This document shows positions 1-64,000 of a stretch of DNA of 64,000 nt, in pieces; position 1 is the stretch's first letter; the number at the start of each line of letters is the position of its first letter. The translations under genes and the position numbers were made by a program. The notes under the pieces are model-generated. The model was not told the DNA's origin, ran no database searches, and saw nothing but the letters and a program-made list of their open reading frames with translations. Location: assembly GCA_029907255.1 (NCBI GenBank), contig JARYMF010000013.1, positions 1 to 64,000 on the forward strand, read 5' to 3'. This stretch comes from Armatimonadota bacterium (lineage in GTDB: Bacteria > Armatimonadota > UBA5829 > DTJY01).

Positions 1-3000
1 CCTTCGCCTATTTCGCTTGAAGCTGGCCCGCACGTCTGCTACTTCACAGCTACGGATGGGAAAAAGAGAGTAAAGTGGCCTGTTAGAGGTGGCAATGACT
101 GGATTTGGGGACCATATATCAACCATAGGCCTGAGCTTTTAGATGCAAAGGTAGAGCCAAAAATCGGCACCGCCGGAGATAATTTCCGTTGGACTGTAAC
201 CTATAGGGACGCCGACAACCAAAGGCCATATCAGGCGCATCTCATTATTCAATTGCGTGATGGCGGAACCCTAGAAAACGGTGGCGCTGTAAGGGTCGTC
301 ATGGAGAAACTTGACAAAAGTGACAATAAATACGATGACGGCGTAGTTTACAAGTTTGATTCTGCAAATTTGGAACACGTCTTGCAGCCTGGCCAGCGGA
401 AATTCTATTTTGAGTTTGTCGATGACTGGGGAATAGTAACAGACCCCAATGAAAGAATATACGGTGAAAAGGTTTGGTATCCACCTCGGTCCGGAGATGT
501 GCCAAACTGGATAGACGGACCATTTATAAAACCGAACACTAAGCCAATTCTCTCGTTAGGCAAAGTTGAATCAACAGACGGAACAGCAAATTCAGCAACA
601 TTGTGGAGATACTCGGTCCGCTATACAGACGCGGATAATCAACCGCCAACCTATGTAATAGTCTATATTGGAACGGTGCATGCGGATGGAACGATTACAT
701 GGGATGGTGGCCACGCAATGTTGCCTACCGATCCATCGGATGTAGTATATACCGATGGGAAAGACTACAGCTTCCTTACACGGTTGGGCGGCGATCCCAC
801 GGCAGTCAGTTATTACTATTGTATGGTAGCTGCAGACGGTATAGATCCAGCTGTTTATGACCCATCTACCGGCAGTACAAGCGCTCATACAATTTGGAAT
901 CCGATGGAGACCCTCACATCACCAACGCCAACGGATACTTTCTTCACAGCTCACAAACCGCTAGTAGCAGGAGTGCCAACAGGTGGGGGAGTTAGAGACC
1001 AATATTACGACAGCGAGAACTGGCCATTGTATGAATATCCTTTGGTTTATGACGCTTCGAATAAACCCTTAAGCTACGATATTGAAAATTCGGACTTCGA
1101 GAATGGCGTAATCAAGCTATACACAAGTGCCACAACAATTAAAATGCAGTATTGGTTTGGTGTTCCTGGCCCAACCTCGGTTGGGTTGAACACCCCCCCA
1201 AGATTGACTGCAGGGCAAGTTTCCCCTAACCCTGGCACAAGCCAAACTACATTTCGGTTCTCGGTGGTATATTCGGACCAAGATGGACCGCAAGGGCAGA
1301 TGCCTTCGTTTGTTAGGGTAAAGGTTGATGACGTGCCATATGACCTTTCTCCTGTGTTCGTTGGGACGCCGAACTACAAGATTGGCGTAACATACCAGAC
1401 GACAATGAAGCTTTCGCCAGGTGTCCACAGATACTACTTCGAAGCGTCCGACGGAGCAGGATATGCAGTGTATGATGCAAGCGGCTCACGTTCGTCCGAT
1501 AGTCCAATCCTTGGACTTACTCAGATAATTGGTCCATATGTGAACGATCCGCCGACTCTTACACTTGGAACCGTGTATCCAAATCCCGTAACAGGTATTA
1601 GCCCAGCCCAGTGGGTCAACTACAGCGTCACTTATACTGACTTGAATAACGAACCGCCGGATGCTGGCTACCCTGTTGTCTATGTGAACAAAGCTACCAC
1701 GAGCCTTGAGGCTCGTGAAATTGAGCACAATGCCAAAGTAGCTGCACTAGGCGCGAATACCATCACCGCAGTGACAATTGACGGTCAGTCTCCGGGTTGG
1801 ACTGTTGATGAATTCAAAGGTTTGCCGCTCCAGATAACGAGTGGCCAGCTTTCAGGTACTGCGTTCACAATTCTGTCCAATACCGAGGATACGCTGACAT
1901 TAATCCAGGACTTGACGGGATCAGGGCTGCAGGTGGATGACACATTCAGCATAGGCAAGTTACAGCTTCAGAAGCAAGACCCGGCTGATAACAACTATAC
2001 TGACGGTGTTGTGTACGAGTATCGAATACCTGGCCTTGGTGCCGGCAGTTATGTAGCCCGGTTTAAGAGCATTACTACAGAGGTAATTGGGCAGAATAAC
2101 AAAACGAGACAAACGGTTGTGCGATTCCCAATAACAGAAAGTGACATTTCTGGTCCCATAGTTATCCAATCTGCGCCTCCTGGTAACGTTGCCCCGGTTC
2201 TCTCCGACGGAAGTATTCTGCCACAGATTGGCAAAGCTACTGACGAGTTTACGGCGACCGTTACATATAGAGACGATAATGGCGACCCACCAACCCGTCG
2301 TCCAGAGGCACAGGGCTATGTTCGCGTTGTAATAGATAATGTGCACTCAATAGACCTGTTGCCAACTGGTTTGAGTGATTGGGTAACTGGGGTTGTAATG
2401 ACGGCGCCAGTGACCGTGACGACTGGCGGCATTCATAGGTACTACTTCGAGGCTAGCGATGGGTGGTTGGTAACCCGCCTCCCGGCGACTGGATACTATA
2501 CGTATGTTGTCAACCGCAAGCCCGTGCTCCTCGAACCGAAGGTGACGCCAATCGAGCACAACGCTGGCCGCGAGTATACCTACAGCGTAATATATAAAGA
2601 CCCCGATGGACAGCCGCCGTTCACGCTTGGGCTTTATATTGATGGCGAACGGATTGAGATTAAGGGGTATCCAGACCCAGCTTCTGGTACGGACTATGTC
2701 AATGGCGTCCGCTATGTATACTCGATAAGGAATATGCTCGCTGTAGGCGTAGAGCACAAGTACTACTTCACCGCGTCGGATGGTATAGAAGATGCAACGC
2801 CAACGCCGGAAAAGATTGGACCGCGAGTGCATGCAAATCTACCACCTCAACTAGTTGGAGGCAAGGTTGAGCCGGCGACGGGCTTTGATGACTCTACTTA
2901 TACGTATACCGTTAAGTATCTCGACCCATTGGGCGAAGACCCTGAATATGTTAAGGTATACATTGACGGAACCGATGAAGCACACGCTCATTTGATGACT

Positions 3001-4491
3001 AAGGTCCCAGGTCAGAATGACTACACCTTGGGTGTGACATATACTTATTTGCAGTCAGGACTGTCTGCGGGCACTAACCATACATTCTTCTTCAAGGCTT
3101 CCGACTGGCTTGACGAAGCAGTTAATCCTGAGCCTCCAACAGACCATTACACTGGGCCTGTGGTTAAAGAACGCCCGACAGCAAGTATCACCATCCAATG
3201 CGGTGATTCGCCCGCGGTTGGAGAAGCAACAACCATAAGCGGCAAGATTACGCCGGCAATGTCTGTAAAGCTTACGATAACGCTTACAGAGCCGGATGGC
3301 GATCTGGTAACCATGTATGTAAATACTGGTTCGGATGGGCGTTATTCGAAGTCATGGACGCCAAGTGCTACAGGAACTTGGAAGTTGAAAGCAACGTGGG
3401 CTGGTTCAGGCGACTACAAAGAGACAAGTTCGCCAGAAATATCAGTCACAGTGCTTGGTCCATCATATACAGTGACTGGTCTTGACCTAATCTCGATTCC
3501 GATGAGGCCAAACAATAGCTTCGTCAATACCACGTTTGGCAGTGACCCACCATATGCGGTTGCAGCATATGACCCAACGATTGGGAATTACAAAATCTAT
3601 TCGTTACTGCCGAGATATAGAACCGACTTTGACTTCCCAGGAATATTCCAAGGGCGCGGTTATTGGATCAAGACGGATGTGCCCAAGGTAATTGCTCCTA
3701 AGGGTTCTTTGAATACATCGACAGTGACGGTTGAGCTTAAACCTGGATGGAACCAAATAGGTTGTCCATATATAAATGAAGTAAACTGGGCTGACCTGCG
3801 CGTTTCCTACAACGGTAGCGAACCCGTTGACCTAGTAACTGCAGCAAGTAGAGGTTGGGTAAGAGACTACGGTTGGGGTTATGACGCAGCCACAAGACAG
3901 TATAGATTAGTTCATGCCACAAGGTCAGGGGCTGAAAGAACGCTGAAGCCATGGCATGGTTATTGGATTCGTGCGTTTAAGAATTGTCAGCTTCGGTTCT
4001 CTGGCAACGACTTCCCGCCGCCACCTAGTGATGGAATGAGCGTAGAAACTCAGGCTATTAAAGAGGCTATTTCGGCAGGAGCCAGTGCCCCGATTTGGGA
4101 AGTGAACCTCGTAGCCAAGCTTGATGATCTTGTAGATGAGCAAAACTACTTTGGTATGGCTAAATCGACATTGCGAGTAGAGAGCCCTGCTTACTTTGAG
4201 GGATTCGTGGATGTCTACTTTACCGATGACAATGGCGGTATGTACGCGATTGACTTGAAGTCTGGCGAGATTACCGGCAAGTCGTGGCGATTTGTTGTGG
4301 CAACAGACCAGGGTGGCGGAGATATCGAACTCACATGGCCTGGTATTGAGAACGTTCCAGACAATATAAGCTTGACTCTCGTTGACGAGCTTTCAGGTAA
4401 ATCTGTTGATATGAAGAGCGATAGTTCCTTCATACTGCCAGCGAGAGCGGCTCTTGGAGGCAGGCCATTCCGCATAATTGTTGGAAAGTAA
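1..4491 (+). CDS. Giant secreted Ig-repeat surface protein, 5' end missing
   Basis: The reading frame is open from base 1, so the gene begins upstream; 1496 residues are visible. It is built of about seven to eight repeats of roughly 100 to 150 residues. Each opens with a pattern like N.PP.L..G.V.P, continues with Y.V.Y.D.DG.PP..V.V.IDG and closes with H.YYF.ASDG, a beta-sandwich look. One repeat (about bases 1690-1960) carries a long insertion. After the repeats come a further Ig-like domain (about 3170-3455), a two-fold module with GYWI and GWNQIGCP-type motifs (about 3465-4010) and a C-terminal domain ending at FRIIVGK. No enzyme motif is seen. An extracellular or surface structural role is inferred. 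Two small envelope genes follow closely (49 bp and 40 bp gaps), probably in one operon. Confident as a coding region, function unknown. Confidence 0.9.
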   Translation, partial: PSPISLEAGPHVCYFTATDGKKRVKWPVRGGNDWIWGPYINHRPELLDAKVEPKIGTAGDNFRWTVTYRDADNQRPYQAHLIIQLRDGGTLENGGAVRVVMEKLDKSDNKYDDGVVYKFDSANLEHVLQPGQRKFYFEFVDDWGIVTDPNERIYGEKVWYPPRSGDVPNWIDGPFIKPNTKPILSLGKVESTDGTANSATLWRYSVRYTDADNQPPTYVIVYIGTVHADGTITWDGGHAMLPTDPSDVVYTDGKDYSFLTRLGGDPTAVSYYYCMVAADGIDPAVYDPSTGSTSAHTIWNPMETLTSPTPTDTFFTAHKPLVAGVPTGGGVRDQYYDSENWPLYEYPLVYDASNKPLSYDIENSDFENGVIKLYTSATTIKMQYWFGVPGPTSVGLNTPPRLTAGQVSPNPGTSQTTFRFSVVYSDQDGPQGQMPSFVRVKVDDVPYDLSPVFVGTPNYKIGVTYQTTMKLSPGVHRYYFEASDGAGYAVYDASGSRSSDSPILGLTQIIGPYVNDPPTLTLGTVYPNPVTGISPAQWVNYSVTYTDLNNEPPDAGYPVVYVNKATTSLEAREIEHNAKVAALGANTITAVTIDGQSPGWTVDEFKGLPLQITSGQLSGTAFTILSNTEDTLTLIQDLTGSGLQVDDTFSIGKLQLQKQDPADNNYTDGVVYEYRIPGLGAGSYVARFKSITTEVIGQNNKTRQTVVRFPITESDISGPIVIQSAPPGNVAPVLSDGSILPQIGKATDEFTATVTYRDDNGDPPTRRPEAQGYVRVVIDNVHSIDLLPTGLSDWVTGVVMTAPVTVTTGGIHRYYFEASDGWLVTRLPATGYYTYVVNRKPVLLEPKVTPIEHNAGREYTYSVIYKDPDGQPPFTLGLYIDGERIEIKGYPDPASGTDYVNGVRYVYSIRNMLAVGVEHKYYFTASDGIEDATPTPEKIGPRVHANLPPQLVGGKVEPATGFDDSTYTYTVKYLDPLGEDPEYVKVYIDGTDEAHAHLMTKVPGQNDYTLGVTYTYLQSGLSAGTNHTFFFKASDWLDEAVNPEPPTDHYTGPVVKERPTASITIQCGDSPAVGEATTISGKITPAMSVKLTITLTEPDGDLVTMYVNTGSDGRYSKSWTPSATGTWKLKATWAGSGDYKETSSPEISVTVLGPSYTVTGLDLISIPMRPNNSFVNTTFGSDPPYAVAAYDPTIGNYKIYSLLPRYRTDFDFPGIFQGRGYWIKTDVPKVIAPKGSLNTSTVTVELKPGWNQIGCPYINEVNWADLRVSYNGSEPVDLVTAASRGWVRDYGWGYDAATRQYRLVHATRSGAERTLKPWHGYWIRAFKNCQLRFSGNDFPPPPSDGMSVETQAIKEAISAGASAPIWEVNLVAKLDDLVDEQNYFGMAKSTLRVESPAYFEGFVDVYFTDDNGGMYAIDLKSGEITGKSWRFVVATDQGGGDIELTWPGIENVPDNISLTLVDELSGKSVDMKSDSSFILPARAALGGRPFRIIVGK
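121..3160 (+). repeat. Tandem protein-level Ig-like repeats inside the surface protein
   Basis: Repeat starts can be recognised near bases 121, 529, 1186, 1543, 2176, 2509 and 2836, with a divergent copy near 955. They are conserved at the protein level (G.V.P then V.YRD.DG.PP, then HRYYFEASDG) but have diverged in DNA. This argues for old duplication rather than recent slippage. Confidence 0.75.
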
Positions 4492-4540
4492 CAAGTGGTT
4501 GGGAATCCAGCCGTGTTAGGAGAGAGGAAGAGTACAAGTG

Positions 4541-5335
4541 ATGCATAGATTTAGAGCAGCTAGAATTTTAGCATGGTTATTGGTTGTTTTGCTAAGTATT
4601 CCTTATTTAGCAAGCGGTGCTCTTGCAGCCGGGAAGTCGGAGATTTATACACAGACGGTAGTGACGTTCCCGCTGGATGTTGTAGACAACGAGAATATTA
4701 AAGTTGCTGAAGAACTCAGCATGCTATTAAATCATGGCTTGGAAAGCAGTCCGAAATATATCGTTCTGCCTTTTTCCACCCGTCTGCCGGCGATACAACG
4801 ACTCGTCGTTTCTCAACCAGAGAAAAAGCTGAGTTTTGAGGGTCCTTTCTTTAGCGACCAAGCTAGCATAAATCGCGCGCTTGATTTAGCCAGATTGTTG
4901 TCAGCCGATGTCGCGGTTGTTGGCTCGCTAGATGAGTGCGTGTGGGACGCGGCAAAAGGACAGGCAAGAGTGACTGCTACCCTAGAGTGGTATGATCTCA
5001 AGACTGGCAAAAAAGTAGACACCCTGACTGCTACTGGCATAAGGGCAAGGTCTGCCGGTGATTCCACAGCAACCCAGAAAAGTATAACAGCTGAGGCGGT
5101 GAAAGAGTTAAGCGAAAAACTTGTTTCTGGCATAACCGGGCAAGAATATCATGCTGAAACGACTTCCAAGCCAGCAGCTGTAGCTAAGACAAACGGAAAA
5201 AGCAAGAAGAATTCATGGCTGCCGATGTTGCTGCTTTCTTTAGGCGTAGGTTTGCTCCTCGGAAGTGGCGGCGGAGGTGGCGGAGGTGGTTCTGCTGGCG
5301 GAGGGGATGAATTGCCACCACCTCCACCGTTCTAA
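4541..5335 (+). CDS. Secreted/anchored envelope protein, paralogue 1, Gly-rich tail
   Basis: 264 residues if started at ATG 4541; a GTG directly before it at 4538 is an equally possible start, and AGAGGA precedes both. An N-terminal signal peptide (hydrophobic LLVVLLSIPYLASGALA) leads into a mixed alpha/beta domain, about residues 30-195. That domain has the feel of CsgG/FlgT/TolB-N-type periplasmic domains (VVTFPLDV, then ADVAVVGSLDE), but the assignment is only suggestive. A lysine-rich linker, a hydrophobic segment (LPMLLLSLGVGLLLG) and a run of glycines with a proline-rich end finish the protein. The next gene is similar in length, signal, domain and hydrophobic-glycine tail, so the two are paralogues. 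They probably share an operon with the large Ig-repeat protein. Function unknown. Confidence 0.85.
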   Translation: MHRFRAARILAWLLVVLLSIPYLASGALAAGKSEIYTQTVVTFPLDVVDNENIKVAEELSMLLNHGLESSPKYIVLPFSTRLPAIQRLVVSQPEKKLSFEGPFFSDQASINRALDLARLLSADVAVVGSLDECVWDAAKGQARVTATLEWYDLKTGKKVDTLTATGIRARSAGDSTATQKSITAEAVKELSEKLVSGITGQEYHAETTSKPAAVAKTNGKSKKNSWLPMLLLSLGVGLLLGSGGGGGGGGSAGGGDELPPPPPF

Positions 5336-5375
5336 TCGCTATAAGGATATTTGATGTCATATGACAGGAGCGTAT

Positions 5376-6122
5376 ATGACCGTGGGCAGGAAATTATTTG
5401 TGGCAAGGATTTGCTTGCTGTGTATTACGTGTATAGCATTATCCCTTTTCGGCACAGGGTATTGCAGTGGTGCTGAGCCGGAAAGCAGGCTGACAACGAC
5501 AGTCATGCTATTTCCAGTGGCAGTTAAATCTAACGGAGGGGCTAGTCGTTGTGCGGCCGACTTGTTCATTCTTATTAAAGAACGATTGAATGAACAACCT
5601 GGCATTCGGGTAGTAGCGTATGATATTAAAAATGTTTCTGTTCAGCGCATGATACGCGAGCAGAGGCTCGATGAAAAAACAGCAGATATATTTGAGGCAG
5701 ATGCCACCGGAGAGGCGAAGGCATACAAAGTCTGTAGCGAAATGGGAATCGGAGGAGCCGTGCTCGTGTCGCTGACAAAGTACCGCTATGATACAAGCAA
5801 AGCAAGCGTCGAGATTGAGGCTAAGTTAGAGTATTTGGATATCGCGGCTCAAACTCCAAAGAAGGTAGTGCAGGCAACAGCAGTTGCAAAAGCAGATTCC
5901 GAAACTGCAAGCAGAACCGAGGAAGCTCTATGCATCCAGGCGGTATCAGACATCGTGGATAAATTCTTTGAAAAAGAGCGGGGTCTTACGAGAGCTGATT
6001 TTGGGGTCACAATGACGGAGCAGGAAAATTCAATTGCTGCTGAGACCAACAGAAAAGATAACATGCTTCCGGCAATGCTTGGCGCTTTGCTATTGGGATT
6101 ACTTCTTGGCGGAGGAGGCTAG
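5376..6122 (+). CDS. Secreted/anchored envelope protein, paralogue 2, Gly-rich tail
   Basis: 248 residues. I chose ATG 5376 because AGGAG ends 5 bases upstream; an in-frame ATG at 5361 lacks such spacing. Signal peptide first (VARICLLCITCIALSLF), then a domain resembling the preceding protein: VMLFPVAV, a putative helix pair, GGAVLVSLTKY, a beta-rich half ending QATAVAKADS. The C-terminus is LPAMLGALLLGLLLGGGG, a hydrophobic stretch ending in glycines exactly at the stop. A perfect stem-loop terminator follows 31 bases after the stop, so this closes the operon. No catalytic motif is seen; function unknown. Confidence 0.85.
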   Translation: MTVGRKLFVARICLLCITCIALSLFGTGYCSGAEPESRLTTTVMLFPVAVKSNGGASRCAADLFILIKERLNEQPGIRVVAYDIKNVSVQRMIREQRLDEKTADIFEADATGEAKAYKVCSEMGIGGAVLVSLTKYRYDTSKASVEIEAKLEYLDIAAQTPKKVVQATAVAKADSETASRTEEALCIQAVSDIVDKFFEKERGLTRADFGVTMTEQENSIAAETNRKDNMLPAMLGALLLGLLLGGGG

Positions 6123-6153
6123 GTAAAAACAACTCGCCTAAAATATGCCAATC

Positions 6154-6188
6154 AGGCCCGTGACTGAATGACAGCGCGGGCCTTTTTA
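6154..6188 (+). terminator. Rho-independent terminator of the surface-protein operon
   Basis: AGGCCCG (6154-6160) pairs perfectly with CGGGCCT (6177-6183), with a 16-base loop, followed by a T run. Confidence 0.85.
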
Positions 6189-6217
6189 ACCGCGAAAATA
6201 TCTTTTATGCTTACACA

Positions 6218-6246
6218 TTGACAGCTATCTCAAAATGTTTTAGCAT
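6218..6246 (+). promoter_or_regulatory. Sigma70-type promoter for the LptD-like gene
   Basis: TTGACA (6218-6223), a 17-base spacer, then TAGCAT (6241-6246). A start site about 7 bases on would fall 2-4 bases before the ATG at 6256, so the message would be almost leaderless. This agrees with the lack of a Shine-Dalgarno sequence there. Confidence 0.6.
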
Positions 6247-6255
6247 TACACCGCA

Positions 6256-8223
6256 ATGCGCACAAAAACACTTACACTTGCCTTCTTGTACCTATTCATA
6301 ATGCTCCCGCTTCCCACACTCGGCGGAACAATGGGTACTATTATTCTAAGAGTTAATCCAGTTGTTGTTCCGGCGGATGGTAAGAGTATTGCAACTGTTA
6401 ATGCGGAGGTTCGAGATTCGGACGGAGCCCTTGCACCAGACGGAACTGAAATTCGTTTCACAGCAACTCTCGGAGTGATTGATGAGAGTGCGCAAACATC
6501 GGCTGGAGTTGCAAGGGCAAAACTCATTGCCTCCGAAATTCAAGGCACATGCATTATAACGGCTACGTGGATTGAGGGCCGTGCAGCAGCTCAGACGAGC
6601 GTAACCTTTGGCGAAGAAGAACAAGTGCCCCAGAATCGGAGATATATTACCATTGACATCGCCGATTACGTTGCATATAGCGCTGACCACAAAGTTCTTG
6701 AGGCGATTGGTAACGTACGTCTCCAGAGCAAAATAATTCGCATGGAAGCCGATGCGGTTCAGATAAACCTCGAAGAAAACAAAATTGTAGCCCGTGGAGC
6801 TTTAGGCAAGCCAATAAAGATAAGTACGGATAAGGGAACGACAGAATGTGAACTTTTCGCAACAGATTTAATGATAGAGCAAGCCGTAATCCTGGCAACA
6901 AGCAAAGGTGGACTGCGCGCTGTGGACTTGAGAGGCGACCCAAATCAAGGCGTTCCCTTCGGCGATAGCCCCGAATATTCACCCCAGCGTTTCAACTTTG
7001 CTGATCTTTCGAGTGCTGGAATCCTCGTAAAGGCGAAGGAGGCTACTGTTTTTCCTAATGATAAAATTCAATTTAGGCGAGCTAGCCTTTACGTTGATGG
7101 AAAGCGAATGTTTTCCCTGCCGCTTTATGTCCTTTCGCTAACCGGCTACCAGCCAGATAGTGACCAATACGTTGGATATACCAACTCAGGGCTCGCGCTA
7201 AATGTGCCTCTATATTATATGCTGAGCCCAAATGCAAGCGGGGCTCTGCTTCTTCGGCATGGTCAGCCGATGGGATGGGGCTGGTATGGACGGCCGCCAG
7301 GGTGGTTCATCGATATGCGGCAAAGGTACTTCACAGACCATGGCGAAGGAAGTTTGGTAATAAGTCAAATTACAGGCAGCGATTGGGGCGCACATTTCAC
7401 TCACACCCAGCGCTTTGATAATCAAACAGATGCATCAATCTACCTAGACTATCCTGCTCACAGAGATTTCTGGGGATCACTAAATCTGAACAAAAGGTTG
7501 GATAATCTTAGCTTCGGCATAAATATAGATACGCGTAGGTCGCCAGGCGCAACGCCTTTTTGGATGGGACAGTTTGCTGTTCAAACGCGGCCAAAGCAGA
7601 TTGGCAATTCACCTTTTAAATTCAATATTTCTTCTTTTCTCAGATATACAGAGATAGGCGATGAAAAAAATGATGGGTTTTCAGAAACCCTTCGTGGAAA
7701 CATTACTTCATCGCCTATCAAGTTTTCCCGTGACTTAGATTTTCGAACTTCGGTTGGCATTGGTTATGTCTTTGGCGCATCTAGTTTATCTGGCATGAGC
7801 ATAAATGCTTATGGCTCATTGAATTGGAATATATCCCGCAACAACCGATTCATGTTGAGCTACAGATTCGCAGAAAGAGCAGGGTATTCCAGCCAGCTTC
7901 TAGACAAACAGAGCCTAATGGCTTCGTGGATTGTTGGTGATATGCGGAAGTGGAACGCTTCTATTTATGCTATAAAAGGGCTTGATACTAATTCGCTTAC
8001 TATGTTTGGTAGTCTAAGTTATAGGCTCAATGAAGATTGGCGAATTGGACTCAGATCTACTCTGAATGAGTTTCCTTCTTTCAACGGTACGACATGGGTG
8101 TCAAATACTTATAATGATTTTGAAGTTGCACTTGGGAAGCGCATCGGCAATCAAGAAGTGATGGCTGTTTGGTCGAAATCACAGCATAAAATACTTTTCG
8201 AGTTGGGCACCGGCGCATTTTGA
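6256..8223 (+). CDS. LptD/OstA-like outer-membrane protein with N-terminal Ig-like domain
   Basis: 655 residues. Signal peptide (about 1-24), then an invasin/Big_1-type Ig domain at about 25-118 (VVVPADGKSIATVNAEVRDS, APDGTEIRFTATLGVI). Next is an OstA/LptA-like jelly-roll strip at about 128-225 (EAIGNVRLQSKIIRMEADAV, then NKIVARG). From about 230 to the end are alternating aromatic/hydrophobic strands typical of an outer-membrane barrel. LptD inserts lipopolysaccharide or related lipid into the outer membrane in diderms. The order OstA strip then barrel is the LptD plan, while the Ig domain in front is unusual. The end lacks the usual C-terminal Phe but terminates in FELGTGAF. Family call fairly secure; that it is the true LptD is inference. 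Confidence 0.75.
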   Translation: MRTKTLTLAFLYLFIMLPLPTLGGTMGTIILRVNPVVVPADGKSIATVNAEVRDSDGALAPDGTEIRFTATLGVIDESAQTSAGVARAKLIASEIQGTCIITATWIEGRAAAQTSVTFGEEEQVPQNRRYITIDIADYVAYSADHKVLEAIGNVRLQSKIIRMEADAVQINLEENKIVARGALGKPIKISTDKGTTECELFATDLMIEQAVILATSKGGLRAVDLRGDPNQGVPFGDSPEYSPQRFNFADLSSAGILVKAKEATVFPNDKIQFRRASLYVDGKRMFSLPLYVLSLTGYQPDSDQYVGYTNSGLALNVPLYYMLSPNASGALLLRHGQPMGWGWYGRPPGWFIDMRQRYFTDHGEGSLVISQITGSDWGAHFTHTQRFDNQTDASIYLDYPAHRDFWGSLNLNKRLDNLSFGINIDTRRSPGATPFWMGQFAVQTRPKQIGNSPFKFNISSFLRYTEIGDEKNDGFSETLRGNITSSPIKFSRDLDFRTSVGIGYVFGASSLSGMSINAYGSLNWNISRNNRFMLSYRFAERAGYSSQLLDKQSLMASWIVGDMRKWNASIYAIKGLDTNSLTMFGSLSYRLNEDWRIGLRSTLNEFPSFNGTTWVSNTYNDFEVALGKRIGNQEVMAVWSKSQHKILFELGTGAF

Positions 8224-8231
8224 AGTATAAT
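8203..8231 (+). promoter_or_regulatory. Promoter for uvrB, overlapping the end of the previous gene
   Basis: TTGGGC (8203-8208), a 17-base spacer and a perfect TATAAT (8226-8231). It starts inside the last codons of the LptD-like gene and points at uvrB. Confidence 0.6.
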
Positions 8232-8319
8232 TATAAAGACGCAAATCGAAAAATCACGAACATATGTGCGAACAAAGCAAAATCATTTAAGCTATTCTAC
8301 TTATTGTACCGAAGAAGAT

Positions 8320-10305
8320 ATGGGCGAATTTAAATTAGTATGCGAATATGAACCAAAGGGCGATCAACCTAAGGCAATCCGCCAGTTGACAGAAGGGTTG
8401 AACGCAGGATATCGCTTCCAGACGCTTCTAGGCGTCACGGGGTCTGGAAAGACGTTTACGATGGCGAACGTTATTCAGCAAGTGCAGAGACCCACGCTGG
8501 TGATTGCCCATAATAAAACACTTGCTGCTCAGCTCTGCAGTGAGTTTCGGGAGTTCTTTCCTCATAACGCTGTCGAATACTTTGTCAGCTATTATGATTA
8601 CTATCAACCCGAAGCTTATATTCCAGAAACAGATACGTATATTGAAAAAGATTCTTCTATCAATGACGAAATTGACCGGTTGCGCCACTCTGCGACGCAG
8701 GCCGTTCTTGAGCGTCGAGATGTCATAGTCGTGGCAAGTGTTTCCTGCATATACGGGCTGGGTTCACCCTCTGAGTATAAGCGGACAATATTGGCTTTAA
8801 AAGAGGGCGAAACATACGACCGCGAGGAAGTGCTGCGAAAGCTTATAGAAATGCAGTTCTCCCGAAATGATATCGCGCCACAAAGAGCGACGTTTAGAGT
8901 AAGGGGTGACATCCTCGAGATTCAACCTGCGGACGAGGAAGTGGTGATAAGGGTTGAATTTTTCGGCGACACCATCGAGAGAATTTCCATTCTCGACCCA
9001 CTTACTGGTGAGTTATTAAGCAGGGAGGAACGGATTACTGTATATCCGGCAACGCATTTTGTCACGCCTGCTGATGTGCTAGAGCGTGCTCTTGCCGAGA
9101 TTGAGGCTGAGCTCCAGGAGCGCATTAAATATTTCAAAAGGCAGGGAAAGTTGCTCGAAGCACAGCGAATTGAGCAGCGCACTAGGTACGACATGGAGAT
9201 GATGCGGGAAGTAGGCTATTGTTCCGGAATCGAGAACTATTCTCGTATCCTAGATGGCAGAAAACCTGGAGAGCCGCCCGCATGTTTGCTTGACTATTTC
9301 CCTGATGATTATCTTATCTTCATTGATGAGTCCCATCAGACTATTCCACAACTTCATGGTATGTATGAGGGCGACCGCTCGCGAAAGGAAACGCTCGTCG
9401 AATTTGGATTCCGACTCCCATCCTCGTTGGACAACCGGCCGCTTCGTTTTGAAGAATTCATTGATCGTGTCAATCAAGTCATCTTTGTCTCGGCAACTCC
9501 TGGGCCTTATGAGAGGGAGCATAGCGAGCAAATTGTGGAGCAAATAATTCGGCCAACTGGCTTGGTTGACCCTGAAGTTGAAATACGTCCGACACAAGGG
9601 CAAATTGATGACCTAGTGCATGAGATTAAGGAGCGCGCATCCAAGGGGCAACGTGTTCTTGTAACTACCTTAACCAAGAAAATGGCGGAGGATTTGACTG
9701 ATTACCTGCTGGATTTGGATATTAAGGTTCACTATCTCCACTCGGAGATTCATACACTCGACCGCAACGAGATATTGCGTGATCTTCGCCTTGGCGTCTA
9801 CGATGTGGTGGTTGGAATCAATCTTCTTCGCGAGGGTCTTGACCTTCCAGAAGTGAGTTTAGTTGCAATTTTGGACGCAGACAAAGAGGGATTTCTTCGG
9901 TCTGAAACTTCGCTGATTCAAACAATCGGCCGTGCGGCGAGAAATATCCATGGAAAAGTAATTATGTACGCCGACGACGTAACTGGTTCGATGCATCGCG
10001 CAGTCGAGGAGACAGAACGCCGCCGAAAGCTTCAAATTGAGTATAACGAAAAGCATGGGATTACTCCCGCTTCGGTAGTTAAAGCAGTGCGTGACGTAAT
10101 AGAGGCTAAGAAGGTAGCGGAACAAAAGGCTTATTACAAAATAAAACCACACATCTCTGACAATGCCTCAATTGATGAGATAATGCTAGTCCTTGCGGAT
10201 TTGGAAAAAGAAATGCGTCGGGCAGCAAAAGCCCTTGATTTTGAACATGCCGCTGAGGTGCGCGACGAGATTATCCGCCTAAAAAAGCTGCTGCCTCTAA
10301 AATAG
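8320..10305 (+). CDS. uvrB: UvrABC system protein B (excision nuclease helicase subunit)
   Basis: 661 residues, normal for UvrB. UvrB loads with UvrA at damaged DNA, verifies the lesion with its beta-hairpin and recruits UvrC. Visible marks: Walker A GVTGSGKT at residues 38-45, beta-hairpin region [16 protein letters not shown] at 336-339, helicase motif VI region IGRAARN, and a C-terminal UVR domain ([12 protein letters not shown]) that contacts UvrC. I placed the start at ATG 8320 because [17 protein letters not shown] aligns with known UvrB N-termini; GAAGAAG lies just upstream. A longer frame from GTG 8266 would add 18 unrelated residues. No uvrA or uvrC is near. Confidence 0.97.
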
Positions 10306-10549
10306 GTTTTGGGTACTTATCCGCGTTTTTCCCCTTTGTACATTCAGCTGCTTTTTCACAAATTACGAATGCGAGCCTAAGTCGAATTTGCCTCACCTGC
10401 TTAATTAGTGACGTCTTGTAGGTATACTCTAATCCGGAGAGTGCGGCAAATGGCTGTAACCAAAGATTGAGTAAGAATACCGAAGGGTGTCTTCTTCCAA
10501 TCAAATAGGGGAGCATAAGCCGAGAACAACATATGAATTAGCCGGTTGC
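10306..10549 (+). other. Intergenic stretch without a recognisable gene
   Basis: I see no convincing coding frame, RNA gene or terminator here on either strand. It runs from the uvrB stop to the promoter of the radical SAM gene. Confidence 0.5.
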
Positions 10550-10578
10550 TTGACAGGTGGCTATGTTTGGAATATAAT
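10550..10578 (+). promoter_or_regulatory. Perfect-consensus sigma70 promoter
   Basis: TTGACA (10550-10555), exactly 17 bases, TATAAT (10573-10578). Predicted start near 10585, giving a leader of about 88 bases. The leader can fold TTGCTGGAAT against ATTTCAGCGA (about 10621-10642) just ahead of a strong ribosome site AAAGGAGG (10657-10664). Confidence 0.8.
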
Positions 10579-10672
10579 CTCGAATGCCAATGCTGACACT
10601 CTTGAGCTAGTCTTAGGCCGTTGCTGGAATGGATTTCAGCGATGGTGACGTTTGGTAAAGGAGGTATGCACA

Positions 10673-12169
10673 TTGGGCAAATACCGTCGCATTGCTAGGC
10701 AGAGATTAGCTCGGCTAATCACACTCCTGCTAGTTAAGATTCTTCCCCGACTCGAAGCCATAGGCCGGCTTGAGAAAGGTCTAGCGCTCCTTACCTCAAT
10801 TGCTCAGTACATTCCATATGAAGAGTGGCAGCGGGAGCAGCTTAGACAGCTAAATGAGGCTTTTAGGAAAAACCATCCGGCGATTCGCCTTGCGCGCCGT
10901 GTAGTTTCCGAAGTTCATCCAAAATTCCTAATGTCTTTATTCAACGCTTTGTGGATTCCTTGGTGGATAAAGGGAGAAACAAGGGCTGAGTTCGCAAAGA
11001 GAGAGGGTTTCGAGCCGCCGTGCTTGGCGGTTATCTCTCCACTTAAGGAATGTAACCTGCAATGTGTCGGATGTTATGCGAGCGCAGTCACTAAGGGAGA
11101 AAATGAGCGGCTCGATTTCGATACAATAGATAAATTGGTTACCGAGCTGAAGTCTTTTGGCACAACATTTATTGTATTTACCGGCGGGGAGCCAATGCAC
11201 CCTGCAATTTGGCCAACCATAAAGGCAATTTGCGCAAAACACAAGGACCAGGCGTTCATGATGTACACAAACGGAACGCTAATCAACGATGAGAAGGTCG
11301 CCGATTTTATAGAACTCGGTAACCTTTCGCCTGCTATCAGCCTTGAAGGTTGGGAAGAAGAAACCGACGCAAGGCGGGGTAAAGGAGTCTATGCCAAAGT
11401 TATGGCAGCAATGGATAAGCTACGTGAGGCGGGCGTGCTTTTTGGTTTCTCGCTCACGTATACCAGCAAGAATTTTGAAGTTGCAACCAACCCAAGGTTC
11501 ATTGACCATCTTATGAAAAAGGGATGCTTGTACGGCTGGTATTTTATGTACGTTCCAGTGGGTAAGAATCCGGATACCTCGCTTGTAGTAACCCCGTGGC
11601 AAAGAGACCGCATCCGTCAGTTTACTTGGGATATGCTTCGCGAGAAGGGACTCTTCATTGCTGATTTCTGGAATTCTGGTCCGATTTCGAAAGGCTGCAT
11701 TGCTGGCGGTCGGTACCTGCACATAAACAACCGCGGCGACATTGAGCCTTGCGTCTTCTTTAAGTTTACAACCCATAATATTCGCAATACAAGCCTTCTC
11801 GAAGCACTTCGCTCTCCTCTCTTCTCCGAAATTCGCAAAGGTCTGAAGCATCAGCGAAACCCACTCACACCTTGCCGATTCATGGACCACCCTGACGAAG
11901 CTGAGAGAGTTGTTAAAGTCACGGGGGCGCGTCCAAGTGAAGAGGGTGGTGATGCCCTGCTGGGTCCGGAGATTAAGCCGTTCTTGGATCGATTTGCAAA
12001 GGAATATCGCGAAGAATATGCAGACCCAGTTTGGACGCAAACTGCCGATTATGCATGGTTTGCACATGTTTACAAGGCTCCTGATTGGATTCCGCCGGCT
12101 ACTAGCAGGGTTACAAGGCTTCCAGCTGAGTCCAAGGATCGTACAGAGGAACCAGCTATTCGCCGTTAA
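10673..12169 (+). CDS. Radical SAM protein with SPASM-like C-terminal cluster region
   Basis: 498 residues from TTG 10673, chosen because AAAGGAGG ends 8 bases upstream. The upstream in-frame TTG at 10652 has no such site. The radical SAM cluster motif CxxxCxxC is CNLQCVGC at residues 127-134. A glycine-rich TGGEP SAM-binding motif follows. Later cysteines in KGCIAGGRY, EPCVFF and TPCRFMDHP fit an auxiliary iron-sulfur (SPASM-like) domain. The first about 110 residues are helical and not recognised. Such enzymes cleave S-adenosylmethionine to make a radical; the substrate here cannot be told. It is transcribed alone, from a very strong promoter to a hairpin terminator. Family secure, function unknown. 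Confidence 0.9.
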   Translation: MGKYRRIARQRLARLITLLLVKILPRLEAIGRLEKGLALLTSIAQYIPYEEWQREQLRQLNEAFRKNHPAIRLARRVVSEVHPKFLMSLFNALWIPWWIKGETRAEFAKREGFEPPCLAVISPLKECNLQCVGCYASAVTKGENERLDFDTIDKLVTELKSFGTTFIVFTGGEPMHPAIWPTIKAICAKHKDQAFMMYTNGTLINDEKVADFIELGNLSPAISLEGWEEETDARRGKGVYAKVMAAMDKLREAGVLFGFSLTYTSKNFEVATNPRFIDHLMKKGCLYGWYFMYVPVGKNPDTSLVVTPWQRDRIRQFTWDMLREKGLFIADFWNSGPISKGCIAGGRYLHINNRGDIEPCVFFKFTTHNIRNTSLLEALRSPLFSEIRKGLKHQRNPLTPCRFMDHPDEAERVVKVTGARPSEEGGDALLGPEIKPFLDRFAKEYREEYADPVWTQTADYAWFAHVYKAPDWIPPATSRVTRLPAESKDRTEEPAIRR

Positions 12170-12209
12170 AATAGCTAAAACGGTTCTTGTGGTAATTCTG
12201 AATTTTAAC

Positions 12210-12268
12210 GAGGGGTCGCCAATAGCAAAAATTATTGTGCTTGGCTGGAGGTGGCCCCTCATTGTTTT
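12210..12268 (+). terminator. Probable terminator after the radical SAM gene
   Basis: GAGGGGTCGCC (12210-12220) pairs with GGTGGCCCCTC (12250-12260): 11 pairs with two G-U wobbles, loop of 29 bases, followed by ATTGTTTTAATT. Confidence 0.6.
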
Positions 12269-12295
12269 AATTTGTTTGGCAAAGCAATTTTACTC

Positions 12296-12324
12296 TTGAC
12301 ATGCGTTTTGCGCTGTGTTATACT
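12296..12324 (+). promoter_or_regulatory. Promoter of the c-di-AMP riboswitch transcript
   Basis: TTGACA (12296-12301), a 17-base spacer and TATACT (12319-12324). Transcription would start near 12331, about 50 bases before the aptamer. Confidence 0.8.
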
Positions 12325-12379
12325 CACGGCTAGTGTTGGCAGCGAATAGTCTGCCAGCAGTTCGTTTGAAAACAAAATA

Positions 12380-12495
12380 AAGTCGCCGAATTTCCGTCAG
12401 GAGAACGGGGGAACCGCTTTTTGTGGTTGGGGCGCATCGCATATGCGTAGGGTAACTCTTCAGCCCGAGCCCGTCAGCTAACTCCGTAGGCGTTG
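12380..12495 (+). promoter_or_regulatory. Cyclic di-AMP riboswitch (ydaO/yuaA type)
   Basis: The conserved blocks of the ydaO aptamer are present in order: a CGCCGAAT start (12384), GGAGAACGGGGGAACC (12400-12415), GGTTGGGGCGCATC, then GGGTAACTCTTCAGCCCGAG and CCCGTCAGCTAACTCCGTAG. CGCC (12384-12387) closes on GGCG (12489-12492). This class binds c-di-AMP and normally turns the downstream gene off; wall-hydrolase genes are among its best known targets. An NlpC/P60 hydrolase follows here. After the aptamer, a GAAGAGA/TCTTCTC helix and then a terminator form a plausible expression platform. Recognition rests on primary-sequence blocks; a covariance search would settle it. Confidence 0.92.
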
Positions 12496-12558
12496 TGAAG
12501 AGAAAATAAATTGTAAGGTTGGTCTTCTCTTGCAAGCCTTTCGTAGGTAGTTGCGTTG

Positions 12559-12586
12559 AGCCACGTTCCCCAATCGTGGCTTTTTA
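12559..12586 (+). terminator. Riboswitch-controlled terminator
   Basis: AGCCACG (12559-12565) pairs perfectly with CGTGGCT (12575-12581), with a 9-base loop, followed by a T run. It lies between the aptamer and the hydrolase gene, as expected for a transcriptional off-switch. Confidence 0.85.
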
Positions 12587-12699
12587 TATTTGTTTGCCCT
12601 GACCCTCTAGATGTTTACTTCCCCTTTTAGTGGTGTGATTATGCCGGTTGTATTTGACGGCAGGCGGCAAATCTCATATCAGGTCAGGAGAGTGAGAAA

Positions 12700-13422
12700 T
12701 TGAGAAGCGCCAGAAAGGCAACAGTAGTAACTACTGGAATTATCTGCATGATTCTTACTTTTTTAAATTATGTTTTTGCAGAGCCCATAGGTCAAAAAAC
12801 AAAGTCCTCTAGTTCGAATCAAGCCGTAGAGAATCCTCAAACAAATGAAGAACAAAAGCTTCAAGTGCCTATCGAGGGGCGAGATCTTACCGCACAAGAA
12901 CTCCACATTATCCTTGATCCAATATTTAGCAGTTCATCCGATAAAAAAGACCACCCAAATGCGAATAAGGAATCATCAGCAAAACGTAATGACAATAAAG
13001 ATGCGAACTTTGTATCTCGAGTCATAGCTGGGACGAGAAACCTAATAAGCAGAGCATTCTCCTACGTTGGAGGACGCTATAAATGGGGTGGCACTTCAAG
13101 GGATGGTATTGATTGCTCGGGTCTGACGCGAATGCTATACCTAAAAGAGGGTATTGATCTACCTCATAATGCAAAAATGCAGTTTAAGCTTGGCAAGCCT
13201 GTAAAAAAAGAAGATTTGCTGCCTGGCGACCTTGTCTTTTTTAATACACGTGGACCCCTAACCCATGTCGGCATTTGGATTGGCAATGGACAGTTCATCC
13301 ATGCGGCTGGCCGAAAACGAGGCGTTAGGGTTGACTATCTGAGTAACCCTTATTACTCGAAAAGATTTGCCGGCGCACGGCGGTATAAAGATTTTAGCAA
13401 GGTTGCCGATTCTCGAGAATAG
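12700..13422 (+). CDS. Secreted NlpC/P60 peptidoglycan endopeptidase
   Basis: 240 residues from TTG 12700, with CAGGAGAG 7 bases upstream. Signal peptide to about residue 27 (LTFLNYVFA), a low-complexity Ser/Asn/Lys linker to about 100, then an NlpC/P60 domain. Catalytic residues are Cys139 in DCSG, His189 in THVG and His201 in FIHAAG. Such enzymes cut stem peptides of peptidoglycan, often D-Glu to the diamino acid bond. No SH3b or LysM binding domain is seen, so targeting may depend on the linker. Expression is expected to fall when c-di-AMP is high, through the riboswitch and terminator upstream. Confidence 0.95.
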   Translation: MRSARKATVVTTGIICMILTFLNYVFAEPIGQKTKSSSSNQAVENPQTNEEQKLQVPIEGRDLTAQELHIILDPIFSSSSDKKDHPNANKESSAKRNDNKDANFVSRVIAGTRNLISRAFSYVGGRYKWGGTSRDGIDCSGLTRMLYLKEGIDLPHNAKMQFKLGKPVKKEDLLPGDLVFFNTRGPLTHVGIWIGNGQFIHAAGRKRGVRVDYLSNPYYSKRFAGARRYKDFSKVADSRE

Positions 13423-13468
13423 AAAGCCGAGATATCGAAGGTTAATTTGCAGATTCTCTAGGCTTTTT
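13423..13468 (+). terminator. Possible weak terminator after the NlpC/P60 gene
   Basis: AAAGCC (13423-13428) can pair with GGCTTT (13461-13466), with AGA/TCT supporting pairs inside, followed by a short T stretch. The loop is long, so this is tentative. Confidence 0.3.
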
Positions 13469-13544
13469 GCATTACAAAGCGCCCAATTTTTAAATTTGAA
13501 GGAAATCCATTAAGTTTTGTCAAAAAGCGCCTTGGTGGATAAAA

Positions 13545-15002
13545 ATGTACGTTCTTGGCTTGGACGTGGGGACTCAGGGCGCAAGAGCTTTAGTGTTGGA
13601 TGCTGGAGGCGAGGTGCTGGCGCAGGCATCCCAATCATTTGCTACGTCTGCACACCTTGAGTTGCTTCCGCCTGGTTGGTCAGAACAGCATCCTCATGAG
13701 TGGTGGAATGCTGCGGTTGCATGTCTCCGAAAGGTGACCGATGAATTAAAACTATGTGGTCGCGATCCTCGAGGAATTAAAGCTATCGCAGTTGACTCGA
13801 CCTCGGGCACGATTCTCCCACTTGACCGCAAGGGTGAGCCGCTTCGACCCGCAATTATGTATAACGACGCTCGGTCTGTTACAGAAGCGGAAGAGTGTAA
13901 TTCTGCTGGTAAGGTCCTAGTTGAAAAGCTGGGATATAAGTTTTCATCAGCCTTTGCTCTTCCAAAGATTTTGTGGATAAAAAAGAACCAGCCCGAAATA
14001 TTCGAGCAGACATCGGTATTTGCCCACGCAGTTGATTTCCTTGTTAGCAAACTTACGGGCAATTTCCATATGTCCGATACCTCCAACGCGCTTAAGACGG
14101 GCTATGACCTTATTGATCGTCGCTGGCCTGCTTTTATTGAGGAATCTCTTTGCATCCCCATTGAGAAACTCCCCCAAATTGTAACCCCTGGTTTGGTCAT
14201 AGGCCAAGTTACGGAGAAAGCTGCACGCGAAACTGGCATTCCAAGCGGAATTCCAGTGGTTGCAGGGGTAACAGATGGCACGGCCGGGTTCCTAGCATCT
14301 GGTGCGGTCAAAGTTGGTGATTGGGATACGACCATAGGCACCACGATGGTTCTTAAAGGGGTTTCAAAAGAACTAGTAAAAGACCCTCTCGGACGAATTT
14401 ACTGCCATGTCCATCCAGAGGGGTATTGGCTGCCCGGTGGAGCAAGCAATGTTGGCGCGGAATGCTTGGAAAAACTTTTTAGCGGCAAAAATCTTGATGA
14501 ATTAGATGCTTACGTGCCTCAATATGCACCAACCGCCTTAGTAGTTTACCCGTTAGTTCGCAAAGGGGAGCGCTTCCCGTTTGTAAATCCCGACGCGGAG
14601 GGATTTATCTTAGGACAGCCTAGGGATAGCCGCGACCTTTACGCAGCGTATCTCGAAGGGGTTGGCTTTGTCGAGCGCTGGTGCCTGGAGGTATTTGATG
14701 AACTCGGCGCAGAGATTGGCGAGACTATTTACACGACAGGCGGCGGAGCAAAAAGTGTTGAATGGATGCAGGTTCGTGCTAACATTCTAAACCGCCGAAT
14801 CGTTCGTCCAAAGCTCACCGAGTGTGCTGTCGGTGCCGCAGTAATTGCTGCCTCCAAAACTTTATTCGAAAGCCTTGAGTTGGCAGTGAGCGCCATGGTT
14901 AAGGTGGGTGAGGCAGTGGAGCCTGAGCCAAAGAAAGTCGAACTATACGACGTCAATTACCGCGTTTTTCGTGAAGCGTGCGCCAGCCGAGGTTATTCAT
15001 AG
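13545..15002 (+). CDS. FGGY-family carbohydrate kinase (xylulokinase-like)
   Basis: 485 residues, a usual FGGY length. The family phosphorylates sugars or polyols such as xylulose, ribulose, gluconate or glycerol. The N-terminal domain begins LGLDVGTQGARALVLD, the phosphate-binding loop of the actin-like ATPase fold, and AIMYNDARS lies in the sugar-binding part. The C-terminal domain has GVTDGTAGFLASGA, TTIGTTMVLKG and TGGGAKSVEWMQVRA (adenosine side). The true substrate is not clear; xylulokinase is the closest familiar relative. GGTGG lies about 10 bases before ATG 13545. It seems to stand alone, with a sugar isomerase/epimerase 1.2 kb downstream. Confidence 0.85.
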   Translation: MYVLGLDVGTQGARALVLDAGGEVLAQASQSFATSAHLELLPPGWSEQHPHEWWNAAVACLRKVTDELKLCGRDPRGIKAIAVDSTSGTILPLDRKGEPLRPAIMYNDARSVTEAEECNSAGKVLVEKLGYKFSSAFALPKILWIKKNQPEIFEQTSVFAHAVDFLVSKLTGNFHMSDTSNALKTGYDLIDRRWPAFIEESLCIPIEKLPQIVTPGLVIGQVTEKAARETGIPSGIPVVAGVTDGTAGFLASGAVKVGDWDTTIGTTMVLKGVSKELVKDPLGRIYCHVHPEGYWLPGGASNVGAECLEKLFSGKNLDELDAYVPQYAPTALVVYPLVRKGERFPFVNPDAEGFILGQPRDSRDLYAAYLEGVGFVERWCLEVFDELGAEIGETIYTTGGGAKSVEWMQVRANILNRRIVRPKLTECAVGAAVIAASKTLFESLELAVSAMVKVGEAVEPEPKKVELYDVNYRVFREACASRGYS

Positions 15003-15245
15003 CAGACAAAGCCGTTTCTGGCTCCTTAGGTCAAGGGTAAATATTGCTAGCAAGAGGTTGGAGTAGCCTCTATAATAATTCCAATGTTTCTAAGTTTAAC
15101 TTGCTTGTTTGAATGCCATATAGGGTAGCCTTTCCCTGGCAAGGAAAATTTATTTTTGAGGGTAAAAATTATTGTGAACTTGGACAAATAAAAATGCGTC
15201 TAATATACGAACTAGGCGTTGAAACGCTGAGGAGGTTGTGTAAAA

Positions 15246-16073
15246 ATGCGATATTCATTGCTTCTTCTATTAATTGCAATGTCCCTTGGAATGGCATTCG
15301 CTGCTGAAGAGCCACAGCAGACACCGGCGCAATCAACTATCTCGATTGACTTTGCTGATATGGACATAAGTCAAGCGCTGAGTTCGCTGGCTCAAAAGGC
15401 TCAGATCACAATCGTAGTGGACCCAAATATCAAAGGGAAGGTGACCTGTAGCCTTAATGATGTTCAGCCTGAACAGGCGTTAGCCACAATCTGTAAGCTG
15501 AACAAACTGACCTGGGTAAAAACCTATACAAGCGCAGGTTCTGATACTAGTAAGCTAGATGCAACAAAGCTTATTAATCTGCTGGATGCGTTGAAGGCTC
15601 TCGGTAATAACTCGTTAATTTTGGAAGACTCGGCTTCACAAAGTGCAACCATATTTGCCGCGGGAGTTAAGCTCGAAGCAGAAAAGGTTAACAGTATGGC
15701 GGCAGATTTGAAACTTAAACCGGTATATTTGGTGCGTGGGGAGTCCAGCGCAAGTGCCGAAGCGGCAAAGAAAGCTCAGGAGGGACCAAAGCAAGTCCAG
15801 AGCATAAGTGTAATGATGCCGCCTTCCGACCCCCGAGCTGCTGCTCAGGAAGTCTGGAGTTATTTCGCTCAGATGACACCCGAGCAGAGAGGTCAAGTTA
15901 TGCACGAGATTCGACATATGATGTTTGAAAACTTAACGCCCGAGCAGCGAGAGGAGATGCGTCGGAGATTCGAGGACTGGCGTAGGCGTCGAGATGATGG
16001 CCCGCGTGATGGTCGTCAACCTATTCCAGGGCCCATGCCTCCGCCACCCCCTCCGCCCCAACCGCGACAATAA
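15246..16073 (+). CDS. Periplasmic STN (secretin/TonB N-terminal) domain protein
   Basis: 275 residues, preceded by AGGAGG (15230-15235). Signal peptide to about residue 20 (LLLLIAMSLGMAFA). Residues about 28-90 look like an STN domain (ISIDFADMDISQALSSLAQK, then IVVDPNIKGKVTCSL), the short fold at the N-terminus of secretins, TonB receptors and FecR partners. The rest is a charged helical region (TPEQRGQVMHEIRH, TPEQREEMRRRFEDW) and a poly-proline end. No secretin barrel follows, so it is not a secretin in itself; it might be a pilotin or adaptor for one encoded elsewhere. The 243 bases upstream hold no clear gene. Confidence 0.8.
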   Translation: MRYSLLLLLIAMSLGMAFAAEEPQQTPAQSTISIDFADMDISQALSSLAQKAQITIVVDPNIKGKVTCSLNDVQPEQALATICKLNKLTWVKTYTSAGSDTSKLDATKLINLLDALKALGNNSLILEDSASQSATIFAAGVKLEAEKVNSMAADLKLKPVYLVRGESSASAEAAKKAQEGPKQVQSISVMMPPSDPRAAAQEVWSYFAQMTPEQRGQVMHEIRHMMFENLTPEQREEMRRRFEDWRRRRDDGPRDGRQPIPGPMPPPPPPPQPRQ

Positions 16074-16100
16074 CGCAAAATGTTATTTTAAGCTAGTAGA

Positions 16101-16135
16101 TAAGCCCATGGATTTTTCCATGGGCTTACTTTTTA
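16101..16135 (+). terminator. Strong rho-independent terminator
   Basis: A perfect 12-pair stem, TAAGCCCATGGA (16101-16112) with TCCATGGGCTTA (16117-16128), a 4-T loop, then CTTTTT. Confidence 0.92.
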
Positions 16136-16137
16136 GG

Positions 16138-16167
16138 TTGACAAAGGTCTCATCTTCGGAGCACAAT
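16138..16167 (+). promoter_or_regulatory. Probable promoter of the sugar isomerase gene
   Basis: TTGACA (16138-16143) and CACAAT (16162-16167) with an 18-base spacer, immediately after the terminator. The -35 is perfect and the -10 matches four of six. Confidence 0.5.
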
Positions 16168-16200
16168 AAAGCAGTTTATAAGTTAAAAGGAGGATTAGCA

Positions 16201-16977
16201 ATGCGTATAGGGTTTATTTGTGATTTAAGCGAGCAGGATTTTAAATTTGCAGCCGAAAACGAATTCAAATGCGTCGAATACAATGGCAATGTAGATGTTG
16301 AATTTACAAAAAAGGCAAGCGAGTTGAAGGGCTATGTGAAGAAGTATGGAGTAGAGTTTAACATGATTGGACTGTTCGGTCGGAATTATATCGCTGATGA
16401 TCCGACTGAGCGCGCTAAACATCTTGCAGACGCCAAGACCTGCATTGACTTTTGTTCTGAAATTGGTTCGCCTCTTTTTGTGACTGGCGGGGGACATGAA
16501 GAAAATCGCTCGCTTCAGGAGAATTGCAAGCGTGCCATTGACTTTCTGGGCGAGTTGATTGAGTATGGCAAAAGCAAGGGCGTTAGGGTAGCACTTTACA
16601 ATTGCCATTGGGGCAATTTCGCAGTCGCGCCTGACTCATGGGAAATCATTATGCCGGCGCTGCCCGACCTAGGGATTAAATATGATCCATCGCATGCAAT
16701 TGGCGACAATCGTGACTATTTGGCGGAGCTGCGAGATTGGGGCAACAGGGTATACCATGTTCATGCGAAGGGCTCACTAATTATAGGCGGAAAGCGTTTC
16801 CCTGACCCCAATCCAGGTATGGACCAGACAAATTGGGGCGCAATTTTTGCAATTCTCTATTACCACAATTATCAAGGCGATGTGAATATCGAGCAACATT
16901 CAGGCAGGTGGCTGACTGACCTCAAATATCCTGGTTTGCTATTCTCCAAGCGCTATTTGGAACAGTTTGTGCTCTAA
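16201..16977 (+). CDS. Sugar phosphate isomerase/epimerase (AP endonuclease 2-like TIM barrel)
   Basis: 258 residues from ATG 16201, with AAAGGAGG 7 bases upstream. The frame is open further upstream but runs through the terminator, so longer starts are excluded. The fold is a xylose-isomerase-like TIM barrel: GFICDLSEQDF at the start, VTGGGHEEN, IKYDPSHAIGD, VYHVHAKGS and VNIEQHSG, which carry likely metal ligands (Asp and His in YDPSH, His in HVHAKG, Glu in NIEQH). The usual Glu-Asn-His strand reads ALYNCHWG instead, a variant seen in some subfamilies. The substrate is unknown. The lipoprotein gene follows 89 bases after the stop. Confidence 0.85.
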   Translation: MRIGFICDLSEQDFKFAAENEFKCVEYNGNVDVEFTKKASELKGYVKKYGVEFNMIGLFGRNYIADDPTERAKHLADAKTCIDFCSEIGSPLFVTGGGHEENRSLQENCKRAIDFLGELIEYGKSKGVRVALYNCHWGNFAVAPDSWEIIMPALPDLGIKYDPSHAIGDNRDYLAELRDWGNRVYHVHAKGSLIIGGKRFPDPNPGMDQTNWGAIFAILYYHNYQGDVNIEQHSGRWLTDLKYPGLLFSKRYLEQFVL

Positions 16978-17066
16978 GAGGTGTCGGCGACAAGTCGTGC
17001 TGATGACAGATAATCTACGTGGATTAAGGAAGGAAGTTGAGGGGCCTAGGGAAAAGGAGATTGATT

Positions 17067-17927
17067 ATGACAAATAGCCGTAAATGGATTTGGGTTATAT
17101 TCTGGTGCCTTCTAGCATCAGGTGTGCTGATTTTTGCAGGTTGTGGCAAGCCTAGGTTTCCTAAAGCGCCGATAAAGCCAGTTAACGAATTCTCACTTGG
17201 AACAGCGAAGTTTAAGCCATTTGTTAGGCGCCCAACGGCTCAGGAATTGTTCGACCGTACGCTTGAGTTTTATGATTCTTTCAGCAGCGCTGCTGTATCC
17301 TGGCGTCAAAGCGAGCACCATTTCGGGGCCCAGCCCATCGAACCCAGTGGTGCAGTCGAAGGGATAAAAGAAAAAACCGGTACTGCTAGTGTGGAACTTA
17401 GGTATGTCAAGCCAGATAAGCTATTGTACAAGCGCGATGGAGATTCACCGCTCACGGAAGTTATAAACGGCAGTGTTCATCTTTTCTATGTGCCTGAACA
17501 AGAGATATGTTTTCGTTCGCGCCCAGGAGCGAGAAACAAGATTCCTTCGCACTTATTAGCTAGGTATCTTGACCTTGTACCTGGGGATGGTAGGGAGTAT
17601 TCTTCTTTGCAATTGTTAAGGGAAACTAAGGTTGGTAGCGCCGATGTTTACCTTCTGGAGGCAAAGCTACCCTCAAAGGTTGCTGGCACGCGAACTTTAC
17701 CAGCGGAGGTCCGCCGCTTCTACATTGGGAAGTCGGACCTACTGCTTCGTCGAACTGAGATCAAAGAGATTGCAGATGGAGTAAGTACGGGTGCATCGGA
17801 AAACCGGAGAACGTATCAATTCCTAGGTTTTATCGCTAATTCTCTGCTTTCGGATGATTTGTTCCCAACCGAATGTCCGAAGAATATACGTGTTGCAACC
17901 ATGCCTTCATCTGGTTTACCGCGCTGA
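17067..17927 (+). CDS. Lipoprotein, possibly LolA/LppX-like
   Basis: 286 residues from ATG 17067 (AAAAGGAG about 8 bases upstream; an in-frame start at 17037 has no such site). The N-terminus has positive charge, a hydrophobic stretch and a lipobox-like FAGC, so the mature protein probably starts at that Cys with a lipid anchor. The domain after it (LEFYDSFSSAAVSWRQSE, VELRYVKPDKLLYKRDGD, VYLLEAKLPS) has the half-barrel rhythm of LolA-type lipid carriers or DUF2092-like proteins. That is a fold-level guess. The next gene starts 16 bases after the stop, so they may be co-transcribed, though no functional link is evident. Confidence 0.75.
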   Translation: MTNSRKWIWVIFWCLLASGVLIFAGCGKPRFPKAPIKPVNEFSLGTAKFKPFVRRPTAQELFDRTLEFYDSFSSAAVSWRQSEHHFGAQPIEPSGAVEGIKEKTGTASVELRYVKPDKLLYKRDGDSPLTEVINGSVHLFYVPEQEICFRSRPGARNKIPSHLLARYLDLVPGDGREYSSLQLLRETKVGSADVYLLEAKLPSKVAGTRTLPAEVRRFYIGKSDLLLRRTEIKEIADGVSTGASENRRTYQFLGFIANSLLSDDLFPTECPKNIRVATMPSSGLPR

Positions 17928-17943
17928 GAAAGGAAGAAACAGC

Positions 17944-25408: not shown

Positions 25409-26551
25409 ATGCGTGACGCGCCAATTTTAAGCATTATTCGAAGGATTAAGCCGCTTTCTCCGGGCGACACAATCGGCCGGGCAGCCGAACTTTTGCGCAC
25501 CTCAGGGCTTTCTATGTTGCCGGTTGTTAGCAATGGTCTAATAGTGGGAGTGTTGTCGATTTCTAAGCTGTTAGAGGTCCTTAGCGAGGGTAATGCAAAG
25601 GAAACTGCTGAGCATCCGGTCTCAAGAATAATGTCTCAGAAGGTCATATGCGCGAACAGATACATGAGCATTGGTCAAGCTTCTGAGGTGATGAGGGAAC
25701 ACGGCGTGGACGCACTTCCCATTTTGGATGAGCATGGCATATATCTTGGTGTAATCACCGCATCAGATGTGGCAAGTGCGCTTTCGCTTTCAATCCGACC
25801 ACCAACGGTGGCGGGAATGGCTACACCTTTGGGCGTGTATCTAACGACTGGCCATGTTAGAGCTGGAGCGGGGGACATTGGACTCTTCTTGTCAGGAGTC
25901 TCGCTTATGCTTCTAAATTATTTAGCCATTGGGATAGTATCCGTTTTAGCATGGCTATTGGAAAAAACCTCAGGGTTGCCGTTTTGGTCAGTACTTGTCT
26001 CACCAGTACCTCAGACGACGCCTTTAATGGCAATGCTAAAAAGCATAGTAATAGGGTCTTTTGCGCCCGTGTTTCTAATATTACTAAGGCTGGCTCCGCT
26101 GTCTGGTTATCACGCTGCCGAGCATCAGGTTGTTCATGCCATCGAAAATGGGGAAGCTTTGACCCCTGAACATGTGCAGGCACAGCCGAGGGTGCATCCT
26201 AGGTGTGGAACGAACATAGTAGCTGCGGCCACCTTGTTCTTGATACTTGGGAAGCTATTTTCCATAGAGGTAGCAACTATTATTGCAGTTTTAATATTGG
26301 TGACATCGTGGAAGGTGATAGGTAGTTATTTTCAATATTACGTGACCACAAAACCGCCAACCGAAAAGCAACTAGCAAGCGGGATTCGAGCAGGGAAAGA
26401 ATTGTTGGAACGATATCGCAGCAATCCGGGCTATTATGTGACGGGATGGAGAAGGATTTGGAATACTGGTATGCCCCAGGTAATGCTCGGCGTTGCAGCG
26501 GTAACAACATTAGACCCATTGCTGCACGAGATTCTCCCAGGGGTATTTTAA
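25409..26551 (+). CDS. CBS-pair protein fused to a DUF1385 (YqhQ-like) membrane domain
   Basis: 380 residues. Residues about 8-130 form two CBS domains (MLPVVSNGLIVGVLSISKL, ALPILDEHGIYLGVITASDV), which usually bind adenosyl nucleotides. Residues about 150-360 form a DUF1385 domain: hydrophobic segments flank the metal-like motif YHAAEHQ (234-240) and HPRCGTN (263-269), both hallmarks of the family. DUF1385 proteins are membrane proteins of uncertain role, possibly metal-dependent hydrolases. The fusion suggests control by nucleotide level, an inference. ATG 25409 has no clear ribosome site. The DUF1858 gene follows 19 bases after the stop. Confidence 0.85.
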   Translation: MRDAPILSIIRRIKPLSPGDTIGRAAELLRTSGLSMLPVVSNGLIVGVLSISKLLEVLSEGNAKETAEHPVSRIMSQKVICANRYMSIGQASEVMREHGVDALPILDEHGIYLGVITASDVASALSLSIRPPTVAGMATPLGVYLTTGHVRAGAGDIGLFLSGVSLMLLNYLAIGIVSVLAWLLEKTSGLPFWSVLVSPVPQTTPLMAMLKSIVIGSFAPVFLILLRLAPLSGYHAAEHQVVHAIENGEALTPEHVQAQPRVHPRCGTNIVAAATLFLILGKLFSIEVATIIAVLILVTSWKVIGSYFQYYVTTKPPTEKQLASGIRAGKELLERYRSNPGYYVTGWRRIWNTGMPQVMLGVAAVTTLDPLLHEILPGVF

Positions 26552-26570
26552 TTTGAACGGAGGATTCCTG

Positions 26571-26780
26571 ATGGTTAAAAAAGGCAAAATAACGAAGGAT
26601 ATGACAATAGCTGAGGTGCTTGAGATATGTCCGCGGGCAGTGGAAATATTAAATGCGCATGGCATGGGCTGTTTTGCGTGTATGGCAGCCGAAGCTGAAA
26701 CTATCGAGCAAGGTGCGCTTATGCACAATATGGATGTGCAGGAAATTCTCGACAAACTGAATGCATGCTTGTGTGAATAA
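26571..26780 (+). CDS. DUF1858-domain small protein
   Basis: 69 residues from ATG 26571, with ACGGAGGA 7 bases upstream. The family pattern is clear: KGKITKDMTIAEVLEICPRA, then LNAHGMGCFACMAAEAETIE. The paired cysteines in GCFAC are typical and are proposed in the family to be redox or metal related; its function is not established. Co-transcription with the preceding DUF1385 gene is likely. The argS gene follows 48 bases later with its own TATAAT-like element (26785-26790). Confidence 0.88.
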   Translation: MVKKGKITKDMTIAEVLEICPRAVEILNAHGMGCFACMAAEAETIEQGALMHNMDVQEILDKLNACLCE

Positions 26781-26828
26781 TGACTATAATGTCACAAAAT
26801 ACTTAGATTATCGAAGTGGAATGGAGCA

Positions 26829-28502
26829 ATGGTAAAGAATAAACTTGCGCAAGCTATAGAAAAAGCACTTCAAGAAGCAAAAAAGGCAGGCGAGCTAGCG
26901 TTTGAAAAACTCCCTGACATAACTTTAGAACCTCCTAAAAACAAAGCATTCGGTGATTTCACGACAAATATTGCAATGGTTTTGGCGAGCGAGGTAGGCC
27001 TTAGCCCACGTGAGGTAGCAGCACGCATTGTTGGGCGTATTGGCGACCTCAATGGTTTGATTGAGAAGGTTGAGGTTGCAGGGGCAGGTTATATCAATTT
27101 CTATCTAAGTCCGGTATGGCTTTACGATGTCCTGCGCCGAGTTAGTGCTGAGGGCGATTCATATGGCAGAGCCAACATCGGGCAGGGAGAGAAAGTACAA
27201 GTAGAGTATGTGAGTGCAAATCCGAATGGGCCTATCACGGTGGCACATGCAAGGGGCGGGACAATCGGTGATGTAATTGCAAATTTGCTAGAGGCTCTTG
27301 GTTACGATGTAACCCGCGAGTCGTATATTAATGATGCGCCAACCAGTACGCAGATGCAAAATTTCGGTAAGTCGGTACATGCTAGATATATGCAAGTGTT
27401 AGGGTATGATTGGCCAATGCCGGAAGACGGATATCATGGGGAATATGTTATAGATATTGCCAAAGATATAGTTAAAAAACACGGTGACAAGTTTCTCTCT
27501 TTGCCCGAAGATGAAAGAATCAAAGTTCTTACCGACTTGGCTGAGCAGGAAATGCTCAGCATCCAAAAGGCGGATTTAGAGAGATTTGGCATAAAGTTCG
27601 ATGTCTGGTTCTCTGAGCGTACACTTCATGAGAGTAGCAAAGTCATGAGAGCAGTTGAGAAGCTTCTCGAAAAAGGTTATGCCTACAAAAAAGCTGGTGC
27701 AATCTGGTTGAAGTCAACTGCCTTCGGTGACGATAAGGACCGAACGTTAGTCCGAAGTAATGGCCAGCCTACATATATTGCTTCAGATGCAGCTTACCAT
27801 GCGGATAAATTTGAGCGAGGGTTCCAACACATCATTGACGTGTGGGGTCCAGACCATCACGGCTATGTAACACGAACAAAAGCGGCAATTGCGGCTTTGG
27901 GATACGATCCGGATAAAGTTGAGATTATCATCTACCAGGCGGTACGCCTCTTTTCAGGAGGCGAAATGGTTATGATGTCAAAACGGGCGGGTGACGTTGT
28001 GCTCCTTTCAGAGCTTCTTGATGACGTTGGGAAAGACGCAAGCAGGTTCTTTTTCCTTATGAGAAGCGCTGATAGCACACTGGATTTCGACCTCAAACTA
28101 GCGAAGGAACAATCCGCGGAAAACCCGGTTTACTATGTACAATATGCCCACGCGCGAATTATGAGCATCCTTCGCTTAGCAAAGGAAAACAATATCGAGG
28201 TTCCTGCCGCTGATAAAGCTGATTTGTCGCTGCTTACTCATGAATCCGAAGTTGATTTGATGAAGAAGCTAGCCGAATTTCCCGATTTAGTGCTTCAAGC
28301 AGGGCAATTGCGCGAACCTCATAGGTTGACTAGGTATGCACAAGATTTAGCTGCAATCTTTCACAGTTTTTACACAGACTGCCGAGTAGTAAGCGATGAT
28401 AACGCTCTAACAGCTGCGCGACTAGTTCTAGTGGATGCAACCAGGGTTGTTTTAGCAAACGTTTTGGGTTTGATGGGGGTCTCCGCTCCAGAAAGAATGT
28501 AG
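26829..28502 (+). CDS. argS: Arginyl-tRNA synthetase
   Basis: 557 residues, usual for bacterial ArgRS. It joins arginine to tRNA-Arg. The N-terminal Add-1 domain (GDFTTNIAMVLA), the catalytic Rossmann fold, VWGPDHHGYV, a KMSKS equivalent MSKRAG and the C-terminal anticodon domain (ENPVYYVQYAHARI, LREPHRLTRYAQDLA) are all present. The HIGH-equivalent, usually HVGH after NPTGPL, reads TVAH here (residues 137-140, in GPITVAHARGG). The first His is thus Thr and the Gly is Ala. The rest is intact, so it is presumably functional. Confidence 0.96.
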   Translation: MVKNKLAQAIEKALQEAKKAGELAFEKLPDITLEPPKNKAFGDFTTNIAMVLASEVGLSPREVAARIVGRIGDLNGLIEKVEVAGAGYINFYLSPVWLYDVLRRVSAEGDSYGRANIGQGEKVQVEYVSANPNGPITVAHARGGTIGDVIANLLEALGYDVTRESYINDAPTSTQMQNFGKSVHARYMQVLGYDWPMPEDGYHGEYVIDIAKDIVKKHGDKFLSLPEDERIKVLTDLAEQEMLSIQKADLERFGIKFDVWFSERTLHESSKVMRAVEKLLEKGYAYKKAGAIWLKSTAFGDDKDRTLVRSNGQPTYIASDAAYHADKFERGFQHIIDVWGPDHHGYVTRTKAAIAALGYDPDKVEIIIYQAVRLFSGGEMVMMSKRAGDVVLLSELLDDVGKDASRFFFLMRSADSTLDFDLKLAKEQSAENPVYYVQYAHARIMSILRLAKENNIEVPAADKADLSLLTHESEVDLMKKLAEFPDLVLQAGQLREPHRLTRYAQDLAAIFHSFYTDCRVVSDDNALTAARLVLVDATRVVLANVLGLMGVSAPERM

Positions 28503-28632
28503 CGGGATTTTCGGTGTTTTGCTTTGGAGCATTGTTAGACGGCTTGCAGACACCTAAGTATCGAACACGCAGAGGAACACTGTTTGAGTGGAAGTCGTAT
28601 ACAAAGAGGATACCAATTTTGGGAGCAACATA

Positions 28633-30690
28633 ATGCATTCCAAAGCATTTTACGGAATTTTAATCTTTCTTTTTCTTGGAATTTCAGCATGGGGAGGCAC
28701 GTTTACAGACCGTGATGGCGGTAAGCATCAATGGTATGTGAATGACACCCATACATTAGTGTGGGATGGTAACTCTTATATTCCTTTTGGCGTTGAATTT
28801 ACGCCAAAATACCTCACCGATGCGCAAACTGAAGAAAACCTGGCGGCCGATGAGGCGGAGATTGGTGCGCTCAAGCTTGCTGGTATCTCAGACGTAATCA
28901 TCAAACCTGAAAAAGCATTGAATTCAATTCCACCTTCAGCATTCCAAAGGATTATAGATCTTCTTGAGACTAATGGAATGCATTATGGAATTGAACTCAA
29001 CGATTCGCCATATTCTTCGCTTGTGGGTTGGGTGATTGCGCCTACAAAATATCGTGAGGATGGCATACAAGCAAGGGGCGAGGTTATCAAGAGCATCCCT
29101 GACACTCAGATGGCGTTTTACGTACTTTGCAATGCCATCACTGGAGAAGTAAACCGTCAAGGTCAGGCAACTGTCGCGGTAGACGAAGTGCGAATTTCCG
29201 TAGAAGAGATGCCGGCTGTTACTCAAGTGCTTCTCATCTATCCGCTGAGAAAGATTCGGCAAAGCTCCCCTGAATGGGGATTGCCTGACCTTTGGGCTTC
29301 GTATGACAAGCACCGGGACCATTTAGTGGCATATCTTTCGCAGCTGAAATTTGGACCAGGTCTTCGCTTCTTTGTTGATCCATTCACCGAGCGGCTGGCA
29401 CCTGTTGGCGATACTGAGAGTATGTTTCCAGCATCACCCAGCTTTAGAATCGAGTATTCTTCCTGGCTCTCCCGCAAATATAACAACACGCAGACTCTCA
29501 GTACGCAATGGGCATTGACGGATTATGTAATTAAAACCTACACGGAAGCGGCTCGCCTTATTCCTCTTTGGAGGCAGGGCAGGGGTGTAGGTGAGGTATA
29601 CGATCCTTCTACCAACAAGAGGTACAAGGTTGATCCCACGAGGTCTACTATCTGGCAGGACTTCTTGGAGTTTCGCGAGACCTCGGTTCGAGGGTATATG
29701 AACTCGGTGGCTGATGCTTTGAAGAGGCTTGTGGCGGATGTCCCAGTCGTTTTTACCGGAAATGCCCTTCAGCCGATGTTTCAAAACTCAGACCCAGCAG
29801 GCTATGATGGCTTGGTGGTGCCCAAGCCATTTGACAATCGCACAACGAATCAGCGTGCGGCCGAGGTGCTTTCTCTTGCAGAAAATTCAATGCGGAATAT
29901 TTGGATTCTTTCTCGCATAAGCCCAGCCGCGCCTGGAGAAACAGTCTACCAGAAGAAGGAGGAGCTTTTTGCAGAGCTCAATACACTAAGAAGCCTTGGG
30001 TCCAAGGGCTTTTTCCTTTCTCAGATACCCGCAGAGGCTAAAATTGGCAGTGCAGATTTGCTATTCTGGCTTGCAGAATACGGGAATCTTAGCATATCGG
30101 ATAAGCAGTTTGCTAGCTACAGGCCTCGTGTTGCCTTCTACCCAAAGGATTATGGGGGAATCGGCATAAAGCGATTTAACAGCGGAGTATGGTGGATTCC
30201 TTCGCTCGCCGCTGGACATAAACTCAATTTGGGCGAGGCATATGGTGGATACGTGCTAGCAGGAGTCAGTGGCATGGGGCTCTATATTTGGTCAACTAAA
30301 GGTTCAAGAACTATTACCATAGCTACTCCTCAGCCCATCACATTGACTACCTTAATAGGTGAAAAGACTACGCTAAATCCTTCTAAAGGTAGAGTCGCTA
30401 TTCTTTTGAGTGAAGAGCCAGTTATCGTGGACGGCATACCACCTGAGCAGTTTCTCCCTCTGGAGGTTGTTGTTGGAGCGTTACAAGAACTTGAAAAACT
30501 AATTGAAAAAGCACGTACTAGCGTTCCTGATATTGAGGCGTATGTTCGGCTAGCCGCTCAGGCAAAAAAGCAAATAGAAAAAAACGAGTTTCTTATGAGC
30601 TATGATTTTATTATGGGAGCGATTCAAGAACTGGAACACAGGGTGCGTGCAATGGAGACGGCGCCACCCGGTATGACAGGCGGCATGTAA
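28633..30690 (+). CDS. Secreted glycosidase-like (GH-A/GH42-type barrel) protein
   Basis: 685 residues from ATG 28633, with GGGAG 7 bases upstream; a longer frame from 28588 has no site and would bury the signal peptide. Signal peptide to about residue 20 (LIFLFLGISAWGGTF). The body has a barrel feel: VWDGNSYIPFGVEFTP at the start, DVIIKPEKAL, FVDPFTERLAP, then EYSSWLSRKYNNTQTLSTQW, a pattern familiar from GH42/GH35-like and related clan GH-A proteins. Two catalytic glutamates cannot be assigned with confidence. The C-terminus is an alpha-helical region (QELEKLIEKARTSV). The function is a guess; it might bind or cut plant or bacterial glycans. A dehydrogenase gene follows. Confidence 0.65.
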   Translation: MHSKAFYGILIFLFLGISAWGGTFTDRDGGKHQWYVNDTHTLVWDGNSYIPFGVEFTPKYLTDAQTEENLAADEAEIGALKLAGISDVIIKPEKALNSIPPSAFQRIIDLLETNGMHYGIELNDSPYSSLVGWVIAPTKYREDGIQARGEVIKSIPDTQMAFYVLCNAITGEVNRQGQATVAVDEVRISVEEMPAVTQVLLIYPLRKIRQSSPEWGLPDLWASYDKHRDHLVAYLSQLKFGPGLRFFVDPFTERLAPVGDTESMFPASPSFRIEYSSWLSRKYNNTQTLSTQWALTDYVIKTYTEAARLIPLWRQGRGVGEVYDPSTNKRYKVDPTRSTIWQDFLEFRETSVRGYMNSVADALKRLVADVPVVFTGNALQPMFQNSDPAGYDGLVVPKPFDNRTTNQRAAEVLSLAENSMRNIWILSRISPAAPGETVYQKKEELFAELNTLRSLGSKGFFLSQIPAEAKIGSADLLFWLAEYGNLSISDKQFASYRPRVAFYPKDYGGIGIKRFNSGVWWIPSLAAGHKLNLGEAYGGYVLAGVSGMGLYIWSTKGSRTITIATPQPITLTTLIGEKTTLNPSKGRVAILLSEEPVIVDGIPPEQFLPLEVVVGALQELEKLIEKARTSVPDIEAYVRLAAQAKKQIEKNEFLMSYDFIMGAIQELEHRVRAMETAPPGMTGGM

Positions 30691-30718
30691 AACCTTGACG
30701 GCAAGGAAGGAGCTAGCA

Positions 30719-31732
30719 ATGAAAGCGGTGGTTTTCAACGCTCCAAATGATTTGTATGTTACTGAGCGTCCTCTTCCGGAGATAGGTGACTATGACGCCT
30801 TGGTTAAGGTGGGCGCATGTGGTATATGTGGCACAGATATTCATATTCTTCGTGGCGAACATATTGTCAAGTTTCCGGTCGTGCCTGGCCATGAATTTGC
30901 CGGCGAAGTTGTAGCTGTTGGAAGTAAGGTTGATAATGTAAAGGCTGGCGACCGCGTGACCATTGACCCAAATATCGTTGACAATACTTGCTTTTTCTGC
31001 CGAAGGGGCGAAATCCATCTGTGCAAAAACCTCACCGCCGTTGGCGTGAACTTGGATGGCGGGTTTGCTGAGTATTGCTCTGTTCCTGCAGTTCAATGCT
31101 ATAAGGTTCCTGCAAGCCTTAGCATAGAAGAAGCGGCAATGGTTGAGCCACTCGCATGTTGCATCCACGGCATCGACCAAGCAAAAATTGAGCCAGGGTA
31201 TAATGTAGTTATATTGGGTGCTGGGTTTATCGGTTTGCTAATGGTTCAGCTTGCCAAAATAGCCGGTGCGAAGCACATAATTGTGAGTGAGCCTGACGAG
31301 AGAAAGCGACACCTAGCGGCAAGGTTTGGTTCCGATGTTCAAGTTGACCCAAGGACGCGTAATGTAGCAGCAGAGGTTGGCGAGGTGACGGGCGTTGGCG
31401 CTGACGTAGTTATTGAAGCTGCCGGTATGCCCGAGACAGCTGTACTAGCGATTGATTTGGCACGCCGTGGAGGAACGGTCCTTCAGTTCGGCATGGTGAG
31501 TCCCGACCGGCTGGTCGAAATATCGCCATATCAGATTTATTATAAGGAGCTAACAATTCGTGGGTCATTCGTCAATCCGTTTACACATTCACGAGCAGTT
31601 GAGCTCCTGGCATCTAAGCAAGTGGATGTTATGCCGCTTATAACTCATCGCTTTGGACAAGAAAAAGCCGCAATGGCAATCCAAACAGCACGCACTGGCG
31701 ATGCGATAAAAGTATTGATTATTCCCGATTAG
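30719..31732 (+). CDS. Zinc-dependent alcohol/polyol dehydrogenase (MDR family)
   Basis: 337 residues from ATG 30719 with GGAAGGAG upstream. The catalytic zinc site is marked by Cys37 in GICGTDIH and by GHEFAGEVVAVG. The NAD(P) fold shows VVILGAGFIGLLMVQLAK. The structural zinc loop reads DNTCFFCRRGEIHLC, so three of the usual four cysteines are present and the first is replaced by Asp or Asn. The closest relatives are threonine, sorbitol or galactitol dehydrogenases, but the substrate is not determined. The next gene, a membrane protein, starts 9 bases after the stop, so the pair is likely in one operon. Confidence 0.88.
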   Translation: MKAVVFNAPNDLYVTERPLPEIGDYDALVKVGACGICGTDIHILRGEHIVKFPVVPGHEFAGEVVAVGSKVDNVKAGDRVTIDPNIVDNTCFFCRRGEIHLCKNLTAVGVNLDGGFAEYCSVPAVQCYKVPASLSIEEAAMVEPLACCIHGIDQAKIEPGYNVVILGAGFIGLLMVQLAKIAGAKHIIVSEPDERKRHLAARFGSDVQVDPRTRNVAAEVGEVTGVGADVVIEAAGMPETAVLAIDLARRGGTVLQFGMVSPDRLVEISPYQIYYKELTIRGSFVNPFTHSRAVELLASKQVDVMPLITHRFGQEKAAMAIQTARTGDAIKVLIIPD

Positions 31733-31741
31733 TGAAATAAT

Positions 31742-32464
31742 ATGCCGAGTATTGGAAAAACACTAAAGAAATCATTCGCAGATTCATACGATTACCTAGG
31801 GCTTGTTCTATTTTGCAGCTTTCTATGGTTTGGGATTGTAATCGCAATATTATCAACAGCCAAGCTTCCACTAACCACGCTGGTTCATGTTTTGTTGTTT
31901 ATTGTGTTATGCATATTATTGCTATCACCAATAACTGCCGGTGTGCTGACGGTGGCACGGAAAATCGCCGCAAGGGACGACCCTTCAATACTTGACCTTT
32001 TTCTTGGTTTTAAACACTTCTTAATCCCTGCGTGGAAGCTTGGTACATCAGAAATAGTAATCACGGTATTATTGGTTGGCAATATCTGGTTTTATCTGAC
32101 TCTAACCATGCCTTTGAAATTGGTTTCTGTTTTCTTTTTTTATCTCTTGTTGGCATGGATAATGAGTATGATTTACCATTATCCCTTGTTAATCGAACAG
32201 AATCCGGGTACGCTAAAGATTCTAAAGAGAGGATTTCTGTTAATGCTCGACAATCTGGGCTTTACGACTGTTATATTCCTTGCTATAATCATGCTTACTT
32301 GCCTATGCATCGTCACATTGGTAGGGTTACCTCTTTTATATGCTGGTATGGTAGGAATATTCGCAACCCGGGCTGCAAGAGCGCTTTTCATAAAATACGG
32401 AATTTTGCCGCCTGAGCCTGAGCCCCAACCAGTTACAGATGATGTTTGGAGACTCCCTGACTAG
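31742..32464 (+). CDS. YesL/DUF624-like multi-pass membrane protein
   Basis: 240 residues with about five or six transmembrane segments (LVLFCSFLWFGIVIAIL, VLLFIVLCILLLSPITAGVL, IVITVLLVGNIWFYLTL, LVSVFFFYLLLAWIMSM, TVIFLAIIMLTCLCIVTLVG). ITAGVLTVARKI and the YPLLIEQNPG region resemble YesL/DUF624 proteins, which often sit near carbohydrate genes in Gram-positives. Function unknown. The proline-rich C-terminus is probably cytoplasmic. No ribosome site is evident before the ATG, 9 bases after the dehydrogenase gene, so translational coupling is likely. Confidence 0.7.
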   Translation: MPSIGKTLKKSFADSYDYLGLVLFCSFLWFGIVIAILSTAKLPLTTLVHVLLFIVLCILLLSPITAGVLTVARKIAARDDPSILDLFLGFKHFLIPAWKLGTSEIVITVLLVGNIWFYLTLTMPLKLVSVFFFYLLLAWIMSMIYHYPLLIEQNPGTLKILKRGFLLMLDNLGFTTVIFLAIIMLTCLCIVTLVGLPLLYAGMVGIFATRAARALFIKYGILPPEPEPQPVTDDVWRLPD

Positions 32465-32565
32465 GGAGAGGCAATTAAAATAACCAGTTTGTGGGTGTTT
32501 TAATCCACACCCGGCATAATCATTGTTCAAATTTCAAAGAAAATTGCTCTGAAAGGAACATTGCA

Positions 32566-33504
32566 ATGTCGGAAGTTGTTTGTATTGGAATATTGGTTGC
32601 AGATGTCATTGGGAAACCGGTTACCGAGTATCCCGAGCGGGGAAAACTTGTTTTAGTCGACCGAATGGAGCTTCACAGCGGCGGATGTGCATCAAGCACA
32701 GCGATAGCACTTTCCAAAATAGGAGTGGAGACCGGAGTAATTGGCAAAGTCGGAGACGACGGTTTTGGTGACTTTTTGATAGGGGTTCTAGAACGCGCGG
32801 GCATAGACGCCAGGGGGGTTGTTCGCGACCCCGAGACGGCAACTTCGGCAACGATGGTCATGGTTCACCCAGATGGTGAGCGAAGCTTCATTCATTACCT
32901 TGGAGCAAACGCAACATTGACCGAACAAGATGTTAATTTTGACTTGCTAAAGGGTGCAAAGATATTGCATATTGCAGGGTCATTTTTGATGCCGGCGTTC
33001 GATGGAGAGCCAACAGCAAGGGTTTTGAGGAAAGCAAAGCAAATGGGGCTTACAACCAGTCTTGACACCGCATGGGATTCGAAGGGCCGATGGATGAGTC
33101 TAATCGAACCATGCCTTCCATATGTTGACATAGCAGTTCCAAGTATAGAGGAAGCACGCATGGTAACTGGCAAGCACAATCCGCCTGATGTTGCGGCAGT
33201 GCTAATGGATCATGGAGTGAAAATTGTGGCTCTCAAAATGGGTGAGGAAGGTTGCTACATACGCTCAAAGGATGTTGAGCTTTACATACCGCGGTTTGAC
33301 GTGGTGGCAGTAGATGCATGCGGGGCAGGTGACTGCTTTGCGGCAGGTTTCCTTACCGGCATCTTAAGTGGTTGGGATTTGGAAAAAACAGGTAGGTTTG
33401 CGAATGCTGTTGGCGCCACTTGCGTTATGGCATTAGGCGCAACTACGGGAATTAAAAGTCTAGAGGATACACTATATTTCATGGAGCATACTCCGACATG
33501 TTAA
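32566..33504 (+). CDS. PfkB-family carbohydrate kinase
   Basis: 312 residues from ATG 32566 with GAAAGGAA upstream; the longer in-frame start at 32491 has no site. The ribokinase fold shows a substrate motif (ELHSGGCASSTAIALSKIG), GKVGDDGFGDFL, and the anion-hole signature DACGAGDCFAAGFL near the C-terminus with the catalytic Asp in GAGD. It phosphorylates a sugar or nucleoside; the substrate is not evident. The last 7 bases overlap the start of alaS. Confidence 0.92.
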   Translation: MSEVVCIGILVADVIGKPVTEYPERGKLVLVDRMELHSGGCASSTAIALSKIGVETGVIGKVGDDGFGDFLIGVLERAGIDARGVVRDPETATSATMVMVHPDGERSFIHYLGANATLTEQDVNFDLLKGAKILHIAGSFLMPAFDGEPTARVLRKAKQMGLTTSLDTAWDSKGRWMSLIEPCLPYVDIAVPSIEEARMVTGKHNPPDVAAVLMDHGVKIVALKMGEEGCYIRSKDVELYIPRFDVVAVDACGAGDCFAAGFLTGILSGWDLEKTGRFANAVGATCVMALGATTGIKSLEDTLYFMEHTPTC

Positions 33505-36170
33505 GTAGTGAGCTGAGGACAAAATATCTTAAATTCTTTGAGGAACGAGGACACCTTATATACCCAAGTGATTCTCTCGTGCCCGATGATCCCACCTTGC
33601 TATTTACCAGCGCTGGGATGGTTCAGTTCAAGCCATATTTTATTGGCGCACGCAAGCCTCCGAGGAGTCGTATAACTACCGCTCAGAAATGTCTGCGAAC
33701 TGGAGACTTGGAAGTAGTAGGAACAACACCATTCCACCATACTTTTTTTGAAATGATGGGCAACTTCTCGTTTGGCGACTATTTCAAAAAAGAGGCAATT
33801 GCTTGGGCATGGGAGTTTCTTACGAAAGTTCTTGGTTTCTCCCCAAACGACCTTTGGGTTAGTGTTTATGAGAACGACGACGAGGCATATGAAATCTGGG
33901 AGAAAATAGTTGGTGTTCCGAATGAGCGCATTGTTCGTCTAGGGGCTGGAAAGAACTATTGGCCTCCAAATGCACCAACCGAAGGTCCAAATGGCCCATG
34001 TGGGCCGTGCTCTGAGATATTCTTTGACTATGGTGCAGACGTTGGCTGCAAGCGACCAAATTGCGACCCTTCTTGCGATTGTGCAAGGTTTAGCGAGGTT
34101 TGGAATCTTGTTTTTATGCAATACAATCGCGAAGAAGATGGTACGCTAACGCCGCTGCCCCAAAAAAACATCGATACGGGTCTTGGGCTCGAACGTGTTA
34201 CAGCAATTCTCCAAGGCACGCCTACAAACTTCGAGACCGATTTGTTTTTCCCAATTATCAAAAGCATTGAAGAGGTAAGTGGGGCGAAGTACCAAGCAAA
34301 GGAATCAGATGCTGACATAGCCTTCCGCGTTATTGCCGACCATATCCGGGCGATGGTTTTTGCAATTGCGGATGGTGTTCTTCCGTCGAACGTAGGAAGA
34401 GGATATGTTTTGCGGCGAATTATCCGCAGGGCAGTATTAAAAGGCAGATTGCTTGGCCTCCAGGAACCATTCCTAGACCGAATTGCACCTGTTGTGGTTG
34501 AGGTTATGAAAGACCCTTACCCAGAGCTGGTGGAACGGGAAGGGCACGTATGCAGGACTATAAGAGCTGATGAGGAAAAATTCCTGCGCACTTTAAACCA
34601 AGGGATGCAGAAGTTGGAGGAGGCAATAGAGGCTGTACTCAAGGGCAGTGGTGGTGCAGAGAAAGTGCTTCCAGGAATGGAGGCGTTTGTTCTCTATGAT
34701 ACTTACGGATTCCCTTTGGAGCTTACAGAAGAGATTGCCGCCGAACACGGACTGCGCGTAGATATCCAAGGCTTCAATGAGGCGATGGAGGAACAGCGCA
34801 GAAAAGCCAGAGAAGGAAGCGAAATTCCCTCTGAACTATTCGCTGCAAGCCTCATGACACTTGCTGAAATAGAAAAAGAAGAGCCTGAGACGGAGTTTGT
34901 TGGCTATGATATGCTAATTTCAGAATCGAAAATAGTTGGCATTCTGAAAAATGGAGAACTTGTTGATTCTGCTTCCCAGAATGATGAAATTGAACTTGTG
35001 TTGGACCGAACACCTTTCTACGCCGAGTCTGGAGGACAAGTAGGCGATAAAGGCATTATTACAACAAAAGAAGGCGCAGAAGTCGCTGTAGAGCATACAT
35101 ACCGAGCTGGTTCGCTTATTGTACATTCTGGCAGGGTTACCTCTGGAAAATTGAGCCGTGGGGAGAGAGTAACGGCTGCGGTAGACAGTGTGCGAAGAAT
35201 GGCGACTATGCGCAACCATACAGCAACTCACTTGCTCCATAAGGCGCTTAGAGTAGTGCTCGGCGAACATGTTGTCCAGTCTGGTTCGTCGGTTGACCCC
35301 GAACGACTGAGGTTTGACTTTACGCACCCCTCGCCACTTTCGCCTGAGGAATTAGCGCGGGTAGAAAGTATTGTAAATACCGAGATATATAATAGCCTTC
35401 CTGTCGAAATTTACCAGACCACTCTTGAACAGGCGAAGGAGGACGGGGCAATGGCTCTATTTACCGAGAAATATGGCGGCCAGGTAAGAGTGGTAAGGAT
35501 TGGCGACGTAAGTCTGGAACTTTGTGGCGGAACTCATGTGTCAAACACTAGTCAAGTTGGGATATTTAAAATCGTCAGCGAGAGTAGCGTTGGTGCAGGT
35601 CTTCGAAGAATCGAGGCAATGACTGGGCTTGCTGCGCTTGCATACCTAAATGAACGCGAGGCGCTTCTCAATGCCGCGGCGGAAATTCTGAGGACAGCTC
35701 CGACAGATGTCCCTGATGCTGTGCGCAGGCTCGTGGAGAATTTGAAAACTGCAGAAAAGCGAATTAGTGATCTCCAGCGTCGAATTGTTTCGGGCGGCGC
35801 AGAAGAGCTTGCCTCGAGAGCCGTTGATGTGAACGGTATAAAGCTCATCGCGGCAAGAGTTGAAGGCGATGCTGAGGCACTGAGCACGTTGGCAGATGGC
35901 TTGGCAAATAAACTAAAATCTGCTGTTGTTGTGCTAGGTGCCCCGGCAGATGGGAAAGTAATTTTTGTCAGTAAAGTCACCGCCGACCTTGTGAAAAAAG
36001 GTTTCAATGCCGGCGATATAATACGTGAGGTGGCAAAGGTTGCAGGCGGAGGTGGTGGAGGACGCCCAGATTTTGCGCAGGCTGGCGGGCGTGATGTCGG
36101 CAAACTTGACGAAGCACTTGAGAAAGCTAGGGAGCTTGTGAAAAAGAAAGCAGAGAGTAGCGCCCCATAA
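33498..36170 (+). CDS. alaS: Alanyl-tRNA synthetase
   Basis: 890 residues, full length. It charges tRNA-Ala and edits mischarged Ser/Gly. The catalytic class II core begins at residue 1 (RTKYLKFFEERGHLIYPS, SAGMVQFKPYF, TTPFHHTFFEMMGNFSF). The editing domain has its zinc ligands His574, His578, Cys676 and His680 (HTATH and CGGTH). The C-Ala domain ends with a glycine-rich run and GGRPDFAQAGG. The ATG lies inside the last codons of the PfkB gene, suggesting coupling. This is the head of a block continuing into ruvX. Confidence 0.97.
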   Translation: MLSSELRTKYLKFFEERGHLIYPSDSLVPDDPTLLFTSAGMVQFKPYFIGARKPPRSRITTAQKCLRTGDLEVVGTTPFHHTFFEMMGNFSFGDYFKKEAIAWAWEFLTKVLGFSPNDLWVSVYENDDEAYEIWEKIVGVPNERIVRLGAGKNYWPPNAPTEGPNGPCGPCSEIFFDYGADVGCKRPNCDPSCDCARFSEVWNLVFMQYNREEDGTLTPLPQKNIDTGLGLERVTAILQGTPTNFETDLFFPIIKSIEEVSGAKYQAKESDADIAFRVIADHIRAMVFAIADGVLPSNVGRGYVLRRIIRRAVLKGRLLGLQEPFLDRIAPVVVEVMKDPYPELVEREGHVCRTIRADEEKFLRTLNQGMQKLEEAIEAVLKGSGGAEKVLPGMEAFVLYDTYGFPLELTEEIAAEHGLRVDIQGFNEAMEEQRRKAREGSEIPSELFAASLMTLAEIEKEEPETEFVGYDMLISESKIVGILKNGELVDSASQNDEIELVLDRTPFYAESGGQVGDKGIITTKEGAEVAVEHTYRAGSLIVHSGRVTSGKLSRGERVTAAVDSVRRMATMRNHTATHLLHKALRVVLGEHVVQSGSSVDPERLRFDFTHPSPLSPEELARVESIVNTEIYNSLPVEIYQTTLEQAKEDGAMALFTEKYGGQVRVVRIGDVSLELCGGTHVSNTSQVGIFKIVSESSVGAGLRRIEAMTGLAALAYLNEREALLNAAAEILRTAPTDVPDAVRRLVENLKTAEKRISDLQRRIVSGGAEELASRAVDVNGIKLIAARVEGDAEALSTLADGLANKLKSAVVVLGAPADGKVIFVSKVTADLVKKGFNAGDIIREVAKVAGGGGGGRPDFAQAGGRDVGKLDEALEKARELVKKKAESSAP

Positions 36171-36195
36171 CTTTTTTGTGCTTGCAATTAAAGAC

Positions 36196-36636
36196 ATGCG
36201 GTATATGGGTTTAGATGTGGGTGATAAAACAATCGGCGTTGCCATAAGCGATGAGCTTGGAATGGTGGCAACGCCATTAACTGTAATACGGCGAAGCACA
36301 AGCGTTAAGAAAGACATTGCCGAGATTAAAAAGCTGGCAGAAGCTTATCAAGTCGGCGTTATCGTCGTTGGATTGCCCCTAATGTTGGCAGGTACGGTTG
36401 GAGTCCAGGCAGAAAAGGCTAAGGAGTTTGTCGAAGCACTCAAGCCACATGTCAAAGTTCCAGTTGAACTTTGGGACGAACGGCTGACGACTGTTGAAGT
36501 GGAACGGATACTCGTCGAAGCAGACCAGTCGCGTGAAAATCGCAAAGCGGTTGTTGACAAACTAGCAGCGGCGGTGATGCTTCAATCCTATCTCAATCGT
36601 AAAAGGCGCGAGGTCCGCAATAGTGAGCAATCTTAG
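36196..36636 (+). CDS. ruvX: Putative pre-16S rRNA nuclease / Holliday junction resolvase YqgF
   Basis: 146 residues, as usual. MRYMGLDVGDKTIGVAISD is the first strand of the RNase H-like fold with its catalytic Asp; VPVELWDERLTT holds another acidic residue and LAAAVMLQSYL ends the fold. E. coli YqgF matures the 16S 5' end. The ATG at 36196 matches family N-termini; ATG 36205 is an alternative and GTG 36178 is unlikely. It overlaps mltG by 14 bases. Confidence 0.93.
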   Translation: MRYMGLDVGDKTIGVAISDELGMVATPLTVIRRSTSVKKDIAEIKKLAEAYQVGVIVVGLPLMLAGTVGVQAEKAKEFVEALKPHVKVPVELWDERLTTVEVERILVEADQSRENRKAVVDKLAAAVMLQSYLNRKRREVRNSEQS

Positions 36637-37633
36637 ACGTATTGGCTTTTTGGCAGCATTCCTTCTGGCAATCGTGGCGTTAGGGGCTTTGCTTTGGCTT
36701 AGTTGGGGGGTATGGACGCCAGCAGGTCGCGACCGCAAAATAATGGTATTGATACCCAATGGTTCCTCTACCAAAAAAATTGCACATTTGCTGGCAAAAT
36801 CGGGTGTTATCCGCAGCCCCTCTGGTTTTATTTTGCTTGCACTTTGGCAGCACAAAAGCGAAAGTCTCAAGCCCGGTGCGTACGAGCTCAGTCCTGCCAT
36901 GACCCCCAGCAAAATTCTGAAGAAAATCGTCGCGGGCGATGTTAGCGCAAAGTGGGTTACGTTTCCAGAAGGGTTTACTACTTCGCAGATTGCCGAGCGT
37001 CTTCATGCAGAAGGCTTGGCAAATATGGATAGATTCTATAGCTTAGCACGAACCAGAGGGTCAGCTTTTACTACAAGCTTCCCACATCCAGGAGATGACT
37101 TAGAGGGCTACTTATTCCCAGATACCTATCTGATTTCCATTGGCAGCTCAGAGGAATCTATAATTCAAGAGATGCTCGATAATTTTGGAAAAAGAATAGC
37201 GGACCTGATGCCTGAAATTGCTGCAAGCGGCATGAACCTTCACGAGATTGTTATCTTAGCTTCGCTCATTGAGCGTGAAGCACGCATTTCAAAAGATAGG
37301 CCGCTAATATCCGCAGTTCTTCGAAACAGACTTTCGAAAGGGATGCATTTGGAATGCGATGCCACTATTCTATACGCCCTTGGAAGGCACAAGAGCCGCC
37401 TATTTTATAGAGACCTGGGAATAGATTCCCCATATAATACTTATCGGTATCCGGGACTCCCGCCTGGTCCGATTGCAAACCCTGGCCTTGCTTCTATCAA
37501 AGCAGCACTCCATCCCGCAAATGTGGATTATCTTTATTATGTAGCCAAACGAGATGGTTCGCATATCTTCAGCCGAACTTTAGAAGAACACAACCGTGCA
37601 AAACAAATTGCGCGTGGAGGGACTGGTAGGTGA
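36623..37633 (+). CDS. mltG: Endolytic transglycosylase MltG
   Basis: 336 residues from GTG 36623, whose start overlaps the ruvX end. One N-terminal membrane segment (LAAFLLAIVALGALLWLSW) anchors it. A LysM-like region follows (IPNGSSTKKIAHLLAKSGV, KPGAYELSP, VTFPEGFTTSQIAERLH). The YceG catalytic domain has DDLEGYLFPDTY and LASLIEREAR, in which Glu217 matches the catalytic Glu of E. coli MltG (Glu218). PGLPPGPIANPG completes the fold. The enzyme cuts nascent glycan strands and is thought to set their length. Its stop overlaps the next start (GTGA). Confidence 0.95.
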   Translation: MSNLRRIGFLAAFLLAIVALGALLWLSWGVWTPAGRDRKIMVLIPNGSSTKKIAHLLAKSGVIRSPSGFILLALWQHKSESLKPGAYELSPAMTPSKILKKIVAGDVSAKWVTFPEGFTTSQIAERLHAEGLANMDRFYSLARTRGSAFTTSFPHPGDDLEGYLFPDTYLISIGSSEESIIQEMLDNFGKRIADLMPEIAASGMNLHEIVILASLIEREARISKDRPLISAVLRNRLSKGMHLECDATILYALGRHKSRLFYRDLGIDSPYNTYRYPGLPPGPIANPGLASIKAALHPANVDYLYYVAKRDGSHIFSRTLEEHNRAKQIARGGTGR

Positions 37634-38172
37634 ATAAGCTCCTTAAGCTTCTTTGCCCTGATGAGTATTTATCTTCAGTGAGCCAGATAGACTTACAAGC
37701 ATTACGAAATCGCGGTTTTTCAGCGATACTCGTTGATTTAGATAATACATTGGTGCCCTGGAGGAAAAGCGAAGTTCCCAAAGCAACTCACGATTGGCTT
37801 CAAAAGGCAAAGGAATATGGATTCAAGGTTTGCATAGTCTCGAATACACGGTTTCCCAATCGGCTTAAGCGCCTTGCGAAAGAAATGAATTTGCCATATG
37901 TGAATAGGGTATTAAAGCCTCGGCGCGGAGGTTTTAGAGAGGCACTAAGACTTCTTGGTGTAGAGCCTGAACATGCAGTTGTAGTGGGTGACCAGGTTTT
38001 TACCGATATTTTGGGTGGTGAAAGGCTAGGACTATATACCATTCTAGTAAGGCCCCTTTCCAAACATGAATTCATAGCAACAATAATCAGCAGGTTTTTC
38101 GAGAGAATGCTTTTAAGGTTTTTTGAAAGGCGCGGAATGCTTGCCATCAAAGATGGTGCAAAGCCTTCGTAG
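37630..38172 (+). CDS. yqeG: YqeG family HAD-IIIA phosphatase
   Basis: 180 residues from GTG 37630, overlapping the mltG stop by four bases. HAD motif I is VDLDNTLVPW (two Asp), motif II lies in CIVSNTR, motif III is KPRRGGF, and motif IV is VVVGDQVFTDILGG. YqeG-type phosphatases are widespread in Gram-positives next to aroE and yqeH; their substrate is debated, with phosphatidylglycerophosphate proposed for relatives. The C-terminal helices (MLLRFFERRG) are basic. Confidence 0.92.
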   Translation: MNKLLKLLCPDEYLSSVSQIDLQALRNRGFSAILVDLDNTLVPWRKSEVPKATHDWLQKAKEYGFKVCIVSNTRFPNRLKRLAKEMNLPYVNRVLKPRRGGFREALRLLGVEPEHAVVVGDQVFTDILGGERLGLYTILVRPLSKHEFIATIISRFFERMLLRFFERRGMLAIKDGAKPS

Positions 38173-38221
38173 ACGGGAACATTTGAGTAATCTAGAGCGT
38201 CAGAAAAGGGAAGATGGAAAG

Positions 38222-39091
38222 TTGAAAGGACTGTTGAGCGGCGAGACAAAAGTTGTTGGCGTTTTCGGATATCCCGTGCGTCACAGCTTGTCTCCTGCAA
38301 TGCATAATGCAGCTTTCCAAGAGCTTGGGCTAGACTTTGTCTACGTCCCGTTTAACGTGCACCCTGACAATTTGGAAGCCGCGGTTCGAGGTATCCGCGC
38401 GTTGCAGATAGTCGGCGTGAATGTAACAATCCCACACAAGGAATCAGTAATTCGATTCCTTGATTGGGTCAGTCCCGAAGCCCAGCAGATATCTTCTGTA
38501 AATACAGTGCATAACTCTGAGGGATTACTCAGAGGCTACAGCACAGATGGGCAAGGTTTTATCGAATCGCTGGGTCAGATGGCTGCTGAGGTGGTTGGCA
38601 AAAAGGTTGTCGTGCTAGGCGCTGGTGGTTCAGCAAGGGCAATAGTTAATGCGTTGGCTGTTCGAGGTTGCCAAGTGACTGTTGCAAATCGCACGCTTAG
38701 TCGAGCAATTGAAATGGTTGAGGCGCTTAAAGCGAAGTTGGGTGAGCATCCAATTCACGCAGTGCAAATAGAAAGCGAGGAAGCACGGCACGCAGTGGAG
38801 GGAGCAAACTTTCTGGTCAACTGCACTTCTGTCGGGATGTTTCCGCATACCGATGAGCAGCCGGTTCCTTCGGAATGGTTGCACAAAGGGCTGTTGGTAT
38901 ACGATTTGATATATAACCCAATGGAAACGAAATTGCTACAAGCGGCACGCAAGGTTGGATGTAAGGTAATGAATGGTATTAAGATGCTAGTTTATCAAGG
39001 AGCGATTTCATTTCGGATATGGACTGGCTTGGAGCCACCAATTAAGGCCATGGAGGAGGCAGTGGTGGCTGGATTAAAGAGAATGAAGTAA
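38222..39091 (+). CDS. aroE: Shikimate dehydrogenase
   Basis: 289 residues if started at TTG 38222, which has AAGGGAAGA just upstream and lies 14 residues before the conserved GYPVRHSLSPAMHN motif, as expected. No ATG lies close; TTG 38183 or ATG 38153 remain possible. The substrate site has NVTIPHK (catalytic Lys) and STDGQGF (Asp); the NADP fold has VVLGAGGSARAI and VANRT; NCTSVGM follows. It reduces 3-dehydroshikimate to shikimate in aromatic amino acid synthesis. It is the last gene of the block before the pilus promoter. Confidence 0.92.
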   Translation: MKGLLSGETKVVGVFGYPVRHSLSPAMHNAAFQELGLDFVYVPFNVHPDNLEAAVRGIRALQIVGVNVTIPHKESVIRFLDWVSPEAQQISSVNTVHNSEGLLRGYSTDGQGFIESLGQMAAEVVGKKVVVLGAGGSARAIVNALAVRGCQVTVANRTLSRAIEMVEALKAKLGEHPIHAVQIESEEARHAVEGANFLVNCTSVGMFPHTDEQPVPSEWLHKGLLVYDLIYNPMETKLLQAARKVGCKVMNGIKMLVYQGAISFRIWTGLEPPIKAMEEAVVAGLKRMK

Positions 39092-39108
39092 ATCTTCGGA
39101 GCGGCCGA

Positions 39109-39137
39109 TTGTATATAGTAAGACAGGATGGTATAAT
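39109..39137 (+). promoter_or_regulatory. Promoter of the type IV pilus operon
   Basis: TTGTAT (39109-39114), 17 bases, TATAAT (39132-39137) with an extended -10 TGG in front. The start lies about 45 bases ahead of pilB. Confidence 0.6.
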
Positions 39138-39189
39138 ATTTTGAATAGGATGTTAGAATGCACGAGCATGGGGTGGAGGTCCTAAAGCA

Positions 39190-40947
39190 ATGGTAACGAT
39201 GAGAAAAGATATAGGCGATCTCCTTCTGGAGGCGCAAGTAATAACACCTGAGCAGCTTGCCCAGGCAAGAGAAGCTCAGAAAGCTGCACCTGGGGATATT
39301 GGCCAGATAATCATGGATCTTGGTTTTGCAAATGAAAAACAGGTGCTACAGGCTCGTGCACGCCAGCTGAACATACCGTTTGTAGACCTTACCACCCAGA
39401 AAATTGATCCTGCTGCTATAAATGTGGTGCCTGAGAATATAGTCAGGCGGCACAAGGTAATGCCGGTCATGAAGAATGGCAATCGCTTGACGGTAGCAAT
39501 GGCGGATACAAACAACATAATGGCGCTTGACGACCTAAGGTCCGTCACGCGATTGCAGATTCAACCGGCGCTTGCTACTGCTCAGGCGATTGAGGAAGCT
39601 ATCGAACGCAATTACCGTGGTGGAAGCAGTGACGCCGCAAGTGCTACTCCAGCTGCAGCCACAGGTGCCCCGCTTGGCGGGGGGATAGCAAGCATTCAAG
39701 ATGCGATAGACTCATATAGGTCTCGCGAGGTTGCCGAAGAAGAAGACCCCGATGCAGTTGCAAGGGTTGCCGAGGAAGCCCCAATAATCCGGGCAGCCAA
39801 CACAATCATACAGCAGGCCATCCAGCAGGAAGCAAGCGATATCCATGTCGAGCCCGACAGGCGCCATGTGCGCGTGAGATATCGCTTGGATGGCGTTCTG
39901 CATGAAGAGATGACGCTTCCAAAATATATTCAAGCACCCTTGATTTCAAGATTTAAGATTATGGCGGAAATGAATATCGCTGAACGAAGGGTGCCTCAAG
40001 ATGGACGTATTGCCGTTCGAGCAAATGGAAAAGATTATGACCTTCGTGTGAGCTGTTTGCCAACCATCTATGGCGAGAAAATCGTCTGCCGAATTCTCGA
40101 TAAGAGCAGTGTATTGATTGGTTTGAACAAGTTAGGTTTCTCGCCGGAGTCACTTGCAAGGCTTGAAGAATTAATAGTGCAACCTAACGGAATGGTTCTT
40201 TCTACGGGTCCAACCGGTAGCGGCAAAACTACAACCCAATATTCTGTTCTTCATAAGATTAACTCGGTAGCAAAGAACATAATCACAATTGAAGACCCTG
40301 TAGAGTATCAGCTTCCAGGAATATCACAGGTTCAAGTCAACGTCAAAGCAGGCTTAACTTTCGCAACCGCTCTAAGAGCTTTTCTGCGGCAAGACCCCGA
40401 TATAATTATGGTAGGTGAAATGCGAGACCTTGAAACAGCAGAAATAGCGGTTGAAGCAGCTCTTACAGGTCACCTGGTTCTATCCACATTGCATACCAAC
40501 AATGCCCCATCAGCCGTTATCCGAATGGTGGATATGGGGGTTGAGCCATACCTGATATCCGCAACCGTAATTGGTGTTCTGGCGCAAAGGCTTGCTAGAA
40601 AAGTCTGCCAGAACTGCAAAGAACCCTACCAAGTGCGTGCGAGCGAGCTTCGAGTGCTAGGTTACCCGGTAGAGGATAAGAATGAGATGATCACACTCTA
40701 CCGTGGTCGCGGCTGTGAGGTGTGTAGGCATACCGGTTTCAAAGGAAGAATTGGAATCTTCGAACTTATGTGCGTAAATGATGAGATTGCCGAGCTTATC
40801 GTACGCAGAGCACCTCTTGCCGACATTCGCGAAGCGGCAAAAGCAAATGGAATGAAAGAACTCCGGGAGGATGGATTAGATAAAGTCCTTCAAGGGATTA
40901 CCACTCCTGAAGAGGTCAAGGCTGTAGTCTTCACCGCAGGTCATTAA
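39190..40947 (+). CDS. pilB: Type IV pilus assembly ATPase PilB (GspE family)
   Basis: 585 residues, preceded by GTGGAGGTC. The N-terminal GspE_N/MshEN domain begins at residue 1 (IGDLLLEAQVITPEQLAQA, RHKVMPVMKNGNRLTVAMAD). The ATPase core has ASDIHVEPDRRHVRVRYRLD, Walker A GPTGSGKT (340-347), the Asp box and His box (GEMRDLETAEIA, LTGHLVLSTLHTN). A C4 zinc site (CQNC and CEVC) lies near the end. It powers pilus extension. pilT, pilC and pilD follow. Confidence 0.97.
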   Translation: MVTMRKDIGDLLLEAQVITPEQLAQAREAQKAAPGDIGQIIMDLGFANEKQVLQARARQLNIPFVDLTTQKIDPAAINVVPENIVRRHKVMPVMKNGNRLTVAMADTNNIMALDDLRSVTRLQIQPALATAQAIEEAIERNYRGGSSDAASATPAAATGAPLGGGIASIQDAIDSYRSREVAEEEDPDAVARVAEEAPIIRAANTIIQQAIQQEASDIHVEPDRRHVRVRYRLDGVLHEEMTLPKYIQAPLISRFKIMAEMNIAERRVPQDGRIAVRANGKDYDLRVSCLPTIYGEKIVCRILDKSSVLIGLNKLGFSPESLARLEELIVQPNGMVLSTGPTGSGKTTTQYSVLHKINSVAKNIITIEDPVEYQLPGISQVQVNVKAGLTFATALRAFLRQDPDIIMVGEMRDLETAEIAVEAALTGHLVLSTLHTNNAPSAVIRMVDMGVEPYLISATVIGVLAQRLARKVCQNCKEPYQVRASELRVLGYPVEDKNEMITLYRGRGCEVCRHTGFKGRIGIFELMCVNDEIAELIVRRAPLADIREAAKANGMKELREDGLDKVLQGITTPEEVKAVVFTAGH

Positions 40948-40998
40948 AGCTTGAATTCCTTTCCTAATAAATAGGGAAGCAGAAGTGAGGGGGACACA

Positions 40999-42165
40999 TT
41001 GGTACAGGATGCCATGGTAACTGCCCAAATGCAACAACGTCCGATTGGTAAAGTACGTCCAATCGAGGAAGTTCATATAGATGACCTTCTTAGATTGGTG
41101 GTGGAGCGCGGAGCTTCTGACCTCCACCTAGCAGTAGGGGTGCCACCAATTCTCCGAATTGATGGCCAGCTTATGCCAACTAATTATGAGAAGCTGACAC
41201 CAACGGACAGTCAGAGGCTAGTGTATGATATTCTAACTGACGAGCAAATCCAGCGGTTTGAAGCCGACCTCCAGCTTGATTTTTCGTATTCTTTGGCTAA
41301 AGTTTCGCGCTTTAGAGTTAACGTTTTTCGCGATAAGGGCACAGTAGCAGCTGCTTTCCGGGTGATTCCCACACGAATTCCTACTATTCGCGAGCTGGGT
41401 CTTCCAGTAATACTTGAAGAACTTTCAAGAAAGCCTCGCGGATTGATTCTCGTGACAGGGCCGACCGGTTCAGGAAAGTCCACAACTCTGGCGGCGATGG
41501 TCAACCAGATAAACTCTGAGAGAAGTGCGCATATCATTACCATTGAAGATCCCATTGAGTATTTGCATCAACACAAAATGAGCATCATTAATCAGCGTGA
41601 GCTTGGCCTCGATGTTCGGTCGTTCTCGGGTGCACTTCGAGCTGCTCTTCGCGAAGACCCAGATGTAATTCTCGTTGGCGAAATGCGAGATTTGGACACG
41701 ATATCAACTGCAATAACATGCGCTGAAACAGGACACCTAGTGCTTGCTACACTACATACAATCAACGCGCCCCAAACGGTTGACCGTGTGGTAGACGTGT
41801 TTCCGCCTGAGCAACAAGAGCAAATCCGGTTTATGCTTTCAAATAACTTGGAAGCCGTTCTATGTCAACAGCTGTTGCCTAGAGCAGGAATGCCAGGCCG
41901 CGTTTGTGCAATGGAGGTAATGATAGCTTCACCGGCTATAAGAAACCTCATTAGAGAAAATAAAGCACACCAGATAACTTCGGTTATACAGACTAGTGCT
42001 AATCTTGGGATGCAGACAATGGACCAATCGCTAAGAGACCTATATCAACGCGGCCAAATAACATATGACGAAGCTCTATCACGAGCGATGAATCCTGATG
42101 AATTCAAAACAATGGTAGCAACTGCCGGACGCGGCCCCATGCCTGGGAACGCTAATGGACGATAG
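40999..42165 (+). CDS. pilT: Type IV pilus retraction ATPase PilT
   Basis: 388 residues from TTG 40999 (GAGGGGG upstream); ATG 41014 is an alternative. VERGASDLHLAVGVPPILRI opens the family fold, Walker A is GPTGSGKS at 154-161, with IEDPIEYLH, GEMRDLDTISTAITCAETGH, the PilT motif region AETGHLVLATLHT, and the C-terminal AIRNLIREN motif (analogue of AIRNLIRE). This drives retraction and twitching. Confidence 0.96.
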   Translation: MVQDAMVTAQMQQRPIGKVRPIEEVHIDDLLRLVVERGASDLHLAVGVPPILRIDGQLMPTNYEKLTPTDSQRLVYDILTDEQIQRFEADLQLDFSYSLAKVSRFRVNVFRDKGTVAAAFRVIPTRIPTIRELGLPVILEELSRKPRGLILVTGPTGSGKSTTLAAMVNQINSERSAHIITIEDPIEYLHQHKMSIINQRELGLDVRSFSGALRAALREDPDVILVGEMRDLDTISTAITCAETGHLVLATLHTINAPQTVDRVVDVFPPEQQEQIRFMLSNNLEAVLCQQLLPRAGMPGRVCAMEVMIASPAIRNLIRENKAHQITSVIQTSANLGMQTMDQSLRDLYQRGQITYDEALSRAMNPDEFKTMVATAGRGPMPGNANGR

Positions 42166-42200
42166 GAAATATCGGGCACCGCTGATTTAGGAGTGAAAAG

Positions 42201-43427
42201 ATGGCAACCTTTGCATACACAATCAGAGACGCAACAGGCACAATACGGCAAGGGATATCGGAAGGTGAAAGCGAGGCAGCGGTAGCACGGTCGCTTCAAG
42301 AGCGCGGCTATACGGTTATGAAGGTCCAACGCACAAAAGCTTCCAAGCCCAAGTCCGCTGGGATGGGATTTGGGCGCGTGAAGCTTACCGACCTTGCTAT
42401 CTTTTGCCGTCAATTTTCAACGATGATTGATGCGGGTGTTTCACTCGTAAGATGTCTTTCAGTCCTTGCGGAACAAACGCAAAGTCCTAAATTGCGGCGA
42501 ATTATTGCTGATATTGAAGCCCAAGTTCAGGGCGGAGAAACGCTTTCAAAAGCAATGTCCAAATATCCTAATGTTTTCAGCAATTTATTCATCGGTTTGG
42601 TTCGAGCTGGCGAAGTTGGCGGCGCGCTTGAAGAAAGCCTTCAGAGGTTATCTACCTTCTTGGAAAAAGATTTGGAACTCCGCCGCAAAGTTAAATCCGC
42701 AATGACATATCCAACAATCGTCGTGATTGTTGCGCTCATAATTGTTATCGGCTTGGTCACGTTTGTGCTTCCAAAATTTATGGACCTGTTTAAAGACCTC
42801 GGCGTTAAAGAAATGCCATTCACAACGCTAATACTTATGAATTTCAGCCATTTTCTGACAACGAAATGGTATATAATGCTAGGTTGCCTTATTGCGTTCT
42901 TCGTAGCATTTCGCCTTTTTGTCAAGACCAGGGTTGGACGTCGAATTTACGACCGAATAAAGCTTAAAGCACCGGTATTTGGAAAGCTAAATCACAAAAT
43001 ATGCCTTTCGCGATTTTCGCGCACGCTAGCAACGCTTCTAATAAGTGGTGTCCCGATACTTCAGGCTATGGAAACTGTCGCAGGGACAGTGGCAAATGAA
43101 ATCATCGGTGATGCGATTCTAGAGGCGAGATCGAGAATTCGCGAAGGCGATAGGATTGGCGAACCTCTTCAAAAAAGCAAAATGTTCCCGCCTATGGTGG
43201 TCCAAATGATAAGCATCGGCGAAGAGTCCGGTGCGCTGGACCAAATGCTTGGAAAGATTGCGGACTTCTATGAAAATGAAGTAGATGCCGCGCTTCAAAG
43301 CCTTACAGCTTCCATCGAACCTGTAATGATTGTATTTTTGGGTGGCGCTGTAGGTTTCATAGTTATCTCAATGTTCATGCCGCTCATCACAGTTATTGGC
43401 AATCTTTCACAAGGCGGCGGCGAGTAG
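42201..43427 (+). CDS. pilC: Type IV pilus inner-membrane platform protein PilC
   Basis: 408 residues, TAGGAGTG upstream. It has the typical two-repeat GspF fold. Each half has a cytoplasmic helical bundle (IFCRQFSTMIDAGVSLVRCL; CLSRFSRTLATLLISGVPIL) and membrane segments (IVVIVALIIVIGLVTFVLP, MLGCLIAFFVAF, VMIVFLGGAVGFIVISMFMP). It links the ATPases to the growing pilus. A clear member of the PilC/GspF family. Confidence 0.96.
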   Translation: MATFAYTIRDATGTIRQGISEGESEAAVARSLQERGYTVMKVQRTKASKPKSAGMGFGRVKLTDLAIFCRQFSTMIDAGVSLVRCLSVLAEQTQSPKLRRIIADIEAQVQGGETLSKAMSKYPNVFSNLFIGLVRAGEVGGALEESLQRLSTFLEKDLELRRKVKSAMTYPTIVVIVALIIVIGLVTFVLPKFMDLFKDLGVKEMPFTTLILMNFSHFLTTKWYIMLGCLIAFFVAFRLFVKTRVGRRIYDRIKLKAPVFGKLNHKICLSRFSRTLATLLISGVPILQAMETVAGTVANEIIGDAILEARSRIREGDRIGEPLQKSKMFPPMVVQMISIGEESGALDQMLGKIADFYENEVDAALQSLTASIEPVMIVFLGGAVGFIVISMFMPLITVIGNLSQGGGE

Positions 43428-43452
43428 AGCTTAGGAGAAAAGCATATTAGCA

Positions 43453-44286
43453 ATGCCCGAATGGCTCGGTGCAGCGATTGCATTCATATATGGGACGGTG
43501 GTCGGCAGTTTTCTCAATGTATGTATCTGGCGTATGCCGAGGGATGAGTCAATCATCCGGCCAGGTTCCCATTGTCCATCTTGTAAGACACTCCTCCGTG
43601 CATGGGATCTGGTCCCCTTGCTCAGTTTCTTAATTCAAAATAGGCGCTGCCGTTATTGTGGTGAGCCAATTAGTTGGCGGTATTTCTTGGTTGAATTATT
43701 GACGGGAGGATATTTCGCAGTAACATATATCTGGTTCGGATACAGCGTGAACTTTTTTGCGAACGCGCTTTTTGGAGCTGCACTAATCGCAGTTTTTTTT
43801 ATAGACTTAGAACATTGGATTATACCAGACCAGCTAAGCCTTTTTGGGATAGTAGTTGGTTTGGTACATGATGGAATTGAGTTGGCAATCGGGGGTAGGC
43901 AACCATATTGGATTCCAGTACCGGGTACGGATTTGCTGTTACCTGTGCCACAATCAATAGCAGCGATCATAATCTGCGGCGGATTTTTCATGGCAATCGC
44001 CGTTATCAGCTATTATGTCTTCAAGAAAGAAGGCATGGGCGGCGGCGATATTAAGCTAGCAGCAGCGATAGGTGCAAACTTAGGAATATGGCCTTCGATG
44101 GTATCATTCCTAATTGCGGTGGCGCTAGGCAGCTTGATTGGCATTGGCTTGATTTTGGCAGGCAGGAAAACAAGAAAAGACTATGTTCCTTTTGGGCCAA
44201 TGATGGTTGCCGGTGCAATAATAGCAATATTTTTTGGCCAGCGAATACTGGATTCATATCTAATTTTTAGTGGACTTGGCAACTAG
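43453..44286 (+). CDS. pilD: Prepilin leader peptidase/N-methyltransferase PilD
   Basis: 277 residues. The first part has the zinc-like pairs CPSC and CRYC of the methyltransferase region (43585-43665). The peptidase region has the two catalytic aspartates, FIDLEHWIIPD and MGGGDIKL, amid eight or so membrane segments. It cuts the leader of the pilin-like proteins that follow. TAGGAG lies about 15 bases before ATG 43453, a rather long spacing. Confidence 0.95.
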   Translation: MPEWLGAAIAFIYGTVVGSFLNVCIWRMPRDESIIRPGSHCPSCKTLLRAWDLVPLLSFLIQNRRCRYCGEPISWRYFLVELLTGGYFAVTYIWFGYSVNFFANALFGAALIAVFFIDLEHWIIPDQLSLFGIVVGLVHDGIELAIGGRQPYWIPVPGTDLLLPVPQSIAAIIICGGFFMAIAVISYYVFKKEGMGGGDIKLAAAIGANLGIWPSMVSFLIAVALGSLIGIGLILAGRKTRKDYVPFGPMMVAGAIIAIFFGQRILDSYLIFSGLGN

Positions 44287-44328
44287 GCGGGGTCGGATAC
44301 TTGGTTCTGGCAAACGGAGGAATGAAAG

Positions 44329-45105
44329 ATGCTACTAAAAAAACATGGCGGTTTTACAATTATAGAACTTTTGACAGTTATTAGTATCATGGGCGTGCTA
44401 GCGGCCTTAATCTTTCCAGTCGTAGCTTCTTCACGCGAGAGCGCAAAGAAAGCTCAGTGTACGAGCAATCTTCACCAAATTTGGACCGCTCTAAAGCAAT
44501 TTCAAATGGACGAACACCGATATCCAGATTTTATTGCAGGTCCGGCGTATAAGGAGAATGGAGCAATTGTACCGCTAAACAAGACTTCTGGCATGGATGC
44601 AACCGGCCGTGCTGTGTCGCTATACCCCGAATACATCAAAGAGGCTAGTGCTCTAAATTGTCCAAAATCAGTTGTCAACGGAGAGGGTGTGGAATATAAG
44701 CAAACGGACGTCGCCCCAGACCCATTAGGCAGAACGTGGTATGAGACCAACGCAACAGACCCCAATAACCCAGAGCCGCAGCCAGTTTTTCTATATAAAT
44801 ACTCCAGTTACGATTACCAGTGTCCAAGACCACTTGGATGGAAACCTGAGGCGCATTATTCCATCGAGTGGCCGCTAGATGATGACGATGATAAGCTTCA
44901 GGAAAATATAGTAAAACAATTAAAATGGCGAAACCCACCTGCTGAGACAGTCGTCGCTTGGTGTTCCTACCACAGGGATGTCACGCGAACAGGGGTTAGG
45001 CCCAATAGCAAAGATTTAGTGCTGTTCTTGGATGGACATGTAAAACAACTGCCATCTTCATTGGGAATTGATTGGAAAAACGCCTGGAGGAACTTCAAAC
45101 AATAG
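44329..45105 (+). CDS. Type IV pseudopilin/prepilin-like protein with DGH motif
   Basis: 258 residues, ACGGAGGAA upstream. The prepilin leader is GGFTIIELLTVISIMGVLAA: cleavage after the second Gly, Glu at position 5 of the mature chain. The rest resembles the large group of prepilin-like proteins of Armatimonadota and Planctomycetes that end with a DGH motif, here LFLDGHVKQLP. CTSNLHQIWTALKQF is a typical post-helix segment. It may be a main or minor pilin, or a pseudopilin. A 331-base gap follows. Confidence 0.85.
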   Translation: MLLKKHGGFTIIELLTVISIMGVLAALIFPVVASSRESAKKAQCTSNLHQIWTALKQFQMDEHRYPDFIAGPAYKENGAIVPLNKTSGMDATGRAVSLYPEYIKEASALNCPKSVVNGEGVEYKQTDVAPDPLGRTWYETNATDPNNPEPQPVFLYKYSSYDYQCPRPLGWKPEAHYSIEWPLDDDDDKLQENIVKQLKWRNPPAETVVAWCSYHRDVTRTGVRPNSKDLVLFLDGHVKQLPSSLGIDWKNAWRNFKQ

Positions 45106-45436
45106 AGCAAAATCAAGCTAAAGTTTGCCGAAAGGTAACTAAAACAGATGCTTGCTTCCTTATTTATTTGAAAAGAAATGGCAAGGCTGTTGAAGTTACC
45201 TTCTTTCACGTTTAAAATTGGAACATTAATCGAGTTCGGGGAGTCAAATAACTGGTAGAAAAATAGCGCTTAAATGCGCGAAAATGCCAGGCAAGTATGC
45301 GCCCTCCGGCTCATCCGAAATAATAAAATTGGCCCATGCTCTCAATAAAGTAAATTGTTGCATGAGAACGTTGGAGAGCAGGACCAAAGAGTAGTGATTG
45401 AGACGGAAGCCGGCGCATTCTTTTTAGGAAGACCGA
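45106..45436 (+). other. Long gap between pseudopilin and minor-pilin genes
   Basis: No gene is seen. GGTAACT (45134-45140) pairs with AGTTACC (45194-45200) around a 53-base interior in which CTTGC/GCAAG can form. GCTCTC (about 45339) can pair with GAGAGC (about 45374). TTGGCC...TAAATT (about 45331-45358) is a possible weak promoter for the minor-pilin genes. No known riboswitch could be recognised. Confidence 0.4.
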
Positions 45437-45439
45437 TTG

Positions 45440-47236
45440 GTGAAGCCAATGAAGCTTCTGGTGCGATTAAAAAATGAGCAAGGTATTTCACTAGTCGAGG
45501 TTCTGACAGCAATAGTCATATTCCTCGGCGGCATACTCATGGTAGTACGCATGTTTCCAGGTGGTTTTGCCGTCGTAAAGCACAGCGAAGACGTTACCCT
45601 TGCAAATCGCCTTGCCCAACAGGAGCTCGAGCGGTGGAAAGGTATGGCTGCCAATCTTCCTGGCGGAATCTTGCCTTGGGGTTGGAATGAAACCTCCGGC
45701 GCCTATACCGTGCTTCCTGATGTTAGTCCGGACAACTTGCGCGACCCTGTCGAACCTAGCGATGGGTGGCCAGCAGGGTTTAACATGTACTATTACACAG
45801 ATGTTAACAAATTCCGCCACATCTATGCCGAAGCTACCAGGATTCCCATGCCATTAAACCCAGCGGCCCCCGATTCCTTAGGTTCGATTTACATACTGGG
45901 ATTCAGCCCCATAGCATGGGATGGCCCAGAATCCATTAAGGTTTATAGCGGTCCGATGCGACGGCGAAATGTTTGGCTTGGGATTCCTACGCTCAGAAGC
46001 CTTAGTGAATATGCCATTGATTACGACAATGCAATTATCTATCTGCGGGCTACTCCCTATCCCCGGCGATTTATAATTACCTACTCCTATTGGGACAATG
46101 ACCCCTTGGTGGATGGCAGACCTGACTTGGTTCCGGTGGTTAGCCAAGAAATTATTGTCAATAGCAATACTGCCAAGCAAGTTGACCCCTACACTGTGGC
46201 AGTAGATATTCCCGGCCCAGCAGGAACAAAGCTGTCTACAGAACCTGGTTACATGTTTATTGACCACGGCAGCGATTCGCTGCATCGAATGTTCGAGCTG
46301 ATTGATGCAGGTGCTCAGTGGAATCCGAACAATCCGTATGAATACAAAGTTTTAGACTATGTAGCCGGCGTTATTTATTTTAACCCATATGGATATGGCT
46401 ACGAAGAATATACCGCACGCGGAAAAATGCCTTTGATTGCCTACATAGACTATAATGTTCTCGATTGGCATATTATTCGTGAGGAGCGAAAACTCCCCGA
46501 CCGCATAAACAGTCCAGCAGATTGCGAGTTTAAACTTACCCTTCGGTTTATAAAAAAGGCTGGGGAAACCATTGAACTGAATGGCCAAAAATATGAAGGA
46601 TTGGCGGCATATCCACCTTATAATTATCTTCCATATGATGTATTAGCGCTCGACGTGGAAACTGGCGCATACTATACAGAAGATAGCAAAATGAGCGACG
46701 GAACTCCAGCATTGCAGGTTAATTATAAAGACGGCATAATCCGCTTTCATCCTTCGTTTGCCGGCAAAACATTTCGCGTCTACTACCGCGCAGATGGGGA
46801 TTGGGCGGTTCAAGTTTATAAAACCTATGATGTATACCGCAAAAGCGATAGGCTGAGCTTGGATTACCGCCAATACCATATAAACAACAATGGCGTAATG
46901 ACTTTCACCAGATGCTATGCTGGCATGGCAGTAGCAGTGGATTATACCTTCGAGGCTACCATCCAAGGGCAGGGGCGCTTAAGGCTTACCAGGAATGGCG
47001 ATACTTTCCGCATTTCGGAGGCTACGGGCCCCGGAGGTTACTGCAGTGTTGATATCCGCCAAAGATTGTTGGACTTATATGGTCCAGACTCCGACCCGAG
47101 AATTCTATTTGTAAGCAAGGTCTATGGCGTTACCCTCGGCGCAAGGGTTATTTGGCGTGACTCCGGCCGCGCGCTGAGAGCTGGCAAATGGAAGTCGGCA
47201 GATATACAGACATATCTGACGCGGGCGATGCAGTAA
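45440..47236 (+). CDS. PilV-like minor pilin with a very large C-terminal region
   Basis: About 598 residues. Start uncertain among TTG 45437, GTG 45440 (best spaced after AGGAAG) and ATG 45449. The prepilin leader is EQGISLVEVLTAIVIFLGGI, with cleavage before ISLVE. The pilin part (LANRLAQQELERWKGM) resembles PilV/type II minor pilins of normally about 170 residues. Most of the remainder is beta-rich and contains at least four copies of a short module of the form DY..G.I.F...V.V.Y (about 46007, 46348, 46718, 46885). The same module recurs in the propeller proteins downstream. A pilus-tip role is inferred. Confidence 0.8.
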   Translation: MKPMKLLVRLKNEQGISLVEVLTAIVIFLGGILMVVRMFPGGFAVVKHSEDVTLANRLAQQELERWKGMAANLPGGILPWGWNETSGAYTVLPDVSPDNLRDPVEPSDGWPAGFNMYYYTDVNKFRHIYAEATRIPMPLNPAAPDSLGSIYILGFSPIAWDGPESIKVYSGPMRRRNVWLGIPTLRSLSEYAIDYDNAIIYLRATPYPRRFIITYSYWDNDPLVDGRPDLVPVVSQEIIVNSNTAKQVDPYTVAVDIPGPAGTKLSTEPGYMFIDHGSDSLHRMFELIDAGAQWNPNNPYEYKVLDYVAGVIYFNPYGYGYEEYTARGKMPLIAYIDYNVLDWHIIREERKLPDRINSPADCEFKLTLRFIKKAGETIELNGQKYEGLAAYPPYNYLPYDVLALDVETGAYYTEDSKMSDGTPALQVNYKDGIIRFHPSFAGKTFRVYYRADGDWAVQVYKTYDVYRKSDRLSLDYRQYHINNNGVMTFTRCYAGMAVAVDYTFEATIQGQGRLRLTRNGDTFRISEATGPGGYCSVDIRQRLLDLYGPDSDPRILFVSKVYGVTLGARVIWRDSGRALRAGKWKSADIQTYLTRAMQ

Positions 47237-47265
47237 GCGGTGAAAAAGAAGGCTGCTAAGAGAAG

Positions 47266-49047
47266 ATGAAACGATTTCTCAAATCCAATAAGGGATTCAC
47301 GCTCTTAGAAATACTGATCGTCATTGCCTTGACGGTGATTGTTCTGGGACTGGTCTTTATACCGGTTACCAGGACTTTTGAATTTACTCGACAGGCCGAA
47401 GTGATGGTCAGGACCCAGGACAACGCGCGCATCGCCATGGAGCAGATAAGCCGTGATTTGGCTGACGCCATGTATGTTTTCGACAATACGCGAGACCCAA
47501 TCAATTTTAAGGTAAAAGATGCAACAGGAAAAACAGTTTTCGTCCCGGTATATTACGCCAAAATTGATTTGGTTCTTCCGCGCATGAGGTGCTATTGTAC
47601 TAGCCCGAAACATCCTAATAACCAGCCGAGGGATTTTCCAAGACACGACCCTTCTAATCCCGATTTTGACGAATCAGCGCCACGGTGTAAGTATGATGGC
47701 TCATTGCTGGAAATCCGGCCCGCCGAGCCACTAGCGCCTGATACTTTTATTGTTCGCTATTTTATAGGCCTAAGAGACCCGACAGCAGAGTATTCGAATA
47801 GTTATGCGAGCAAGACAGCAGCCCCGGGTACTGATAATATGTTTGTCCTTTACCGGGCAGAGTTTAGTCTCTATGATGATAACTTATTTGATCCCAGCAT
47901 TCCCGTGGAGGACCGACTGTCTTATCCAAACTTTTTCTATGATGAACCATACTGCAGGCGCTGGAAGCAAATAAGCAGGCCTATGGTTACGGTGGAGAAT
48001 ACCGACCTAGTAAACATTAGGTTCGAAGGTGTCAATCCAATCGTTATGCCAACGGTAAAGTTTATGCCAACGGCCGTCTATAACGACCCAATGGTTCCAA
48101 CTATGGAAAAGAGTGATGCTCCAGAGTTTGGCGATGCACCACCAACCGTTTATAAAGCAACCTATGGACATTGGGTTTTGCCCTATGAAGTCATGCTGTT
48201 GCGAAAAGATCCGAAGAATCCAGGCTCGCATATATTGTATAAGACAGCTCAGGGCACCGATGGAAATGGCAATCCGTTTATAGGCATCTTCAGGGATGGA
48301 AAGCTGATATTCAATATAACAAAATACCTAGCTACGAAGAGCACCAGTAAATATGGCGCTGGGGTAATCGAACCAGCGAAGCCTGAGGTTGCCTTCACGA
48401 TTGATCCGGTTAAAGGCACTGCGAATTTCGCCTTTCCGGTAGTAAATGACCAAATCAGCAGCAAAGCGGGCGGTACAATGGCGATAAGCAAAATGGGTAG
48501 CACTGACGATATCAACGCGGCTTATATTAGTTCGGGATACCGCGACCGATACCGCCGCTTCCTAATCAATGACCCAACTGATACTTCAGACCCAGTTTCA
48601 GAAATACTACTTAATGCACGGGTTGTCCCGATGTCCGAGCGTGTAGTAGCACCTTGCGCCACCCCGGGTCCAAACTATGGAAAACCAATTCTGTATAGTC
48701 GGACTCCACTATATTGCTACGAGCCAGATTATAACCAATACAAGCTGGATATTGACTATGGCATTGGAAGTAATGGAACACCTTGTGAAGGCGTCGCGGC
48801 AATTTTCTTCCATTCCCTTCAGACCCAGGAGAGAGGGTCGGGTGTACCATTGCCGCCGGGTAAAGACAATGTCTTTGTCTTTTATCAGGTGCAAAACAAT
48901 CTTGCAGATGATACATTGCGAGCAAATTATGTGACAAAGAGCTTGATAACGGTGACGTTAGGCATAAAAATGTATGACCCAGCATCAGGTAAACCACAGA
49001 ATATCGAACTTACAAATAAGGTGCGCATTAGGAACGTTGCCTCATGA
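47266..49047 (+). CDS. PilW-like minor pilin, oversized
   Basis: 593 residues; GAGAAG is close to ATG 47266. The leader NKGFTLLEILIVIALTVIVLG has the cleavage before FTLLE and Glu5. MVRTQDNARIAMEQISRDLADA is the PilW-type stretch after the helix. The long body is not recognised; it includes paired cysteines (CYCTSPKH, CKYDG). Typical PilW is about 300 residues, so this is about double. The stop overlaps the next start by four bases (ATGA). Confidence 0.82.
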   Translation: MKRFLKSNKGFTLLEILIVIALTVIVLGLVFIPVTRTFEFTRQAEVMVRTQDNARIAMEQISRDLADAMYVFDNTRDPINFKVKDATGKTVFVPVYYAKIDLVLPRMRCYCTSPKHPNNQPRDFPRHDPSNPDFDESAPRCKYDGSLLEIRPAEPLAPDTFIVRYFIGLRDPTAEYSNSYASKTAAPGTDNMFVLYRAEFSLYDDNLFDPSIPVEDRLSYPNFFYDEPYCRRWKQISRPMVTVENTDLVNIRFEGVNPIVMPTVKFMPTAVYNDPMVPTMEKSDAPEFGDAPPTVYKATYGHWVLPYEVMLLRKDPKNPGSHILYKTAQGTDGNGNPFIGIFRDGKLIFNITKYLATKSTSKYGAGVIEPAKPEVAFTIDPVKGTANFAFPVVNDQISSKAGGTMAISKMGSTDDINAAYISSGYRDRYRRFLINDPTDTSDPVSEILLNARVVPMSERVVAPCATPGPNYGKPILYSRTPLYCYEPDYNQYKLDIDYGIGSNGTPCEGVAAIFFHSLQTQERGSGVPLPPGKDNVFVFYQVQNNLADDTLRANYVTKSLITVTLGIKMYDPASGKPQNIELTNKVRIRNVAS

Positions 49048-51686
49048 GCGGGTGGTGTAAACGAATGCAAAAAGATCAACCAGGCAGAAATACATTAGCT
49101 AACCAAAGAGGCCAGTCGCTCATACTGGCATTGACAATTATGTTCCTTTTGCTCTTCCTTGGCGGCATATTTGTTGCTCTCATTGCTCGAAACTTGGTGA
49201 GAGCACAAAGAAGCGGCGAAAGCTTGTCAGCGGAGTATCTTGCCGAGGTTGGTATACGATATGCGGACCACCAACTAACCTACAGCGAGGAAGGGGCGGA
49301 CTGGCGGCCAGTGCCGACATTCCCGAAAGTAGTCCAAGCAATAGCAAATGGCCAAAACCCTGAGTCCTTACCTCCGGCAGATAAACCCAACCCATTGGAC
49401 CCTGATTACCAGTGGCTGATAAAAGGTTTCAGCAGGTTTAATTATGGTAAAGGACGATTTCTCCTCCTCGTAACCTATGAGCCAAAGCGTGGCGACCCGA
49501 TGTCAAAGTATATCAAGATAACGTCAATTGGCCGCTCGGGAATTGTTGACCAGAATGACCCTACTACTTGGACAAAACAGCCTTCTCGGTTGCGCTCTGA
49601 ACTCGTTGCATATAAGGCAATTTGCATTACCGATTACGCCAGGTTCATAACAAACAAAGATAGAAGGACAGGTGCATTACCCCTAGGCACTCCAAGGTTT
49701 ACAACAAACTTCGGCGAGCTAGTGAATAATACTATTCATGGCGCACCTATCCGCGTAAATGGCGATTTAATCTGGCATGGCAAGAACTACGTTTGGCTGG
49801 ATGCAAGCAGAGGCGATGTTGTTGAAGTGGCTGGCGATATAAGCCATGCCGCGCCGCCTTCGCCATCGGAACCAGATGTCACCGCAGTCTATGTTAATGG
49901 TGTTCAGGCAGAGGAAAGCAGTTCGCCGACTTTCAATACGAGTCCAGATGATCCTAATGCTGAGATTGGAAAGTACAGAGATGGCAGGCTCGAACCTGAC
50001 GTCCAAAAGAGGCCAAGGCACATTACAAGGATTGAGCCACCTTTGATAGATGCACTAGGTACCGCAAGCAGGGTAACAAGATATCGTGAGCTTACTCGGA
50101 ATTCAGGCGAGTGGAGGCAGACAAGACAAGGCGAATGGTATAATACAGGCTATTACGGCTGGGGCAAGGGTATTTATATCGCAAACTTTCGCGACGTCCA
50201 AACTGAAAGCGAGGGTTATACCCTTCGGGCAAACTGGACTCAGCCTGGAACAGAGTATTGGAATGGCCCATATTACACGCCGCCTGCTGTAACTATCACC
50301 CTTTTCCCTTACGACCTCGATAATGCTGATAATGATAATAAACCTGAGACCGGACCAGATATTGTTATAACCAGGGATGAGAGAACACGCTATATATGGC
50401 GCGACCAGGATGGCAATCCTCTTCCTGCTACCGGCGAGCAAATTATAATGCATTATCCAGAAAACGGCGTGATATTTGCCGAGGGGAACATACGGATTAA
50501 AGGCGTGCTTCCTCCAAAGGTCCAGCTCACCGTTGTATCTGGCGCAACCATCTACATTGATGGAAACATTCTCCGAAATCCAGCCGAGCCCAATGAAAGC
50601 GCAATCGCTCTGCTAGCCGAAGATTATGTATGCGTAAACACGACGCAGTTTTTTGGGCCTGCAAGAGAAGTCCCGCTTCCAAATCCAGGCGCAGAACATT
50701 TTGACGTTTCTCCAAAATCGTCGTTCTGGTTTAGTTTTGCATTTGGAGCAGATCCTGCTAGGGCATATCCGAACATTCCTGTCAGGCTTTATGCGAGACA
50801 TACAGCAGCTCCTGGTGGCGCAAGCTATATAAACCTTTTGTTAAACTATCCGCCAAGCCAAGCCGAAGTAAGTTCCAATCCATATTATTCGTTCTACATG
50901 TTTAATCCAAGTGCAAACTTAGTTCCTTTGCGATATGTTTATCCTCTTGGCGATATGATTTTGAATCCAAACACTTATTGGACCCAGCAATACGATGAAT
51001 GGGAGTGCGCGGCATTCCCACTGGAAATCTCCTATCCTGGTAATAAGAGTCCAAATTATGCGATTTGGGGGCTACCGGGCAAGGAGAATTATATTGGTTT
51101 CCAGCTCGACCAGAGTATGCCGTTTGGGACTGGTACGCAGGATTATTATCTCTCGCGAGCGTTCATCCAACCGCTAGATATAAGGATAGAAGCACTCATA
51201 TATGCGCAGAATAAGTCGTTCTTTATTATCCCCGGTCCGTGGATGAATCCTGATCCAACGGACACAGAGGAAAACTTCCGAAGGCTTGGTCGTAGGCCGC
51301 CTGGAACAAATCCACTGTGGCCGTTTTATGGCCAGCCACCTGATATAAGAATAATTGTCTACGGCTCCATAAGCGAGAATTTGCCTGCGCCCATTGGTGA
51401 TTCAAGCGCTTGGATGGAAAAGTGGGGTTGGATTCCGCCTGAACATGGAACGTCAGGTGAGTTTGTTGATGCATATAGACCGCCTCTCGACCCCAACCAG
51501 GATGGGAAAACAGACAAAAGGGCGGGTTTAACCTTTGTTTACGACGATCAGCTGTCATATCCTTATGTAGCAATCAGCCCAACTCAGGAGCTTCCAGTTC
51601 GCCGTGATGAGTATGGTAGAGTTCTGCCACTACTTCCAAAGTTGCCAGTAAGCCCGCAAATGCTTTATATGGGTGAACCCACTTAA
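49044..51686 (+). CDS. PilX-like pilus assembly protein, oversized
   Basis: 880 residues. The N-terminus has RGQSLILALTIMFLLLFLGG, then ARNLVRAQRSGESLSAEYLAEVGI. This is the PilX_N pattern; mature position 5 lacks Glu, as is common in PilX. The following hundreds of residues contain beta-helix-like runs (GVIFAEGNIRIKGVLPP, TVVSGATIYIDGNILRNP) such as those in large PilX-type proteins. Start codon overlaps the preceding gene. Pseudomonas PilX is below 200 residues, so this form is exceptional in size. Confidence 0.8.
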   Translation: MSGWCKRMQKDQPGRNTLANQRGQSLILALTIMFLLLFLGGIFVALIARNLVRAQRSGESLSAEYLAEVGIRYADHQLTYSEEGADWRPVPTFPKVVQAIANGQNPESLPPADKPNPLDPDYQWLIKGFSRFNYGKGRFLLLVTYEPKRGDPMSKYIKITSIGRSGIVDQNDPTTWTKQPSRLRSELVAYKAICITDYARFITNKDRRTGALPLGTPRFTTNFGELVNNTIHGAPIRVNGDLIWHGKNYVWLDASRGDVVEVAGDISHAAPPSPSEPDVTAVYVNGVQAEESSSPTFNTSPDDPNAEIGKYRDGRLEPDVQKRPRHITRIEPPLIDALGTASRVTRYRELTRNSGEWRQTRQGEWYNTGYYGWGKGIYIANFRDVQTESEGYTLRANWTQPGTEYWNGPYYTPPAVTITLFPYDLDNADNDNKPETGPDIVITRDERTRYIWRDQDGNPLPATGEQIIMHYPENGVIFAEGNIRIKGVLPPKVQLTVVSGATIYIDGNILRNPAEPNESAIALLAEDYVCVNTTQFFGPAREVPLPNPGAEHFDVSPKSSFWFSFAFGADPARAYPNIPVRLYARHTAAPGGASYINLLLNYPPSQAEVSSNPYYSFYMFNPSANLVPLRYVYPLGDMILNPNTYWTQQYDEWECAAFPLEISYPGNKSPNYAIWGLPGKENYIGFQLDQSMPFGTGTQDYYLSRAFIQPLDIRIEALIYAQNKSFFIIPGPWMNPDPTDTEENFRRLGRRPPGTNPLWPFYGQPPDIRIIVYGSISENLPAPIGDSSAWMEKWGWIPPEHGTSGEFVDAYRPPLDPNQDGKTDKRAGLTFVYDDQLSYPYVAISPTQELPVRRDEYGRVLPLLPKLPVSPQMLYMGEPT

Positions 51687-51776
51687 TATGGAATATTTGG
51701 AACAAGACGGGCTGTGAAGTAATCAGAATAAATGGAAAACATGGGCTACACCGGTTGAAACGGTGGTGAATTTTTC

Positions 51777-54700
51777 ATGAGATATAAGTTTATAACAATA
51801 ATTGCAATTTTGGTTTGCATTGTATTGCTGACCAGCGTAGTGCAAGCGGCTGGCTTTGTATATTCAGGTAGCCGAAAAGAGATCAAAGCTGGCGTTTTGA
51901 TCTTTAAATACAATAATGCAGGAAATATTGAATACAGCAGAGCAAGCGACCCATATATATTCTATGTGATGGACCAGCGGAGCGAGCTCAAGCCAGCCGG
52001 CTGGGAGTTCGTCAATCCTTTGGCGCCCTCGAGAGTGACACCAGACATTATTAATAGATGGGGGTCAGCTTATAAAGCTGGCGACCAAGTAACAAAGGAC
52101 ATGGCTTGCTACTGGGAAGTCAAGATAGACGCTCCATTTTCTGATTTAGCAAAGTTCGACGTGCTCTTTATGACATGTCCTTCCAGTTCAAACCTTTTGC
52201 TTAAGCCACGTGATATCGAAAAACTTCGGAAAATGGTTGACGCCGGCGGTGTAATTTGGATCGAAGACCGTGGAGGCGCTAGATTCAGTGACACAAATGC
52301 TTTTTTCATACGCGATTTGGATTTTGGCACAGGCGGTTCGCCAGGATTAGCAGATGTTCCCAACCCAGCACATCCGCTGCTTACCATGCCTTTTACTCTT
52401 AGCTGGGAGGAAGTAAGCAACCTCGGACCAGGTCCAGAATTGATTGGAAGGAACTTTATATCAGCCGCAGACCCTCACTATTTTGCCCCCGTAGTTCTGT
52501 CACAAGGGAGATTAATTGTGGCGGCTGCTCAATACGGCAGCGGCCATATCGTTGCTGTTGGTGAGAACGTGGGGACTGCAATTAGTGCCGCTGTAGGTAA
52601 CGGCCCATACGCAAAACAGAATTGGATGCTTGCCCAAACCGAAGACTTGAAATTCGCCTACAATATTGTAAGCTGGGGCTCGGAGCATACTACTTTCCAT
52701 AAAAATCCTCGCCATACAGGTTATTCATTTGAGCGAATGAGTAACAACTTGGCGATACTATGGAAATTCCTAACACCGACTGGCTCAATGGAAACAGGTT
52801 CCTCGCCAGCTTTCCTCGACAATATGGTTTTTTACGTTGACAACCAGGGCATACTCCATGCGTTTGATCTCATGCCAGAACGAGATAGAGACAACGATGG
52901 AAATCCTGACGATGGTAAACCCGATTTTGGGACAGGTACACCTTACGATGAAGTGTGGTTTGATCAGGTTGGCCCAGCATCTTCGCCCACGACTGCCTAC
53001 GTTTCGGTGGGTGGTAACTTTATCCCTGCTGTGTTTGTGACAACAAAAGAGGGCAAAGTTATCGGGTACTGCGCTCGCGACGGAAGCCAGAAACACGACG
53101 CCCTTAATCTCGGTGTTCCTTTTGCAAGCGATTACGATATTCCCGCGCCAACCTTTTGTGATGGCGTGCTATATTGTGGAAGTTCGGATGGCAGGCTTTA
53201 TGCTCACGACTATAACAGAGATATTTCCTGGGTGTGGCCAAGGCCGCCTCAGTTCTCAGGTATTGGCCAGGTTTTAAACTCGCCTACAATTGGATATTTC
53301 CGCAATCCGGCGACCGGAGCAGTTGACCAGGTGCTTCATCTCGCGACACGTGGTATCAAAGGAACATCCGATGGCGCCATCCAGTGTTTCCCAATTAAAG
53401 TGTTCGGCGAGCCCCTTAAAAAGGTCGGAGCTACTGGGACAGGAACAAGCATTTATGAAATTGCTTTACCAAGCACCGCCATAATAGAAACCCCGGGTTC
53501 ATATCAGGTCTATTATGTGCTTCCCGATGGAACAATAGAAGATGTCACAGGCAATGTTATAAGAATTAACCAGCCAGGAAAGTTCGAAATCAACGAGAGC
53601 GCTCCTAAGCAAATTCCTCCTGGAACTGGGTTATTCGCCAATTATGAGGTAGATTATGCAAGCAGTCTAGCCACCGGCATGTATCGCCAGCGTATTACCG
53701 TAAAAACGCGTCGCCCAACGGGAATAGGTCCTGAGGGTGTCGGAGTTCTTTCCACCCCAGCAGCAGGGCCAAATGATGTGCTGTACTATATTGCAGAAAA
53801 CGGCTCAATCTATGCTGCTCAGGAAAGCGGACGCGGCGCGGCTGTCATTAAATGGCGATGGTTCCTTGGCGATCCTGGCGCAGTGCAGCTTCTTGGCGGT
53901 CAAGCTTTGCCCGTTGGGTCGCCGGTGATAGGCGATGACATAGTCTATGTTGCTGTAAATGTAGACGGGCAGGGGATGATTCTCGCCTTCGAAGCTGACC
54001 CCTCCTTTGTAATCAATACTGGCGTCCCAATTGACCGCCGCAGACCAGTCGAAGTATATCAGTTTGATACGCTGAATCCGGGCGTCGAACCAGTGCCAAT
54101 AGGAGGAGCTCCTGAAGATAGCGGAGGCACTGCCGCGTACCGAGTAGACTATGAGAGGGGAAGAATTACATTTGTCAACTTCCGCGATCCTCGAAATAGT
54201 CAGACCGAGCTTTCCGCCTCTCAAGACCTGGTGGTAAAGTTCTACATAGCCGAGGAAGCAGGTGGCAGTGGTACGCCAGAGTCTCAGTGCCATGCTGCAT
54301 TTCCGCCTAGCGCAGGCTCGGTAGCTTCCACCTGCCAGTGGTATCCAAATGACTCATGGAATAATCTAAGATGGTTTGCAAGGCTGCCGAATAATCCATT
54401 AGGCAAAACAGAAATAACTTCATCGCCCGCATTGATTGGAGACACATTGTTTGTTGGTTGTGCGAATGGCATGATTGCTGTCTTGGATGTCGGCAAGCTA
54501 AATGAGAAATTCCGTGGCCCATGCTCAAATGTTTCCCAAGACCCCGAGAGCGTTAAGTTAATCAGAGTTTTTCCTGCAATGCCCGGCATAAATCCTCCCA
54601 GCGTTGCGGGCAACGTATGGGCGACTGTCGCAGGGCAGAACGGAATCCTTGCGGTAGCGACACAAGCTGGATTGGTCGTTCTCCACAACGGTCTTACACT

Positions 54701-55865
54701 TGTGGCTGACGGCAAGCGAATACTCGAAATTGATGCAGGCGGCTCAGCCGTTTGGTCGTGTGATTCGACGATAAGCTTCGTTAGGAGCACGTCTCCAGCT
54801 GGCGATGTTTACAGCCAGGTCAACACGCCTCTAAACAGGCCTTCGGTAGCAAGGCGAACAGTAGGTGGCGGAATCGTTGTTGCAGATACCGGAAACAACA
54901 GGGTTGTGCTAATAGACCGGGCTGGAAAAGTGCTTTGGCAGATTAGCGATTTTGTGGACCCTCGTAAGAGTACGCCGCAGGATCCTTATAAGCCAAATGA
55001 TTCGTTGAACGAGCCAACCGACGTTTATATGTGGATACAGCGAGACAGAAGCACAGGTTATCCAGAATATCACTACCTAATTGCCGATGCAGGAAAGTAC
55101 CGAATTGTCGAAATTGCCGCAAAGTATATTGATAATGTCGGATTTGTGAATGAACTTGTCTGGACAACTCGAACTTTCGAGCAAGGAAAACGCTACAGAT
55201 TTAAGAAACTGTGGTCGGATTTTCCACAAGGTCGAAGGTCAACCCTAATAGCAATTGTTACAAACTACCAGCCACAATCGCCCGACCCATCCGATGCAAC
55301 ATTGCCCGACCCAACACTTGCTCCCGAGGCGATTGGTAGAGAACGTGAGGGTGGCGCGCTTGTCGTTATTGACCCAAGCCCTGATATGACAGCCGCTGAC
55401 CTTGCGACCAATCCTTCTGCCGGTCTGATAAGAACCGTTGTTACGGAAATAGAGGCAGTGAACGGGAAAAAGTTCCAGTTGTTCAATCCAACTTGCTTTG
55501 ATAGATACAAAGTCAGTAATACGCGCTATTACGACCTAATAACTGATTCAAGGGGAATTTATATCATAGACCATGCCGTGAGCGGCGGCAAAGACGTTAT
55601 TCAGGATATCTATGCTTGCATGTCAACAGACTACTTCAAAGCCACAGGGCGTTTGATGATGCCTGTGCATGGAAAGATTTTGCCGAGTCTCAATGTTTTG
55701 ATAACAAATATGGCATCTTGGGCAGGGGGACCGTTTGGGTTCAGCGGAGAAATTGTAGAGTTGGATCCAACCAGCTGGCCAAGCAACTGCGGGATTGTTG
55801 GAACTATTAGCGCTATTCCTGGAAGTTACGAACTTCAGCAGCCAAGTAGCGCCGAAAGGCAGTAA
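51777..55865 (+). CDS. Giant secreted beta-propeller (PQQ-like repeats) protein, PilY1-like position
   Basis: 1362 residues. Signal peptide about 1-25 (IIAILVCIVLLTSVVQAAG). Residues about 30-300 hold a Rossmannoid domain similar to DUF4159-type modules (FDVLFMTCPSSSNLLLKPRD, RKMVDAGGVIWIEDRGG). From about 305 are PQQ-like propeller blades (YVDNQGILHAFDL, GVLYCGSSDGRLYAHDY, TLFVGCANGMIAVLDVG). One DY..G.I.F module lies at 54138-54251. No catalytic site is evident. PilY1 of Pseudomonas, encoded next to pilVWX, is also a propeller protein with a different N-terminus, so a PilY1-like tip or adhesin role is plausible, though sequence homology is not shown. Confidence 0.75.
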   Translation: MRYKFITIIAILVCIVLLTSVVQAAGFVYSGSRKEIKAGVLIFKYNNAGNIEYSRASDPYIFYVMDQRSELKPAGWEFVNPLAPSRVTPDIINRWGSAYKAGDQVTKDMACYWEVKIDAPFSDLAKFDVLFMTCPSSSNLLLKPRDIEKLRKMVDAGGVIWIEDRGGARFSDTNAFFIRDLDFGTGGSPGLADVPNPAHPLLTMPFTLSWEEVSNLGPGPELIGRNFISAADPHYFAPVVLSQGRLIVAAAQYGSGHIVAVGENVGTAISAAVGNGPYAKQNWMLAQTEDLKFAYNIVSWGSEHTTFHKNPRHTGYSFERMSNNLAILWKFLTPTGSMETGSSPAFLDNMVFYVDNQGILHAFDLMPERDRDNDGNPDDGKPDFGTGTPYDEVWFDQVGPASSPTTAYVSVGGNFIPAVFVTTKEGKVIGYCARDGSQKHDALNLGVPFASDYDIPAPTFCDGVLYCGSSDGRLYAHDYNRDISWVWPRPPQFSGIGQVLNSPTIGYFRNPATGAVDQVLHLATRGIKGTSDGAIQCFPIKVFGEPLKKVGATGTGTSIYEIALPSTAIIETPGSYQVYYVLPDGTIEDVTGNVIRINQPGKFEINESAPKQIPPGTGLFANYEVDYASSLATGMYRQRITVKTRRPTGIGPEGVGVLSTPAAGPNDVLYYIAENGSIYAAQESGRGAAVIKWRWFLGDPGAVQLLGGQALPVGSPVIGDDIVYVAVNVDGQGMILAFEADPSFVINTGVPIDRRRPVEVYQFDTLNPGVEPVPIGGAPEDSGGTAAYRVDYERGRITFVNFRDPRNSQTELSASQDLVVKFYIAEEAGGSGTPESQCHAAFPPSAGSVASTCQWYPNDSWNNLRWFARLPNNPLGKTEITSSPALIGDTLFVGCANGMIAVLDVGKLNEKFRGPCSNVSQDPESVKLIRVFPAMPGINPPSVAGNVWATVAGQNGILAVATQAGLVVLHNGLTLVADGKRILEIDAGGSAVWSCDSTISFVRSTSPAGDVYSQVNTPLNRPSVARRTVGGGIVVADTGNNRVVLIDRAGKVLWQISDFVDPRKSTPQDPYKPNDSLNEPTDVYMWIQRDRSTGYPEYHYLIADAGKYRIVEIAAKYIDNVGFVNELVWTTRTFEQGKRYRFKKLWSDFPQGRRSTLIAIVTNYQPQSPDPSDATLPDPTLAPEAIGREREGGALVVIDPSPDMTAADLATNPSAGLIRTVVTEIEAVNGKKFQLFNPTCFDRYKVSNTRYYDLITDSRGIYIIDHAVSGGKDVIQDIYACMSTDYFKATGRLMMPVHGKILPSLNVLITNMASWAGGPFGFSGEIVELDPTSWPSNCGIVGTISAIPGSYELQQPSSAERQ

Positions 55866-55925
55866 AGAATTATGTCAAGCCAAAGTTTGAATAAGGCCAG
55901 GTTGCTCCCCAGACGGGAGGTGAAA

Positions 55926-58900
55926 ATGAAAATGAGAACAAGGATTATTATATATTTAGTTGCCACCGCAATTTTATTCATAGTTTCTGGCGATCCTCTA
56001 TCTGCCGCTGGACAGTGGCCGATGTTTCGCCATGATGCCAAGCGAACAGGTGTGGGAGAGAATGGCTCTCTGGTATATGAGAAGCCTGTTCCAATTTGGA
56101 TATTTCCCTATCCCGAAAAGGAATGGCGGGAACCAAACAATGTGATTGATGATAAGGATTCAGCTGGCAGATTTAATGCGACCCCTGAATGGCAGCGGCA
56201 ATCGGCAGATGCGAAATCGCCGGATGCTTATGCGGATGACTACCTATACGCTATGGTGACGAATGACGGTGGAGAAGTCGCTACATGGACATTCGAAATG
56301 GCAGATTCTGGGGCTCCACGCCAAGTAAAGTTCTATATCTATGTGTGGTTCCCCTCATACGTCTCCGGTTTTCCTCATACAACGGATGCTCAATATTCAG
56401 TTGTTATAAATGGTGAAACCGTCGCCACATTTTCTATTGACCAGACTTCTGGTGGCAATTGGGTTCCGCTAGGAACGTCGCCATTCAAGCTGAAACTAGG
56501 TGCGGGCGGCGATACGCTCCAAATTAGGTTATCCAATAAAACATTCAAGCGAGAAAGGCCGCAAAATACGGTTGTAATTGCCGATGCGGTTAAGATTGAA
56601 CAGGACACGGGAGTGGCGCTTTCTTCTCCGATTGCCAGCAACGAAAACCCAATCGTAGTTGTGCCGCGCATTGAAACTCGTCTAAAGCCTTCGGTTGGTA
56701 CACAAACGGGGCGGTGCGATGTCGGCGTTGTATATGGCGTTGGTACCGAAGCAGATTCAGGTATTCCAACTCAAACAGACGACCGTGGATGGCCCGCATG
56801 GCAGTTTCCAAGTGATGAAAATGCGTGGATTGAAGGTGGTTTCTCAAGCACGCCTGCTATTGGAAAGCTGAATGGCCAAGAAGTTGCCTTTGTAGCAGGA
56901 GCAGATGGCACTATTTATGCTTTGAGAACAGATGCCACGCCGCTTACTGATGCTGAGAGGTGTGTATGGCGAGGGCCAGGATGGTTTGTTGACGATAGCG
57001 ACGTAGCGTTCACCTCAAGTAGCGGCGGTTGGGTTGAGGGAGCTCTCCATGGCGGCTATCAAGGCATTGGTTACCACCATGTCATGGCGGACGCAAATGG
57101 CGATAGCAAATTTGAATGGTTCCCAGAGGATATTCCAGAGGGTTCGTATGCTATTTATGCTTGGATACCACCGTCAACTGCAGACGAGCCATATATTTCC
57201 GATGCTAGATATACTATAAAGGTCGGCACGAAAGAAAATCCGCCTGTAATAGTTGACCAGCGCGACGGTGGAAAGTGGATAAGGCTAGGCGGTCAATATA
57301 TTGTGCAGACGGGCGAGCGGATTTCAATAACACTTACCAGCAAAACTAGCCTATCGCTTGAGGAACCTAGATATGTCGCAGCCGACATGATTAAAGTAGT
57401 TCCTTCGGAATTAGGAAGCTTCCAATTCTCGTCTCCTGTTGTTGATGACATTAGCGACACAAAAAGGCTGTATATTGGTAGCACTAGCGGCCGTGTGTAT
57501 GCGCTGCAACCAGGCGAACCAGAACCAGTTTGGGTGTATCCACCACCTGAAAAAAGTTCAATCGGAGCCATATACGCCTCGCCAGCGTTAGACGGAACCG
57601 TTCTCTATGTGGGCTCTAGCGATGGGCGTGTGTATGCTATCAACGCAACAACCGGCAAGCTTCTTTGGGTGTATCCGCCTGACCCGGCTCAAGGCGAGCA
57701 AATAAAGACTCTTGGTCAAATATCAAGCACAACCGCTGTTGGTGATTATGTTTATGTGTGCACTGGCGGTTATAGTCCGACATGGGGTCCTCCTGATGAC
57801 CCCTCCAAGCAATATAAGATGTCAGGTAGAGTAATTGCGCTTAGCAAGTCTGATGGCAGCTTGCAGTGGATGTATCCGCCAGCCAGTCAAGAGAGTAAGG
57901 GTGCATTTCTCTATTCGTCGCCGCTTATTATCAAGCGGCCAGGAGACGTGGACCCTATTTTGGTGGTTGGATCGTCGGATGGAAATCTTTATGCTGTCAA
58001 CGCCGAGAATGGACTGGGACTTGTGGAGCAAGGCCAGTGGGAGAGCTATCCCGACTTATTTGAAGCTATTTACTCAAGCCCAGCAGGCGTGATTATTCCT
58101 GGATCGAATATTCCGATGGCGTTTGTGGGAACCGAAAGCAATCGGATTTATGGGATTGACCTAAGAAATGGTACTGAAAAGAAAATTTGGTCATACTCAC
58201 TTTATGGTCGGGTTACATCATCGCCAGCATTAAGCGAGGGCAGGATGTATGTAACCGATACCGCCGGTGCAACTTGGGCATTCTCAAGCAGAAGTGGCGG
58301 TGGTGCTGGTGGGCTGGAGGATTTCAACAGGACGATTGACCCGAACTTCGAACCCGAAGATACTAGCGGGGCCGGGGAGAATGCCGAGCCAGAAGTAGAT
58401 ATCTTTCCAAAAGAGATTTATGACAAACTCCAGGAGGGCACCGCACCAAACGACTTGCCTGAAAACTTGCATACAGTTGCCCTAGGTTATCCAAGGAGTG
58501 GACCACTGTCATTTGAATGGGGTGAGGCAATCTATGTGATAGCTTGGAACCTCCGACCACCGAAGGATTCCGAGGGTAAAGATGTCAATGAAGGCAAGGA
58601 ATTTGGCGATGATGGCTTCAAGGAAAAGACCGAAAGCAACTGTGTGGTTATTTTCAAGAGCAGGGGGCCTGGGGAGGAAAGCGATCAGTCGCAATCATTT
58701 ACTATGTCCTCAAAAGGATGCTTTAAAAGCAAAGATACCGGCAAATACATACATTGGGCTAAGTACTGCTATGTATTGGACAGTTCTTCCCACAGCAAGC
58801 CACAGTCGCCAGGCAGCCGAATAACAGTATCCGTTCAGGAAAGACCTGGTGGAAATGACAAGAAAGCCGTTCCAGGCGATTCCGTGGTGCCGGACCATAG

Positions 58901-61900
58901 CAAGGACATGAGTGATAGAAAGAAATACGTGCCGCAGATTTTGGCAATCAATAACCCCCTAGGGCTTGTGTACAATGACACCACAGGCATAGGTGTCTCG
59001 GCAAGCGTGGGTGTAGAGGCACAGGCAAATTTGTTCAAGACAAGGAGAAACCTAGCCTGTACCTCAATGAATGGCAATGACCTTATTGGCTATATGCCTT
59101 GGGTTGAAGGCGGTGTCGTAAGCCATGGCACGAGTTCTGAGGAAAGAATCGTTAATGTTTGCGATAGAAGCCTGCTTTTCAGAATAAACCAAAGAATAGA
59201 CAAGTTCAGAGTTGAACGCCAGGACCTCGCCTGGACGGGAGGACCAGATAGGGTAGTAAATCCTTTGCCGTGGGATACACTGCCGCCTTATGTTGGCATA
59301 AACTCAAGCCTAGATTATCCTGATATCCGCTCACGCAATCTTTCTTGCGTAATGGCAAGCACGCGTGAAGATCCTACGCAGGGAACCGTGAGCCTCTGGC
59401 CATCATTGCCTATCCAAAACAGTTCAGATGAATGGGCTGTGGGGGTCAATCCGGTATTGATACAATACACCATTCCACGATTCCAGCCGGCGAACGTACC
59501 AAATGGTGTTTCGCCTACTGCTTTGGAGTGGCGGAATTCAGGTTACACTGGAAAAGTCTACTTCTATGTTGATTCGAACAGGGATGGCAGACTAAATAAG
59601 CCTGCTGAACTGGGTCAATCGGTACTAATTCAGCGACAAGTTAGTGGAGCAAGGGCTGAGGCATACCGCGAAGTTGAAGCACAAGTGCATGTTCCTGTGG
59701 ACCAGCGCGTTGAAGTTGTAGAAAAGACCATTGACATTGGCAAGGTGCCGCAGGGATTCGGATTTACCGTGAATCCAAATACTGGCCTGCCGATGACATT
59801 CCTTGAGAATCTTGGTGATTGTTTGTTGAGTTGGAATGGGCCAAAGCGTGGCTTCGGCGAATGGTTCAAACCTTTTACTGTATATAATCTTGGCAATGTC
59901 AATTTGATGAACATTCGCTTGGCTCGCAAGGTAGAGCCACCTGGCAGTCGTCTGTATTCGCTTGATTTATATAGCGATACAGTCCAAGACCCAGTTACGG
60001 GAGGGTCAGGAAATGTGCTGCCGGCGGATTGTGTGGTTTCTTCGCTAGACCCAAGGTTCCAGTCAAGTCCAGGGTTTACACCTTTGCCTAATTTGCCTCC
60101 GTTAACCAGAACCTTCCACAAAGCGAGGGTAGGCGAGTCACCAACAGTGCTGAGGATTCCCGATGTTCCTGATCGTTGGCTTGCATTACGACCGGGGTTG
60201 ACTCCAACGCTGCCGGTACTTAGTGTGGCGGTTCCCATTGGCCAGCCAGTCGGCACATATTCGCAAAAGTTTACTTTATATCATGACTGGCCGCAAGCAG
60301 AAGAAATCTACAGAGTGGGAGAGTCACTTGGTAATCCGATAATTGAGGTAAAAGTGACGGTTACCGAGGCTAGGCTAACGGATGGTACAACTCCTGGAAC
60401 GCTTCCGCAAATAGACGCGGGTGCCTCAATAAACACGGGTGATATGTCTCCCGCAGCATATATAGATCCGCAAAGCGGCAACCTGCATATATTTTGGTCT
60501 AGCAGTAGATATGGTGGGGATACTGGAGGTTCTTCTTCTACGCCAGTTGCTTCCGACCCATGGTATTTATACCAATCTACACTGCCATGGCTAGGAGATA
60601 GATGGGGCTTTGCAGCGCCAGCAGCTGGGCAGTGGTGGTCACCAACAAGCGCAAATGCAGCTTTCCCAAATCCCAGCGGTGTTGCTGATTTCTTCCCACA
60701 GCCACCTGAAGGTGCTAGCGGCAGTCTTTTGCCGGGAAGCGTGAGGTTTAGCAATCCGTCTGTTGCCGTTGACAAAATGAGCGGCAGGGCTTGGCTCTTT
60801 TTTGGAGGACAGGCTTATAAAGATCAAACAGCTATTGCTGGTGTAGACCGAAAGGTTGCTGAACATAGGGTGTTCTATACCGAGCTGGTAGGTGGAAGTC
60901 CGAGTTCAACAATTTATACCACAACGCACGACTGGACAATGCCTAAGTACGGTATTAGAGGGCTAGCAACTAGAATTGGCAGCGACCCGTCAAATTCAAA
61001 ACTATGGCTCTGGTCGTTCTGGTATGGTGGAAATAACAACAAATGGCGATTATATTTCAACGCAAACCCAAACCCCGATGGTCCCAATGCTGAGAGCAAT
61101 TGGTCTAATGATGCCCAGCTCTCGGTGCCTCGCGGGCTTACATCTGTAGCTGAGCCAGTTCCCTTGTTTAGGCCTACTGCTGGTCGAACGACAAACGTCA
61201 TAGATGTTGTTTATTCGGGGTTCTCGGCATTCCACAAAAATTCGGACATTTACTTGAGCCGATATAAAGTTCCGCAGAGAGTTAATCGAGACGGAAGTTT
61301 GAACATGGATATTGTAACCTTGCCTGAGATTAGGGACGAAGAATTGACCCGAGACGCAAAGACCTCGATTTGGTACTCAAGGCATGTGGACTGGGATGCG
61401 AGCAAACCTAGCTTGGACTCTGATGATCCTCCAAGTACCGCTACGAGCTTTACCGTGCAGGTAGTTGACCCTGTAGAAGGCAAACTGAAGCTAAACGTAG
61501 GTAAGTATATCCAGGACTCACAAACGCACGCTTTGATATTCGATTATTCGGATAACTCTGATCCTTTACAAGTAAAGCTGAAAGGATTATATCGTGCTGT
61601 AATAATCAATCCAGAAGAAGGCACAGTTAAATTCCTGCGCACTCCGGAGGCCGGAGCTAGAATTTTAGCCACCTATAAGCCTAAGGGTTATAGGCTAACG
61701 ACCGATGATGTTTCGGATGTTTCGCCATTTGTTCTTCTGGATAGCGATCCGAACCCTCGCTATCGCCCCGGGCCAGGAAATCCGTTCGTTCTGCCAAAAG
61801 CTGATTATCCTGAAGATATCGGTCCGCCAGTGGACCGCCTATGGCTATTCTGGAGGCGTCCGGCTCCTGGTGGCAAAGGAACAGGTTTGTATTACAAGGC

Positions 61901-62339
61901 TTTCAGGAACAGCGTTAAGTTGAATAGGCAGGTTGCTGTAACTCCAGAGGGCGTCGCCGATGTTGAATCGGTGACCGTGGTAGGCGCATACCCGCCGCTC
62001 GAGACTCCTGTAGAAACCGATTGGGTAAAGAACCGTCTCTACTTTACTTCTATTGAAGAAGGCAAGAGAGTTGAAGTCAGATACAAACCTGCCGGGTCGT
62101 CGGAATATATTACGGAGCAGCATACAGTAACATTCCAAGAGGAACCTGACGCAAAAGGGAACGCCTTCGGTTACCTAACAGACCAAATAGTAAACGAAGG
62201 ACAGATTTATGCGATAAAGAATACCTATTCAAACGCATTGTCGAGCGAAATCTGGGTTTTCTGGACGAGCACTCGTTCAGGGAATACCGACCTATATTTC
62301 GAGACTATTTGTCCACGATTCTATGGAGCTAAGTACTAA
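55926..62339 (+). CDS. Giant secreted propeller protein with golvesin-like domains
   Basis: 2137 residues from ATG 55926, with GGGAGGTG about 4 bases upstream (55872 would add 18 residues lacking a site). Signal peptide about 1-30, then QWPMFRHDAKRTG, typical of PQQ-propeller starts. Two golvesin/xanthan-lyase-C-like domains follow: about residues 70-225 (ends VVIADAVKIE) and about 355-505 (WFVDDSDVAF, GGKWIRLGGQY, AADMIKV). Propeller blades lie between and after (YVGSSDGRVYAINATTGKLL, LVVGSSDGNLYAVNAENGL). The C-terminal third is a separate set of beta-rich domains with two or three DY..G.I.F-like modules. It is probably exported by Sec and displayed with the pilus or on the surface. Function unknown. 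Confidence 0.78.
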   Translation: MKMRTRIIIYLVATAILFIVSGDPLSAAGQWPMFRHDAKRTGVGENGSLVYEKPVPIWIFPYPEKEWREPNNVIDDKDSAGRFNATPEWQRQSADAKSPDAYADDYLYAMVTNDGGEVATWTFEMADSGAPRQVKFYIYVWFPSYVSGFPHTTDAQYSVVINGETVATFSIDQTSGGNWVPLGTSPFKLKLGAGGDTLQIRLSNKTFKRERPQNTVVIADAVKIEQDTGVALSSPIASNENPIVVVPRIETRLKPSVGTQTGRCDVGVVYGVGTEADSGIPTQTDDRGWPAWQFPSDENAWIEGGFSSTPAIGKLNGQEVAFVAGADGTIYALRTDATPLTDAERCVWRGPGWFVDDSDVAFTSSSGGWVEGALHGGYQGIGYHHVMADANGDSKFEWFPEDIPEGSYAIYAWIPPSTADEPYISDARYTIKVGTKENPPVIVDQRDGGKWIRLGGQYIVQTGERISITLTSKTSLSLEEPRYVAADMIKVVPSELGSFQFSSPVVDDISDTKRLYIGSTSGRVYALQPGEPEPVWVYPPPEKSSIGAIYASPALDGTVLYVGSSDGRVYAINATTGKLLWVYPPDPAQGEQIKTLGQISSTTAVGDYVYVCTGGYSPTWGPPDDPSKQYKMSGRVIALSKSDGSLQWMYPPASQESKGAFLYSSPLIIKRPGDVDPILVVGSSDGNLYAVNAENGLGLVEQGQWESYPDLFEAIYSSPAGVIIPGSNIPMAFVGTESNRIYGIDLRNGTEKKIWSYSLYGRVTSSPALSEGRMYVTDTAGATWAFSSRSGGGAGGLEDFNRTIDPNFEPEDTSGAGENAEPEVDIFPKEIYDKLQEGTAPNDLPENLHTVALGYPRSGPLSFEWGEAIYVIAWNLRPPKDSEGKDVNEGKEFGDDGFKEKTESNCVVIFKSRGPGEESDQSQSFTMSSKGCFKSKDTGKYIHWAKYCYVLDSSSHSKPQSPGSRITVSVQERPGGNDKKAVPGDSVVPDHSKDMSDRKKYVPQILAINNPLGLVYNDTTGIGVSASVGVEAQANLFKTRRNLACTSMNGNDLIGYMPWVEGGVVSHGTSSEERIVNVCDRSLLFRINQRIDKFRVERQDLAWTGGPDRVVNPLPWDTLPPYVGINSSLDYPDIRSRNLSCVMASTREDPTQGTVSLWPSLPIQNSSDEWAVGVNPVLIQYTIPRFQPANVPNGVSPTALEWRNSGYTGKVYFYVDSNRDGRLNKPAELGQSVLIQRQVSGARAEAYREVEAQVHVPVDQRVEVVEKTIDIGKVPQGFGFTVNPNTGLPMTFLENLGDCLLSWNGPKRGFGEWFKPFTVYNLGNVNLMNIRLARKVEPPGSRLYSLDLYSDTVQDPVTGGSGNVLPADCVVSSLDPRFQSSPGFTPLPNLPPLTRTFHKARVGESPTVLRIPDVPDRWLALRPGLTPTLPVLSVAVPIGQPVGTYSQKFTLYHDWPQAEEIYRVGESLGNPIIEVKVTVTEARLTDGTTPGTLPQIDAGASINTGDMSPAAYIDPQSGNLHIFWSSSRYGGDTGGSSSTPVASDPWYLYQSTLPWLGDRWGFAAPAAGQWWSPTSANAAFPNPSGVADFFPQPPEGASGSLLPGSVRFSNPSVAVDKMSGRAWLFFGGQAYKDQTAIAGVDRKVAEHRVFYTELVGGSPSSTIYTTTHDWTMPKYGIRGLATRIGSDPSNSKLWLWSFWYGGNNNKWRLYFNANPNPDGPNAESNWSNDAQLSVPRGLTSVAEPVPLFRPTAGRTTNVIDVVYSGFSAFHKNSDIYLSRYKVPQRVNRDGSLNMDIVTLPEIRDEELTRDAKTSIWYSRHVDWDASKPSLDSDDPPSTATSFTVQVVDPVEGKLKLNVGKYIQDSQTHALIFDYSDNSDPLQVKLKGLYRAVIINPEEGTVKFLRTPEAGARILATYKPKGYRLTTDDVSDVSPFVLLDSDPNPRYRPGPGNPFVLPKADYPEDIGPPVDRLWLFWRRPAPGGKGTGLYYKAFRNSVKLNRQVAVTPEGVADVESVTVVGAYPPLETPVETDWVKNRLYFTSIEEGKRVEVRYKPAGSSEYITEQHTVTFQEEPDAKGNAFGYLTDQIVNEGQIYAIKNTYSNALSSEIWVFWTSTRSGNTDLYFETICPRFYGAKY

Positions 62340-62538
62340 AGACATAAGGGTGGATTTTAATGCCTGCAGAAAACTGATGCAAGCATTAAAACTGCATCTG
62401 TCCAAATTATTGACAACGTTGCCAGGAAGTGATAACATCATTGTGTTTGCGCAACGGCAGTTGCCGGGCTTCAAACGCTTGGTGATTAAAACCGTCGCAA
62501 AAGCTACTGAATGGCAGGTTAGTTTTCAATGGAGTTAA
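62323..62538 (+). CDS. Doubtful 71-residue ORF before pilM
   Basis: It overlaps the preceding gene by 17 bases and ends 3 bases before the pilM start, with no evident ribosome site. The sequence (VDFNACRKLMQALKLHLSKL) is helical and basic; nothing is recognised. If real, it would be translated by coupling; it may instead be spacer sequence carrying the pilM ribosome site. Confidence 0.25.
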   Translation: MELSTKDIRVDFNACRKLMQALKLHLSKLLTTLPGSDNIIVFAQRQLPGFKRLVIKTVAKATEWQVSFQWS

Positions 62539-62541
62539 TGA

Positions 62542-64000: not shown

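Follow-up and report, generated by a model that had tools for sequence, protein, structure and literature searches.

Two large secreted propeller proteins as a candidate pilus tip module in the PilY1 position of Armatimonadota type IVa pilus operons

In the usual view of type IVa pili (T4aP) the standard tip protein is PilY1, and to our knowledge little has been described of how phyla without PilY1 build their tips. We asked which proteins occupy the PilY1 position in a pilus operon of an armatimonadote, a member of a phylum of which some representatives have been cultured and reported to be fimbriated. The operon lies in a 64,000-nucleotide stretch of DNA (henceforth the window), of which a preliminary description had noted PilV-, PilW- and PilX-like genes (here V, W and X) followed by two propeller proteins (here Pr1 and Pr2); every one of these open reading frames (ORFs) was found where it had been placed. 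Judging from the sequences, the place of PilY1 in most of the phylum is probably taken by these two large secreted propeller proteins of another family, which would form a home-grown tip for surface adhesion. The ORFs of the window from V to Pr2 all point in the same direction and are closely packed, and the full order is pilB-T-C-D, a pseudopilin, V, W, X, Pr1, Pr2 and pilM; past the end of the window the operon continues with pilN/O/P-like genes and a secretin. The features are:

39190..40947, + strand: pilB, extension ATPase, 585 aa, MshEN and T2SSE domains; best NCBIfam model TIGR02538 (PilB)
40999..42165, + strand: pilT, retraction ATPase, 388 aa; TIGR01420 at 510 bits, above cut-off
42201..43427, + strand: pilC, inner-membrane platform, 408 aa; two PF00482 matches, PilC models scoring best
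43453..44286, + strand: pilD, prepilin peptidase, 277 aa; PF06750 and PF01478
44329..45105, + strand: pseudopilin with prepilin motif, 258 aa; PF07963, GspG-like N-terminus
45437..47236, + strand: V, PilV-like oversized minor pilin, 599 aa, Glu5 present; weak match to TIGR02523 (PilV; E 0.004)
47266..49047, + strand: W, PilW/GspJ-like oversized minor pilin, 593 aa, Glu5 present; PF07963
49044..51686, + strand: X, PilX/GspK-type oversized minor pilin, 880 aa, without Glu5; N-terminus RG|QSLILAL
51777..55865, + strand: Pr1, secreted protein, 1362 aa, with DUF4159, an eight-bladed PQQ/BamB-type propeller and NHL repeats (profile searches and structure model)
52884..52910, + strand: EF-hand-like calcium-loop motif of Pr1, residues 370-378, DRDNDGNPD (consensus Dx[DN]xDGxxD)
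55872..62339, + strand: Pr2, secreted protein, 2155 aa from the first ATG, likely 2137 aa (profile searches and structure model)
62542..64000 in the window, + strand: pilM, 498 aa, ending past the window at C13:64038; TIGR01175 above cut-off

The machine genes point to a pilus. Specifically, pilB scored 654 bits against the PilB model (cut-off 675.65), above GspE, and the secretin downstream of pilM, outside the window, matched PF00263. The locus thus holds the components by which T4aP are recognised (PilB, PilT, PilC, PilD, PilM and a secretin), and on these profile matches the operon encodes T4aP-type machinery, pilT included.

The three minor pilins differ at their N-termini: V and W have those of class III prepilins, and X has a hydrophobic helix without Glu5. 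The same division was found among orthologues, with Glu5 present in 45 of 46 V, 47 of 49 W and none of 55 X sequences. Loss of Glu5 is known for PilX and GspK (PMC7541494), and with V and W keeping Glu5, X shows, at the level of sequence, the hallmark of a tip-most pilin of the PilX/GspK type. The PilX_N profile (PF14341) matched none of 35 X orthologues (a control PilX matched at 5.6e-14), and the X profile gave no ComZ-like or other match among solved pilins. V, W and X are 599, 593 and 880 aa long, vs 158, 331 and 169 aa for their counterparts in a Legionella control operon.

Pr1 and Pr2 both have hydrophobic export signals and propellers, and both match PQQ-type propeller models. The structure model of Pr1 is an eight-bladed propeller (Z 34.5, rmsd 2.2 over 312 residues), predicted to lie centrally in the protein, with residues 322-972 aligning to eight-bladed propellers; the nearest structures were BamB, YxaL and designed propellers (Z 30-35, 17-22% identity). 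We know of no described role of its DUF4159 domain in pili. The calcium-loop motif was found in 40 of 45 aligned Pr1 orthologues, and its consensus is that of the PilY1 calcium motif (PMC8833165). Pr2 has two Golvesin_C domains, a PQQ propeller, a conserved central region and a C-terminal sialidase-fold propeller, the last assigned by comparison of folds only (Z ~23, rmsd 3.4 over ~320 residues, ~10% identity). Starting Pr2 at residue 19 makes the signal peptide N-terminal and gives 2137 aa, in agreement with the length first proposed. Both proteins are under purifying selection (dN/dS 0.05 for Pr1 and 0.07 for Pr2). They had been called unrelated-looking, but comparing the PQQ propeller of one with that of the other gave a match (hhalign 94%, E 1.3e-7). 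They had also been called much larger than PilY1, which does not hold for Pr1, given that the PilY1 of the Legionella control has 1444 aa; the sizes out of the ordinary are those of Pr2 and of all three minor pilins. A putative beta-motif common to V, W, Pr1 and Pr2 (DYxxGxIxF) reached hhalign probabilities of only <6% and is not claimed here.

We investigated the conservation of the arrangement by scanning Armatimonadota genomes with a narrow Pr1 alignment and by counting neighbours in 67 named loci. The Pr1 profile matched 239 of 291 genomes; among good genomes, Pr1 was present in 172, X in 189 and PilM in 192 out of 194. X lies directly 5' of Pr1 in 60/60 loci, Pr2 is within two ORFs of Pr1 in 40/54 loci, and across the phylum Pr2 is the gene immediately 5' of pilM. 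Such an arrangement far exceeds what chance would give, because the order V-W-X-Pr1-Pr2-pilM recurs phylum-wide at 31-41% mean identity; a lack of conserved neighbourhood, which had been suggested as the result to look for against a tip complex, was therefore not what we found. The distances measured for the five proteins are correlated (0.91-0.99), meaning that the proteins descend together. In two deep families (f32 and f33) pilM comes immediately after V-W-X, with a clean absence of Pr1-Pr2, which makes the pair a discrete module; further deep lineages keep the V-W-X cassette but have no Pr1, so not every such machine can depend on the pair. Some genomes have the operon split between Pr1 and Pr2, and the two thus need not be co-transcribed.

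We consider it fairly likely that Pr1 and Pr2, as a two-protein module, make up both tip and adhesin of a type IVa pilus, PilY1-like in function and outside the PilY1 family. Alternatively, Pr1 and Pr2 could be exoproteins that the machine secretes, with X as the GspK-like recognition tip of a pseudopilus, and would then be substrates rather than pilus parts. Such a reading is consistent with the loss of Glu5, which GspK and PilX have in common, with the glycosidase-like fold in Pr2, with a published comparison of PilY1 itself to substrates of type II secretion (PMC7541494), and with the lineages that lost the pair and kept the cassette, as changeable cargo might. However, the operon has its own PilT, which is not a part of type II secretion systems (T2SS), its PilM and PilQ-like secretin are of the pilus type, and a strict one-to-one pairing of X and Pr1 in every locus counted is unusual for cargo; we regard this alternative as unlikely.

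To our PilY1 profile search (PF05567), a check that the preliminary description had proposed, the PilY1 family was undetectable in the phylum: there were matches in 0/291 Armatimonadota genomes and none in Pr1 or Pr2. As a positive control, the profile detected an annotated PilY1 on a Legionella plasmid at 5.7e-57, in an operon of the order pilV-pilW-pilX-pilY1 (this control was located with a short PilY1 family consensus as query). A comparison of the Pr1 profile with a PilY1 gave no match (hhalign probability 0.7%). It was Pr2, not Pr1, that weakly resembled PilY1 (E 1.8e-4), as is expected between PQQ-type propellers. The structure 3HX6, the seven-bladed C-terminal propeller of PilY1, was not in the structure-match lists, and its absence says nothing either way. 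The suggestion of an independently built complex amounts to no more than homology to PilY1 being undetected by sequence; both kinds of protein are propellers and belong to a single, very large superfamily of folds.

The proposed parallel with the PilY1 position bore out: the pilin just before Pr1 lacks Glu5, as PilX and GspK do, and Pr1 carries the PilY1 calcium-loop consensus. These likenesses, together with the propeller, would also suit Pr1 being a genuine orthologue of PilY1 whose sequence has changed too much to be recognised, in which case nothing would be newly built and Pr2 would be the sole addition. We find this quite improbable, given the two negative profile comparisons, the resemblance to PilY1 in Pr2 instead of Pr1, and a predicted architecture that differs in blade number (eight vs seven), propeller position (central vs C-terminal) and N-terminal domain (DUF4159 vs vWFA or DUF4114). 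Least probable of all is that Pr1 and Pr2 act on their own outside the cell, whether as enzymes (a PQQ-type dehydrogenase, a glycosidase) or as binding proteins, and merely lie in the same operon: PQQ_2 and partial PQQ-dehydrogenase model matches and the sialidase-fold C-terminus of Pr2 speak for it, but the dehydrogenase models score far under their cut-offs (26 vs 480 bits), the vicinal cysteine pair (CC) that PQQ alcohol dehydrogenases carry is absent from both proteins, Pr1 is structurally closest to the propellers named above, and the adjacency is conserved phylum-wide at 31-32% identity.

If Pr1 and Pr2 do form a pilus tip, V and W would connect the shaft to X, and X would take the ultimate pilin position, as in PilX and GspK. 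Pr1 would dock on X and cap the filament, stabilised by calcium, and Pr2 may bind Pr1 or X, with its Golvesin_C and sialidase-fold domains facing surface polysaccharides; the attachment would be pulled by PilT retraction. We are evenly balanced on the proposal in its fullest form, namely that a phylum without PilY1 uses a non-PilY1 two-protein tip complex (DUF4159-PQQ-NHL plus Golvesin-PQQ-sialidase fold) on oversized minor pilins, having reached the same calcium loop independently, and that two deep families lack this complex as a single block. If true, a phylum-wide replacement at the PilX junction together with natural absences would show which features a tip really requires, the candidates being a Glu5-less cap pilin, a propeller and a calcium loop. 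It would also make it easier to annotate two protein families that rank among the largest conserved unknowns of Armatimonadota. No description of the Pr1-Pr2 module was found in the open literature searched, and no Pr1 was seen outside the phylum in a scan with two short peptide patterns only, which does not establish its absence elsewhere.

Several known systems resemble parts of this locus. The GspI-GspJ-GspK pseudopilus tip of the T2SS likewise has three ordered minor pilins, of which the last is the largest and lacks Glu5; by contrast, the present operon has genes for PilT, PilM and a pilus-type secretin, with PilM in place of GspL, and no operon gene that was tested matched a GspC or GspL profile. 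ComZ of Thermus thermophilus is, like X, an unusually large minor pilin and has been proposed to sit at the tip (PMC6561018), but it is a proposed DNA receptor, whereas X precedes propeller proteins. BamB, YxaL and the designed eight-bladed propellers Cake and Scone share the fold of the central domain of Pr1; they are lone propellers, whereas that of Pr1 has insertions, the calcium-loop motif and fused DUF4159 and NHL repeats. The PilV-PilW-PilX-PilY1 operon of Pseudomonas, Myxococcus and Legionella (PF05567) shares with the locus the gene order, a Glu5-less pilin before the propeller protein, the export signal, the propeller, the EF-hand-like loop (at the level of the motif) and a T4aP machine with PilT. 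It differs in that Pr1 lacks a PF05567 match and has a predicted propeller of the BamB/YxaL type with NHL repeats after it, in the second giant propeller protein Pr2, in minor pilins that are here about two to five times longer, and in the embedding of these genes in a pilB-to-pilQ operon.

All genes of the pilus operon share one strand, and neighbours overlap or stand apart by a few to ~330 bases. As the preliminary description had proposed, the minor pilins V, W and X are followed by two giant secreted proteins, Pr1 and Pr2, and then by pilM. The operon, its surroundings and the other pilus genes of the source genome (G000) are as follows:

39190-64000, single strand: pilB, pilT, pilC, pilD, a pseudopilin gene, V, W, X (599, 593 and 880 aa), Pr1 (1362 aa), Pr2 (2155 aa, likely 2137) and pilM
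3' of the window, same contig: pilN/O/P-like genes (labelled by position and recurrence in relatives, two of them lacking a Pfam match), a secretin gene, then rplJ and rpoB-rpoC
C13:66401-68933 (L061:4401-6933), same contig: the pilQ-like secretin of the operon, with an STN-domain protein of 242 aa encoded separately 5' of it; the two genes look like a pilQ split in two, and the pair recurs in relatives
C3:160075-169717 (L168): a second type IV pilus assembly cluster, with pilB, pilT, pilC, pilM, pilN-/pilO-like genes and a secretin
C8:15684-18660 (L170:9685-12661): a row of small prepilin-like genes, the last encoding a PilX_N-like protein of 550 aa that lacks Glu5; no propeller protein is encoded 3' of it
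1-4491 and 4538-5335: ORFs of 1412-1496 and 265 aa, both without a Pfam match (E 1e-5)
6256-8223: a 655 aa protein with an N-terminal invasin/Big_1-type Ig domain, possibly a surface protein
28588-30690: a 700 aa ORF without a Pfam match (E 1e-5), between argS and genes preceding pfkB and alaS

Given the C3 cluster and the small C8 minor-pilin set, the genome has two pilus systems; the window operon is one of them and encodes a PilB, PilT, PilC, PilD, PilM and secretin of its own.

Among orthologues, the conserved pilin residue Glu5 is kept in V (45/46), W (47/49) and the pseudopilin (44/44), and is replaced by a hydrophobic residue in all 55 orthologues of X. X thereby resembles PilX of Pseudomonas, Neisseria and Myxococcus as well as GspK, the tip-most pseudopilin, in which loss of Glu5 has been reported (PMC7541494). 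Because a search of X with the PilX_N profile (PF14341) found no match, we call X PilX-like by position and residue and do not assign it to the PilX family.

A Pr1 profile run against a single genome for each GTDB species returned 67 loci. Those with informative names are from Armatimonadota (Armatimonadetes, Chthonomonas, Fimbriimonadales and others), with two exceptions by title that carry the same genes: a MAG titled WS1 and one titled Propionibacteriaceae (UBA6122; L112). The latter carries an Armatimonadota operon, and its name is therefore probably wrong. Matches were found in 239 of 291 Armatimonadota genomes for Pr1 (172 of 194 good genomes), 269 for X (189 good) and 281 for PilM (192 good). 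The order V-W-X-Pr1-Pr2-pilM is repeated in relatives ranging from the nearest genera to members of other classes (25 regions of relatives and the 67 named loci), bearing out the conserved neighbourhood on which the preliminary description depended. X lies immediately 5' of Pr1 in all 60 loci where it is visible, mostly less than 100 bases away, and in 40 of 54 Pr2 is the first or second ORF after Pr1. Several families have the operon split between Pr1 and Pr2, with X-Pr1 at one site and Pr2-pilM at another. Pairwise distances of the V, W, X, Pr1 and Pr2 proteins are correlated at 0.91-0.99 (25 loci), which is the expectation for vertical descent as a set and is not in itself a sign of physical contact. 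Both giant proteins are under purifying selection (dN/dS between the two genomes of the genus: Pr1 0.05, Pr2 0.07).

Pr1 combines an N-terminal hydrophobic export signal, a DUF4159 domain (in 12 of 19 orthologues), a PQQ-type propeller and NHL repeats. Its structure model (residues 25-1224; pLDDT 78.6, pTM 0.77) predicts an eight-bladed propeller at residues 322-972, for which Cake8, YxaL and BamB are the best structural matches (Z 30-35, rmsd 2.2-2.8 over 312-339 residues). In Pr2, a pair of Golvesin_C domains plus a PQQ propeller account for the first 860 residues, and its PQQ region is similar to that of Pr1 (hhalign 94%). The model of Pr2 residues 960-2155 (pLDDT 76.3, pTM 0.72) predicts a C-terminal propeller of sialidase/GH43 fold (Z ~23, rmsd 3.4, ~320 residues, 10% identity).

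In families f32 and f33 (G228, G234) the order is pseudopilins-V-W-X-pilM-N-O-P-secretin, with Pr1-Pr2 cleanly absent and ~130-150 bases from the end of X to pilM; three further genomes (G281, G031, G036) have a diverged V-W-X cassette without Pr1 downstream. The pair is therefore a discrete module, either acquired in one early event or lost on several occasions, and V-W-X can do something in its absence.

We infer a location at the pilus tip: X would cap the minor pilin stack, Pr1 would dock on X in PilY1's place, and Pr2 would project from Pr1 to bind surfaces, while retraction by PilT would exert force; adhesion and calcium dependence are likewise presumed. What the sequences establish directly is the genes and their order, the residue signature, the domains, the distribution and the selection. 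The chief alternative casts both proteins as cargo of a pseudopilus-like system. Pilus genes and pseudopilins appear in genome papers on Armatimonadota and Chthonomonas, as do fimbriae of Fimbriimonas; we found no description of an Armatimonadota pilus tip protein in the open-licence literature searched, and one may exist elsewhere.

The tip reading invites comparison with PilY1, whose known members have a C-terminal seven-bladed propeller and often an N-terminal vWFA or DUF4114 domain (PMC13190605). The search with a PilY1 profile that had been proposed (PF05567) gave no match in the 291 Armatimonadota genomes and recovered the control, a plasmid-borne Legionella PilY1, at 5.7e-57. The Pr1 profile did not match this control; that of Pr2 matched weakly, at the propeller level (E 1.8e-4). 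Judged by profiles, Pr1 and Pr2 appear to lie outside the PilY1 family. Within the Pr1 propeller, DRDNDGNPD (residues 370-378) fits the motif Dx[DN]xDGxxD, found in 40 of 45 orthologues and identical to the consensus that defines PilY1's functional calcium loop (PMC8833165); Pr1 may thus bind calcium, through a loop modelled at low confidence. V, W and X are all far longer than pilV, pilW and pilX of Legionella adelaidensis (158, 331 and 169 aa). The control PilY1 sits in a pilV-pilW-pilX-pilY1 operon of identical order, and the window operon shares its logic with PilY1 systems.
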